Below, piece after piece: positions 1 through 64,000 of a DNA stretch of 64,000 bases. The DNA lies in contig JAYXKI010000012.1 in assembly GCA_037892935.1 (NCBI GenBank), positions 682,001-746,000 on the forward strand, given 5' to 3'. Position 1 is the first letter of the stretch. Every line of letters begins with the position of its first letter. This DNA comes from Phlebopus portentosus. Taxonomy: Eukaryota > Basidiomycota > Agaricomycetes > Boletales > Boletinellaceae. Made by a program: the position numbers and the translations under genes. Under the pieces are notes generated by a model, which was given only the letters and a program-made list of their open reading frames with translations, searched no databases and had not been told where the DNA came from.

Positions 1-1130
1 CGCCGACGGAAGGGGTGAACACAAGAAGAGTGACAGCTGCGTCGAGGCGTCGACGAAGTATAACAGATGCCTAGAAGAGTGACGGCTGCGTCGAGGCGTT
101 GAGGAAGAATCACAAATGTTCAGGGCCCGAGCGGCGGCGGAGGCTAGAGAGAGAGAGACGGCGATGCAGATATGAGTGGGACGTCCCCGGCGCGATTACT
201 AGACGAGTGACAGCTGCGCAGAGGGGAGACGACCAGGGCGGCGAATGAGCTCGGCGGCTTCTATCCTGTGAGATCCGGGGCCACGCCGTCAGGACGGGAT
301 CGGCGAGGGCACGTGACCGGGAGTTCGCCCGATCCGGCTGTCTGATTCTTTGTATATACTGGTTTCTTGAAGGAGGCTTCTTTACTTGTGGTTGGTCTCT
401 GGTAGCTGCGTTCTAGAGTGTATATCTGCTGTTTTTTAGGATAGATACATGCTCTCTATATATACTATGAGTCCTTGATAAGAAATATCACTTAAAGCGG
501 CGGGCGGCGAGGCGTGACAGGCGCGCCGCGACGGCGGGGGCCGCCGCCGAGATGCGCCGCCAAGCCACCAAGACCTAGGGGCGCCCCAATCGGAACGGCG
601 GAGTGCTGGTACGTCGTGTCGAATGTCGGGGCCGTTCGGATCGGTCAGGGCGCGCTCTATATAGATCTGAAACGCCAAGGGGTCAAATAAAACTAAAAAG
701 GGGAATATACGGACGGCCGCCGGGCGCGCTACCACACTCGGCGTACAATGTGGGATGATAAGAATATGAAACAATCAACGAAATGGACCTGAGATTGGCT
801 ATCGTTCACCCAGCCGGCGCGGCGGCGGGCATACACCTCCGCGATGGCGCGATATACATCCGCCGCAGCGTATCCGGCCGCCGTGCGAGCACTTCCGAAG
901 CCCGGAGTCACCGGATTCGGCGGAACCGTTCTTAAGAGAGGCTGGAGAAGGGGAACTAGGATTTGGTCGAAGGGAGGACAAGGTGATCATAAGATAGGAG
1001 TGGAGGCGTCGCCGCCGGTTCGTATGGTCGGCGGCGGCGGCGGCGTGGATGCTGTTCCTAGGCCGCCGAAGGTCCGGCGGCCGCTGAGCAGGCTGTATTA
1101 TGGGTAACGGCGGCGAAGGCTGGTTTGCTG
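1..1130. other. GC-rich unassigned region
   Basis: I recognise no gene here. Two GC-rich blocks (about 1-330 and 500-1110) flank an AT-richer stretch with several TATATA motifs at about 350-480. Short open frames on both strands are low-complexity (Arg/Pro/Gly or Ala/Gly runs) with no known domain. The composition differs sharply from the gypsy pol that begins near 1140, so this is either a foreign insertion or a gag/5' part too altered to recognise. No zinc knuckle and no copy of the LTR seen at 4693-5151 is present. Confidence 0.5.
24..107. repeat. 49-bp-period direct repeat (two partial units plus a distant third)
   Basis: A roughly 35-bp motif beginning AGAAGAGTGAC at 24 recurs at 73 with only a few differences, giving a 49-bp period. 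A third shorter version beginning AGACGAGTGACAGCTGCG lies at about 201. This is a small tandem repeat inside the GC-rich unassigned block. Its function is unknown. Confidence 0.6.
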
Positions 1131-1188
1131 ACAATAGTACGCGGGGTGTCCTGGGTATGGCATAGGGGAGTACCGCCCTTACAGGCCT

Positions 1189-4100
1189 GTGCCGCTGGAC
1201 CGGTACAGGTTAGTGCGGCGCACTACAGCGGGAGGAAAGGAGTTGGATGCCTTCGTTAGCATCGTACACCCAAAGGTAGCAGGTGATGACGAAGTAGACT
1301 TGTCAAACCCCCTACTCGAAGAGGAAAACTTCATTGATGCTCATGCACTGATCGACTCAGGGTGCACGGGCTCATGCATCGACAAAGGTTTTGTCAAATG
1401 GTATGGTTTCCCCACCCAAAGGTACATTCAGCCTAGACCAGTCTTCAATGCTGACGGAACAAGCAACGAGGCTGGATTGATCAAGGAATACGTAGTCGTA
1501 CGAATGTTCTTTGGGAAACACGAGGAAGAGATTCGACTAGCAGTGACATCCTTAGCGTCAAGCAACATCCTCCTTGGACATGACTGGTTGACGAAGCATA
1601 ATCCTGAGATTGATTGGAGGTTAGGAACAGTTAAGTTCACCCATTGCCCTGACGAATGTGAGTCGCCACTGTCGAGCGAGGAGATAGATGAGGAGTTTGT
1701 GAGGAATGTGCGGATGAAGGAAGCGGCAAAATGGCCACCTTACCTGGAGGAATATGCCAACGTCTTTAGTGAGGAATCATTCAAACGATTACCAAACCAC
1801 CAAATGTGGGACCACGCTATTGACCTGAAACCAGATTTCAAACCCAGCGACTGCAAGGTTTACCCGTTGTCACCAAAAGAACAAGAAGCGATGAGGGAGT
1901 TCATTGAGGAAAACCTAGCGTCAGGACGTATCCGACAGTCGAAGTCTCCAATGGCGTCACCATTCTTCTTTATCAAGAAAGAGGATGGGAGCTTACGAGC
2001 AATCCAAGACTATCAAAAGCTCAACGAAGGGATGGTCAAGAACAAATACCCATTGCCGCTGATAAATGAGCTCATCGACAAGGTTAAGGATGCAAGGTAC
2101 ATCACAAAGCTCGACATTCGTTGGGGATACTACAATATCCGGATTCGTGAGGGAGACGAGTGAAAGGCAGCGTTCTGGACAAATCTAGGCTTATTCGAAC
2201 CCACAGTCATGTTCTTCGGCTTGTATAATGCGCCAGTGATGTTCCAAGGCTTTATGAATGACATCTTTCGGGAACTAATTCATAAGGGTATCGTCATCAT
2301 TTACCTCGATGACATTCTCATCTTCTCAAATGATCTAGAAGAACATCGCAGACGCACCAAATGAGTCTTTGAGATCCTTCGCTAAAATGGACTTTTCCTA
2401 AAGCCACAGAAGTGCGAGTTCGAAGTTGACACAGTCAAGTACCTTGGACACATTATTGGCAATGGTGAAGTTCGAATGGATCCCAAGAAGACGGCAGCAG
2501 TACAGGACTGGCCAGTTCCAAGGAACGTCCACGAACTGCAACAATTCCTGGGATTAGGAAATTGGTTGCGACGCTTTGTTAAGGATTACAGTTCAGTTGT
2601 CAAACTCTTGACTACCCTAACGGGTAAGGTGGAATGGAAATGGGGCAAAGATGAGCAGGCAGCGTTCGAGGAATTGAAGCGTCGTTTGAGTAGTCCTCCT
2701 GTGCTAGCGATACCCAACAACGAGGACCCTTTCCGTGTAGAAGCAGATGCGTCGGACTTTGCGACTGGTGGAGTCCTTCTCTAGAAACAAGATGGCAAAT
2801 GGAAGGTGATCGCTTATCGGTCGTCAACATTCCTAGAGGCAGAGCGAAATTATGAGATTTACGACAAGGAAATGCTCGCCATCGTTCAAGCCCTAAAGGA
2901 ATGGCGACAATATCTCCATGGAGCTAACCAACCTTTTGAGGTATGGACAGACCATGCAAATCTAACGTACTTCTGATCGCCGCAGAAGTTAAATCGTTGA
3001 CAAGCTCATTGGCGACTCGATTTAGCTGAGTTCGATTTCACGCTAGTCCATAAACCCGGAAAGACATTGGGAAAAGCTGATCTGTTGTCACGCCGGGCGG
3101 ATTATGACAAGGGCGAGCGCGATAATGAGAACGTGACTTTCGTCAAGAAGGAATGGCTGGTTAGAGGAATGGTTCAGACATCAAGAGAAGTACTTGTTGA
3201 AAAGGTCGTGGAAGCGCAGAGACAAGAGGCTGAGGGAGTGAGGCCAAAGGACGTCGAGAAGAGAGGGGACATGTGGAGAAAGGGCCACCGGCTATACGTA
3301 CCAGCAAGCATTAGAGAGGACGTCATGAAGGAACACCATGACTCGACCCTCGCAGGACATCCAGGAGCAACAAAGACGATCCAGCTAATAGCACGCAGGT
3401 ACTGGTGGCCGAGGATGAGTGCAGATGTGCGGGTGTATGTGCGGGGGTATGATCGTTGTCAGCGGACGAAGGCTCTAAGGACAACGAGAGCAAAGGTTTT
3501 GCACCCTAACGAGGTGCCGGAGGCGCCATGGCAGATTGTCACGGTCGACCTAATTGGAGAGTTGCCAGAATCAAATGGTTTCAATGCGATTTGCATAGTG
3601 GTTGATCGCTTTAGCAAACAAATCCATGCGATTCCAACAACGACAAAGTTAATGGCGGAAGGCATGGCTAGGATCTACAGAGACCACGTCTTCTGATTAC
3701 ACGGACTACCACGGAAGGTCATTCATGACCGAGGGGTGCAATTCAACGTGAAGATGATGAGGGAGTTGTACAAGCTCCTCCACATTGAAGGCAACCCGTC
3801 GACAGCGTATCACCCACAAACTGACGGACAGACAGAGCGGGTTAATCAGGAACTGGAACAATACCTGCAGCTATATGTCAACCATTGGCAGTCAGACTGG
3901 GCGGACTGGCTGGCTCTCGCAGAATTCGCATACAACAACCACGAACATTCAGCGATGAAGCTATCTCCCTTCTTCGTCAATACGGGAATGCACCCCTTAG
4001 ACTTCATGGGGGTTGGAACAGCATCATCGAACCTGTCAGCAGAAGAATTTGCCAAGCATGTCAAGGAGGTGCACGAACTCGCTCAAGGTAACCTAACCCA

Positions 4101-4692
4101 AGCAAATGAAGACATGAAGCATTTCTACGACCGCCATGCTGGGAAGTCCATTACCTATGAGGCAGGGCAGAAAGTCTTCTTAGATGGGCGAAATATCAAG
4201 ACGATCCGACCGACGAAGAAGATGGATGATAAATGGTTCAGTCCCTTTGAGATAGTGGAAAAGGTTGGCACAAGCGCATACAGACTCAAACTACCGAAGA
4301 CCTAGAAGAAGGTCCATCCAGTTTTCAATGAGATCTTGCTCAAACCAGCCATCCAACTGTCCTTTGAATCGCAAAAGAAACCACCTCCACCACCGCCAGT
4401 GATCATTGATGAGCAGGAAGAGTACGAGGTTGAAGAAATACTCGACTCGTGTCTGCATCAAGGCAAGCTCCAATTCTTGGTCAAGTGGGTTAGATATGAG
4501 GAAGCGACTTGGCAGCCAGAATCCGACGTCAAGGATAATGCGCAGGAGTCAATTCAAGAATTCTACCGCAAACATCCTGGAGCTCCGAGGAAGTTAACGA
4601 TACCTCAACAAAGCCTGCAAGCGCTGTACAAGTTCACGTCCTCAGAAGGCTTATGTGGTTGGTCAGGACGCCCAACCTTGAAGGGGGGGTGA
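1189..4692 (+). pseudogene. gypsy pol polyprotein with eight transition stop codons
   Basis: One reading frame runs from about 1140 to the stop at 4690-4692 with no frameshift. Domains in order: retropepsin (DSGCTGS near 1354), reverse transcriptase with intact YLDD catalytic box near 2305, RNase H (start VEADASDFATGG near 2740), integrase zinc finger (HH part near 3340, last Cys in CQRTK near 3460), integrase core (VTVDLIG, HDRGVQF, then the Glu in QTERVNQE), and a chromodomain (YEVEEILDS to VKWVRYEEATW, about 4420-4515). Stops lie at 2161, 2362, 2383, 2782, 2974, 2998, 3694 and 4303; each is one C-to-T or G-to-A change from the codon expected in the family. The first zinc-finger Cys of CxxC reads Tyr, again a G-to-A change. 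Confidence 0.92.
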
Positions 4693-5151
4693 TGTAAGGA
4701 CTCGAACATTTTCCTTTTCTTTTCTGACGTCATCATTTATTTTAATATTCTTTTCCTTTTCTTTTTATTTTTCTTATGCGCTTATTCATCCTTTTGCCGG
4801 AATATTCCACAATGTTCTATCACGCTCACTAATCATCCCATTCCTTGTCATGTGACTTCCCATTAGAATAGACCTTTCCCGTGCCCAAAGTCTATATAAG
4901 TAGATAGTTTGACTCTTTCGTTCCTTGTCTTTCTATTCTACTTACCTTCACTGCGACCTAGGTATCTACTCTTGTATTATTAGTTTGCTGAATTCTACTT
5001 ACCTTCACTGCGACCTAGCGTTCGACGGTCTGGACTTAAGCTTCGTCTTAGCTGTCTTGACCTGAGCGACGTGTTTGGGATTATCTCATTCATGCTTGTT
5101 TGTTGTTGTGTTGGCCTGCCTCGACTCAGCCCTTGAGCCGTCCGCCTAACA
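4693..5151 (+). repeat. 3' LTR of the gypsy element (459 bp)
   Basis: It begins TGTAAGGAC immediately after the polypurine tract and ends CCGCCTAACA, with the TG...CA termini of an LTR. A TATA motif (TATATAAG) at about 4893 is the likely promoter. An internal 27-bp motif starting ATTCTACTTACC occurs twice, at 4935 and 4992. The same 459-bp sequence is found reversed at 8352-8810, which fixes both ends. Confidence 0.93.
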
Positions 5152-5331
5152 CTTACACAGCATTGTTAAGATACTGAACGGCTTCGGATTTGCATCTATT
5201 ATATTCACAATCATGTTCTGCTCTTACAAGTAATGTATCAACATGTTTTGGTACTTATAAATTGTGGACAATAATGATACGTGGTTGACGGACAATGCAT
5301 GACCATAAAATATCTATATCGATTACACTAC

Positions 5332-8300
5332 TTACAGATCGGCGAGGTTGTCAGATGACTCCTCACTTTCATTGGTATTGTCTTCTTCCTCATCTTCATC
5401 TTCTTTGCTACCTTCATCTTCATCTTCATTCTCGTCGCTAGATTCTTCTTCTGATCCATCCTTTTCATCTTCTGTCATGTCCGTTTCTTCTACATCATCA
5501 TCACGGTTTGCTTCCTGTTCATCTGTCCCATGTTGTAGATCCTGAAGTAAGTCATCAAAAAAATTCCAAGTTATTTTGTGTCCTATTCCGCCCCCTAAGA
5601 ACCACATCAAAATATCTCGGTCGACAAATCTGTATAAGAACATAAGAGAAAACAGTGCTGAAATCAAACAAAAAGAGAAATTACTCACATGTTCATGTAG
5701 TAATACTGGTATTCTTCTCGATTTGGCTCAAGAGATGATAATTGTGATGAGAAAGGAGGCAAGGGATTTTTTGAGTAACCTGTGAAAAACTTGGGTATCA
5801 AGTGAATGCCGCAGATAATCAAATTGGGGTCCAACAGTCCAAAAGAGTTAGAATCTTTGTAGTTCATGTGTTGAACTACAGGTAAATTCATATGTAAAAA
5901 AGAGAAATTTTTGTCTGAGATGACCTGATACCAATGTATCCAAGCAATATCTATTCTCTTGAAGGACTGGCTTGTCGACTCAGGTCCGTGGTAAGCGAAG
6001 TATAGATGAAAAAGGCCGAGCATCTTCACATAGACATATAGATGCGAGTTCTCAGAATCTGATGAAAGAAGCATAATATTGGATTGCGTGTGTGGATTGA
6101 GGGTGTCTTGTTCTTGTCGAACATCGTAAGTCGTGTAGTTGACGCACAGTACTTTGTACCAATATACTTTGTCATGCTTGATTTGTAACCCATCGAGTTC
6201 GTCTGAAGAATACTCATCGTCTTCGTGCCTGCCTAAGACTCGACTGAGTACATGTGAGCGAAGATTAATCCAAAAGTTCTGTAAAGCAAGTATAAATGTT
6301 TTTGATTGTAGAGCACTGTAAACACTCACCTGAAGAGCCAGATCGTGCTTATGTTCTTCAATCCAAGCAGAAATATGGACAGACTCTTTTGTGGAGTCTG
6401 CCATTTGATAATGAACATCCAGGGCTGTCTCAGGAAGCCGTTTGGAAGTCGTTTCATCAGGAACAAAAGTCCAAGAAATTCTTTTTCCGATCTCGAACAG
6501 CTTTCAAGACCGTTCTTCCAGCTTGAAGATATCTCTGGCTGCATGATGTTTGTTTGTTCCAGAAAAATACTTCTTGATGCATTTATGTTGTGCTTCGCCC
6601 TATTGAAGCTTGTACTTAGTAATTCATTTCATGAAGTACAAATACTTACAATTTGTGTCGTGTAATTGTCAGTTGGGCCGTTTATTGGAATGAACTTGGC
6701 ATATCCACCGTGTGCATGAAACTTGGGCGTGTATATGTTGAGCTGCATCTGTTTTGGAGTTAATTTTGTCGGAGCTTGCTTCACTTTCATAGGGTCTTTC
6801 TTGATCATGGCGATTTGTCTTTGGCCTCTTGCTGCTACTTTGCTTGGTAGCTCCCTTGTATCGTAAATAGACATTTCTTTTACAAATAATCGAACCTGTG
6901 ATCCAAATTTCTTAGTGAGATACTCCAGTAGTCATACAGTCGACTTGGTGTGGATGCATAGCTTCGCAATACCATGCCAAAATGCATAAATGAATAAAAG
7001 TTCCTTTATGATTCTGTCATGTTTCTTCTTCCGAAGGAGACCTTCGAAAACAGGAATCACACACTGAAAGATATAAAGAATCAAGTACAGAAGAACAACA
7101 GTATAACTTGATTTACCTGTAGCATGTCTTCTAAATCACAAGCTGCAAGCTTTTTCATACTAGATATATCAGTAGGAAAATATCGTATTATGTCCCATCC
7201 AAATGTAGGGACAGAGCGATACCTGTAATTTGATATAAGCTGAGTGAAGGCAATAGAAACAAGATAGTATTGACGCACCTGTTGTCGAGGATCAGGATCA
7301 CATCACCACCTTGAGCACAAAGTAAACTGATTAGTTGCTTGAAAGTTTTTTTTCCAAAAACCGAGTTTGACTTCATGCATGAGATCTGGAGCGAACATGG
7401 TATGGAAGTCGAAACCATGTGGATAAAGGACAGAAAATGCATTCTAGAAAAGCAGTTTGAGTGTGAGCATTAATTGTTCAAATACAACTTGAGCTATAGT
7501 AAAGCGGAAAGGATCGAATGATACTATTATGAGCTTAAGCTACTTACCTAAACAGGGACAAGGGACTGATCATGCAATAAATTCTTCACTTTTGCTGATT
7601 CGACCTTTCAACCTGAGAGAAAAATAATCTTTTGCACTTTTGCGATCTTGTCTTGTCTCTGTTCATTGTCAGTCTGTTTATGGGCTCTTCGATACTTGTC
7701 AGCAGTCGTACCAAGCTGGCGAATGTGCTCGCATGAGATGAGGCACGTTGGACATGGATGCGAGCCCATATTATGAAGCGTTATGACAAGCATTCTTTTC
7801 AAAGACCCAGTAAGTAAATTGAAACAAGAATATTAAAATGAAAACCTACTGTTCTGGATAGTCTGCTGAGTATATTGCAAACCTTGGAAACAACTGGTGA
7901 ATTACTCCATCAGAGCATACAAACGGAATTCTGTTTGTATATGCATCAGTGAAACCTTGATAGAAGAGCACCAGAGAAAGAACTTTTTGCATGAGTTCTC
8001 GTCTGAGATGAGTGAGGCTTTGACCAGAGGCATTATGTTCATAGTGTTCTCAAAAAGCGTCATGTACAGTACCTGAAAGCTTCAGAAGAGTACATGAGAA
8101 TGAAACAAATTGAATGACTGAGCACGTACTGAAGGAATATAGGCAAGATGATGGCAAACTTGTTCCGTAAGTTTGCAACGTGAGTATTTTGACTGGCTGC
8201 CAAAATACATGTAAAGCGGCCATAGTGAAGTGGTTCTGAAGTTAGTCAAGTGAGTCGAGTCTGAGTAAAGCATGATAGGTAGAACAAAATTGTCCATTCC

Positions 8301-9922
8301 CTCTTTCTTCGGTCTGGATTGTAGTTGTTCATGTTCTTTGAGCCAGGAATCTGTTAGGCGGACGGCTCAAGGACTGAGTCAAGGCAGGCCAACACAGCAA
8401 CAAACAAGTGTGAATGAGATAATCCCAAACACGTCGCTCAGGTCAAGACAGCTAAGATGAGGCTTAAGTCCAGACCGTCGAACGCTAGGTTGCAGTGAAG
8501 GTAAGTAGAATTCAGCAAACTAATAATACAAGAGTAGATACCTAGGTCACAGTGAAGGTAAGTAGAATAGAAAGACAAGGAACGAAAGAGTCAAACTATC
8601 TACTTATATAGACTTTGAGTATGAGAAAGGTCTACTCTAATAGGAAGTCACATGACAAGGAATGGGATGATTAGTGAGCGTGATAGAGCATTGTGGAATA
8701 TTCCAGCAAATGGATGAATAAGCGCATAAGAAAAAGAAAAGAAAAGGAAAAAGAATATTAAAATAAATGATAACATAAGAAAGTAAAAGGAAAATGTTCA
8801 AGTCCTTACAGAATCACAAGAATACATTTCATTGTAGATTCGTTCTTTGTCGGTTCTATAGCTTGGCGTCCAATACTCCCTATAAGGCATGTAATGAAAA
8901 GGAGGAGCCGTCTTGTCGTCAAGTGCTTTGTGGATGGTATCGATGAGGGAGCGATAGTAAATTCCATCGACAGTGAACTCTGGAGTCTCTGCCTCACCCC
9001 CGGCATGCATCTTGCCATCTTCTGGTGGCAGCTTGATGCTCACCTCTCCTTTTCGCCATCCATCTGCTTCTTGTGGACTCAACTGGTTGCTTTGGTCATT
9101 GTATGCATTGATTAGATCGTTTGCCGCCTTTGCACTGTACTCTCACAAGTCGTCCATGTTGAATTCTGGGTGCATAAGCACACTGTGCACAAGTTCGTCA
9201 ATTTCTTCATTTGTTTTCATCCTGAATTCTCTGTTGGCTCACAGGGTGAGATGATACACAGTGCCATTTTTGAAGGGTGTGTAAATGTTTTATTTTGCAG
9301 TCTTTGAGAATGTTGGCGAGCAAAGGTCTTCCAGACGAAGAGAGACATCTGGGTCCATCGGCTTGTCTGGATAGACATGAAATACTCCATGTGCATTTGG
9401 CAGAGAAGTGTATGGATTGCAAGTGTGTGGCTCTGGCTCTGGCTCTGGTTCTGGAATGAGTGGCGGAGCAAGATTGAGAAAATGAGGAAGTGAAGCAGTT
9501 GGCAGGACAGTCGGGTTCAAAGTTGACGGCAGATGGTCCATAAATTTCTTCAGTAGCTTCTTTTTGCACTTTGTTCCATCGGGGACTTCAAGTGGCATAT
9601 TGAATAGAGCAGCTGGAGCAGCAGGAACAGGAGCAGAATCATCAAGGTCCATTGGAAAGTCTTGCGGCTCTAATGCAAGATAATCCGGTCTGGCCAACTG
9701 ACCTAAACGTATGTCAGTGTCTCTTCAGAAATTTATGAAACTAAAATACACACTCTTCAATATAATCTTCTTCTTTGCAGCTGCTGCAGCTTTGACCTGA
9801 TTCAGAGTGCTGCGCTTTGAACCAATAATTCCTCCATCTTTATGACAATGGCTCTGATGAATCAACATGCCTTTTCCTTCTTTGAAAGACTCACCGCAAT
9901 ATGCACAAGGTACTCTTTCCAT
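5332..9922 (-). mobile_element. Plavaka (CACTA-like) transposase gene, interrupted and decayed
   Basis: This multi-exon minus-strand gene matches the Plavaka transposases of Agaricomycetes along its length. The start is an N-terminal zinc-finger-like CxxC/HxxxxH segment (CAYCGESF... HQSHCH, 9725-9922) followed by a Pro/acidic linker. Then come a FPRFAIYSADYPEQ block (about 7865-7900), a CPTCLISCEHIRQLGT block (about 7690-7770), a FAPDLMHEVKLGF block (about 7370), RYRSVPTFGWD (about 7200), ARGQRQIAMIKKD (about 6800), VNYTTYDVRQEQDTLNPHTQ (about 6100), and the terminal RFVDRDILM segment with an acidic Asp/Glu/Ser-rich tail to 5332. A solo LTR splits it at 8352-8810, and an in-frame TGA lies at 6932-6934. 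No clear terminal inverted repeats were found. The copy is judged inactive. Confidence 0.85.
8352..8810 (-). repeat. Solo LTR (459 bp), inverted relative to the gypsy 3' LTR
   Basis: This is the reverse complement of the 4693-5151 LTR with the same length and termini (TGTTAGGCGG ... GTCCTTACA). It is flanked on both sides by the 5-bp direct repeat GAATC (8347-8351 and 8811-8815), a target-site duplication typical of LTR retrotransposon insertion. No internal region remains, so the element was lost by LTR-LTR recombination. It sits inside the Plavaka gene. The differences from the other LTR are mostly C/T or G/A, many at CpG. Confidence 0.95.
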
Positions 9923-10760
9923 AGTTCAGATAATATTGGCTGCAAGTTTTGCATTCAAATGCTGTTGAACAGAGGTGAGAGATGAGTGCCTTCAAAATTT
10001 TGTGACGTGTCTCAGTATATGCGCAGCACTACGTGATCATCCACTTGCTCTATTTTACACTTCACAACGCGACTCCGTGATCTTGTGTCCCCTCCACTAT
10101 GCCAGTTTTTCGTACCAAAGACAATACCAATAGCACAAACACCAAAAAGAGCAGCCACAAGCTGTTAGGACCAGTGTTTTCGGACGAGGTGGTCAGTCCG
10201 AGCGTACCGGAACAAGTCCCTGCTTCCTCCTTCTGACAATGTATGATTGGAGAGTAGAGTAGCGAAGGTTAGATGTACTACTTAAGAAGCGAGCTATAGG
10301 CTCAAGCTTGACTCAGTAGTAGAGCAGAGGTTCAATCAAAGGGGTACAGTTATGATTGAAAGCACAAAATAATTTTGCTGAGGGACAACACCCCGCTCAG
10401 CTGGCGCCTTAAATAAAGTTTCTACTGAATACTACCGACTACCAAATACTACCGACCATGCCTCGCCATTGGTTAGGACAATATGTTTCAGCTGGTATCA
10501 CCACTACTTTCCTGCGTCTGTAGTACCACTGACAACTCTGGTGGTGCTACCGAAACTCCTGGTTGCACCACCGACTACTTCCTTCCCTATTAGGCAGGCC
10601 CTAATTTCCTTTCGTTCCGAAGAAGCTTTCCCCAGGCTTCTATCGATCTCTGTTCCTATCACATGTTAATCCTCAACGCCAATCCTCCCACGAGAGACTT
10701 CTTCCATGTGCCGCGATCTCGCTTCGCCGGCGCTCCGTTACTCTGGCCGAGCTTCTGCCG
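9923..10760. other. Spacer with a possible orphan first exon and an LTR-like terminus
   Basis: A plus-strand ATG at 10098 opens a short Asn/Thr/Ser/Lys-rich frame (MPVFRTKDNTNSTNTKKSSH) resembling the Asn/Lys-rich stretch at 11856-11990 upstream of the DUF6698 exons. It runs into TGTTAGGACCAG at 10162, which looks like a transposon or LTR end. An AATAAA-like signal lies near 10411. Whether 10162 to about 11815 is an insertion that splits the DUF6698 gene is unproven. No other gene is seen. Confidence 0.35.
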
Positions 10761-11744
10761 TTAGTCTTCCATCATGGGGCTGACCGTTATTTCAGGATTC
10801 GGAATCGGCAACCCCTGCCGATCATCGGAGATTAACCTTGGCGGCTGTGTAAATTTAGCAGACACCCTTCTGTGCCTAGCCGCGATATCGATGTCAGAGA
10901 ATTGTAGTCCGGTACCCGACGTTAACCTGTATCTTCTTCCCAGGTGATTCGTCTTGCGCCATTCGTCGACTGTAATAACCCCTTCTTCCGATCGTTCCCA
11001 TGCTTCTAGCATTCGATCCGTTGCTTCTTCGATAAGACTTTCGACGTCCGATGGCGCACTGTAATAGATTGGCCAATCGACTTCCACTGCAGTGTTTCGA
11101 CACAAGGTCTGGTGACGATGCTGATTGATCCAAGCTCTCACGCCAACCTTCAGTGCATAGATATCCCTGTCGCCGAGCCATACAGATACCTCGTGATCGT
11201 ATGCGCTCATTCCGCGGTTCGGCAATGGTTGGTCAACCGTTCGTTCTGAGGGTCCAGGTTTATGCCGAATCTTGACATCGGCCCCTTCCCTAGTTACTAA
11301 GCGCTCTACGAAGTTCTTGAGGAGCCATTCCGAAAGAACCCAACTCCTTTGGTATGCCAAATAGCAGTTTGTACAAACCAGGCTTTCATGAACAAAGCGT
11401 CTGGTTGCACTATGCCGATATCGTCTCTTCTGCAGGAGTTCCATGTATCTTGCGATGTTACGGTCTTCCATTTGCACGTAGCTTCGCTCGGGTGGAGGAG
11501 TATGTCCAATGTGCATTCCAGCTAGTCCTTGCTGTAAATCGTATGGGTCCTCCCTTTCGTCGCGTTCGTCCTCGTAATATCGTCGATCGGGTTCCTCTTG
11601 AATATATTCCACAGCGACCTCCCCAGGTCCTTGCTGTACTGGTGGGCGAGAATCGCCTCCACTATTCTGTCCTTGAAGCCTTTCGAAATGCTCTTGATTA
11701 GGCTGCATAATTCGGTGTGTAAAGTGTCTGATACCACGCCGCAT
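10761..11744 (-). CDS. Unrecognised protein, about 327 residues
   Basis: This is one uninterrupted minus-strand frame. The frame itself extends to 11984, but the extra N-terminus is a run of Leu codons antisense to an Asn/Lys-rich repeat, so I prefer the ATG at 11744 (MRRGIRHF). I recognise no family. The protein is charged and soluble, with an acidic/Arg-rich segment (RRYYEDERDEREDPYD), a CTNCY motif and a Trp-rich middle, and has no signal peptide or membrane segment. It may be an accessory frame of a transposable element, since it lies between TGTTAGGACCA (10162) and the near-inverse TGGTCCTA (about 11803). Its length without stops makes chance unlikely, but function is unknown. Confidence 0.45.
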   Translation of the reverse strand: MRRGIRHFTHRIMQPNQEHFERLQGQNSGGDSRPPVQQGPGEVAVEYIQEEPDRRYYEDERDEREDPYDLQQGLAGMHIGHTPPPERSYVQMEDRNIARYMELLQKRRYRHSATRRFVHESLVCTNCYLAYQRSWVLSEWLLKNFVERLVTREGADVKIRHKPGPSERTVDQPLPNRGMSAYDHEVSVWLGDRDIYALKVGVRAWINQHRHQTLCRNTAVEVDWPIYYSAPSDVESLIEEATDRMLEAWERSEEGVITVDEWRKTNHLGRRYRLTSGTGLQFSDIDIAARHRRVSAKFTQPPRLISDDRQGLPIPNPEITVSPMMED

Positions 11745-11855
11745 TGTATATCCACAATTTTCGTAACACAAGCCTGCACTATACAAATCACGCTCCAGCA
11801 AGTGTGTGGTCCTAGATTTGGACTCATCATCTCCTGAAGGCTCACTGCCCCCACC

Positions 11856-11992
11856 ACCAACAGCCAGCAAGAACAGCAAGAACAATAAGAACAACAAGAG
11901 TGGCACCAACAATAAGAACAACAAGAGTGGCACCAACAATGGCAACAACAACAACGGCAACAGCAACAGCAACAGCAACAGCAATCTTAGGC
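11856..11992 (+). repeat. Asn/Lys/Ser codon-rich low-complexity repeat
   Basis: The stretch is made of AACAA/GAACAA/GGCAAC triplet variants, with a roughly 33-bp unit (AACAAGAGTGGCACCAACAA) present twice at about 11896-11930. On the plus strand it reads SKNSKNNKNNKSGTNN and similar; on the minus strand it gives the suspicious poly-Leu. It may be part of the N-terminal exon of the DUF6698 gene, because a GTGAGA donor follows at 11996. Confidence 0.6.
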
Positions 11993-12216
11993 GACAGTGA
12001 GAGAATGCACCTCTGAGTTCGGATGCGACCTTATGAGGCTTGTCACCAGCAGCACCAACTCACGCTGACAATGCTCAGAATACGAAGTGATTCAATCTTT
12101 TCTGCGAAGACTTAGTGACAAAGACAGGAAGGAATAAGAAAGAACTGTAAGCTTCCATTATCTTGTTTCACTAATTACTGATATTTTGGCGCATATATTC
12201 AGGGCATAAAATTCAG

Positions 12217-13860
12217 ATTTGAGACGAGTCAAGCAACTCGCCCAATTCGTCAAGAGGAATATTGACCTATGGGTCAATATTCCTCATGCTGTCAACATTG
12301 GAAGGGCCGTCGCCTTTCTGGATGGCTATAATTACCTCGAACCCACTGACCTGGAATATGACGCTGATGCAAAGGAGAGGGCAGAGGATATCATCCAAAA
12401 GAGGTGAGCCCTTGAAATATCCAGTCAATCAACTTCCTTCACCATGTTCATGCGTTCTGGCTACAGTGGGAAACAGAAGGACTTGTTTATGAAGGTTTGC
12501 AACAACATCATGGCTCTATTTGACAAACAGTCTGGAATGATCAACAACCTCGATCCTGCCCAGGAAAAGGCATTTTGGAAGACGGTAAGTAGATTATACT
12601 TTTTATTCTCCATGTTGTATTTCAGTACGTTACTGTTTCAGGTACATCGCAAGGCATGTCAAGGCAGGAATAACGATATGGAGAGGATAAAGGCAAGTGT
12701 GAACATGTTAGTTCTCGGGGAAGGCAGGCCAGATCCTCCCATAGACGAAAGAGGAGGTAAGGCGAACTTTGGAATGAGCCATCCTCAATTGTTGAGGATG
12801 ATCGTTCTGATGTCCATACTACATAAGCATGGAAACAAACCAGAGTAAGTTGATATAGCATTTTCTTATTGATACTGACTTCGTTTCTTTAGCTTTGAAG
12901 ACATGGTAAAGTCTGGTAAGCTCAAGATTGACCATTTGTCTTTCCCAGCCTTCATTTTTGATATGAATAACTACAATCCTCGAAGGTCAGCGACCTCGCT
13001 TCTTCGAGGATACTATCCAGTTCGTGTGAGTTTTTTATCTCATACTTATTATTGCACTTCTAACAATTCTCGTCTCAGATTCTCAAATGGATTTTCAAGT
13101 CTCCATCATCTGCAAAAGGAGTATTGTGCTCAACTCATCGTACAAATGCACAGATCCTCGGTATAAACGTGGTAACTCCAGAAATGATCGCATATGCTTG
13201 CGTGCATATAAGTCCCTTCATTCTAAGTTTATTGCAACGTAACTCAATTCCCCTTGCTTTCCATATCACTTTAATTACTACGGTCCCTGTACAATGGCAT
13301 TCTTACCTCGCGTCGAGCGACTCTGCATACTCTTTCTCTAGGCATGCTTTTCCATCTCTAAGCAGACAAGTTGGGCTGAAGTCGATGGGCTATTCAACTT
13401 GAAGAGCTTCTATTACTCCGTACTGAAGCTCTTCAAGAACAAGGAGACTAAGTGGGCCAAGGATACATTGCAGCGGTGGACAGAGTGAGTAATGCATTTA
13501 TTTTGACACAATATATAATATATTTTATCTTTCTCTACTTTAAGGGAGATTTTCAGCTCAGAAGACCCCATGCAGCCATCGGATGAAGATGAAGACCCAG
13601 ACAACAAAACCTCTCTTGGAAACATCCTGGCTGCAATAGATGAATACAATGGACACGATTTTGCTAGTCCTGAGGATGAGCAAGATGAGGCCAACTCTGA
13701 CGTTCAAGATCGCCAGGAGATTCTCAGACCAGACAAACCTGAAGATGAAGTGCAAACAGAAAATGAAGAAGAAGAAACGAATCAAGAACTTGATCAGGAC
13801 AGTCAAACTCAAGAGAACTCACAGTATATTGAACTCGCTTTTGAAGGCATGGAAGACTAG
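12217..13860 (+). CDS. DUF6698 domain protein
   Basis: The exons can be joined in phase: 12217-12403, one beginning near 12440 to 12584, 12642-12844, 12893-13025, 13079-13201, 13342-13484 and 13545-13860. The protein contains the features of the agaricomycete DUF6698 family: RVKQLAQFVKRNIDLWVNI at the start, the PPIDERGGKANFGMSHPQL region, an FPAFIFDMNNYNP block, KWIFKSPSSAKG, VTPEMIAYAC, and SWAEVDGLFNLKSFY. It ends in a strongly acidic Glu/Asp/Gln tail of about 95 residues. No signal peptide or membrane segment is seen. The family is abundant in mushrooms and has no known function; its neighbours here are transposons. The true start is uncertain: an Asn/Lys-rich exon at about 11806-11995 or the ATG at 10098 may be the 5' end. 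Confidence 0.8.
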
Positions 13861-14957
13861 AGTATTGTTTCTTTTCCCTCGTAACCACTCTTCTCGACTT
13901 GGAATTGCGCTCAATCCTTAGCTCTGGTATGCAAACTGACCCAAGATGTTTATCATGGCTTTCGAAGGCTCGCATCACTATTGTTCGCTCAAATGCTCTA
14001 CTGAAGAAACTAGCTTCATTTCCTTGCTCCCTTTACTCAGTCTCCAAGGTATTCTAGTCGCTTAAGTGCTTTTATTGCTCTCGAATCGCTTATTACTGCT
14101 ATGTAATCACTTTAAGTACATATATTACTTATACCGAGATACAATAACATGATCAAACTTAAAGCCACCTGATAAAGTACAATAACAAGTATGACTGCAA
14201 TTATCGCTTCTGGAGTGCTTACATTAAAACAAATTGCTTACTGGACTTGAAAATGGCTATACCTGCTTGTAGAATAATTTATGCACTATAAACTCTTTCA
14301 TATATTGGCAAGTTATTTACAATTTCAAAATCACTTTGTAATTCTGCCTTGCTTCTGGTTTGCTTGTAGTACCTTATGGTGTGCTGACAAAATAATTTGT
14401 CCCTTACAATTGCTTTCATGTGTTATACCTATTATACCAATTTTACATGCTTATAAGCACCTTAAAATTACTTAGACATTTTCCCGATGTTGGACCTGAG
14501 CCCTACTGGATCTGGACAACATGCAAATAGCTAATGTAGGACCCGTGAAGTTGTGTCCGGAGAAGCTGCATACTTTCAGGTCGAATGAGTTTTCAAACAT
14601 CTGCAAGTTAAGACTCGAGAATGTGGTGCACATCAGAGAGCACAGAGCACCGTGGATCGGCTGTTCAATCGTGCCGATCTGAGAATCAGTGACAGATTCC
14701 CACGAATACAAAGTGATCTTGCTACTTGAAAAGCTTCAAATTCAAACTTCGCACACACCATCTACCCGATCGTGTAACCATGTAAAAGGCAGTAGCACTG
14801 CAACATCCGATTCGCATGCTCCGCTACTTAATCAATAAGAAATGTGGACCGCACATGACTATTCATTGACCCTCTATTCATTGAATCATAAGTTTCTGGT
14901 CTATCTTCATCACTTTCTGGTGCAATGATACTATCCTGAGTGGCAATGAGAGACGAT
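13861..14957. other. AT-rich intergenic DNA
   Basis: I see no convincing gene. Only short, compositionally biased frames occur, and no repeats or RNA signatures stand out. It separates the DUF6698 gene from the convergent secreted-protein gene. Confidence 0.5.
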
Positions 14958-15849
14958 CTAAGGGTTGATGCTGAACATTCTGAATTATTCATAAGAATAA
15001 TGTATACATGTCATGATCTCAAAAACTCACAGTATGCTGAATCTGTCGTTCGCAGAGGTGCAATTTGCTCCAGTGCTGATACCCGATTCAAGACAGTTGC
15101 TATCAGCGAATCCCGAAAACGCAGCCTGATGGTAGAACGCTGTTAGAGAATCTATGGTGCAGAAAAAGATAATGTACAGGGCCTTACGAGCTCGTCCCAG
15201 CAGTATTCGTGTGCTGAACCAGCAGAAAGATTGATCCACTCGATTGCACCTGGATACTCGACTTGTCAACTGCGTCTGTGAGAAGGAAGAGGATACAAAT
15301 AGACGTACACGATTGGAATGTGAGGAGTTGAAAAGATTTTGTATGAACAGTGAACGTTGGTCCCACTGCTTCAGGAATGACTTTTAAAGAGTCGATGAGG
15401 ATTGAACAGTCATTGCCGACTGGAAGAGATGGCGTTAGATTAGTGCAAGCGCAAGTTACTAGTTGGAGCATAGTTTCAGCACAGTTTGCATTCGACAGGA
15501 TTTTTACTGCTGAAAGCGTACCTGGCTGTCCGCACTGGCATACCGGAGTACTCTGTGTGCATTCGCTGGCAGAACGTCTCAAAAGACCCGGAATGCTATC
15601 GGGAGCAGCGATGAATGCCTTCGTGGCAAGCGTCGGTACAGTGGCGCTAGCGGACAAGCTACCATCTGGGCATTCGAATGTGACGCTTTGGATGTCGTTC
15701 CCGTTCAAGTTGATCGTCGTAGATTTGACTAGACTAGCGGAAGGACACAGCGAGAGACCATTGCTTTGGAGAAATCCCTTAGGAATGTTTGCTCCAAGTG
15801 TCGTCAGAGAAAAGTAGAGGGATAGCGTGATAGCAGCGAGATGTCTCAT
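14958..15849 (-). CDS. Secreted cysteine-rich protein, paralog A (possibly Y3-like)
   Basis: The N-terminus is a clear signal peptide (MRHLAAITLSLYFSLTTLGA). The mature part keeps the family pattern seen in two neighbours: LCPSA, FECPDGSLS, a dibasic site before ASECTQSTPVCQCGQP, then CACTNLTP, NDCSILIDSL, AVGPTFTV, FQSC, NLSAGSAHEYCWDEL and a C-terminal CLES...NCTSANDRF. Four or five short introns interrupt it. A final intron like those of the paralogs would move the stop from 15027 to 14958. The DCxxLIxxL...GPTFTV...C half vaguely resembles the glycan-binding Y3-like domain of mushrooms; I hold that loosely. The LRR/A dibasic site suggests propeptide processing. Extracellular location is inferred; function is unknown. 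A TATA box lies 58-65 bases upstream of the ATG. Confidence 0.78.
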
Positions 15850-15906
15850 TTTCGCAAACGAGTGAAATGCGCTTTGAGGAAGAGACTACAGGCCTAACTT
15901 GAGCCA

Positions 15907-15914
15907 CTTTATAG
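15907..15914 (-). promoter_or_regulatory. TATA box of secreted paralog A
   Basis: CTATAAAG on the minus strand lies 58-65 bases upstream of the ATG at 15849, the same spacing as in paralog B and the aspartic protease gene. Confidence 0.6.
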
Positions 15915-16800
15915 GATATCCCACCTGACTGTCTCCGGAAGGCATCCGCTGCCGAACCAGCTTTGGGTTAGGTGCATCTAGATGCTGAGGAACAGACAAC
16001 CTGCAGTGTGGCATCTGGAATCCTCTAAAAACCAATGCATGCTGAATATGACAGGTTCAGATCATTCTGATGAAAAATTATCGGCAGTCAAGCGCACTAT
16101 CGGAATTTTTTTAATCCGATGAATCGACTCGGAGGAAGCTAAGCACGGGTGATCACATTTCTGAGCTATACTGGACGAGCAGGACGCATGGAGAGGGTTT
16201 GAATTGAATAAAAACCAACAGAAGACCTTGCAGTAAGCCACAAAGATGCGCACCCGGGCACCGCTCCTTGCCTCGGGGATTCACGAAGCACCCGACACAG
16301 ACCTGTGAAGATCCGCACAATGCGCATCAGAAAAAGGGCTTTACCGATACTCCTACCTGGTCTCGACCAGGGCAAACCAGTGCAGGAGAAAAGGAGAACT
16401 CGAGATCTGGTGTTTCCATCCATTGTATTCTGGTCGACTCGGTTGAAAAAAAGCACGAGTTTTTGCGCACACTCGCTCAGCGGTAAAAATTAGTTTGCAG
16501 CGACGGGTGGAAACTACGCCACAACGGCGAATTACACAGTTCCCACGAGTACGTAAACGATTCAACCCCATTTCCGGATTACGAGGTTTGATCGAGAGAG
16601 GCTTTAATAAACACAAACCCTCACGGTCTATACTTGCTATTGCTATCATATTGGAAGCCCTTTGTCGCCGAGGATAACCCGAACAGTTCTCAAATATTTT
16701 GCAAATAATGTCCAAGATACTTGCTACATCAGAGTCACTTCTGAATCTTGGGTAGACTACAGAGTTGGAAAAGTCTGACAGCCATTAGTCTGCCGTTCCG
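15915..16800. other. Intergenic region between secreted paralogs A and B
   Basis: No gene is recognised. Short frames on both strands lack domains or codon bias. The two flanking genes are both on the minus strand, so this holds the 3' end of B and the promoter of A. Confidence 0.5.
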
Positions 16801-16822
16801 GTGAGGAATTAATAGCTCTAGT

Positions 16823-17710
16823 TTAAGAGCTGACCCGGAACAACCTGAAATCGCGGTTACAATCCAACACCAAGAGCGTTAGTATGTTTACTCACTGGAG
16901 ATTCCACAGTCCATCGTTAGGGGTGCAAGACGCTCCGGAACTGACATTGTCTTCGAGACAGTCTTGGTTGCTCAGACCCATAAGTGCGCTCTACCACATG
17001 GAACAGAATCAACAACTCCCTCAAACCTCTAGAAGAGAAAGAAAGAGCTGACCATTTCGTCCCAGCAATATTCAAGAGGTTGGTTTCGAATACCATTAGC
17101 CAGGTTAGAGAACTCGATTGCGCCTAAAGAAGAAATTAGTTGGAGGAAGTATGATATACATGTATGCGCGCACATGACTCAAACTGGAGAAGCTGGAAAG
17201 TCCTAGGCTGGACTACAAAAGTGGATCCTTGGAGCTGCGGGATGATTTGAAGAGAGTCGATGAGGATCGTGCAGTCAAGTCCGGTTGGCGCGTTAGGGGT
17301 TGGGTTCGTGCAAGCACATGTGGCTTATCAAAACGTACATTCACCAATCACCGTTTATATCCGCATTGGGTAGGAGACTCACTGGGTTGACCGCACTGGC
17401 ACTCCGGAGCAGCAGTCTTGCATTCAGCTGCATTGCGTTTTGCTACATGCGACAAAGTGTTCGGAATGATGACAGGGAATCTTGCCACGAGCGAAGATTC
17501 ATCGTCACGCGCGGATAAGTTATCATCCGGGCATTCAAAGGTAGTGCTCTTGATTTCATTACCGTTCACGTTAACGGTCGTGGAATTGACGACAACGGCG
17601 GAAGGGCATGATGCGAGTCCCCTGCTCTGGAGAGCTCCAGACGCAACGGACGTACCAAGGGTTCCAATCGAGAAGAATAGGAGGAGAGCAGTTGTAGCGA
17701 TATGCATCAT
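16823..17710 (-). CDS. Secreted cysteine-rich protein, paralog B
   Basis: The signal peptide (MMHIATTALLLFFSIGTLGTS) is followed by the same ordered motifs as paralogs A and C: SCPSA, FECPDDNLS, NAAECKTAAPECQCGQP, TCACTNPTPN, LDCTILIDSLQIIPQ, GSTFVVQP, FESC, GAIEFSNL, LEYCWDEM and CLEDN...SCTPNDGLWNLQ. Introns fall at matching places, and the last one splits the Gln codon before a short tail (LFRVSS) that matches the tail of paralog C (SLRVGS). That conserved tail and split codon support the predicted end at 16823. The protein is expected to be secreted. Its function is unknown, with a possible Y3-like carbohydrate-binding fold. It appears intact. Confidence 0.76.
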
Positions 17711-17768
17711 TGTCAGCTCGCGAATAAGATCCCTTAGGATGGAGATTTTCGTCTGATTTGACTCTCGT

Positions 17769-17775
17769 TTTATAC
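17769..17775 (-). promoter_or_regulatory. TATA box of secreted paralog B
   Basis: TATAAAA on the minus strand lies 59-65 bases upstream of the ATG at 17710. Confidence 0.6.
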
Positions 17776-19070
17776 GATTGTAGACGCACAACGCTTCGTC
17801 TGTTCCGTTCAGGACGAGTCTCTTCTCATCCGCTTGGGGCTAGCCCACAAGTCCTAGTCTGTTAACGTCAGAATACTGGTGACGTGGTCCGAAACCTATC
17901 CTTGAGGAGCCGCAAGCTATGTACGGCTTCAACGGGACAGTCCTTTCGACCAATGAGAGTCAATAGGAACTCTATAGCATCGGCAGGTACACTGAAAGAT
18001 TCGTAGCACATGGCCCTTGAACAAAGAATTCGCAACGCACCGTGCATCATCACACGTAAATGCGTACTCCAGAAGATCATGAAGCCTCGGCATCCTGGTC
18101 GAACTTGCACGATGTGCGGTTCTTGTCGAGTAAAAGAACCATACAATGCGGAAGAGACATATGTAGATCGTCGCTCAGAGCGCCGCCGAAGGCAACTCTG
18201 TGATCACATATCCAGAAACAGTAGCGGGCATGCTACGTTCCTGGCTATTTCGAGCCCCAGCGACTTGTGCACCGCCAGATGCAAGGCACGCCCTTCCCGG
18301 AAGCCTACTTCCGTTCCAGGTACTTTCTGGACTTTTTTTTTTTTTTTTTTTTCCCCCGAGCCCAGGTTCCGCGGTTTACCTCAACGCCGCTGTAAGATTG
18401 CACCGCGGTGTCTTGAGGAAGAGAAGAAGAATAATCTTTTGTTTGTATTCTGCCCGTGGTCATCAGACATGAGTGGTGCCTTGAAATTCGCGGTATGAGA
18501 GAATGCAGGAAACAGGTCCTGACGCAACGAAGGCGTCCTCCTTGCCGAGCGGTAGAAACTCTCCAACGTCGAAGCATTGTTCTGACTCAAATAAGGCCAA
18601 ATAATATCACGTGCTCAGTTACCGTTCTCACAGCTGATCTTCCAGATTTCAATTGACAGCCATTTTATTTTCCACAGCTCCAGAGGGATGAGCTAGGTCA
18701 TGTACAGGACCACTTCTTCATTATAAAGTACTACTGAAATCTTAGAGGGTAAGTATCGCTGATATTTTATTTGTTTGGCTCCAACCAATCACATATCAAA
18801 GTTAAGAAGCTCTCAGGTTTATGTAAAAGTCACCGCGGAGAAAAACACAGCCACGGATGACTGTGTTCTGTCTATCATCTGCCTTTGCCCGGGGTAAGAG
18901 CAAAGCGTAGTTGATGCCGATCGTAGGCGGAATCGTGAGTGGTTTCAAAACCAGTGAATCGCCATGACATGAGCTAACTTACGTGAACACGGAAGGACCT
19001 GACGGGGGGGACGATCGGTGAGTTTGACCGCTGGCTAACGTAACGTTGAACTGTGATGTCCATTCTACAG
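17776..19070. other. Intergenic region with a poly-T run
   Basis: I find no supported gene. A run of about 20 T's (18332-18352) is followed by a short CCCCC stretch. Open frames on both strands are short and lack recognisable domains. The first exon of the DUF6533 gene should lie in the last few hundred bases but could not be fixed; an ATG at about 18916 is one candidate. Confidence 0.45.
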
Positions 19071-21063
19071 CCGCATTTGGTACATTACTCGTTCGTGTTT
19101 TGATCATTGTTTGCAAACTCGCTTGGATTACGATCGTGTTTTCTTGGTTTCCTAGGTTTACGATGTTTTCTTTGTCACCTTTGATCGAGAGGTTCGCCAG
19201 TGATACATTACATTCTCGGGCAAAATCCTAACACAATCGTCTTGAAGGTGGCTCTCGTCTGGACCGCCCGATGGAATCTCGGAAAGGTGAGTTCTTGAGA
19301 TATTTCCTCGGTGCCGGCTTGTAAAGTAACATCCGTCTAGGTGCTCTTCTTTCTCAACCGGTATCTTCCGTTCTTCGACACTTTTCTCTCGTTGCATCGT
19401 GAGCTTCCTTTCATTCATTCATAACTTTATGTAACATACCTTATACAGTCTTGCTTGGAAAGAATACCGACAAGGTGTGTACTCCATCCCTTTGGTAGAT
19501 TTTAATTCTCCGCGATTAAATAAGGTCCAATTCATCCAAGGGGTGCCTTCTTGGATTTAGCGCGGTGACATGTACGTTCAATAGCCTCCCGAATCCGTGG
19601 ATTAGTCCGGATGAGTAGACTGACATTGCCTTGGAATGATCAGGGCTGATCGTAGTAGGGATAATCGTCGCGGAAGGTTAGGCCTTTTTCCCGGAAGTTG
19701 GCTATCAAACCGTTCTTCCATCTATAATCTAACAGCCATTCTCATGTTGCGAACATACGCAATTTGGGAGCGGAAACGATCCATTTTCATCACTCTTATC
19801 CTTCTTGGATGCGTAAGCCGGACGTTACTTCGGTTGTTGGCTACATTGAAAACATACTGCAGGGCACGTTCATTCCTGGTATTATCGTCACTCAATTCGA
19901 AGTCGAGTCCCTCGCTTGTGGGTCCCAAGAACTATGTCTTTTCTCGACGACCTTAAGCCTCCTTTTAGACGTTGCAAATCCTAACGGTGGCTGCACGAAG
20001 ACGAAACCCTCGAGTCCGGTCATTTTCGTCGCGTTTTTGCTTCTTATCTTGTGCGAAACGAGTGAGCAATGTTGGAAATATCGTATCTGCCATCTTCGTT
20101 GACCATTCATACAGCCATCGTCATCTTGACGCTCGTTAGAGCTCGGCATCATTGTACGTCGGCTTTTACTTCCGTTGATTTTCATATTAAAATTAATGTG
20201 CCTAGATCTTTCTCGCCAGACTCGATCACCCTTAATCTGGCAACTATATAAAGATGGTGTGGTTAATTTTTAACGGTTAGTTCTGATGCTGATGTTCGTT
20301 TCTTGTAGGCTTGCTCTATTATGTATACTTATTAGGTTTGGCACTGGAAGGTCATGTTCAAACTTCTCTTCTGACCGATGAACCGTTCTCCGCCAGCCTT
20401 TTCACTTGTCAATCTCATCACAGCCGTTGCAGCTCCTGTAAGATAGACTTTCGTCTCTGTCAAGTTCAATAAATAACGGTCGTTTGTTGACAGCCCGCAT
20501 ATACTAATTGGCTAACGACGTGAGCTTTTTCTCCTTTCTTAAATCTTGAGCAGAATCTCTGATCCATTCTGACCAATACACACCACAGTCCTCAACGTGT
20601 CATGCACAGTCTGCTCTGTACACGTGTGCTATTGCACATCCGCTCACATAACACGGACGCCGATTCAGAAAACATGTCGACACAAGTCGCTATGTCTTTC
20701 ACACCGTACTATGATCAAGGACGGACGGGAATGACGCACAGCTCTGCCACGGCGTCCGGTTCTGGCTCAGGTTCAGGTTCCGACGCTGATACGCGACTTT
20801 TCCTGACATTCTCTAGTCATACCGAAAGTACGAGTCCTAGTGAAGCCCGAAGTAGTGTCTTCCGATATAAGGAACTTGCATTAGCAAGTCCTGGCGTGGA
20901 AAGTTCCGTAATAGAAACCCCGCGAAGCCCGCGCATTGCAGAAGAGATCGAGCTACAACCATTATCACGACCATCAGAGCCTCAAGTCCGATTTACTGGT
21001 CCGCTCGAAGGTATTCCAGAGCCGCGCTCACCTACGAAGGGAAAGGATCGACAGGGTTCATAG
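19071..21063 (+). CDS. DUF6533 domain multi-pass membrane protein
   Basis: The N-terminal DUF6533 signature is spread over small exons: AAFGTLL, then VYDVFFVTFDRE (from about 19156), then VALVWTARWNLGK, then VLFFLNRYLPFFDTFLSLH (19340-19397). Transmembrane helices follow: LMLRTYAIWERKRSIFITLI (from about 19744), PVIFVAFLLLILCET (about 20015-20060), AIVILTLVRARHH (about 20115), YRDGV and LLYYVYLLGLAL (about 20310-20345). The last exon starts near LQRVMHSLLCTRVLLHIR (20590) and carries a Ser/Gly-rich cytoplasmic tail ending at 21061-21063. The overall plan is the seven-helix DUF6533 family, large in Agaricomycetes and of unknown function, possibly receptor-like. The 5' end is incomplete, and some middle exon limits are uncertain. 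Confidence 0.75.
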
Positions 21064-21320
21064 AACACATGAGCAGAGGCTGGCACTTTTGTTTCGCTTT
21101 CTCTTCTATTGCTATCCGTATGTATATTCCCAGATACGTTTGATATCCTTGTTGCTATCTGTCACGACTTGGACTTTGTGTAATATGTGTATGAATGTTG
21201 TATTTGTAGTACCCTATCTGATAGTAGATAATTCCTCCAAAATAAAGAAAGCAAATACAAAATACGAGGCTATCAATTATAAGGTGCAGTTGTGACGAGC
21301 TCGAATGATATCTTAATATC

Positions 21321-24300
21321 TTACTTGGCTCTCATCTTTTTGCGACCTCTAAAGCCTTTGAATGCCACCCCACTATCAGAGTCGTCCTCTAGAAGAGCTG
21401 CAGCACGCTTCTTCGTTTTTGCGCCTCGTTTCGTGGGTGAAGCAGGCGCCTTCGGCTTTTCAACGTCTGCAGTTGATTGGGCCGTGGAGCGTAACGTGGG
21501 AGGGGCAGGTTCCTCGTCGGACATGTCTGCGTCCAGCAAGTCGAGGTCGAACTCCTCGTCCCCATGACTTTCCTTCTCGGCACTTCGAATCTCATCCTCA
21601 TCGTCGTCACTAAGGAAGAGCTGCTGCCTCTTCCCATTCGCCTTCTTCCCATTCGCCGCTGCACGCGTCTTCCTTATAGCGTGTGGCTGAAGTTCCTCGC
21701 TCTCCTCGTCATCATCGTCAATGATTTGCAGCGGACGACTTCTTGTTCTCCGAGGCACTTCCTGCGTCTTGGTCTTCACTGCCTTGCTCTGTGTTTGTAT
21801 CTGATTCTGGCTTCGTGGCTTAGACATCTGGGAGGACGGTCCGGCCTTGGGTTGGAGGAATGCACGATTCTGGGCCTGGCTGGGCTGCAATAAGCTTTGC
21901 TGAGGGAAAGAAGAATCACTTTGGGATGCCCCCTGAGACTGATGTTGACTCTGTGACCCTCTCCAATAAGCTAAAATAACGAAGGTCAACCGATAAACGA
22001 TACTCGCGCAGAACAAACCGAGAATACGCACCAGGACCCATGCCATAATCATTCTCGACATTCGCTACCAACTCGACAGGGGGCCGTTCCCGAGCATTCG
22101 TTTTCTTTTGCAGTAAATATCAGCATTATTCTGATCAGCATACACTCGAAAAATGCACACCTTCCTGAACTTCTTGAAGTCCGGCCCCTTACTCAGTGCG
22201 ACACTCGCCTCTCTACTTGACTCGGTATGCTTCTCCGGGACTTCCATCTCAACGATTACCATGAAGTTGCCTCTGATATTGCTATCGTCGCCGAAGTCAG
22301 CGAGTACTTTCCAGTCATCTGCTTGTGCGTCACTCTCTTGCTCCGGCTTTGAGATACGCAAGTTGTTAAACTCCCGGTCAAAGTCATCTTCTCGCCGCCT
22401 TCCTTTCTTCGTCGAGGCAAGCGCTTGGAGGAACGCTGCATCTGTATCGTGCTGACCTGGTGCTGCACCAACCCTCGAGCCCGTTCGCTTGTGAACCTGT
22501 GTGCTGTCAAAAGCTTGAGTCTGGACTTGGGATGTCGGTCCATTTGCTTTCGGCGGAGGCCTGACGTGTGGTTGAGTCTGCGGAGCAACGCTATCAATGT
22601 CCATCTCCGCGTTCTCGCAATTTGCTGTACTATCAACAGGTAACGATTGGCTTCCTTCCTCTTCTTCAGGAATTGCGACTAAAGGAGGACGTGAAGGCTC
22701 GTTCGCGTCGTTTTGCTGGTCACCATTTTCACCGCTAGCCTGCGAAAACATCTGGCTATCCAGTATTCCACCGCTACCTCCATTCGTCATCTGAGATGCT
22801 ACTCGATCAGGATCCGTCTCGTCAAAGAGAGCCTTGAAACGTTTTAATGGCGGCTGAGCTGCAGCTGGGGTGGTTGCTGCTGCGATTTCTTCTTCCAGAC
22901 TTGCGAGAATGGGGTTGTAGTCCTTGTCAGCCCTGGCGCGCTTCTTCAGTCGGCTCGAGCGTCCAGTTGTGGTCTAAGATTATTGAGTCAGTAGTACATC
23001 TAGAGCGAAGAGAGCTTAGCCCTTACTGCTTGTGATGAGGGTGGCTTTTCAGCCGCTTGAGATTCCTCCGGAGGCACAGAGGTACCTCGATCATTTTGTG
23101 CATCAGCAACGAGAGGTACAGATTGTGAGGAGGACAAAGACGGGTCGTCCACACCAAGAAGCTGTGCCTGAGTTGCATTTGTTCTTGCTCGACGAACGAG
23201 CGGCTGAAAAGGTTCTCGGTACTTGTAAAGACGTCAGCAAGGACGACTCACCCTTCGTCGCGTAGTTGGAGCGCTGAGACTCTCGCTCTCCAACTCTGCT
23301 TGTTGCTCGACAGAAGTTCCACAAGCTTGCTGTTCTTGTTGCTCATCGTGCCTAGCATTTTCAGTGTACTCATGGGCGGGTGATTCAACCGATCGAGACG
23401 AAGAGGCATTCCCTTCTTGTGCAATTCCATCGTCATTTTTGGGCATCTCGTTGCTCTGAGACTGCACGGAAGAAGGTCTATCTTCATACGTATTCGGTAC
23501 TCTGTCAGGAAGAGACGAGTCTATGACAAATTGATTAAGTGTGCTTTGAGGAAATGAACCCGAATTGACCTATCTCTGTTGGCATAACTGTCGAACTGAT
23601 CCGACTAGTATCCAGAGACACAACTGCGGACAGTAGCTGCGAGAGCGAAACAAAACATAACTCGGCGCTATCTCGTACAATGAGTTTTTTTTTTTTCATT
23701 CGAATGAAAACACAGCAAACTTACTCACTTTCTCAATTCTTCAAGCATCCCGTTCCAAGCTTCCCCGGACGCAATCTTCAAAATCTCCGTGTCTCCAATA
23801 ACACTTAAGTTTCTTCCTCCTTCAGCATCCGACTTGCGTCTATTGCGCGAAAGTGACTGCTTCCATCGCGTTAACCCTGCAGAGACGTCGAACACCTCAT
23901 ATTCACCACCACCTCGCTCCACAAGCGTTCGAGTCTCTGAACCAACTTCTCGTCCCTTCTCCCCTACGAAGAGGAATCTCCACCCTTTCAACATTCCAGC
24001 ACGCCGTTCATCGGGTTCCCATAATGAGAGTGATTTCAATGATGCAGGAAGATCAGAGTCGACTTTCGGCACATGCTGTGACACGATTGGAAGGCGAAAG
24101 TCGGATTCAAGCACGGAAGGTCCATCTGGAGACGTCATTGTTTCGCCTAGATGTAGTAGCTCTGTGAGCCAATCAGGCCTCACGATATGGGCACGGTTGA
24201 GGAGGGATATCGCAATTGACGTCGATACGCTGAGCGTACCAGTCAGATGGTGAGTCACCTCCGGGCGGGGTGTTGATACCACCTTGACACCCAAAGAAGC

Positions 24301-24886
24301 ACACCTCTCGAACGAGATAGATGGTGATTTGGGCGGCAAGAAGCAGCAGACAGGACGCCAATGAATGCTACCCCAAGATTATGAAAATGTAAGACATAGA
24401 AGTAGATAAGGGACGCAACTTGATATATATCCCTGCGACCAAGGCAACACAATCTCCGGGTAGCACCTCATCCTCAGATGCCGGCTGTATCATATGCCGA
24501 GTCACAGCTCCGTTGATATTTCTGCTCACTTGAAGAGCTTTTGTTCTATGGTTCTGCACTTTTAACGTCGGTCTGAACGTCGGATCATTCTATGACACTA
24601 TGCTCAGAGCAGTATGAAATGAAACCGAAAACAGCTCACCACAGAATCGACGGAATGCTCTCCTACAACAAACGTCAAGTGTTCGCCGGATATTTTGGGA
24701 TGACTGAGAACGAGTTGAAGGGGATGCTTTTGCTTTCGGCCGAGAGGATAAGTTTTACCAGGTTTCAACAATTTGAGCTCTAGCCAGAAGTGAGCAACCA
24801 GTGTACACTACACAAGCAAACTGCTCACTTTTCTGCTCTAAATTTGTAGTCCCTGTTTGATCAAAAGCACCTTCAACAAGCCACAT
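21321..24886 (-). CDS. Nbs1/nibrin, Mre11-Rad50-Nbs1 DNA-repair complex subunit
   Basis: Start ATG at 24886 (MWLVEGAFDQTG). The FHA domain follows over two exons (LKPGKTYPLGRK, HPKISGEHLTF), and the next segment reads QNHRTKALQVSRNINGAV. Tandem BRCT-like domains lie at 23725-24339 (CASLGVKVVSTPRPEVTHHL, VRPDWLTELL, then GWRFLFVGEKG). A long disordered Ser/Gln/Glu-rich middle precedes the Mre11-binding motif PDFKKFRKV at about 22155-22180. The C-terminus is acidic then basic, ending GVAFKGFRGRKK. The family tethers MRN to phosphorylated partners at DNA double-strand breaks and recruits the ATM/Tel1 kinase in the nucleus. It is convergent with the DUF6533 gene, about 260 bases apart. The gene appears intact with several introns; middle exon borders (22,800-23,700) are approximate. 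Confidence 0.88.
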
Positions 24887-25825
24887 GACCGAGAAAGAGC
24901 TTCAAATGTTGATCGTGGTAAGTCGTTGCTAAGGTCCACAAGAAGCCAAGTTCAGCTGAATGAGACAAATTATGAGCTCCTCTGCATCCCTTATAAACGC
25001 TTCGGCTTCGACTGGTATTGTCTTCGCAAGAGGACGAAGGGAAGCGTTTTCCGACTCAAGCGTGACAACTTGGGGACGTGATGCGAGTCACCGGTACGTG
25101 ACCAATCGATTGACTCCGTAACTCCCGAACCGAACTTGTTCACATCACTAGCTTGAGTTGGCCTGTCTGTTGGCCTGTCTGTTGTTTCGGCACCTAGGTC
25201 CTGCAGGCATCTATTTTATGGGTGCTCGAGTTCAAGTAGACTATAATCAGATATCTTGGTATACACTCTTCCTTTACTCCCATCGTTTCTATCATGAAGT
25301 CAAGCGCTTTTGGTAATCTGCCTGGATGGTAGTATTCTTCTTCACAGCCTGCTTCCAACAGAAGTTGCAGAATGCTGCCGAATTGGACTGTTCGACTGCT
25401 TTGAGACTTTTTTGTCCACGCCAGTATTGGTAGATTTCAAGGACTGGTAAAAAGGGATTGGCGTCTGATGCTGATCACAATGCCGATTGGCCTGGGTGTC
25501 GTTGCTAACCAACGCTACATCGTTTTCTCATCGTGACGATGATGCGCTTCTCAGACCGGCCTGATGGTGGTCCTTGTCGCAATTCTCATGATTTCATGCC
25601 GTTACGATTTCATTCGTTCATCAAGAATTTTACTCGAATTCTCTACGGCTGAAGATCAGCAGTTTGACACACACGTCAAAACGATCGTAAAAGCATCGCC
25701 TTGAACAGTTCGTTGCTCACGACTCTATGTTCCGACAGGGACGAACTCAGCGGCGCATCTTACTCGCGTCTGCACCGAGACGACCAACACCTTGCCTCTG
25801 GAAGCGGCGGTCTTTTCGCTTGGAC
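24887..25825. other. Intergenic region upstream of Nbs1 and secreted paralog C
   Basis: No gene is recognised. It holds the divergent promoters of nbs1 (minus) and the secreted gene starting at 25939 (plus). A short duplicated TTGGCCTGTCTG occurs near 25156-25180. Confidence 0.5.
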
Positions 25826-25831
25826 TATAAA
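25825..25831 (+). promoter_or_regulatory. TATA box of secreted paralog C
   Basis: CTATAAA lies about 108 bases upstream of the ATG at 25939, followed by a pyrimidine-rich leader (TTCCTTTTAATTTTCTTTCG) that is typical of well-expressed fungal genes. Confidence 0.55.
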
Positions 25832-25938
25832 GATGGCCAGTTTCCCATAAGTCTTTAGAGTTACTTCCCGGGTTCTTTCATCCTTCATCCTTCTACTTTC
25901 CTTTTAATTTTCTTTCGTTTTATTTATCGTCTGGAACG

Positions 25939-26842
25939 ATGAAGCTTCTTACCACTCCTTTGATCAGTCTCACTCTCTCCCTCGGTGCTCTGGGAGCCAC
26001 GGTCCAGATGCGTGCCCCTCACGGTGGCAAGGCATCGGGTGTTGAAAAATGTCCGTCTGCCTACATCCTGACCACGCAACTCATCCAGGCTGGTGACATC
26101 ACCGTCAATCGATCGACGTATGCTTGCCCGGATAACAGCCTGCGTGAGGCGGCGCAGACGCCTCTTCCGTCTACGAAGAAGATCCCTAAGCAATCGTTCG
26201 GAAGACGTGGTGCGTTTGAAGCTCGGAACGCCGCGGAATGCAGGAACCCCGCTCCCGAGTGCCAATGTAGCCAGAGTTGTGAGTTACTTGAAGGATATAA
26301 ATGTCTACCGGTTGATGTAAATGATTTCCTGTTAGTTCAATGCAGTTGCCAGAACGTCACAGCTCTGGCTCCCAACCCGGGTGATTGTGCATCTCTCATC
26401 TCGTCTACGTCGGTGATTTCGCAGGCGGCGGGCCCGACATTCACAGTTCAGCCAGATAATTTTGAGCTTATTAGCTTTGGTACCTGCGCGCTGGAATGGA
26501 CTAACTTGTCAGTTTCTTCTGCGACTCATCTCTGCCGTGCACCTTCACCTTACATGTTTCTCGCTTATAGTGGTTGTTCGCCTCTTGAATACTGCTGGGA
26601 TGAACTTGTCCGTATTCTTCACACATCTTCAGTTCTCATTAATGCTGATACTCTCTACCATGGATCTAGGGTGACACTGGAGGTGTCGTCAACCAACTGT
26701 GCTTTGAACAGGGCGGCGGAACAGCCGCCGCATGCGAAGCTGACAACGACCTCTGGCTTTTGCAGTAAGCATGATGTTGCAAACGCATTGGATAGTAGAG
26801 CTGATCTCCACATTCTTTAGATCCCTTCGTGTTGGTTCTTGA
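25939..26842 (+). CDS. Secreted cysteine-rich protein, paralog C
   Basis: The signal peptide is MKLLTTPLISLTLSLGALGA. Family motifs follow in order: KCPSA, YACPDNSLRE, NAAECRNPAPECQCSQ, CSCQNVT, GDCASLI, AAGPTFTV, FGTCALEWTNL, LEYCWDEL, GDTGGVVNQLCFEQGGGTAA and DNDLWLLQ. Four short introns interrupt the gene (donors near 26279, 26510, 26617 and 26774). The last splits the Gln codon and leads into a tail, SLRVGS, stopping at 26840-26842. The Arg-Arg before GAFEARNAAEC may be a propeptide cleavage site. The last exon and 3' flank are duplicated as a relic at 33752-34000. Secretion is confident; the molecular role is unknown, and a Y3-like glycan-binding fold is a loose guess. Confidence 0.8.
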
Positions 26843-27035
26843 ATCAGAGTGTGGAAGCTGCCAGTCCAGAGAGTTTGAGATGGATGACTATGCTTCGCGA
26901 TGTTTCGTTTCAGTCGGGTTTCATGTACATCTTTCTGGGTCGATAATTTATGACTTTTGGTCTATGGTTGTCAGTGCTACATGTATATCTGCATGCATGA
27001 ACGTGCGTATGTGAAAGGGAGTAGAAAAGATAATA

Positions 27036-30000
27036 CTACGAAGACGATGTATAATCCTGAATGGCAAGCTTCTTGTGCAAGTCGGCGGCTTCAAGTGTCA
27101 ACACGACAACCGGCATATCCGGACGATCGACAGGTTGGGTCTTCCAACAACGCTGCATGAGCTCCCACACATTGACGGTAAGGCCCCTGTGCTGCTCCGG
27201 CCATCCAGGTCTCTTGTCATTGACAGCAACTTCTGTTACAACTGCTCCGTCATTCAGGTCGGCGAACGGGACCGTACCAGAGAAAATCTATCATATGCGT
27301 ATTAGTGCAGAACGAAATTCGAGGAAAGAGTACAGTTTACCTCAAAGCAAACGCAGGAGAAAGCATACACATCCGACTTAGACGTAGGTCGAGTGGAGTC
27401 CCTGCCAAAACGATCAGGATTCAGGAGTTCTGGAGCTTGCCAACGTGCTGATCCTGTGCCACTGAAAGATGTCGCGGCCGTGACGCCCCGTGAGTCAATC
27501 ACCCTCGCAAGACCGAAGTCAGTGATTTGGGGTTGGCCATTCGGATCCACGAGAACATTTACCTGTGTACCATCACAGACAATCAAGCCAATTTGTACAG
27601 TAGTATAGTAAGTAAATACTTACCGCTCGAAGATCGCCATGGATGACTTGCGGGTTTAGGCTATGAAGATACCCGAGACCACGCGCGACACCTAATGCCT
27701 ATACGTTCGTGTTAGCAGCTATTGTGCATATCTCTGATATAAATCGCTCTGTACCAGTATTAAGCAATCTGCCGAAGATTCCTCACTCAGATACTTGTTG
27801 AGACTTCCTTTATCCATCCAGTCTGAAACAAGGGCCAGCCGAGGCGATTCGGAGTTAGGAATGGCAGAACATTGGGATGATTTAGTCTTCTCCAAACTAG
27901 GGCCTCCTTGCCGATTTCCTGGAAGTCACCAAACATCACCGATCAAGATTGGTATTGGAAGTCGGGTGCTTACTCGTTGCTTCTTTTCCTTCTCGTTACC
28001 TGTGAACAAATAGAGTCGTAGAAATTTCAGAGCGACTGGCTTCCCTTTATATTCACCCTTCCAAACGTCAGCAAAGCCTCCTCCATGCACAGCATTTGAT
28101 CCAACTCGAAGAATGTTGACCAAGAATATGTCTGAGGGGAGAATCCCTCGTTTTTCAACCGTTGACTTCAGGAAGCGATTAAAGTGGCGAGCATTGCAAG
28201 ATGTAGAGTGATCTATCGCCTAATGAAATAGGTTTTGAGCTCGATACGTCATAAGTAGGTAGACTTCACGTACGAGCTGGACTTGGTCGACAAGGTTTTG
28301 TAATGCAGCATCGTTCAATTGATGAAGGTCCTCCATGACGGCAGCATCTCCCAGGCGAGATAGGTCCCGAAAAAGCTCTCCAACAGTCATCGTAGACCTG
28401 AACTGCCCTTTTATTCCCTGAATGGTCCCCGTAAATGCAAAGGATTGATCAAACGGTTCGTCTAGGCTTGTCGTAAGCCCTCGGCTTGACGTGGAATTAA
28501 CACTCAGGTCGCTATGATCGGAACCATACCCTTGGCGTGCTATGCTTATTGCTTCTCGAGTCAGTTCCATCATGTAGATCGTTTCCTCTTGCGGTGCAAA
28601 AACTTCATCGATGTCTGGCTCCCGTCTGCTCGTTATCAGAAACCGAAAGGCTTTAGGTAATTTCGGAAACTCCGTCCGGAAAAGTTTCATCAAACTACGT
28701 CGGGTCTCCGGCGTGCCACATTCGTCGAGGGCGTCGATAACGACAACGACAGGTGGCTCTACATGACGTTCTGCGGCAAGGAGTGGACGTAGGAGTAGCT
28801 TATTGAATTGCTGCATTGCAGTTGCCGAGGCGATGTCCTTGTCGTTCTCGATTTCTGCAAGAATACTCGATCCAATGGACGAATCGAATAGCGACAATTT
28901 GTAAGCGATCGTTCTGATCACAGATGATGGCTTGCTCTTTCCTCTTTCAAAAAAAAGGAAGGCACCAAGGCGAGTCATGTCTCGTACGTGATCCGCAATC
29001 GTTGTACTGATGGTACTTTTTCCACATCCTACAATACCATGAAGCCAGAAAATGTTCTGCATCGTATCAGAAAATACCCATTCAAGTATGCCCTGCATCA
29101 CTTCTGGGCGGGACCCAGGAAGACAAAGAGGACGATCAAACGCGTCCATATGACTTGGATTGAGTCGTTGACGTAAAACTGATAGATGATTATAAGTATT
29201 AGTTGCTGAGGATTCAAGATTACCACATACATGTATCATTGTTTCGTTGCGATTCACGATGTGCAACGAGAACAGAGTACAAGGTTAGTCCCGAATCGAT
29301 TTGTTCCTTGAAATTGTTTATTTCCTGTTCGAATTCTTTTATTTTTTGAGAGTTCAGAGCGGCTCGTCCTTGAAAGGATGGTCACTAATAACAGGACTAA
29401 ACATTCAGGTCGACAATCTCACCTAGGAAACTGCGCGGAGTGTGCTCTTGGACGAAGATACAACATTCGATAACTTTTTTCAGGAGCCCTTTAATGGGCT
29501 CTTGAACCTGAAGACCGGCAGCTTCATCCGAAAATTCCTGCAGCTTGGTAACGAAATCAAAGGTATTTGCTAAGTTGCGGACAAGATTGATAATTTTTTC
29601 ATCGGCATGAAGATGATTGGCAGTTTTCTAATGAGCAATTAGCTCCCTGTCGGTGGACTACCATGATCGCTGCAAATGAAACATACGGTATAAAGAGTCG
29701 AGATAATACTCCATGTTAACTTTACGAACGGATTGATCTTGGTAGAGTCAGCGACAAAACACACTTAAAATGAAACTAAGTACTTGCTTCGGACAAGTTA
29801 TCGATAACCGTCTCAAACGCCATTAATCTGGACGTTAACATGTTGAGGGATTGGTGAAGCTCTCCCTGAGCGTTTGACTGTGCCGCTTCAACCATGCGTG
29901 ACACCGCATCTACACGGCTGCCAGCTAATTGAATTTCGGTGGATTCTATAGAGTCAATGACTTCAAGATGCAAGACTATGACACCCCGGAATTTCATTGA

Positions 30001-30499
30001 GTTCACTTGAGAAGATCCACGCAATTCAACGTGCACTACATGGCCTTCATTGGTCAACACACGGGGATGTAAATGGCTCTGAACATTACCTTCTCCATTA
30101 GCAGATCTCGCCAGTAGCTCTTCAAGCGAGACATCAACAGATCCAACATTAGGATCTGACAACAAAACTGCATCATGCCTGACTCGTATTGCGAAGGTCG
30201 CGTCTCTATCCGAGGAAGAGCTGCGTATCTCCATTTAGATGTACGAAGTTCAGCAGTGTGCTGGCTACGCACAATACAAGCAGCTCATCCCAGAAAGGAG
30301 TTCGGCTATTCTTGATTGTTCGCGTCTTTCTGCAAACACTATGAAGCTCCACGTCCACATAAAGGTCAGGTATCCTGCTATGTAGAGGATGCTTCCACTG
30401 TATATCCTCAACGCGTATCACTGAATCGATGTTAAATTGGACTAAACACGATACGATCCAGAAAAATTCCGTACCTCTTAGACAATAATCAATGGACAT
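27036..30499 (-). pseudogene. C2-NACHT-protein kinase fusion gene, copy 1 (frameshifted kinase)
   Basis: From ATG 30499 the exons encode, in order: a C2-like domain (IRVEDIQW, RIPDLYVDVEL, TRTIKNSRTPFWDELL, then ATFAIRVRHD, 30400-30130); a helical STAND N-terminal region (about 29780-29300); and a NACHT NTPase with Walker A GIVGCGKST (about 29030) and Walker B VVVVIDALDECG (about 28730). The winged-helix part seen in copy 2 is missing. After a helical linker comes a kinase: GGGFADVWKGEYKGKPVALK, HGDLRA, TDFGLAR and SARWQAPELL, with its stop at 27036. Exon phases are continuous, so this looks like one gene. At about 27850-27860, 16 bases present in both paralogs are missing after NHPNVLPFL, shifting the frame and leading to a TGA. 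The gene is divergent from the MLKL-like gene 1. An NLR-like sensor role is inferred. Confidence 0.7.
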
Positions 30500-30957
30500 A
30501 GTGCACGTAGGCAAGGACGGTTCTCATACCTTGTCCATTCTCGCCTTATAAACTCTTTCATCACGGCCGATGACGAGTAGCATGATAGGGGCTAAGCTAT
30601 ATACAGACTACTGTCGAGCATTGTACGGGGGCTGTCACCAATGAAGTAGCGCAGCCTTCCTATCTCCGTTCATCAAATAGTAATTACTTAGGCACTGCTG
30701 ACCTTGTTTATCTGTTTCAAATCGCATAGGCTGCGCTGTATTTTTGAATGTGCCGAAATCAGCGGAGCCGATCTGATGAGAACATGATTTCAATGCTGTT
30801 CTACGGAAGGTGCTTTGAAGCGTCCGCTTGCCCAGAGCCTTTCAATCATTCGCAAGCTCGACAGGCCAGGCGAGTCCAACCCCACTCGGTCAATTCCAGC
30901 ATGAATGGGCGGCTCCGCTCCAAAGAAAGTGTTCAGTGTGCCGCATTCACGTTAGGT

Positions 30958-31533
30958 TTAGTAACTTGAAGTCGAGAAGATCAGACCCTGCAGATAGCAC
31001 AGACACAGGCGCTTACTTATTTTAGGGCACATTTCGCCAATATGAATGAACTGCCGAACCTTCCAAAAGCGCAAGTAGATACAACAGGCAGGACAACTTT
31101 GTTCTGCAAGAGGAAGTCGTGAAGTAAAGCGAAGGCCAATGTGCGGCATGTGGAGAGTAATATGTCCGCAGAAGCAGCACCCATCAACACGAGGAAAGCG
31201 CAAGGCAAGCACGGGAACACAGTCATCTACGCGATAGAGTTCTGACCATTCTATTTCGTTCTTTTGTTGTTTTAACTTGCAAGGTGGAGTTATTGTGGTG
31301 AGTGCCTGCCGTAGGGCGTTATTAGCGAAGTGTTGTCTGCATTGACCTGTGAGCGGAAATGGTTGTAGTCTAAGTCCCTTGAGTAAGACTTGAAGTCCGT
31401 CCGACTGTGATCCAAGAAGAAACACCGTCACGTGGGAGTGAACCGGGAGCACAGTCGCGAACGGTCCTCGCGTCGGTGCTGTTGCTTGTACTGCAAACAA
31501 TGCACAAACACTGATGTTCAACGAAGATAACAT
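30958..31533 (-). CDS. Small unrecognised protein, possibly secreted
   Basis: This minus-strand frame of about 191 residues starts MLSSLNISVCALFAVQATAP, a plausible signal peptide. The rest has paired cysteines (CCFCGH, SCPACCIYL) but matches no family I know. A short intron (GTAAGC donor at about 31016, CTGCAG acceptor at about 30993) could alter the C-terminus. It lies between the divergent NACHT-kinase 1 and MLKL-like 1 genes. The matching position in the second module holds a DNA-level relic of it (about 39036-39330), so it belongs to the duplicated unit. It is real as conserved sequence; coding status is only moderately supported. Confidence 0.5.
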   Translation of the reverse strand: MLSSLNISVCALFAVQATAPTRGPFATVLPVHSHVTVFLLGSQSDGLQVLLKGLRLQPFPLTGQCRQHFANNALRQALTTITPPCKLKQQKNEIEWSELYRVDDCVPVLALRFPRVDGCCFCGHITLHMPHIGLRFTSRLPLAEQSCPACCIYLRFWKVRQFIHIGEMCPKISKRLCLCYLQGLIFSTSSY

Positions 31534-31731
31534 TCGGAAGCTGACCTGTATTAGACAATGTTCCTGATGGTCCATCAATTAAGAGCTACTTATACCTACA
31601 TGGCACTGGTACAGCCCCAGGTAAGCGCCTGAAGCCCCACTCACTGCTGTCGACGTCCCCGTTAGACAAGCTCGACGCAACCTACGGTCTCACTCAGGGT
31701 TGTTTGGCACGACCTGTTGCGCAGAGCAATC

Positions 31732-33658
31732 ATGACTTTCAGCTCGGGACTAAGAGTAGCTGTAGGGACTACGGTGGATCTCACGGTCATCGCGGCGGGC
31801 TTTGCCCCAGTGCCAGGTCTTTCAGCGGTGGCAGGGCTTGTTGCTGGAATCCTTAAACTTTGCGACGACGTCCGAGTAAACAAGTATGAAACCTCACTTT
31901 TTTCCCCTGCCTCCGTGGGGCAATCAATCTGACAGATGCTCATCCTACGCTAGGAATGCGATTGTCGGCTTGGGCAAACGCTGTAACGAGTTGCTCCTTG
32001 TGTTGGACGAGGGCTCCAAGTCTACTCCGGACAATCTTCGTATTATGGTAGATTCAGCCCAAAAGTGTGTGTTTCTGACGATTTCTGGCGCCTAGCACTG
32101 ATGTTTAACCATATAGGCTGCTTGAGGATATCAAAGAAAAGATCGATGCATGGGCCAATACGTCTCTTTTCAAACTCATTTTCAAACGGAACGACATCGC
32201 TGAAGGCGTCAAACACTACCATAAAGAAATCGACAGTTTTCTGGAAAGCTTCAATATCGCTTCGCATCTCAAGGTCCACTGCCGCTTGACAAACTTTGAT
32301 CGACAAAGGAAAGAGGATCAAAACGAGCTCATCAATTACTTTTCGGATTTCAAGAATAACCATCAGATTATGCAAGAGACTATCGTTGCAAAAGTTGATG
32401 AAGTCAAAGTTGTCATGGGAGTTATCCAAGAGGTACTTTTAGACCCGTATAATACATGAAACGTGAGCTGAAGGTTCCTTTCAGACTATGGGAAACTTTC
32501 CAGTCGGAGATGAGCAGCACAAGGGATTGAAGAAGAATCTGTATACCATGCAAGAGACTTCTGGCCAGCTTCTTCCGAGAATAGAGCTGAAGTCTGACGA
32601 GGTTCGCCGCGTCAGCGGGCATCCTATCCGAGGCAGTGCAGTATTTGACGTTTGGGAAGGCGAGTACCTCGGTCAAGCAAAGTGTGCCATCAAAGCCGTC
32701 CGCACCATTGAAGTCACGCCAAAGATTCGGGATGTATGTCGCTCCATATACTTGCAATTGATAAGTCATGCTCAGCTACATATCCTGTAGCGGTTATTGC
32801 GAGAAGTGAAAATCTGGCGCAAAGTATGGGAAGACGACAAGGGGGAACACATACTTCCCTTCTGGGGCGCTTGCTTTGATGATGGTCCATATCCGTTCGT
32901 GTCCCCTTTTGAACAACCTCTTCCTATTCTGACGCCTCGTCCTAGCTACGTGGTCAGTCCGTGGATGGAATATGGCGATGCTATCTCGTATGTCAATAAG
33001 TATCCATATGTCAACCGGAAGAAGATTATTCGCCGCATCGCCGAGGGAATTAGATTGCTTCACTCTTACGAGCCTCCAATCGTGCACGGCGACATCAAAG
33101 GTGCTAATATCCTTATTGACCAGAAGGGCAATCCACTCCTTGCCGACTTTGGCCTTTCAAAGGTCTGTGTCCCTTTCCGGTTCTGATAGACATAAGATAT
33201 GTTGACTTGAGTCTGGTTCAGATGATGGAAAACCTGACGGGTATGCCACCCACCCAGAGTTCCGGTGTATCTGAGTCATATCGGTGGTTCGCACCGGAGT
33301 TGTGTTCTGCACCTGGTATTCTGAGCCCAGCTTCGGATATGTTCGCGTTTGCCATGACGGTGGTCGAGGTCAGTTCTCACGAGGTGACCTGTTTCCCATC
33401 CATGCCTTTAGTCTCATCAATCGTCTTTTTGTACCACAGCTGATTACCGGCCAGCCACCTTGCTCCCACATAAAGCGGAACCCTGAGGTGCTCATCAAGA
33501 TACAGCAAGGTGAACGTCCGCTCAGGTCAATGAGTACCGAGGTCATCGAGCGTGGGCTTGATGACAAGCTTTGGAATCTTCTTACGCGATGCTGGGCTGC
33601 GGAGCCCGGTGAGCGTCCCACCATACACGAAGTAATCTCTGAGCTACCTTCCGAGTAA
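31732..33658 (+). CDS. MLKL-like protein: N-terminal helical bundle plus protein kinase, copy 1
   Basis: There are seven exons (31732-31883, 31954-32064, 32117-32432, 32485-32733, 32791-33162, 33222-33368, 33440-33658) giving 521 residues in frame. Residues about 1-190 are an alpha-helical bundle of the kind annotated as MLKL_NTD in mushrooms ([71 protein letters not shown]). The kinase follows: CAIKAV (Lys), LLREVKIW (Glu), [26 protein letters not shown] and [11 protein letters not shown]. All catalytic residues are present, unlike animal MLKL, which is a pseudokinase. In animals and plants the bundle permeabilises membranes when the kinase part signals. By analogy this may be a cell-death executor, which is inference. 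The kinase half is nearly identical to copy 2. Confidence 0.8.
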
Positions 33659-33751
33659 TTTGGATATCGACTTTCAATTCCGTTCGTGCTTCTTTCGTTG
33701 CTTTGTTGCTTGCTTTGGATCGCTTGCTGTGTTTCGTTCGTTCTCTACCTT

Positions 33752-34000
33752 GGATTTAGGGTGAAACTGGAGGAGTCGTCAACCAACTGTGCTTCGAACA
33801 AGGTGGCGGAACAGCCGCCGCATGTGAGGCCGATGACGACTTTTCGCTCTTGCAGTAAGCGTGACAGCTCTAACTCGCTATACTAGCGAAACTGACGTTC
33901 AATGCTTCAGGTCGCTCCGTGTCGGCTTTTAGAGAATTTGCTGGCCGAAGAGTGCGAGATGGGATGACTTGACTTCGCAATGTTTCATTTTGTTCGGGTT
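33752..34000 (+). pseudogene. Relic of the 3' end of secreted paralog C
   Basis: This stretch closely matches the last two exons, final intron and 3' flank of the gene at 25939-26842. It begins GATTTAGGGTGAAACTGGAGG, reads in the matching frame VNQLCFEQGGGTAAACEAD, has the same split Gln codon and GTAAGCGTGA donor, then GTCGCTCCGTGTCGG encoding SLRVGF and a stop near 33930. No upstream exons are present. It abuts the 3' end of MLKL-like gene 1, on the same strand. It marks duplication or recombination of the block that includes secreted paralog C. Confidence 0.85.
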
Positions 34001-34128
34001 TCTTGTACACCTCTCTTATTCGGGCTTGGTGGTCACGAAAAATTAATTATTTCCCTATGGAAGACATCAAGTCCTACAAATCGCAGTGAAACGTGTATTC
34101 AAACCAGAGCGATAGATTTCTACTGGTG

Positions 34129-37100
34129 CTACTCCGGCGTCGGCGTGATTTCAGTCTCAGAAGGCTCCCTAATAGATATAACTTCTTCAAATTGGGACAC
34201 AACGGACAACATGTCAGGTCGCTCGTTAGGCCACGTCTTCCAGCAATCCTGCATTATCGACCATACATCATCCGTCAGACCTTTTTCAGTTGCCGACTGT
34301 CCGGGCCGCGATGGTCTCTTGTCACGAACGGCAACAGCTATGAAAACCGCTGCTTCGTGGAGCCCAAAATAAGGAATCTCTCCGGTAAAAATCTATAGCA
34401 ATAGCGTTTACTAAAGTGAGAAAAATAGCTACCCAAAAATGAGACTCGCCTCAAGACAGACACACGAGAAAGCATACACATCGCTCTTGGTCGTAAGCTT
34501 GTGAAGCTCCTTTCCAAACCGATCCACATCCAAGAGCTCCGGGGCCAGCCATCGATGAGCGCCTATACCTTGAAAAGATGTTGCATTCGAGAAAGATTGC
34601 GAATCGATGACTCTAACAAGGCCGAAGTCGGCGATCCGAGGCTCAGTACTGTCATCAATAAGAACATTAACCTGAGCATGGTTAGCTGGATTCTCCATAA
34701 CATCGCCGCTGAAAGGCACTTACAGCACGTAGATCGCCATGAATGACCTGTGGCTTCAGACTATGAAGGTATTCAAGGCCCCGTGCAACACCTAAAGACT
34801 AAGAATACGACTCGAATTAGCACTGAGATTCAGAAAATATTCTTTCTTAATCACCAATTTTAGGCAATCTGCGGAAGGAGTATTCTTCAAGTACGCGAAG
34901 AGATTCCCTTTCTCCATCCAATGGGACACCAATGCCATCTGGGGTTCGAACACATCCCGACATATACCGAGGAATGGGAGCACATTTGGATGATCCAGCT
35001 TCCGCCAAACCAGAGCCTCCTTGACAAATGCCTGTGGATGTTGTTAGTCAGCTCCCCATGCTAAGAAAATCAACTACATAAGTAAATACTCACGACATGG
35101 ATTTCGTCCATGGTTGAAGATGGAAGTATGCGCAATACTTTCAGTGCTACTAGCTTTCCATTATGCCAACCCTTGAAAACATCAGCAAAACCTCCTCCAT
35201 CCACATATATTCTGCTAGAAACACGTATGCCATTCAAAAATATATTTGAGGCAAAGACTCCCCGTTTCTGCGCCGCCAACCTCAGAAAGCGTTCAAGTTT
35301 CTGAGCTTGACAAGGTTCAACATGGCTCATTATCTATTAGCGTCATACGCATATGATCAAATTGCAGTATAATTGATATGGTGGTTCCACGTACGGAATA
35401 AGCGATGTCGACATTTCTCTGTAGCGTATTATGATCTGTTCTGCTGGTATCTTCCAGGATGACGGTTCCGATGAACTGGTCCATAACTTGAACAGTACAC
35501 CCGGTGCAAAGCTCTACAATGTCTTGTTTGGCAGCTACAGCACCAGCTAGTTAGTAACGCGCTAATCTCTTCTCCAACAACCACTCACGTGTTGTACATA
35601 AGGATTCCATTGCCCATTTGATTCCGGCGTCTTCTTCTATAGGTACAGTCTGTTCTGTTCTTTCATTTTCGGCGCTTGTTCCAGGGTCTATTACTGCTAG
35701 TGAGTTAGAAGATGTTCTGACTAATCTCCTTCATCTCTACTCACTTATTTGATATATGGAGTCTGTCTCTGTCACCAGTGTGATCGTGTCCGCCTTTTCC
35801 ATAAGCGTAGATTGTCCTGATGCATTGCTCTCGATGAACCACGGTTTGCCGGAGCATTCTGACGACGAGAAATAGGCTTTAAGCGATGGATGGAAAAGGC
35901 TGACAAATCCTCCAGAATATGTGAGTATACTCTGAATTCTTGACAGAATAAGACGCGAACTCTCAAAGTTACGGAAACCTAGGGTGCTGTCTATCTCCTC
36001 GATCGAGATAGGTGAGCCACTAGAAATAAGCAAGGACATAACCCTTCCAAAGCGGTTTCTCGCATTCTCGCTTCCCCAATCGATCCATGAGTCACGAAGG
36101 ACAGACTCATACAGCTCGTACAGACCGAATCGACAAAGTGAAAGAGGATCCGACGCTAGACTATCGATCGTATGTAAGGGTATGTCACTGAAACGGACCA
36201 GCGAAACCGCTTTCGAAGCCCAGGCGAACAGTCCACCTGCAGCGTTACCGAGCAAGGCGAGCTTTTCATCCCAATCCCAATCATTCGGAACGTCGTGCCC
36301 AACGATACGACGCATTTCGACGTGAAGGTAGGAAAGGACATCCCGTTGACTTGCCGGTGACGTGTGCTCTAGCTCTATACTATACACGCTTTCCGGATGC
36401 GAAGAGAAGGCGTTGTCGATATCTGCGGCTCGCCGGCTTGTTATGAGGAAGCGGAAGGTGCCAGGTAGCTTTGGGAACTCTTTTGAAGAAGATCGAGCAA
36501 ACCACGACGTGTATCGGGTGTTCCACACTCATCCAGAGCGTCAAGAACGATGACAACGGGTCCGCAAAATCCTCCGGCATTTAAGAGCGGCTTTAATAGC
36601 AGTTTCCTAAACTGATCTCCTGGGGATGCTGTAATGACCTCCTTATCTTCTTCGAGCTCCCCGAGAATATTGCCTCCGATTGTAGAATCGAGCATTGCTA
36701 GACTGTATGCAATCGTTCTAATGACAGATGACGACTCGCTCTTTCCTCTTTCGAAAAATAGAAACGCGCCAAGTCGCGACATGTCGCGAAAGTGTTGTGC
36801 GATCGTTGTGCTGACAGCACTCTTGCCTGATCCTGCAACGCCGTGCAACCAGAAGATGTTACGCCTGGCCCCCGAAAATATCCAATCAATTATTTTCTGA
36901 CGAACTTCCACGCGAGTATTGGGGAGACAAGTCGGTCTACTGAAGGCGTCCGAAAGGCTTGGGTTAAGCCGCTGGCGTAACACTGGCAGAGCGTGAGTGA
37001 AACACTTGATGAAGCGAATTAAATGCGTACTAAGATCGTCAATCTTTCGTGGCGTCCTCATTGAAACAACAGAAGTGTAAACAACTACGCCTGAGTCGAT

Positions 37101-38372
37101 TTGCCGCTTGAAGTTCGCAAATGCTCTCTCAAATTCGTCGATCTTCTGCGTACTCGTTATGTCAAGCATCCGTCTCGGATCTAGAATGAATCATTTAGTT
37201 GGTCATCGTAGGCCTGAGTTGATGGACTTGCTCAGAAAACCACGAGTCCCGCAACAAGAAACAAAGAGACAGCACTCGATCGTCTGCTTCAGGAGACCAT
37301 CGACGGGCTGTTGAAGACTGGCCACCTTGTCTTCGAGTATCTGATCGTAGACGAAAACGAATGCATCATCCATACTGCGGACAAGATCGATCATTTTCGG
37401 GTGAGTTTGAGGGACATTCTGAACAACCTAGTGGACAAGTTGCGACAAAACTTTTGAGTGAGTACAGCGATGAATGGCTCACTGAAAGTAACGCGCTGGC
37501 CAACTTCCGTGCTATGGTGAGAAATGGATAGATCTGGACAGTGTCGGAAATAAAGATATACGATCTATCTCGAGCACGCTCTTCGGACAAAGTCTCCATG
37601 ACTTGCTGGAATGTCTTCAGTTTCGTTACCAGTGCCTCGACAAGTTGATACAGCACTTCCTGGGTGGAGAATTGTGACACTTGATCGTTGATCGACTCCG
37701 TGACGTCAGAAGCGGCACCGTCCATCACGGGTTGGACGAAATAGGCGTCCTTCCAGTCCGATGCGAGACTGATATCGGCACCGGTCTTGTCGGTAACACC
37801 AAGGTACAGAATGATACGCCCTGTAATCTTCCGTATAACACGCTCTGAATACAAGTCGTGCGGTTCTTTCGACGTTATTGAAAGGTCAAGCATAGCTGGG
37901 AAAGCGGTCTGTGATGAGAAGAGTAAATGTACGCTGGTGGAAAAGTACCATCGTCTCCTAGCCCCAGGCGGCACTTTTCGAGGAGATCGGCGAGCTCAAT
38001 CTCGACACAACCAACGCAAGGATCCATAGACCACCAAGATTCATGCTTCACCTGGATTGTCAAAGGTACACGATGATCTGAGGACAAACTGCACGTCCTG
38101 CTTTAGTACATAAGGGCCAGAGTTCACTTTGAATACCCACAATGAGATGGATTCGTCCCAGATAGGATTATGGTTTCTCTTGACTGTCCGCGTCCTTCTC
38201 GTTCTCGCGATGCCACCTAGCTTACATTCTACATAGAGATCCGGGACTCTACTATACAAAGAAGGCTGCCACTTCAAGTTCTCAGCGCGAATGACTGTAA
38301 TGGAGGATTATTAAATTCAGCTCGCTCTGTCAAGCAAACCTCCTCACCTCGCAGATGATATTCTCTGGGCAT
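34129..38372 (-). CDS. C2-NACHT-winged helix-protein kinase fusion, copy 2 (one-base frameshift)
   Basis: From ATG 38372 (MPREYHLR) the exons encode a C2 domain (IRAENLKW, RVPDLYVECKLGG, RTRTVKRNHNPIWDES, PLTIQVKHESWWS), a helical STAND region (LLKQTIECCLFV, KIDEFERAFANFKRQ), and NACHT with Walker A GVAGSGKSAV (about 36835) and Walker B VVIVLDALDECG (about 36540). A winged-helix-like segment follows (ISIEEIDSTLGF, GGFVSLFHPSLKAYF), then a linker and a kinase (GGGFADVFKGWHNGKLVALK, HGDLRA, ADFGLVR, APELLD) ending at 34129. Linker exons from 35737 to 35330 join NACHT to kinase in continuous phase, which supports one protein of about 1,200 residues. An A-run near 36485-36492 is one base short, breaking the frame between LLDLL and KEFPKLP. 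That could be a mutation or a sequence error. An NLR-like sensor role is inferred. Confidence 0.75.
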
Positions 38373-39035
38373 GATGGTAGGATCACGAGGAGCAACACGT
38401 GTCCTGTATCCAGACGCGCACCGCAGAGGGTCTAATGACCAAGCGCCATGATGCGCGCTGGTACCTGTATCAAAGCTAATCGAGGCTGTCCGCTGTTACG
38501 GCGGGGCAAAGAGATGGAGTCGTAGTCGCAGCATCGAACTTAGCAGAAGCCGTTAAGTCAGATTGATGATATTAATATCCGATCCGAGCCGTAGGTATAG
38601 CCTTAGAAAGCGGACATATGATGTATGCGACTCGGAAGACACCTCGCTGATCGTTTGGAACCAAGACTTCCCAGTTCGTTGAGGCACTGAACAAGAAGAC
38701 AATCAAAAGTTCCTCGCCATCAGAATCTCATATCGGGCGCGGAAAGACACAGCATGGCATGAGACATCGAACCAATTGTTCCCGGGCCGCTATCAAGGAA
38801 ATAACATCCCAATTATTTCCCAAGAGCTAAAAGCATCGACAGCAAATACAGGCTCTTATAGATGGACACCCAGCCCAAATACACTTGCAGCGGCAGGGTT
38901 GTTCGGTGAACATGGTTCAGCGCGACCAATAGAGCCAGCCGCGAGCCCTCCGACCTCGTCTCGCAGTTCGATCGCGCCGGACAAATACTGAGAAGGCCGT
39001 GCCATGCACAGTCACGCCCCGGTACAGTTTCCACA
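38373..39035. other. Promoter-side spacer of the second module
   Basis: No gene is recognised. It lies upstream of the minus-strand NACHT-kinase gene 2 and corresponds in position to 30500-30957 of module 1. Confidence 0.45.
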
Positions 39036-39330
39036 TCAGTTCCTTCGGCAACCTTTTGTTAGCCGGACGCAGAAACATCGACCTTCATGACATAGAATCA
39101 GCTTCAGGCACATACCGAAGAGAAAACAACTTCGCTTTGCGGGAGGTATCCGTAAGACGTCAAAATCAAGGTCACCGTGCAGTATGTAGACGGTAATGTA
39201 CTCGCGGAATCGGCATCCATCACATGGAGAAAGACGCGAGACAAGCGCTGAACACAATTAAGAACACCACGATAGAGTTCTGATCATTTGATATCATCCC
39301 TTTATTGAATTTGCTCGTCGTTTCAGACGG
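39036..39330 (-). pseudogene. Relic of the small gene found at 30958-31533
   Basis: The minus-strand DNA retains GATCAGAACTCTATCG and GATGGATGCCGATTCCG, matching GGTCAGAACTCTATCG and GATGGGTGCTGCTTCTG of the module 1 gene. At the protein level DGCRFREYIT, LHGDLDFDVLR and FGMCLKLI align with DGCCFCGHIT, MPHIGLRF and CCIYLRF. The frame is short and the N-terminal half is unrecognisable or frame-broken. It sits between NACHT-kinase 2 and MLKL-like 2, exactly where the intact copy sits in module 1. Confidence 0.65.
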
Positions 39331-39764
39331 CAATTCGATGAGCGCTTGTCGATGAGAAAATCTGAATGGCACATCCTTTGCACTGCATTGCAGGAATTCG
39401 ATGTTTTTGCGTCGTCAGACGATACATCCCGTTGGCAAGAAGGCTTTTGAAATACAGCGGCTAAAGACCATCTTCAAGTTCGTGGGGGAGGAATCGGTTG
39501 TGAAAGGTGAGTCACAGTCACGGTGTCACGTCGTGCTTAACATACCTTGTTCACTGACCAAACATGTCTACGCTCATGTTCGTTCGACGAAAATATACAC
39601 CGGCAGCGGATCTGTACTGGGCATCTTCCTGATGGATCGTCGATTGATAGCTATATATACTTACAGGCGACTGAACATGCGGCAAATTAACGCCTGAAGC
39701 TCCACGCAGTCCACTCATGGACCAGTGATTCCACTGCTCTCACTATTGTCTGGGATAACTCATC
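39331..39764. other. Upstream region of MLKL-like gene 2
   Basis: No further gene is supported. The AT-rich segment near 39645-39665 (TATATATACTTACAGG) lies about 100 bases before the ATG and may hold the promoter. Confidence 0.4.
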
Positions 39765-41703
39765 ATGACCTCCAGCTCGGGTCTGAGAGCAGCTGTAGGG
39801 ACCACAGTGAATCTCACGGCCATCGTAGCAAGCTTTGCTCCAGTACCAGGCCTTTCTGTGCTAGCAGGCCTTGTTGATGGAATCCTTAAGCTTTGTGATG
39901 GTGTCCGAATAAACAAGTGTGTACGCTTTATATTCTTCTCTTGACTTGCCTTCGTCACACAGTGGTGCTTTTTGACTGACACTTGTCCTACTCCAGGAAT
40001 GAGATTCGTGGCTTGGGTAAACGCTGTGATGAGCTGTTGCATGCACTCCAGGACTGCACGAGTTCAAGCCCTGATAATTTGCAGACAATGATTGACGCTG
40101 CCGAGAAGCGAGTAATCGGGCTCATTCCGAACTCTCGATCACTCACGCGACCAAATCACTTAGATTGCTTTCGGATATCAAAGACCGGGTTGCCGTGTGG
40201 GCCAAAAAGCCATACGCCAAACTCATTTTTAAACAGGACGAGATCGCTGAAGACGTGAAACGTTACCACAACGAAATTAACTTTTTCCTGGAGACCTTCA
40301 CCTTAGCTTCGCACATAAAGATTCATCGCCGCCTGACAAGCTTTGAACGGCAGAGACAGGAAGATAAGAACGAGCTCATCAGTTACCTTTCGGATTCCAG
40401 GAATAAGGATCAGATTAAGCAAGACACTATTGTCGCAAAGGTTGATGAAGTTATAGGCGTAATGGAAGTGATGCAAGAGGTCTATACTTTACTTGCGTCA
40501 CCTCTCAATTGTGAACTGAACTTTCCTTCAGGTTATGGGAAAATTTCCAGTCGGAGATGAGCGGCACAAGGGATTGAAGAAGAATCTGTATACAATGCAA
40601 GAGACTTCTGGCCAGCTTCTTCCGAGGATTGAGCTAAAGTCCGACGAGGTTCGCCGCGTCAGCGGGCATCCTATCCGAGGCAGTGAAGTATTTGACGTTT
40701 GGGAAGGCGAGTACCTCGGTCAAGCAAAGTGTGCCATCAAAGCCGTCCGCACCATTGAAGTCACGCCAAAGATTCGGGATGTATGTCGCTCCATACACTT
40801 GCAATTGATAAGTCATGCTCAGCTACATATCCTGTAGCGGTTATTGCGAGAAGTGAAAATCTGGCGCAAAGTATGGGAAGACGACAAGGGGGAACGCATA
40901 CTTCCCTTCTGGGGTGCTTGCTTTGATGACGGTCCATATCCGTTCGTGTCCCCTTTTGAACGATCTCTTCCTATTCTGACGCCTCGCCCTAGCTACGTGG
41001 TCAGTCCGTGGATGGAATATGGCGATGCTATCTCGTATGTCAATAAGTATCCATATGTCAGCCGGAAGAAGATTATTCGCCGCATCGCCGAGGGAATTAG
41101 ACTACTTCACTCTTACGAGCCTCCAATCGTGCATGGCGACATCAAAGGTGCTAATATCCTTATTGACCAGAAGGGCAATCCACTCCTTGCCGACTTTGGC
41201 CTTTCAAAGGTCTGTGTCCCTTTCCGGTTCTGATAGACATAAGATATGCTGACTTGAGTCTGGTTCAGATTATGGAAAACCTGACGGGTATGCCATTCAC
41301 CCAGAGTTCCGGTGTATCTGAGTCATATCGGTGGTTCGCACCGGAGTTGTGTTCTGCACCTGGTATTCTGAGCCCAGCTTCGGATGTGTTCGCGTTTGCC
41401 ATGACGGTGATCGAGGTTAGTTCTCATAGGCCCAGGGCGTCCATCCACGTCATGATTCTGATCGTCCGTCTCTCTGCACCGTAGTTGATGACTGGGCAGC
41501 CGCCTTGTTCCCACATAAAGCGGAACCCTGAGGTGCTCATCAAGATGCAGCAAGGTGAACGTCCGCTAAGGCCAACGAGTGCCGAGGTCATCGAGCGTGG
41601 GCTGGATGACAAGCTTTGGAATCTTCTTACGCGATGCTGGGCTGCAGAGCCGGGTGAGCGTCCCACCATACACGAAGTGATCGCTGAGCTACCTCCAGAG
41701 TAA
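39765..41703 (+). CDS. MLKL-like protein: N-terminal helical bundle plus protein kinase, copy 2
   Basis: There are seven exons of exactly the same lengths as copy 1 (152, 111, 316, 249, 372, 147 and 219 bases): 39765-39916, 39997-40107, 40164-40479, 40532-40780, 40838-41209, 41269-41415 and 41485-41703, encoding 521 residues. The second intron must use a GC donor (GCGAGT at 40108) to keep phase. The N-terminal bundle (residues about 1-190: PVPGLSVLAGLVDGILKLC, IRGLGKRCDELLHAL, DEIAEDVKRYHNEINFFLE) is clearly diverged from copy 1, while the kinase exons 4-6 differ at about ten residues. The catalytic Lys, Glu, HGDIKGAN and DFG are intact. The gene is divergent from NACHT-kinase 2. A role as cell-death executor is inferred by analogy with animal and plant MLKL. 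Confidence 0.8.
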
Positions 41704-41716
41704 TTTGGATATCACA

Positions 41717-42342
41717 ATTCCGTTCGTGCTTGTTTCGTTGCTTTCTTGCTTGCTTTGGACTGCTTGCTCCGTTTCGTCCGTCTCCTCTATGCGTTTCCGT
41801 GTTGCTTGTATGTTGCGTTGTTCTCGATGGAATTTATTAGCGTATCGCTTTGACGTGCTGCCCTTGAAACGCCGTGTTATATCATCAACAAGATTCCGAC
41901 TGAAATCGGCAACCTGGAGATTTGATACGACGAACGACATATTCGGCTTATCCACCGGCTTCGTCTTTTAGCCGAGCCGCATATTAGACCATATATCGTC
42001 GATAATGCCTTTGTCGAATGCACAGACCATGATCGAAAGGTCTCTTGCCGTAAACGGCTACTTCCATGATGACATCTCTGAGTCCAGAGATTGCCGCTTT
42101 ACTGGAGAAAATCTGACGCTGATTGCTTTGGAAGATACGCGTGAAGGCAAGCATAATACAGACCTCCGCCAAATGCACGAGGAAGCATCAGCGTCGGTTT
42201 TTATTGTGAGTTTGCCTGACTCCCTGCTTGGTCGAGCAGAATAGAGGAGCTCCGGAACTCGCAAATGTATCGCTCCCTTTCCTTTGTGGGAAGTTGCGAT
42301 TGAAGTATCTCGGGAGTCAGGGCCTAAGCTGAGCCAAACCAT
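41717..42342 (-). pseudogene. Relic of a fourth protein kinase C-terminus
   Basis: Minus-strand fragments align with the kinase of the gene at 42466-44593 but with frame changes. HKGKGA...VPELL and GKLTIKTDADASS (42342-42180) match FKGEGSARWQAPELL and KVSEKTDVYAFSC. IFSSKAAISGLRDVIMEVAV (42120-42060) matches IFTGKVPFAGLRDATVISEVAV. NMSFVVSNLQVADFSR (41955-41900) matches DMPFVVSRLEEAECSR. Nothing upstream of the activation segment is left. It lies tail to tail with MLKL-like gene 2, the position a NACHT-kinase gene occupies after MLKL-like gene 1. Confidence 0.75.
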
Positions 42343-42465
42343 AGAATCATCAAACTTCCGAAATAAATTATCCGTGCAATTGTAAGTATGACAACAAGTA
42401 TGTACAGTGACGTGAGCTGATACCAGAATAAATCGTTTATCATCACTACAGCCAGTGACTCGTTC

Positions 42466-44593
42466 CTAGCTAGCTCTAGAACATTCAGCTTCTTCAAGAC
42501 GAGATACAACGAATGGCATATCTGGTCTCTCATCAGGCCATGTTTGCCAGCACTCCTGCATGATGGACCATATGAGTTCCGTCAAGCCCTTTTCAGCTGC
42601 AGAAGGGCCAGGCCAAGTTGGCCTCCTGTCATGCACAGCTACCTCCGAGATAACTGTTGCGTCCCGGAGTCCAGCGAAGGGCACCTTTCCCGTGAATATC
42701 TGCGACATGATCAATTCGTTCACACGCTCCAGACTTGAACAGCTTAACATACCTCGAGACAGACGCACGAAAAGGCATATACATCGGTCTTTTCCGAGAC
42801 CTTGTAAAGTTCCTCTCCAAAATAATCTATATTCAGGAGCTCTGGAGCTTGCCAACGTGCAGACCCTTCGCCCTTGAATGAGGTCATATTTAAAGATGTT
42901 CCGTGTGAATCAATGACCTTTGCGAGGCCAAAATCAGCGATTCGAGGCTCTTCGTTGTCATCGATGAGAACATTGGCCTATATGCCTTATTAGTCAGATC
43001 TTCCCATACGAAATCTAGTAACTAACAAATACATACCGCTCGCAGGTCTCCATGAATAATTTGAGGTTTTAAACCATGAAGATATTCGAGGCCACGGGCA
43101 ACACCCAGTGCCTGCACGCCGGGACCGAATCAATTTATGTTAAATACCACGATGCTTTCTTTCTCACCAATTTCGGACAGTCCGCAGAAGGGGTCTGACT
43201 TAGATACTCAACAAGACTGCCTCTCTCCATCCAACGTGACACCAGAGCTATCTGAGGTGCAAACTCGTCCCGCAAAATTCCGAGAAATGGAAGAACATTT
43301 TGGTGAACTAGCCTTCTCCAGAGGAGAGCTTCCTTAATGAACTCCTGTTAGAAGTGAGAAATGTGCATAATATATATTCAAGGAGTAAACACCTCACGAG
43401 CTTCATTCTCTCTCTATCTGGGAAGCAAAAGAGGCGCAAAACTTTGAGAGCAACTGGCTTGCCTTCAAACTCGCCCTTCCAGACATCTGCGAAGCCTCCG
43501 CCTTGAACAAAATTTGTCCCATCTCGAAGAACACCAGTCAAGAAGATACTCGATGGGAGAATTCCCCGCTTCTCTACTGTCGACTTTATGAAGCGGTCAA
43601 GCTTGCGAGCGTCTCCAGATACGACGTGGTCCATTTGCTTATAAATTAGATGTATGAAATTCAGCCCCAATAGGTTTGTTAATCAGAGGAGCGACGCACG
43701 ATCTGAACCACGTCAACGACATATTGTAATATGTCGTCTTCCAAGCCGAGCAGCTCGTCCTTAGCATCACGATCAACGAAAACATCACAGAATTCATGTA
43801 AATCAGACACCAGAGCTTCCGAAATGATGTCCTTCCAAGAAAGGCCGCAGGCAGTAAAATTCTGAATGCCAAATGGCGATTGATATGATGTGAAAGGTAT
43901 GTGCATAAGCTTTGAGCCATTCTTACCACAGGCAGTGTGGTATACTCCATGACATCCGCTATTACTTTCAGGATGTCATGGATCATCTTGAGTGAATCAA
44001 CGAAATTCCAGCTACACCATCGATCCAAGTGCCTACGGAATAGCACCAGTCTCCTTGGAGAAATTCAGTAATAGCCCATAACTGTAGTGTGCGTTCCTAC
44101 CTGCTAAAACGTGAACTACTAGTAAATTTCGTAACAAATTTAAGGAATTGGAGAGAATAATATGCGCTGAGCTTTACAAAATACTCTTTAGCATAATTGT
44201 TTGGAGTGTAGTGAAAATTATTCGCACTGGGAAGAATTCCATGCATCCTCTGATTTTAATCCAATCGGACGAATCATCATCATCTCCAACAGGCCAGGGA
44301 TTGTATGAGTCTTGAAGCAGACGATCACGAAGCATATGCATGGCTTTGTCCCTGTCATCTTGCAGAGACCTGCTTATGTACGTGCTTGGACTTAGAGGTT
44401 CTACTGGCTCAACGAATAAGTCGCTCTCGACCGACACTTCCGAGAATCTTCTCTTCCTTCCCAGAGGTGTTAATGATGCGATAACGTCTGTCAGTCGTTT
44501 AGTCCACCTAATGCGACGGCTTGAGCTCGTAAAAGATGGGCTTGCAGTCAATGAGAATGAGGGGGATGATGGCTCGAAGATCGAGGAAGACAT
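42466..44593 (-). CDS. Protein kinase related to the NACHT-kinase genes, without C2 or NACHT
   Basis: From ATG 44593 the protein starts with a Ser-rich segment (MSSSIFEPSSPSFSLTASPS) and a basic patch, with no C2 or NACHT. A helical linker (about 44050-43690, ending YVVDVVQI) resembles the linker between NACHT and kinase in copies 1 and 2, and the intron after it is at the same place. The kinase exons are intact: GGGFADVWKGEFEGKPVALK, EALLWRRL, NVLPFLGI, HGDLRA, ADFGLAK, GSARWQAPELL, DVYAFSCVCLE and CWQTWPDERPDM. The stop is at 42466. In all these kinases the usual HRDLK reads HGDLR. It may be a signalling partner of the neighbouring NACHT or MLKL-like proteins. Exon borders between 44215 and 43910 are uncertain. 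Confidence 0.7.
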
Positions 44594-45440
44594 GGCAGTG
44601 CGAGTACAAGAAACTGTTTAAGTTGGATGATCATGTAGCCCAGTTGGCTACAAGTGCAGCGATCATCCCTCATATCAGGATCTCTCCGGCCCATCAGATG
44701 CTGGATGATGATCCTCTCACGTAACACCGCCATAAAATTTTGGTCGAAAATACCGCTGACAGCTTTTAGGATCACTGAAAGCCATTAGCCGGGGGCGCGG
44801 CGCGATGGTCACTGAGTAACAGTCAATCACATCCTGAGCTAATTCAGTAATGAAAATCACAAGCAGGATCAGCGGCATTTGAGAATTGGAAGAAGAGCAA
44901 TTCGGTCGAAATTTATGATTGAAGGACGAGAAGCAGCAACAGGATAATGTGCCGAACGAAGGATTATATAATAATAACTGCAACTTTTTTCACAATGAGT
45001 TCACAAGCTTAGAGCCAGGAAAGTAAGACATCAAAATGATGTGCAGTAAACGAGAACATGTAATTTACAAGTTGTTGAGGTCTCATTCAGACCTGATGTA
45101 TGATAAGAAACAATGCGAGCTGAGCCCCGGAAAATGGAGGATATGAAAAATTAGAGCACATCGGTCTGAAGAACAGGTAGAATGGAGTATAAAAATGAGG
45201 CAAAGTGGTGGATCAAAAAGCATGTTTAAAACGGACGGTAGCGCGGCGCTGGTATCCTATGCGTTAAGTGTGATAGATAGCTTCGTCCTCGAAGATTTCA
45301 GTAATTGAAAGGAAACCATTAGATTAACGACGGGAGAGGGCAGAGAATCAAGGGAAGATTAAGTGCAAAGGATCGTCCGGAATTCCTTACGAGCCATAGT
45401 ACAGACACAAGAGAAAATGAAAAGGAAGGGAATTGGATTG
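44594..45440. other. Intergenic region
   Basis: No gene is recognised on either strand. It contains the promoter side of the kinase gene ending upstream and the 3' flank of the minus-strand membrane protein gene. Confidence 0.45.
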
Positions 45441-47186
45441 TCATGAAAGTAGATCGGTTTCCCTGCTTTTGCCTTTGTTTGAGGGTGGACCAGGTGGGCC
45501 AGGATTCAACGGGGCGGAACTACTAGTCGACGGGCCTGCAGAGCTTGATGGTCTACTGGAAACACCAGCCGAAGAATCCGCAACACTCAGCCCAGCCGAT
45601 GTCGGTGGCGTTGGAACAGCGACGATGGGAGCGCTGGAAGGTTCGGCTGGAGCAGCGAAACTCGGGTATGGCGGTGGAATCTCTTGGACAGTCCCACCAT
45701 CGCGGTGTTGGATGATAATATCAGGCTCAACTGTCCAGTCAGGGGACACTCCGGGAGGCAATCGTGGACCACCCTTTCCAGAGCCATCTTGAGAACGCGA
45801 TCCTGTTGCACTACCTGGACCGGAGTGTCCTTCGAAGGTTGCTTGTCGTGGTGTCCCAGAAGACCCTGGAGTCAGATGTCCCATCAAAATCCCTTGCTGG
45901 CTCGACGGAGTCCGTGAATGTGAGTTCACTTCGTCACGGTATCGGGCGAGCTTGGAGTTTGCAGGAGGATCATACGGAGAGTACGTTGCGGAGGCACCGT
46001 CAGGGCCAGTTTCTGTAAAAGATGGTCCTACCCAAGCTTCCGGGAGGAACGCCGGTTCAGCTTCGCGTGACTTTGCCTGCTTTCTGCGTCTCCATAAGAA
46101 GAATGCAAGTATGGCCAAAAGGCAGACGACAACGACCGGCACGACAATCCCGGCAATTAGAGCTGTATTATTAGAACCGGATGCTTGCGGAGGATGCTGG
46201 TCGATATTAGCTGAATTGCCTTGATTCGTGACTACGGCACATCGCGTATCGTTCGTGACGGCATCGCCAGCAGTTTTGAAGATCCCTGTGCTTGTACCCC
46301 ACGTTCCGTTCGCATCAGACACAGACACTAGAGTGTTCAGCGCATATGAGCATCAAGAAAGAATATGGTACTAAGCTGACATACCCATCAATTGCCCATT
46401 TGGATCCGCTAAGTTCGGCCAGGTCAAGACGTCATTGCCTTTGTCTAACGTAACATTCGTCACCACCGACGAGCCGACAGCTTGAATCGAAATGGTGTAG
46501 GGCGATTGGCCTCCGTACACGCGTAAACCCAAGGGCTCACACGTTTCCAGAGGATCTGACGTAGAAAGGTTCGCAACCAATGTAATATTCGTCGACGGAG
46601 GCGGAGGCAGACAACTCGAATCTCCATCTACAGTGCTCTGTCACGGAATGAAATTTTGCGAAAAGAAGGCACACGTACCGGTAACATTATATAAAGATGG
46701 TGCCTCGCCTCCCGCCTTTTGGTTGCTATCTGCGACCGTCAGAATGAGGGAAGAACCTTCGGATGTGATCAGACAGATCAGATCCGAGGATTGCACAGAT
46801 TTCGTAGTTTCCCTTACCACTCGCTTGATTGACCGTCCAGGATAGATTGTCACGATCTGAGCCTATGTTGCTCACTGTTGGGATCCCATTCGCCTTCCAA
46901 GCGATCATGTAGTATGGTGGTGTACCGAAGGCACTTGAGTTGTTCGGGCTTGCAAGTACCTGGACACCATAGCTCTCACACGGAGTTAGCTGCGTCGAGA
47001 CCATCTAAGAACAATACGGGAAAGAGAAGTGTCAGTACAGGATTTACTGCTGAGGAGAAAAAATTTGCGGACATTGTTGGCCCATTTCCATTGGAATCCG
47101 GAACTGCCAGATGAGTCGTCTGCCGTACTCATTCTCCACGACGTGACCAGGCTAAATGCCAAGAGCAATCTTTGTGAGCGTGCCAT
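45441..47186 (-). CDS. Secreted/single-pass membrane protein with two extracellular beta-rich repeats
   Basis: Start ATG at 47186 (MARSQRLLLAFSLVTSW, signal peptide). Two related extracellular modules follow. The first has FQWKW, CESYGVQVL, GTPPYYMIAWKANG, LSWTVNQASG. The second has CEPLGLRVYGGQSPYTISI, VVTNVTLDKGNDVLTWPN, ADPNGQLMGMS, then SDANGTWGTSTGIF and C. A single transmembrane helix (ALIAGIVVPVVVVCLLAILA, about 46150) precedes a basic stop-transfer (FLWRRRKQAK) and a roughly 200-residue cytosolic tail rich in Pro, Ser and Gly. This layout is common in uncharacterised agaricomycete surface proteins. A cell-surface sensor or adhesion role is possible but not shown. Three or more introns lie at 46330-47040. 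The tail's long antisense open frame is an artefact of composition. Confidence 0.75.
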
Positions 47187-48195
47187 GAAGCTTTGGCGAC
47201 GCGAAGTATGCAACTTGCTGCAGCTGAGTCCGTCCTGTGAGTCCTGCCCTCTTACAGGAGGAAGAGCAAAGACGACGCGGTGACGGGATGGCCGGAGGGA
47301 ACTTAGGAAGAATTAATCGGGATGCAGTGATCTGAGTAGAACTTGTAATATGATGCTTTTACGCGAAGGAGCGTGGGCGCTGAACACTATCCTGAAATCA
47401 GCACAGCCCGCTCATCTCGGACCCGGCTGATCAGCCTCGGTTTGCCACCTTTGAATCGTTTCTTTCCCGTCTATCCCCATCACTCCTTGGTGTCCATTTC
47501 GCATATCCTCTTGCTATGCACATGCAAATTAGCCATCATTGAAGGCGATGTCGAGGCTTTGTCGACGAGAGCGAGATTCCGACCGTACTTGGTAACCGAA
47601 GGTTTCTTCATCCACATGATCTTCGGCTACAGCTCGTTCCGAGAATGAAGCTGAAGCGGCAGCATTCTTTCCAAACGCCGCTGAGCTCGGAATCTCCGCA
47701 TATTGATATGGCGAACTTGTTTCAACCTCCATTCAAATGCGAGTGTTGTCCAGAGGAGTCTTTGGTGCCTTCGCGTCTAGCAAGCGGCGCCTGTGATTTC
47801 CTGGGTCAGGTTTGCCATTACCACCTTCGACCATCGATGCTTGAATTATTTGGAAACAACCCTGGTTAGTAGACAACTCCTGGTAAGTAGTGGCGAATCG
47901 AAGAATATAAGATCAGCCATCAATTGCCGTTGATCGCACTTACATAACGCATATATGTATAATGTAATCCTTTTCAAGAGTGCGAATCTCCGACTCACTC
48001 TAGATCTGGCGACTGACGACCCGGTGTTTCCAACCAACGCCGAAGCGCGAAGCGACCTGTTACAACGGGGATAACGTTGGTGATGCAGTCTGTTTACGTT
48101 CCAGGAGAGAACACGCTGGTCAGCACGGCGGTCTTGCTTAACTTAGTATTCACTTGTTGAATTCTACTATCAAAGCTATTCGAGAGTCACAGGTA
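47187..48195. other. Intergenic region
   Basis: No gene is confirmed. A minus-strand frame at 47529-47732 (MEVETSSPYQYAEIPS...) has no domain and is probably chance. The region separates two minus-strand genes. Confidence 0.4.
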
Positions 48196-49087
48196 TCAAA
48201 GTACCCTGCTTGCCACAACATCTACCTTCACTATCTCTGGCTTATTGACGAACAGTTCATCGGCCTTCGAAAATAACGCTGCGACAACCTTGCCATTGAG
48301 ATGCGCTTGCCTGGAGAAGATTCAAAATCACAGATCGATAACATCAGCACGACAGGCACGAGAGACGGTACGGAGCAACCGGATCTTGGGGAGAGCTAAT
48401 CTTACTTTCCTTCCTCTGCCTCCGAAAAGTCCAGAATGCCGAAGACCTTCGAACCTTCGAGCGGGATCGCGTACCACTGCGGTGTCAGTGTCTCCTCTTC
48501 CACGAGCGGAAGCGCAGAAAACAGACGGGTATCACTCAGGAATCCGGCCAGTCAAATGCATTCCTACCTAGAACTCACGATTAAGAAGTTCTTCACATCT
48601 TCCACCTTATGCTCCTTCGCCTCTGCGAGGACTCGAAGTCCGAGTTTCACTTCTGCCTTCTGGATCTTGCTCGCGAGGAGCTTTGCTTTGTTGACTTTCT
48701 TGGGCCCCGGCGATCAAGCTGGGAGCGTTTGCGACAAGCGCTTCAGCGATCTTGCCTTTCGTTCATCACCGGAAGTTATCAGTCAGCCTTCGCATTTATC
48801 AGTTAGCTGCCTCAAGTGCCTGGATACGAACTGGTGAGATGCGCTGCAGGTCCTTCTTCCTCCGCGAAGGTATCAAAGATTACGAACGTCGGAGTTGAGC
48901 TCTCATATTGGAGAGCGTACCATTGTAGTGTCAGAGGCTCATCCTTCAGAAGCGAGTGTCCGGCACCCAGGAAATCTGTCACAGCAGAAGCTTGCCCATC
49001 GTTGGCAGACAACGGGATGAATAGACCGACTGATGGTAGAAAGCAAATGGACTCGATCAGAAGGCAAGATAGCGACGATACGGGCAT
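48196..49087 (-). CDS. Two-domain ABM-like (dimeric alpha/beta barrel) protein, frameshifted
   Basis: The start is likely ATG 49087 (MPVSSLSC). Domain 1 carries GQASAVTDFLGAGHSLLKDE, LTLQWYALQY and FVIFDTFAEEEG. After a short intron GKIAEALVANAPSLIAG and then KLLASKIQKAEVKLGLRVL link to domain 2: LVEEETLTPQWYAIPLEGSK, FGILDFSEAEEGK, VAALFSKADELFVNKPEIV, ending VVASRVL at 48196. This duplicated plan matches antibiotic-biosynthesis-monooxygenase-like (ABM) proteins of basidiomycetes, which are cytosolic and often of unknown substrate. At 48705-48708 a C4 run on the plus strand (G4 in the gene) has one base too many between LIAG and PKKVNK, breaking the frame. It may be a mutation or a sequence error. 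Otherwise both domains look well conserved. Confidence 0.65.
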
Positions 49088-49682
49088 GTCATCGATTCTA
49101 CTCAACACCCATCCTTATAAAGCCTCTAATTGTTGTGAGAAGCTGAGATCCAGAATCAGCTTTATCCTTGGGCACCGATGGCTTTTCCTTGACATTAAAG
49201 GAAGCTGCAAACACAAATAAAGAGCCGTGCGGTGGACAGCTGAGTATCTGTGGGAGAAAAGTGCACATTATGAGGCAACGCTCCTGCCCTGCATGTGTAC
49301 CGTTGATCATTATTTGTGGGATGTCATGATTTTTTTTTGTTTTATGTAGGCTACGTGCAAGTGATGGCCTTATGAGATGAGATGGATCACCTCCGACAAA
49401 CGAGGACTGTAGTGTAGATAAATGTAACGTATTATTTTACCGCGATGTCTATGCCAATGCAAAATGTCAAAGGATAGGGAGAAGGTAATGAAATCCGTAT
49501 GTTACTTGTTTTCGAAACCACAAAGTCCAAGAGAAAGAATTAAAAATTGCTCCATAAATAGAAATACAGAGATTCGTTCCTGATGAGACCAATGTAGGCG
49601 ACAAAATGTGTTAGCGTCATGAGAAAAGTATTCGGGAAAATATGAATCAGGAGGAAATATGAATAATGAGACGTATCTATCG
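49088..49682. other. Intergenic region
   Basis: No gene is seen. It holds the promoter of the ABM-like gene and the 3' flank of the aspartic protease gene. A T-rich run (GATTTTTTTTTGTTTTATG) is at about 49328. Confidence 0.5.
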
Positions 49683-51676
49683 TTATACGGTACGACCGCC
49701 ATAGTTGTATCTCGGTCCTGCATATTGCGAACTGTGGTACCCGCCGGATTGGTACATGGAAGCATCATACGACGGCTGCGTATAATGACCTTGTTGCGGT
49801 CGACTAAGTGTGTCACGCAAGGGGGCGTATGCACCTGCACCAGCGATTGCAGGCGTGAACGCAGGTTCCATGCGGACGTTGCTCCTACGTCTTCGGCACC
49901 GCGAGAGCAGACACCAACCGACCAGAGCAAGCAATAGCGCGCCGGCAACAGCGACTACTGCGATGAACCAAGCAGTCTTGTAGAATGCCTTTTTGATTTT
50001 GTCCCCCACACGTTGAAGGTCACTCTTTATTGAGTCTGTGTCTGCGCTCTTGCTACCAGGCGTCTCCGGTGAGTGTTTCGCATCAGCTTCGGAAAGTAAG
50101 GCGGACTGAGAATCGGTCGTGTCAACACCGCCCAATCGGGCGTTTACGAAGTCAATGTGAGCAGCGGACAGGTCGGTGATTGAAAGGAGCTGGATGTATG
50201 GATCCGCAACAGATGAGTTTGAGCCGTCAACGAAATCACCGAAATCGATCAACAAATACGTGTTTCGTACTGGTCAATATTCAATTGGCTTGATGGAAAA
50301 GTACAAGAAACGGATCGCTTACAAAATGCCATTCCGAGGATCGCATCAATTGCACCAATAGCATGGTTGTTTGTAATGGCCGGCGAAATCTGTTGGAACT
50401 AGAGAGAAGTTGGTCAAAGAATCCAGCCGCGTAAGAAGCTTACGACGTACAGTCGCTTGGCACATTCCAGTCGCTTCAGAATCCGGCTCTTCAAGCGTCA
50501 TATCTAGAGGATGAGTAGGATATTTGACACCATCGAAGACGAACGTAATATTCAGCTCGTAGTCACAAGGAACCCTCCAATATCCCGGGGCATCAGATTG
50601 AGGGACAAATTCCGCGTCTGGAACTCGTCCATAAACAGCGTCTGCCACCTGTCGCGGTACTTGTGGAAATGTGAACCCAGTATCAAGCATTACATGGAAT
50701 TGTTGTTCTGTGCCTTGTTCTGGATCCGAAATCGAGGTGTTTGTCGGAATCAGCTTTCCATCAGGCCCGATGATCCCATTCTCGTCAAGCAGTGTTTGCC
50801 AGTGTTGTACGCCAAACTGGTCTACGAGAGCCGGCAGCTTTTTCTGCTTGGTTATATCCTCGAGAGTCGGAATTACGGAACCGACTGTAAGTTGGCCGGA
50901 CTGTGGGGCAGTGCCTCCAGGGAGATTGTCTTCCTGTCGTGTAAGAAGCACAGATAGAAAATTGGGCGTCGAGGTGTTCTGCCGAAATATGCGATCCAAT
51001 GGCGGAGCGCCAGCAGAACTCTTCATTTGTTTGCGAACCTGTGACGCGGAGCTCGGTCCCAAACCGATGAGACCTTGGACATCCGGAGTGTCAGCAGTCG
51101 GAATAACACTGACTGTATCAATGAACAAATTAAGCCCTTTGAATTTCGAAGGAGATTATGGTGCGTACTGAATGCCTGATCCTTGACAACGTAATCATCA
51201 AATTCCAAATCGGCTGTACTTATGAAACCTTTGAAGCTACTTAGTTGGGGAAAGGAAAGGTTCTCAGTAACAGGTAGAATACCTTCTGCTGAGCCTTCCG
51301 CATAATTAACCCCACTTTCGATGCTGAGATTCTTAGCTCCCGGAACATCTCCAATGACCCATAAGTCAGAACTTGATTAAAGTAAAACTTAGCATTAATT
51401 TGATGATGTTAGGATCACACATACGCACCTTCCAGTATCGATGATAACTTGAAATTCCTTCCCTCCGAGAGTGAGATTAGTAAAATAACTAGTATCTGCG
51501 CCATCGCTCGTAACGAGCTCGCTGCCATTCCCAAACGCGCCGATGTCCACGCTTCGTTTTCCGATAACATTAGGAATGGACGAACGTGAATGAGCGACTA
51601 TAGGAAATGTCGAAGCTGTTACTAAAGCTGCTGCCGACAGAGCGCAAAGTGTTATGGTGAAAGTTGCCAATTTCAT
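49683..51676 (-). CDS. Membrane-anchored pepsin-family (A1) aspartic protease
   Basis: ATG 51676 starts a signal peptide (MKLATFTITLCALSAAALVTA). The first catalytic motif is IIDTGSSDLWV, with an intron splitting the first Ser codon at about 51427. Further motifs are GLIGLGP (flap/hydrophobic core region), TRQEDNLPGG and GQLTVGSV. The second active-site motif reads MLDTGFTFPQVP, where most members have DTGT or DTGS. A transmembrane helix (TAWFIAVVAVAGALLLALVG, about 49930-49985) is followed by a basic stretch (SRCRRRR) and a Tyr/Gln/Gly-rich cytosolic tail ending at 49683. The protease domain is therefore expected outside the cell or in the secretory lumen. The Phe after the second DTG may change substrate preference or activity. 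A TATA box lies 61-67 bases upstream. Confidence 0.88.
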
Positions 51677-51736
51677 TTCAGAGCGCAACAGAAGGGAGGA
51701 AAGAGATGAAGGGGACGCTTTCGCACAGGCATCGAG

Positions 51737-51743
51737 TTTTATA
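51737..51743 (-). promoter_or_regulatory. TATA box of the aspartic protease gene
   Basis: TATAAAA on the minus strand lies 61-67 bases upstream of the ATG at 51676. Confidence 0.55.
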
Positions 51744-52120
51744 ACAAAAGCTGCAGTTACGAGCGCCGGTCCATCGTATCGCCTGGGCAATTTCGTTGAT
51801 GGTCATCAAGGCTGTGTCCAGCAGCGCGCCTCGCGCCCTATGCATGCCATACATCTAGCCAATTTGGGTTTCATATGCCTGTCCATTTACCGCCATGTTC
51901 TCGACCATCTCGCTATCGCCTGAGGAGAACAACTGGGTAAGAGTTCTAGTAGTAGTTGCAATTATGACGGTTAGATTGTTGATTCTCGCAGCTCGAACTT
52001 ACATGTAAAAAAAAGGTCGACGATCTCATCTTATTCGGAGCCTGGTTGAGCTTCATTATGTAACACGGTAAAGTGCAGTTATTAAGCCATCAGAAATGAT
52101 CCTCAGAACACCGTCAGGCT

Positions 52121-52263
52121 GGTGTACAGACAGCACAGTATTACTGCGTACCGGATCCTCCACTTGTTGAAATGACTTCTGTACTTTTCAATACGCCGGT
52201 GGAAGGCTGTTATTTTTTATCACACATTAATATCGATGTCAGCCGTGTACATTTTGGATCCGA
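52121..52263. repeat. Diverged direct repeat, unit 1
   Basis: It shares ordered blocks with 52568-52710: GGCTGGTGTA, TACCGGATCCT, CCGGTGGAAGGCTG and CGTGTACATTTTGGATCCGAC. It may be a degraded transposon or a duplicated 3' region. Confidence 0.6.
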
Positions 52264-52567
52264 CAGAATGGGATCTTCGCTGTCTTTCTCTCGCACCCAT
52301 TTTCGCACTTCAGTATTTAAGCCAGCTCACGATAATGTTCGACTTCGTGCTACTAATTGATGACCACGGTTTGCAAGAAGCCTTGAAGGACCGCAGAACA
52401 CCGTTCGATGTTCTTCAACTCTCATGGACCCCGAGACGTCTGAATCCCGATCAGCCTTGTCTAACCTTCAACGCACCTAGTTTACAAAAGCCGCTTTGTT
52501 TCTGATCGCGGTGTGTTGTAATTCAATATAAAGCTCAAGGCTCCCCGAAGGCCTCCGGAATACGATT

Positions 52568-52710
52568 GGGCTGGTGTATTACTATACACCGGATCCTTCA
52601 GTCAAGTCACGGAAGTAATATTAATCTCATCTTCGCAAGATACCGGTGGCAGGCTGATATAATATTAATTATGCACATCTTGAACTCTGTCGTGTACAAT
52701 CTGGATTCGA
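52568..52710. repeat. Diverged direct repeat, unit 2
   Basis: The second copy carries GGCTGGTGTA, CACCGGATCCT, CCGGTGGCAGGCTG and CGTGTACAATCTGGATTCGAC in the same order and spacing as unit 1, about 447 bases downstream. Confidence 0.6.
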
Positions 52711-53126
52711 CGGTTGGCGTATGTGCGGTTGCTGCCATTTAGTAGTTACAAAAAGTTACTCCACGTGCAATCATGGTGTTGTGGTGTCGTAGTGCAGAAT
52801 TCAAGCATTTTCGAAGCCTTTTTTCTCAACCCCTTTTTACCCCTTTGAAATGTGCTCTTTGCTTGCGGACCAATGTAAAGTCGCATATATTTTCAAGGAA
52901 CATAATATCGATAGCGATGTACAAACGATGTTAGGCAATATATGTGCATATACACCGAGTCAATTTATCCCACACTTCAGTCGAAGACCCATAAGGAACG
53001 AATGATGGTCAGTCCTGAGCAAGAACGAAGTTAATTGATGCATCCCAGACTAGACACAGAGAAAGCGCCTACAGATCGCAGAACAACTTGAAGCTTCTTA
53101 TTTGAAAACTGGACGTGTTCCCAGCA

Positions 53127-53464
53127 TCATGCGCAGAGCTAGGTGGAGAAAAGACCAAATTTTCAGTAGCTCTTCCACTTTTACAAACGTTCCAAATACT
53201 CACACCCACTCCAGCCGGGAGCTCGCTGAGAATACCTCCAAGGATGCTTCCGAGGATAGGGACGCTAGCGAGAAGAGTGCTCGGGTCTGTGCACGTCTCG
53301 CCTGCACTGCAAACGACGAGGTTGAGACCAGTAGGGAGCGCGCTTGTAAGGTCGCCCGTGAGGCAAAGAGGCAAACTCGGGAGACCACTCAGCTGAGGAG
53401 CTGGTGTGGCGACCGCAAGGGATGCAGCTGAGGCGATGATGAGTACTTTGGTAAGAGACTTCAT
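53127..53464 (-). CDS. Small secreted four-cysteine protein (about 90 residues)
   Basis: ATG 53464 starts a signal peptide (MKSLTKVLIIASAASLAVA) followed by TPAPQ. A short mature chain follows with LPLCLTG, VVCSAGETC, a Gly/Leu/Ile-rich stretch (VPILGSILGGILSELPAG) and a final LCA. One intron (GTGAGT donor near 53189, CCACCTAG acceptor near 53143) places the fourth cysteine just before the TGA at 53127; reading through the intron instead gives a longer unlikely tail. Small size, signal peptide and cysteines fit a small secreted protein, possibly an effector-like or surface protein. It lacks the eight-cysteine spacing of hydrophobins. A TATA box (TATAAAAG, 53556-53563) lies about 92 bases upstream. 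Confidence 0.75.
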
Positions 53465-53555
53465 TTCGAAAAGTAAGAGTGTGAGGGTGGAGATGCTTTA
53501 GACAATGGACTGCAAGACTGTAATCTGCTGAGGATTAGTTGACGATCTTGCTGGC

Positions 53556-53563
53556 CTTTTATA
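53556..53563 (-). promoter_or_regulatory. TATA box of the small secreted protein gene
   Basis: TATAAAAG on the minus strand, 92-99 bases upstream of the ATG at 53464. Confidence 0.55.
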
Positions 53564-54300
53564 CCTTTTCGCTGTCAATAAAGATCAAACGGAGGCACTG
53601 CTCCACGGAAATTGTCTGTCAGTAAGCTATTAATATCATCAGACAGTCGAGAGCTCAAGTGCCGTAGAATCCTTTTTCCTCTGAGTTGTAACCTCCTGCT
53701 CTTTCCTTCTAAGGGTAAGTAGTATGCCGGGACCTTAATTTTAAATCAGCGGGAGCCGACGCTCCGTAAATCAATTGATTTGCACGATATCGACCTAGGC
53801 CCAACTCTAGAGAAGTTCATGAAAAGCACAACTGTGGAGTGATTTAGTTAAAGACGTATCACAGGTGTGAAGCGTAGTATGTTTTTTCCTATATGCTGCC
53901 TCATGTGGTAAAAAAAATCGCAAAAATAAGCCAACGTCGAGGTAGCTATGTGGCACTTGGCTTACCCGGTGTATGTTACCTTGTGAGAACCTGCGGTACG
54001 ACGGCATGTCAGCCAATCTAAGGGAGCCTGCAAAGAGATAGGACTTGAAAATATCTGAGCAATCTGTTCCTGGGCCAGAACAAATCCGACACTTACAACA
54101 AAATGTCGGATCCAAAAGTCCAGCGCAGCTCCACTCCATGTGAACATGAACAACGGGAGAACGAGCATATGTAGATCACTCGCAGGCGACATTAGGTCCT
54201 AACGTGTATTTTTTACATAGCCATGGGGTCAACCTCGTTCTTGGACCTATTTGGAGACCTCGTACCGAAAGGCACATTCAAAGAAGCAGAGGACAAGTTG

Positions 54301-54335
54301 CGAAGATGCGGAAGATGCGGAAGATGCGGAAGATG
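54301..54335. repeat. 9-bp tandem repeat
   Basis: About four copies of GCGGAAGAT occur in a row (54301-54335). Simple minisatellite; no function is suggested. Confidence 0.75.
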
Positions 54336-57080
54336 AATGAGGCGGAAGAAAGTATCCTGACCGCCTGAACTACAACTGATATTCGATTAAAGCATAAGTA
54401 AGAGGCACGAGCTGAAACGTGTTCGTAGAGTTGAAAATTGTGCACCATAAGACAAATGTTCGCGAACAAGTTAACAGCTAGGCATCGAAACGACACACCT
54501 TCAGGAAGTTGCCACATAACAGAATAGAACTTCCATATTATTAATTTGAACCGGGTATAAGTCTCGGGAGACTATTGCCGTCGGCTTGTCCGGGTCCAAA
54601 GTATATCCCGGCACATTTGTATGGCAATGATCGAACAATGCTATCGCCTACCTATCGACGACATGAACGTTGCAGACATGCAAAACCCTCAAATTAGGCA
54701 CCGAAAAGAAGAAACTAAGATCAGTGAGTTGCAGAATCTAGAAAAGAATCTCGCATCACGTGGAGGTCCCATCTCCGAGGAAAAGAAAGCCAGGACGAGA
54801 CTGCCTACTGCCGGCGCGATTAACTCATATCAAGCTTGTGGCTTGTGATAGCAAGAACCTTCAATACATGAGAACCTGAACCCCGCGATGCGACGCAAAC
54901 CTTTCAAGACTGAGTACACGGGCTATAGCTTGGGGGATTCCATAATCAGAAATCACAGATAAGTAAAAATGAGTAAATCCGAGTTGGAATGCATCACAGG
55001 TTGCTTGTGCGCAGTAGCGATCTAGCATGCAGTATAGATATGGCCCAGACACTACTCCGTTGTAGTTGGAGTGGATAACAGATACAAGGACGCGCTATTG
55101 TCCAGAGGTTCACGACGTAACTTATTGGACGACTCAAATACATCCCTTTCGCTTGGCGTAAGGTACTGAGTAAATTGCCAGACAGCTCGCTTGCAGGCAA
55201 ACTGGCTGGTGTTGGGAATATTTGACTTCTGTGAAGAGTGCTGATGCCCGGACAAGATCGAGACATGCAATCGGAAACTTGGAATAACCTGTAATGATTT
55301 CCACTTCCTGTGAAATCTCTGAGACTGATGAATTTTCATCTGAGTGAGGCACGTACAGATCAGTGTTACCTTTTGAATGATAGCTTCTGACGAGCAGTAT
55401 TTTACCTTTTTCCCATGCCAGAAGGCCGAGTCGAAGGCCTCTGCTGCCGCCTCTTTTTGGCTGTGAAAATGTGGAAAGCACGTGCACGGCGTTCATTTCC
55501 TCTAACCCTACTTCCAGCAACAACTGTGCCGAGGAAACCAGCCCTGCGATTAATTTCCAGGTGCGAGCCGTGCGTTCCCACGGGTCTCGCTTAGCATTCC
55601 GAATGATCGACGCCTAGCATGTCGCACTTTCAAATTTCGCTTTCTGCTGCTTGCAATAATTTACACAACACAATAAATGTGTGAATAAATAGGCACAAAT
55701 AGGTTTCAAGGATGAATAAGCAACATGGTACCTAAATTGAAGCAAAACAATATCTTCTTGGATGAGATATGAAACTTTTTTCTTCAATATCTCAGGAACT
55801 AAAGAAATCCTTAATTTTTTTGAAAAAAATGAAGATAATCTGATCAATCCACTATTTCTGGAATGAAACTGGCAGAAACTGGCAAATCCAGGGAGGAGAT
55901 ACGCATATACTCATCAACCAAAACTTTTCTGCAGTAGATCTTTATTTCCATGCAAATATCTCTTCATTTCTCATGTATATACACTCATAGATATCACAAA
56001 ATCGTCCTGGAGTAATTAAAAGTGCAGATTGGCTTTGTGTTCAATGAAGACAAGACTACCTCGAAACTGGGAGGTAGAGTCACGTGATCATCTAATTCTT
56101 CATCGAAGTTCTTCCTTTTTCACGATACACATGATAGATTGTCAAAGCTTCATGAGATTAGTGATATAATATGATAATGGACGTGTTTTGAGCTCAAAAA
56201 ATTGAGTTTCAATGATGTTTAGCTTGTATATCAGGATTGGTCCCAAGTCCGTGCTTTCAGGGAGTGCGACAGTGAGATCGACGCGACTTGCTATATATGG
56301 TAGGTTATCGGACTCCGACGAAAAAAAAACGCCGTGACTTTTGAGATTGCCAGTCGTCAGCACTGCGATGGCGGATATTTTTCTCGGATTTTATATGATT
56401 TTGATGAACGGAAACATGTTCAGGGAAGGCTCGTTAGGGTGGGGATCGCCGGAACCGGGGAGGAAGCCGCGGACAGGCACTGGCCGTGTGTCAGTGGCGC
56501 CCAGAGCCTCGTGCTCAAGAAAAAAACATGATCCTGCTTGGTCGAACGCCCTTTGCTCCTGACTACTTTTACCTCAGTTTTCTTTCACAGGGGGCAGATC
56601 CCTATTTTGTAGCTTAAGAAATTTGATCCAGAATAAGAAAGCAGAATAATATCTTTTGGAACACATTTTTAATTATACGAAATTTGAAGTATTTGAAATG
56701 TGGGAATAGGATTCTAAAGATTATTTTTTGATTCTCATTTTTCAAACATCAAGAATTAGAAGTTTCTGAGGATTACTTTTTTTCAAATTTTTGTGCCTTG
56801 CATAATCTATCGAGTTTTACAAATTTATGTGGCTTAAGAACATATATTAATATTTTATACAACTAATAACATTTTGTAGGATATAATATTAAAAATAGCG
56901 GAAGTTCAGGAATATATTCAAAAATTTAAGAAAAGGGAGAAGTCTAAATTTGTAATTCTCTTTATTGTTTTCAAGCAGAAGAAATTCTTACAAAAATTTT
57001 AAATATAGGAAGGACCTTCAAAATTTTGAATTCAGCAGCTGTAACGTGTAGTGCTAGTCACACTACTGGTGCGAAGCTGT

Positions 57081-57168
57081 CACGTAACTGCAACGTGACC
57101 ACTACGTAACTGCAACGTGACCGCTACGTAACTGCCACATGACTGCTACGTAATCGTCACGCGACTGA
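57081..57168. repeat. 22-bp tandem repeat, four units
   Basis: Four units have exact 22-bp period, beginning at 57081, 57103, 57125 and 57147. The first is CACGTAACTGCAACGTGACC plus AC; the next begin TACGTAACTG, TACGTAACTG and TACGTAATCG. Each unit carries the palindrome TACGTA or CACGTA and an ACGTGAC-like core, so it could bind bZIP or bHLH factors. It lies between an AT-rich block and a GC-richer segment. Confidence 0.85.
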
Positions 57169-58059
57169 TACTGGTGACTGGCATGGCAACTGGCAACAGG
57201 TTTTTTATTTCGGCGGAGTCTGAAACTCGCCGCTTGTGCGCTTTTGGTAAATACTGTCGATCATAATGTCGCACTTAATTTCTACATACTACTACTAATA
57301 CTAATACTTGTTTATCCCGATAGGTCTGGTAGACGGAGTACTTGCAGTGTATCCGCCAACTAATCATGAGATACGCTTAGCTTTCTACCTGAACGTCCTC
57401 CCCAGAGATGCGTCTTGCATTCTCGACTGTCGTCGGGAGCGCACGCCCGGTTCGAGCACACACCTTGGGTTTTTTTTCTATGACGCTGGACTCCGGAGTC
57501 AGGAAAAAGTTTCCCCGACTACAATTTTAACATAACTACCCCCCTCCTGCTCACGGAAACACGCAAAATTTTTCAGAATACAACACTTCAAACACTTGCG
57601 GAGTAGCCCGTTACCGCCACGTCGCATGCAAATCTCGTGCCTGAGCTTCGAGAGACCGCCGCCCACCTCAGTAGAAAGCAATTGATATAATTGTGTACTG
57701 CCAAATGATCCATCAACCAATTGCCATGCTGAACCTTCGCTAGCACAGACAGACTACTACATCGGATACTGGATTCATCACGCATCAAGGTTGAAATCGG
57801 CCGTCCGACTGGATGAGGCACGCGGGTGGCTGCTGGACTGTCGACTAAGGTACGTAAGGCGCGCAAATATCGTCCCGGTATGAGTGTCTCGCTTCCCATG
57901 CTAGGTAGAACATTGTCTAAATCCGAGCCTTTGTACAGAGGTACGGACTCGCTTGACGAGGGCTAGAACGAGTTCAATGATATCAACGAGATAGCAAGCT
58001 TCTCTGCATCAGCGATCTTGCGCTTTTCATTCTAAGCAATGCGCGCCTGGAACTTCTAA

Positions 58060-61000
58060 TTAATTCAGTGATGAGAGAATTTCAAGATAAGAACCAAGGC
58101 AACAACTTACATTCTGCAGACGGAAATTCCTGACTCCATGCAATGCCTTGAGAGCGCACTCTTCCGCGTTCTTCGCACGTGCGAGGGCGTCGTCTCGAGC
58201 CTTTGTAAGCTCCACCTTCTCAGATTCAAGCTGCTGTCGAACTTGGGCGACATCGGTGCTTTCAACCGCTGCAACGTCGGTTTGTCCAGAAGCTTTCTCC
58301 GCGAATAACTTGGCCCTTTCCTCACGGAGAGCAGACTGGACAAATGTCGCTGACAATCAAAATTTAGTACACTCACCAAAGCAGCCTCGTAATCGCAGGC
58401 ACTCTTCGCCACTTTGCTCAATTCGGCTAGTAACTCCGCCGATGTCTCTTTCTCCTGGACGGCAACCGCCAGTTGTGTTCTCAACGACTCCACCTCGACA
58501 TTTGAATCCGATGGTGTCGCCGCTGCGGCTACCTGATTGGCGAGGCGTTCCTTTTCGTCGGACAGGCCCTTGACTTGCCTTCGCAGCTCAGCGACAGTCT
58601 CTTTCAACTTGAAAATATAATGATTCAGTTGCCCGGATCGGTCGCGAGGTTCCTGCCCTAGAGACGAGTATTTCGTTCGGAAGTCGGCGAGTGTATAACC
58701 TGCGTGTCCTCAAACTGTAAGATCAATTGGGCAGCGATGCGTCTGTTCAGAGAGTGTGCCAAACATACAAGTTTAGTCCGTGCATCCTTCTCGGTAGTAT
58801 AAGCAGCCTTCTCTTCTTCGGCCTTACAGAGATCAATCTGTAAGTCTTCGATCTCGTCTTTGAGAGCTTGGACGTCGTTCGGGCCAATACGATCGTACTA
58901 ATCGTTATCAATAAGCCTTCAAGTATAAATACTTTAAATACGGATCAGTTCACTTGCCTTCATAAGAAGCTGAGCATTCCGTTCCTTCCATTGACGGCCC
59001 TCGGTTTCAAGCCGTTGAATCTGAGCATTCTTGGCATCAAGCTCAACACGAATAGTCTTTGCGTCTTCTTTGCGTCTTCAATTCCGATTGGGGGCGATTG
59101 AGCGTCGTCTCAAGCTGGCGTGCTTTGCGAACCTGTGCTTCACACTCTGCACGAAGCGTCGCGTTGCTTTCACGGAGAATGTTGAGCTGGTCAATCCTAT
59201 CCAGCAGTTCGGCATGCTCAGCAGAATTACTGATAGCTTCGCCGCTTCTTCACGCTCCTGCTGGATGAATTACAATGCATGGCAAGGATAAGCAGAACGG
59301 TACAGACTTACATGACAGTGCCGTCCGTGTTTCTTCAAGAACCTGGCTGAGATGGTCAACCTATGTCTTTTGCCGTGCGTTCTCCTGCTTAAAGAGCTCC
59401 AGTTGAAGATCAACAATTTCCTCTCCGCCATACGTCCATCCACATCATCACCGCCACCCGACTCTGGCACGTTCATGTTTGAATACGCAGCTTGACGTAT
59501 ACGAGAAGTTGTGAGCTGACGGACTCCAGGTGCTGGTGAAGCAGACTATTCGTGCCACAAGGTCTTTGCGACTGTATTCTCGCTTAGAGATCTATGAAGA
59601 TGTGAACGAAGAGCTGTGTTTACCAAGCTGTGAGATCTGCAATCTCCTTATAAAGAACTTCTTGCTGTTGGTTCCAAGTTCGCCTGAGCAGTCTCAGCTT
59701 GAATCGTCTTCTCACGTAAGAAGCCCGCGCCTCACTGAGCTCCTTCTTGAAAGCGTCTACGACCTCGATCGACTCGGCATGAGCGACAATTCGCGAGAAT
59801 ATTTCTCTTCAGCAGCCTTTATACAGAGATTAGGTTCATTGATGCTCTTGACATCATAATGGACCCGCCTTGGCATGTTGCATCTGCTCTCGTATCTCGT
59901 TCTCATGAAATGATTGACCGGTGCGTGATCCCATCTCAGCGTTGGTGATATCAATAACCGTGCCCTCCAGCATCTTTCTGTCCTGAGCGAACACTTCATG
60001 TTCCTTTTCGAGTCTTTGCAGGAAATCGCCGTTCTGCGTACTTAGTCGAGTGATTTCATCCTGCACAGATGATAGTTTCTCCTCAAGCACCTCCGTTCGG
60101 CCTAGATATGATGAAGATCAGCAATCTGAGCTTCGGTCGACGCCTCATACTCATCATGCGTGGCAGACAGTCATTGCAGAGCAGCTTCACTAGCCTGGAA
60201 CTGCTACACATGACCGCGTGCAGAGGCAAGATCAGCTTCGGCGACATTCATTGCAGCCCTAAGAGGTACCAAGAAAGTCAATGACCAGTGAATACAAAAA
60301 TACGGTCAAACTTACCGGAGTACGGCAACTTCAACCTTGAGTTCCTGCTCTGAGCCGTCCTCGCCGGCGGGTGGACGTGAAGTGTCAGTACGTCGCTCAT
60401 GAATGGCAATCCTTTCAGCATTCATCTGCACCTGCTTAACAAGCTCATCCACCGGTTCTCGTAGGTGTTTCCGACTTGTCTCAGCCTCAACAAGAGACTC
60501 TCTGGCCCTTGGCAAGTTCTCCACCTACCATAGTATTCAGTGACATAGAAGACATTTTCAGAAGAATCTGACTTACGGAGTGATCAATCTTAGTTCGCAG
60601 TTCCTGAGCTTCGATATCCTTCTGCAATTAAATTTGTCGAGCTGTGTCACGCTCGCGGGAAAGCTGAGTTCGAAGATCCTGACTAGAGCATTCAAAATTG
60701 AGTGCTACTACGCCAAAGCAAACGCTATATAGAGGAGCACTTACGCTTTGGCTCTCCAGGTCATGGAATTGGGACTCAAATCTTCCAAATCTTCTCATCA
60801 CTTCCGTTCGCCTTGTCAATGTCATTGTCCGTTTTCTGAACCTTGACAATCAAGTCCGTCATGCCAGACCGCTCTAGAGACAGAACCTTGTTCTCATCAA
60901 TTAGTCGAGTCTGCACATTCTATATCTCCAGTTAATATGAATCACAAGACGAGCTAACTAACGGATACGCACCTCCCGGATCTTCTTTTTCGCACAAAAA

Positions 61001-61470
61001 TTGGCGCATTCGTTCTGCAATCGCTCGATCTGGGTATCAGCAGAGGCTAAACCCTCGGCAGCATAGTTGCATACGATATCCAGACGTGTGTACTGATCGT
61101 GCGATTGTTGGTTCCGTTTCCGAAGATTTTGAGCTTCTCGCTCCTGCAGGATATTCCCGAGCCATGCGATGCCGCTCTGACCCAAATGGTGAGCTTGACC
61201 CGATGAGAACAAAAAGAGAATAAACTCACTCAATCCTCGCGTTAGCCTTCGAGCGCCACACTCGACTGGCTGGATTCATGATGGTACTGAAGAACCTCTT
61301 TGCGAAGCTTGACAGCATCGACGTCCATTTCCTTTCGGTATGCCTCGAAGGTAGTTCGGATCTCCTCAAGCTCTCTCTCTATACAGTTGGCTCGACAGAT
61401 CCGTTGACCCGTTACGACGATAGTAGTGGTAGCTGGAAGTGTCCCGCCCCGTGCTTCATGTTCAGACACT
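58060..61470 (-). pseudogene. Partial, decayed copy of nuclear-pore basket protein TPR/Mlp1
   Basis: The minus strand encodes long coiled coils matching the central part of fungal TPR/Mlp1. In order: EEIRTTFEAYRKEMDVDAVK and KEVLQYHHESSQ (about 61370-61270), RKRNQQSHDQYTRLDIV (about 61110), ERLQNECANF (about 61000), DLRTQLSRERDTARQ (about 60670), TSRKHLREPVDELVKQVQ (about 60450), EEKLSSVQDEITRLS (about 60080), LLHQHLESVSSQ (about 59530), LLDRIDQLNILRESNATLR (about 59180) and WKERNAQLLMKYDRI (about 58970). TPR organises the nuclear basket and mRNA export. Here a two-base deletion at about 61246, a TAA at about 60633, a frame change near 60790-60800 and several stops around 59350-59600 break the frame. 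The N-terminal and C-terminal parts are absent. It is a pseudogene; an intact essential copy should exist elsewhere. Confidence 0.82.
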
Positions 61471-63087
61471 TTCCACTGTCTCCTTCCGTAGTCCTTCTCG
61501 GGTCATCTTCCAACGCTGTACGATATGCCACACCAATGAGATACAAGTGTACGCTGAGTTCCTGGGCCATTCCGGTGGTCGCGTTGTTTATTAGTGTACG
61601 TGTCGTTCCCTACATTTGTCGTTGCTTCTTCACACCTCTGTCCTCGACTGCAACAGATAGAGCACGAGGTTCGGGAAAGGTGAGTCGCGTGAAGGGCTTA
61701 AAAGGGACGGATGTGGTGCCCAGTGGACCTTTAACGCTCATTTCAGACGGTGAAGATGTGAGGATTGCTTCTGGCGGGACGACGATGGGTGTGCATCCGA
61801 CGTGTGAGGCGTGTCCCTGACAACGTGTTGATGTATTGAAGAACCGGTGAAGACCTGACGGTGGTCGTTGTATTCGGATGGAGGCTTACACGTACATGCA
61901 CGCGAGTGCAACCAAGGTGGTCACGATGATGAGTGACGTGACTGGGCAGTCATCAAACAAAACGGAACAAAGTGGCGGTGCTTGAAAGCGCAGTTACGGG
62001 TATACGTAACACGTATGCTGTGCTACAGAGTCTGAGGTAGTCCTTTGCAATATTACAGCTAATTGCAAAATTGTTGGCAATTTGGAAAATCACGTGTATT
62101 TTTGATGCATAGTGCATCCTGGATGAGCAAAAAAAAAAAAACGAATATCTCAGTCAATACAGCACATAAAAATCTGATATAACCATGTAAAAAACCTGCT
62201 CGAAAATGCGCTCCAGTACATATAAAAATGTCTGGGTTTTGTTGAGTATGTACTTCGCTACTAAAAAGATAGCATCATTGTGCTAAATCCTTGTCATGCC
62301 CTCCGTTCAGTGTAAAAATCATAGCTTGCCCAACGTCATCCGGAAAAATCTGATTCAAGTTTGATAAATCAGGCCAGCCCAGTGGGCACCTGTACGCAAC
62401 TCCTCAAGGCTCCCTGACATGATTGTGGTAGTGAAACTGGGTGGTTTGTTGTCACTCCTGCTCGCAGAAATCTCCCCTACTTCATTACATCTGTCATAAC
62501 TCACGCATTCGGACACCAAAAAATCTGATTGTTTCTGCTAAAAAGACAGCAGCATAGGCGCTTTCAGCCAAGACAGTAGCTGAGCTGAGTTAGGCTTGGG
62601 TGTAGCTACATTACATGTACTATCTACCAATCAGACTTGAAACCACCTCGGTGACCATCCTCTGCTGAAATGTCACCCAAAATCATATCTGGGCAAGGGC
62701 GAACAAGGTCAGCTCAGCCATCATGCACTCCTGCTACAACCAAACTGAGTGTGTCTGCCAGGGCCGCAGAAACATCTCTCAGAGAAACATGAGTGTACAC
62801 ACACGACGGTAGTCTTTCGTATGCAGTATCTCCCTGCACAGCAGCTCTCATCACTTGTCCACAGTTCCCTCCTCATCCTCACCAATCCCTCATCACCTAC
62901 AGGCATGAGGGAACCCCCAGTTGCTGGGGACGGACCATCATGAGAGATGAGGCATCACGGCAAAGAGATAGGAGCAGCGACGCATGTGAGGATGAAGGGT
63001 TAACTCACGTGTCGAGTCGCCACTTGATCTCGAGCCATCACCATCTTCACAGTCACCATCTCTACAGCTTATGTTGAGCATTCATTC
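61471..63087. other. Intergenic DNA left of the mariner-type transposase
   Basis: No gene is recognised. The motif AAAAATCTGAT recurs at about 62166, 62345 and 62520, and similar CTAAAAAGA(T/C)AGCA blocks occur at about 62262 and 62538, suggesting a diverged internal duplication or transposon end. The 61488-61820 plus-strand open frame is antisense and has no domain. Confidence 0.4.
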
Positions 63088-64000
63088 ATGCAACTCTGGC
63101 GATATAGCAGACAGCTGTCCAACAATTTACGGGAATGCATCATCACTATGAACAAGAAACTCAGCGCCTCTCAGATCGCAGCCTTGACCGACATACCCAA
63201 GACAACAGTTTTCCGGATAATACGAGAGTTCAAGCGCAATGGGACTGTTGCTGCGCATGAACTTGGTTTTCGTGGAAGGCCTCGAGTGCTTGATTATATC
63301 CACACTGAGGTATGCACATGTTGAAACCTGTCCTGGTAGCTGTTGGTTCACACCACGTAGTTGCTTTTCGGGTCACTAAGCAATCTCAATGACCGTTACA
63401 TCGATGAGTTGAGGCTACTGCTCCAGGAAAGATGGGAGAAGGAGGCTTTGGATGCGGCTATACGCAGGTCCTTGCTGCGTGCCAGTTTCACACTTAAGAA
63501 GGTGGCTGTCTCTGTCGCTTTGCTTCCCCACGCAGTCCACGCGAACTGAAATCGTCATGGTCTAGTTATCGAAAAGGGCTCTTGAGTGGAATGAAACTCT
63601 GCGTGCGTAGTACGTTGCACGTATTGCCTCTCAGTATACAGCAGAACAGCTATTTGTCGATGAGAGTGCTTGCGATCAGCGGGCTTTTCTTTGCAACACT
63701 GCTTAGGCCCTTGAGGGTCGCCATGCGTGTCGCAAGCAGTTTTTCAATAGGGGGAAACAGTGATTCTGTCTCTTGTGGCGCGTCACAAGCTTCTGATTCA
63801 CTCCGTTAGCTTCTCCGTCTTGCCAGCTATCAGCCTCGATGGGACAATCAACTGCACTATCGTACAGGGCGCATTCAATACCAAATTGTTCACGGAATTC
63901 ATCGCCAGCCTGTTGGACAAAATGCATCCCTTCCCCGGTAATCAATCAGTCATCGTAATGGACAACTGCCCAATACACAAGGCTCCTGAGATTCGGGAGC
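63088..64000 (+). pseudogene. Tc1/mariner-type transposase, decayed and cut by the window edge
   Basis: The N-terminal helix-turn-helix (SASQIAALTDIPKTTVFRII) and the linker GFRGRPRVLD are followed by a short intron (about 63309-63360). Then come YIDELRLLLQERWEKEALDA and LLRASFTLKKVA. The DDE catalytic region continues as VDESACDQRA (first Asp, about 63657), LPAISLDGTINCTIVQGAFN (about 63820-63880), FIASLLDKMHPFPGN and VIVMDNCPIHKAPEI (second Asp, about 63957). The third catalytic residue lies beyond the window. Stops (including a TGG-to-TAG type change near 63698) and frame changes between 63545 and 63815 make this copy inactive. Transposases of this type move DNA by TA-targeted cut-and-paste. 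Confidence 0.82.

What the first reader, a model, noticed from the sequence alone, without database searches (positions are those of the whole stretch)
27036..44593. Tandemly duplicated module pairing a NACHT-kinase (NLR-like) gene with an MLKL-like gene
Two copies of a unit of about 7 kb have the same order and strands: a C2-NACHT-kinase gene (-), a small gene (-), and a divergent MLKL-like helical-bundle kinase gene (+) (27036-33658 and 34129-41703). A third half-unit follows. In animals and plants, NLR or RIP-type sensors act upstream of MLKL-type membrane-permeabilising proteins. A genetically linked sensor/executor pair in a mushroom would be a candidate cell-death or allorecognition system. 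The gene order and domains are seen; the functional link is inferred.
Basis: partly seen in the sequence, partly recalled or inferred. Interest (0 to 1): 0.93.

Follow-up and report, generated by a model that had tools for sequence, protein, structure and literature searches.

The report
Mushroom NLR-kinase and MLKL-like gene pair
In a Sanghuangporus mushroom genome, a gene with the same layout as the animal cell-death protein MLKL sits head-to-head with an immune-receptor-like gene that carries its own kinase; the pair was duplicated and is also linked in two related species, which makes it a candidate cell-death switch, although both receptor copies look damaged in this individual.

Summary
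The duplication is real: two copies of a head-to-head pair, K (C2–NACHT–kinase, minus) and M (504-aa kinase, plus), at 26652–33741 and 33742–41781. M is an MLKL relative by sequence profile: MLKL fills the top 7 of 16 PDB rows for 18 mushroom M N-termini (E 1e-5 to 9e-4; next 0.15), and AlphaFold of a relative gives bundle, brace helices and kinase (pLDDT 89). M belongs to an Agaricomycete kinase family whose catalytic residues are mostly intact, unlike MLKL. Locus tags put K and M together in S. baumii and S. vaninii. K is unusual: of 12 other C2–NACHT genes examined, 11 match WD40 repeats and none a kinase. Against: K1 and K2 both have frame breaks here, a third M (contig C5) is unlinked, the 'small gene' is not supported, and the 'third half-unit' is a separate kinase gene. 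M1 and M2 kinase halves look homogenised by gene conversion; both M copies are under purifying selection. Most likely an NLR-borne kinase activates an MLKL-type executioner without an amyloid relay; that functional link is inferred. New variant of a known kind.

The parts
27036..30499 (-). K1: C2-helical linker-NACHT(NPHP3_N)-TKL kinase gene; frame broken in the kinase N-lobe near 27856
   Evidence: close intact relative P0123 (S. sanghuang ACEPAF_1999)
30500..31731 (.). Divergent intergenic region between K1 and M1 starts (1.23 kb); two short blocks shared with copy 2; no supported gene
31732..33658 (+). M1: MLKL-layout kinase, 8 exons (31732-31883, 31954-32064, 32117-32432, 32485-32733, 32791-32894, 32946-33162, 33222-33368, 33440-33658), 504 aa, open
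   Evidence: matches P0001
31732..32432 (+). M1 exons 1-3: MLKL-type four-helix bundle and first brace helices (residues about 17-193)
   Evidence: (model of the relative P0002)
32485..33368 (+). M1 exons 4-7: 93-100% DNA identity to M2 including introns 4-6 (proposed gene-conversion tract); exon 8 and tail are also similar, intron 7 is not
34129..38372 (-). K2: C2-linker-NACHT-kinase gene; one-base frame break after Walker B near 36480
38373..39764 (.). Divergent intergenic region between K2 and M2 starts (1.39 kb)
39765..41703 (+). M2: second MLKL-layout kinase, 8 exons, 504 aa; intron 2 (40108-40163) has a GC donor
   Evidence: S. vaninii counterpart P0002
42466..44593 (-). K3: TKL kinase gene with its own N-terminus and no NACHT match; kinase related to those of K1/K2; upstream exons uncertain
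26652..26936 (.). Left edge of the duplicated unit (3' end of the secreted-protein ORF), repeated at about 33742-34016

Best explanation
The locus encodes a two-gene regulated-cell-death module. K is a STAND receptor (C2 membrane-binding domain, helical linker, NACHT ATPase) whose usual C-terminal WD40 sensor has been replaced by a kinase. On activation the NACHT domain oligomerises, the kinase domains are brought together, and they phosphorylate the neighbouring product M. M has the full MLKL layout (four-helix bundle, brace helices, kinase-fold domain): phosphorylation of its kinase domain would release the hydrophobic N-terminal bundle, which oligomerises and permeabilises the membrane. The NLR thus carries the RIPK3-like step itself, and no amyloid relay is needed. 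Shown: domains, MLKL homology, head-to-head duplication, linkage in two relatives, selection on M. Inferred: the K-to-M phosphorylation, membrane damage, and the trigger (allorecognition or defence).
For: MLKL fills the top 7 of 16 PDB rows for a profile of 18 M N-termini, E 1.1e-5 to 9.3e-4, next row 0.15. Pfam MLKL_N matches 35 of 67 family members at E<=0.01. The confident model of P0002 shows helices 17-24, 30-46, 51-74, 76-101, 105-110, 112-132, four further helices, then kinase. K-M linkage in S. baumii and S. vaninii. K's kinase is exceptional: of 12 other C2-NACHT genes examined, 11 matched WD40 and 0 a kinase on the same gene. K starts with C2 and M ends with the kinase, so the usual places for an amyloid motif are taken. 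M's kinase is closest in PDB to RIPK4 (2.7e-21), with TYK2, RIPK2, TNNI3K and IRAK4 also high. M1/M2 dN/dS 0.21 (exons 1-3) and 0.25 (exons 4-8). A hydrophobic 19-residue stretch starts at residue 19 of M1/M2, mean hydropathy 1.87/1.95.
Against: Both K genes are frame-broken in this assembly. The C5 copy of M has no K neighbour, and K's N-terminal region was found only in Sanghuangporus (5 proteins), so linkage is at best a genus-level feature. M has catalytic residues and may act as an ordinary kinase. The K linker did not match the M bundle profile and K's model was unusable outside C2 (pLDDT 36). PMC9815663 (passages) concludes that amyloid signalling between NLRs and MLKL-type domains does occur in Agaricomycetes, so a relay of that kind is not excluded here; no motif scan was run. 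No expression, phosphorylation or toxicity data.
Confidence: 0.42

Rival explanations
1. M is a conserved mushroom signalling kinase whose MLKL-type bundle anchors or regulates it; it does not kill. Next to K it is a local duplicate with no functional link.
For: Family spread over Agaricomycetes, 36-46% identical to P0002 outside its nearest rows, with mostly intact catalytic motifs; the ancestral-type copy on C5 is unlinked.
Against: Cluster copies form a separate clade on a long branch (0.52, support 100/100) in the N-terminal tree; linkage persists in three species although the N-termini have diverged; K is a rare NLR form.
Confidence: 0.33
2. A decaying locus: the receptor genes K1 and K2 are pseudogenes in this lineage, and M1/M2 are leftovers or have been taken over for other uses.
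For: Frame breaks in K1 and K2.
Against: K1's close relative P0123 is intact through that region, so the K1 break is allelic or recent; M1/M2 are under purifying selection; K2's one-base break could be an assembly error.
Confidence: 0.2
3. M and K are unrelated neighbours; repeated tandem duplication in a kinase-rich region put them together by chance.
For: Only one independent linkage event is visible; another kinase gene (K3) lies here too.
Against: Retention in S. baumii and S. vaninii; two copies keep the same head-to-head layout.
Confidence: 0.05

Closest known systems
Animal MLKL downstream of RIPK3 (necroptosis)
   Same: Bundle + brace + kinase-fold layout; MLKL is the best PDB match of the N-terminal profile
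   Different: M keeps catalytic motifs (MLKL is a pseudokinase: PMC12881547 section 18); the proposed upstream kinase is fused to a NACHT receptor; no RHIM-type relay was looked for or seen
Fungal NLR/HeLo pairs such as NWD2-HET-S (PMC10197012, passages)
   Same: NLR gene adjacent to a gene for a membrane-targeting bundle protein
   Different: That pair signals by amyloid templating; here both partners carry kinase domains
BaMLKL domains of basidiomycete NLRs (PMC9815663, passages)
   Same: Same domain class by description: extra N-terminal helix (hG) and short helix between h3 and h4, as in the model
   Different: That study limited separate BaMLKL hits to 400 aa, so 500-aa bundle-kinase proteins would be left out; it found no matching amyloid fragments in neighbouring NLRs, yet concludes from genome-wide pairs that amyloid signalling does occur in Agaricomycetes
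Fungal HELL-kinase proteins (review PMC12881547, passages)
   Different: No NLR with a C-terminal kinase beside an MLKL-layout gene appears in the passages and section read
C2-bearing NLRs of Basidiomycota (PMC4986451, passages)
   Same: C2 as N-terminal domain, reported there in a few Basidiomycota
   Different: K ends in a kinase; that paper lists PKinase among its NLR domain annotations, apparently N-terminal

Membership tests
MLKL-type proteins | N-terminal MLKL four-helix bundle, by sequence | tested here: met
   top 7 of 16 PDB rows all MLKL; 35 of 67 relatives. M1 and M2 alone score under Pfam's cut-off: 19.5 and 22.5 against 27 bits; M1's N-terminus alone found no MLKL in PDB
MLKL-type proteins | Brace helices between bundle and kinase-fold domain | tested here: met
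   predicted model of the relative P0002
MLKL-type proteins | Same fold by structural comparison with solved MLKL bundles | tested here: inconclusive
   the kinase domain fills the lists; the bundle was not searched alone
MLKL-type proteins | Pseudokinase (catalytic motifs lost) | tested here: not met
   VAIK Lys 66/67, catalytic Asp 61/67, DFG 67/67; P0003 (S. baumii) lacks the Asp
MLKL-type proteins | Membrane permeabilisation and cell death | not testable with these tools
   needs expression assays
Fungal NLR (STAND) | NACHT-type nucleotide-binding domain | tested here: met
   NPHP3_N 5.4e-29 (K1) and 1.1e-23 (K2 piece); NACHT 22.2 and 22.0 bits, under its cut-off of 26.7; Walker motifs read by eye; frames broken in this assembly
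Fungal NLR (STAND) | C-terminal WD40/ANK/TPR sensor repeats | tested here: not met
   kinase instead in P0121-P0123 and in K1/K2; 11 of 12 other C2-NACHT genes examined match WD40
Amyloid-signalling NLR/HeLo pair | Matching amyloid motif at NLR N-terminus and effector C-terminus | not tested
   no motif scan was run; the domains reach the relevant ends of K and M
Conserved sensor/executor gene pair | Linkage in related species | tested here: met
   locus tags and equal contig lengths in S. baumii and S. vaninii; orientation unknown; S. sanghuang ACEPAF not resolved; not tested outside the genus

The most novel reading that the evidence does not exclude
Mushrooms have a contracted necroptosis axis: an NLR that has swapped its WD40 sensor for a RIPK3-like kinase directly phosphorylates a genetically linked MLKL-layout executioner, so that a kinase relay replaces the amyloid relay used by ascomycete NLR/HeLo pairs; the intact or broken state of K varies between strains as expected for an allorecognition locus.
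Probability: 0.3. Interest if true: 0.87.

Novelty: new variant of a known kind. Interest (0 to 1): 0.68.

Why it matters
PMC9815663 (passages) reports hundreds of separate basidiomycete MLKL-like domains, with amyloid-like fragments in only a few of about 500 and none matched in neighbouring NLRs; it argues for amyloid signalling from genome-wide pairs, but what controls most of these domains is open. A linked NLR-kinase and MLKL-layout pair gives a concrete, testable answer and would unite NLR and RIPK3-to-MLKL logic in one fungal locus. The Agaricomycete M family is itself a large set of MLKL-layout proteins with mostly intact kinases, useful for asking how MLKL became a pseudokinase.

Tried and rejected
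Tried: PDB phmmer with the M1 N-terminus alone: no MLKL among 8 rows; the family profile was needed. Own-genome search with Pfam MLKL_N: no match at E<=1. hhalign of the K linker against the M N-terminal profile: probability near 0, so a second MLKL-type bundle in K is not claimed. AlphaFold of the K relative P0121 with 5 sequences: pLDDT 36, only C2 usable. Structure search with the whole M model: filled by kinases; MLKL's pseudokinase at Foldseek rank 33 is not specific, and the 50 VIA rows shown span only residues 169-504. First M models of 521 aa kept an intron, corrected; Pfam and the first homologue search used the 521-aa form. Rejected: positive selection in the M bundle (pairwise dN/dS 0.21; exon 2 alone gave no usable dS). 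Rejected: the missing stretch after NACHT in K1 as decay, since P0121-P0123 read similarly short there (by eye). Linkage beyond Sanghuangporus could not be examined. Papers: Sanghuangporus + NACHT gave 3 papers, none relevant by listing; the listings showed no report of this pair. Read: PMC12881547 passages and section 18; PMC9815663, PMC10197012 and PMC4986451 as passages; PMC8048060 outline and abstract.
Full report
Where it is. The window is contig C12:682001-746000 of a 38.4-Mb genome in 23 contigs. The M1 N-terminus is identical, but for one residue, to a protein named Sanghuangporus baumii (P0001). The M copy on contig C5 matches S. sanghuang P0004 at 98-100% in exons free of model differences, and K1 matches S. 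sanghuang P0123 at 92-98% in such stretches. I take the genome as S. sanghuang or a very close relative. Species names in this genus are often wrong in public data (PMC8048060, abstract).

Gene models. Models were built from splice signals and from agreement between the two copies, and M was checked against annotated relatives. K1 runs from 30499 down to 27036, M1 from 31732 to 33658, K2 from 38372 down to 34129, M2 from 39765 to 41703. K and M of each unit start head-to-head across 1.23 and 1.39 kb. The duplicated unit begins within the 3' end of a secreted-protein ORF: 26652-26936 recurs at about 33742-34016. K3 (42466-44593) is a separate kinase gene whose upstream exons are uncertain. The intervening 'small gene' is not supported: best match of its ORF 41 aa at 39%.

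What M is. Pfam's MLKL_N matches M1 at E 7.2e-4 and M2 at 8.5e-5, under the curated cut-off. M relatives are spread through Agaricomycetes: 170 proteins at E<=1e-20 among 7996 scored candidates, 120 listed, of which 11 carry MLKL_N in the precomputed column. I aligned 67 of the 120; 35 of 67 match MLKL_N at E<=0.01, best 3e-9. A profile from 18 N-termini picked from those 67 gives 16 PDB rows at E<=10: the first 7 are all MLKL (1.1e-5 to 9.3e-4), the eighth is at 0.15. The match to 4btf runs over profile positions 32-177 and chain residues 12-171, that is bundle and part of the brace. M1's N-terminus on its own found no MLKL in PDB. AlphaFold of the S. vaninii relative P0002 (67 sequences, pLDDT 89.2, pTM 0.84; residues 1-14 below 50) shows a short first helix, four bundle helices with a small helix between the third and fourth, four more helices and a kinase. 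The short first and the inserted helix are features that PMC9815663 (passages) reports for basidiomycete MLKL domains. Structure searches with the whole model were filled by kinases and do not test the bundle.

M is not a pseudokinase family: Lys of VAIK in 66 of 67, catalytic Asp in 61 of 67, DFG in 67 of 67. One exception is P0003, the S. baumii copy beside a K gene, which has Ala for the Asp; its gene model also lacks the VAIK region, so this is only a lead. M's kinase is closest to RIPK4 in PDB, with TYK2, RIPK2, TNNI3K and IRAK4 also high; the kinase of the K relative P0121 is closest to plant CTR1, TNNI3K and B-Raf.

What K is. C2, then a helical linker, then NPHP3_N/NACHT, then kinase. 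From the 62 match rows I picked and fetched 15 loci of 10 kb: 12 have C2 and NACHT matches; 11 of those 12 also match WD40 repeats downstream on the same strand, 1 has no C-terminal match, and none has a kinase match within the gene (one locus has a kinase match about 2.4 kb upstream). Two loci have NACHT without C2 and one has only a K3-like kinase. None of the 15 matches the M N-terminus. So K looks like a C2-NACHT receptor in which a kinase took the place of the WD40 part. K residues 1-350 found only Sanghuangporus proteins, 5 at E<=1e-3 among 3837 candidates of suitable length.

Linkage. The tag spacing in S. vaninii would fit the order seen here (M2, K2, M1, K1), but I could not see tags 9369 and 9370. 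Against general linkage: the third M of this genome (C5:271173-273124) has no neighbour that matches a window ORF in 262001-282000, and none of the NACHT rows (30) or 29 (62) lies on C5. Its S. sanghuang counterpart P0004 lies on a contig of other length than P0123; M1/M2 counterparts in that assembly were not seen.

History. In the N-terminal tree of 20 rows the cluster copies form one clade (100/100, branch 0.52) apart from P0004, which stands for the C5 copy; M2 pairs with S. vaninii 9368 (100/99) and M1 groups with S. baumii 2875 and P0001 (97/94). In the kinase tree M2 joins M1 and P0001 instead (91/74, not a strong fork). DNA agrees: introns 1-3 are 49-59% identical and intron 7 is 63%, but introns 4-6 are 94-98%; dS is 0.95 in exons 1-3 and 0.106 in exons 4-8 (profile). 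A gene-conversion tract over exons 4-7 explains this; exon 8 and the tail are also 85-97% alike, so a second tract is possible. dN/dS is 0.21 and 0.25, so both M copies have been kept under constraint.

State in this individual. K1 lacks 16 nt present in P0123, which breaks the frame in the kinase N-lobe; K2 has a one-base frame break after Walker B. P0123 is intact through the K1 region, so the K1 break is allelic or recent. The K2 break could be an assembly error. With these breaks the pair may not work in this strain.

Mechanism. See Best explanation. The steps shown are domains, homology, layout, linkage and constraint; receptor activation, K-to-M phosphorylation and membrane damage are inferred from MLKL/RIPK3 and NLR biology. 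The amyloid alternative was not scanned for. The domains reach the ends of K and M where such motifs usually sit, but PMC9815663 argues that amyloid signalling exists in Agaricomycetes, so it remains open.

Comparison with print. Fungal NLR/HeLo gene pairs, BaMLKL domains, and HELL-kinase fusions and gene clusters are already described (PMC10197012, PMC9815663, PMC12881547; passages and one section). In the listings of eight searches I saw no report of a kinase-bearing NLR beside an MLKL-layout gene in a basidiomycete; most subscription papers are not covered.

Noticed in passing
1138-4305: ORFs look like a Ty3/Gypsy retroelement (protease, reverse transcriptase, integrase-like; recalled, not searched).
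   Followed up: no
4682-5174 and 8332-8813: Inverted pair of about 480 bp; ORF pieces 82-96% identical on opposite strands.
   Followed up: no
15187-15885, 17139-17839, 25831-26817: Three related small protein ORFs that look secreted (by eye); the 3' end of the third marks the edge of the K-M duplication.
   Followed up: partly
K1, K2 and M2 introns: Several introns need GC donors (GCAAGT, GCGAGT) to keep the frame.
   Followed up: partly
P0001 versus P0003: Both are named S. baumii, yet P0003 is only 54% identical to the M1 N-terminus over 71% of it, while P0001 is nearly identical to M1 of this S. sanghuang-like genome: a species mislabel or different paralogues.
   Followed up: partly
P0092, P0099, P0102, P0090, P0095: Marasmius genomes hold near-consecutive M-like kinase genes (PM082_002153/2154/2156; PQX77_021227/021228), suggesting tandem expansion elsewhere.
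   Followed up: no
L043 4677-5810 (C12:1048677-1049810): A K3-like kinase gene without a C2 or NACHT match lies about 320 kb away on the same contig.
   Followed up: no
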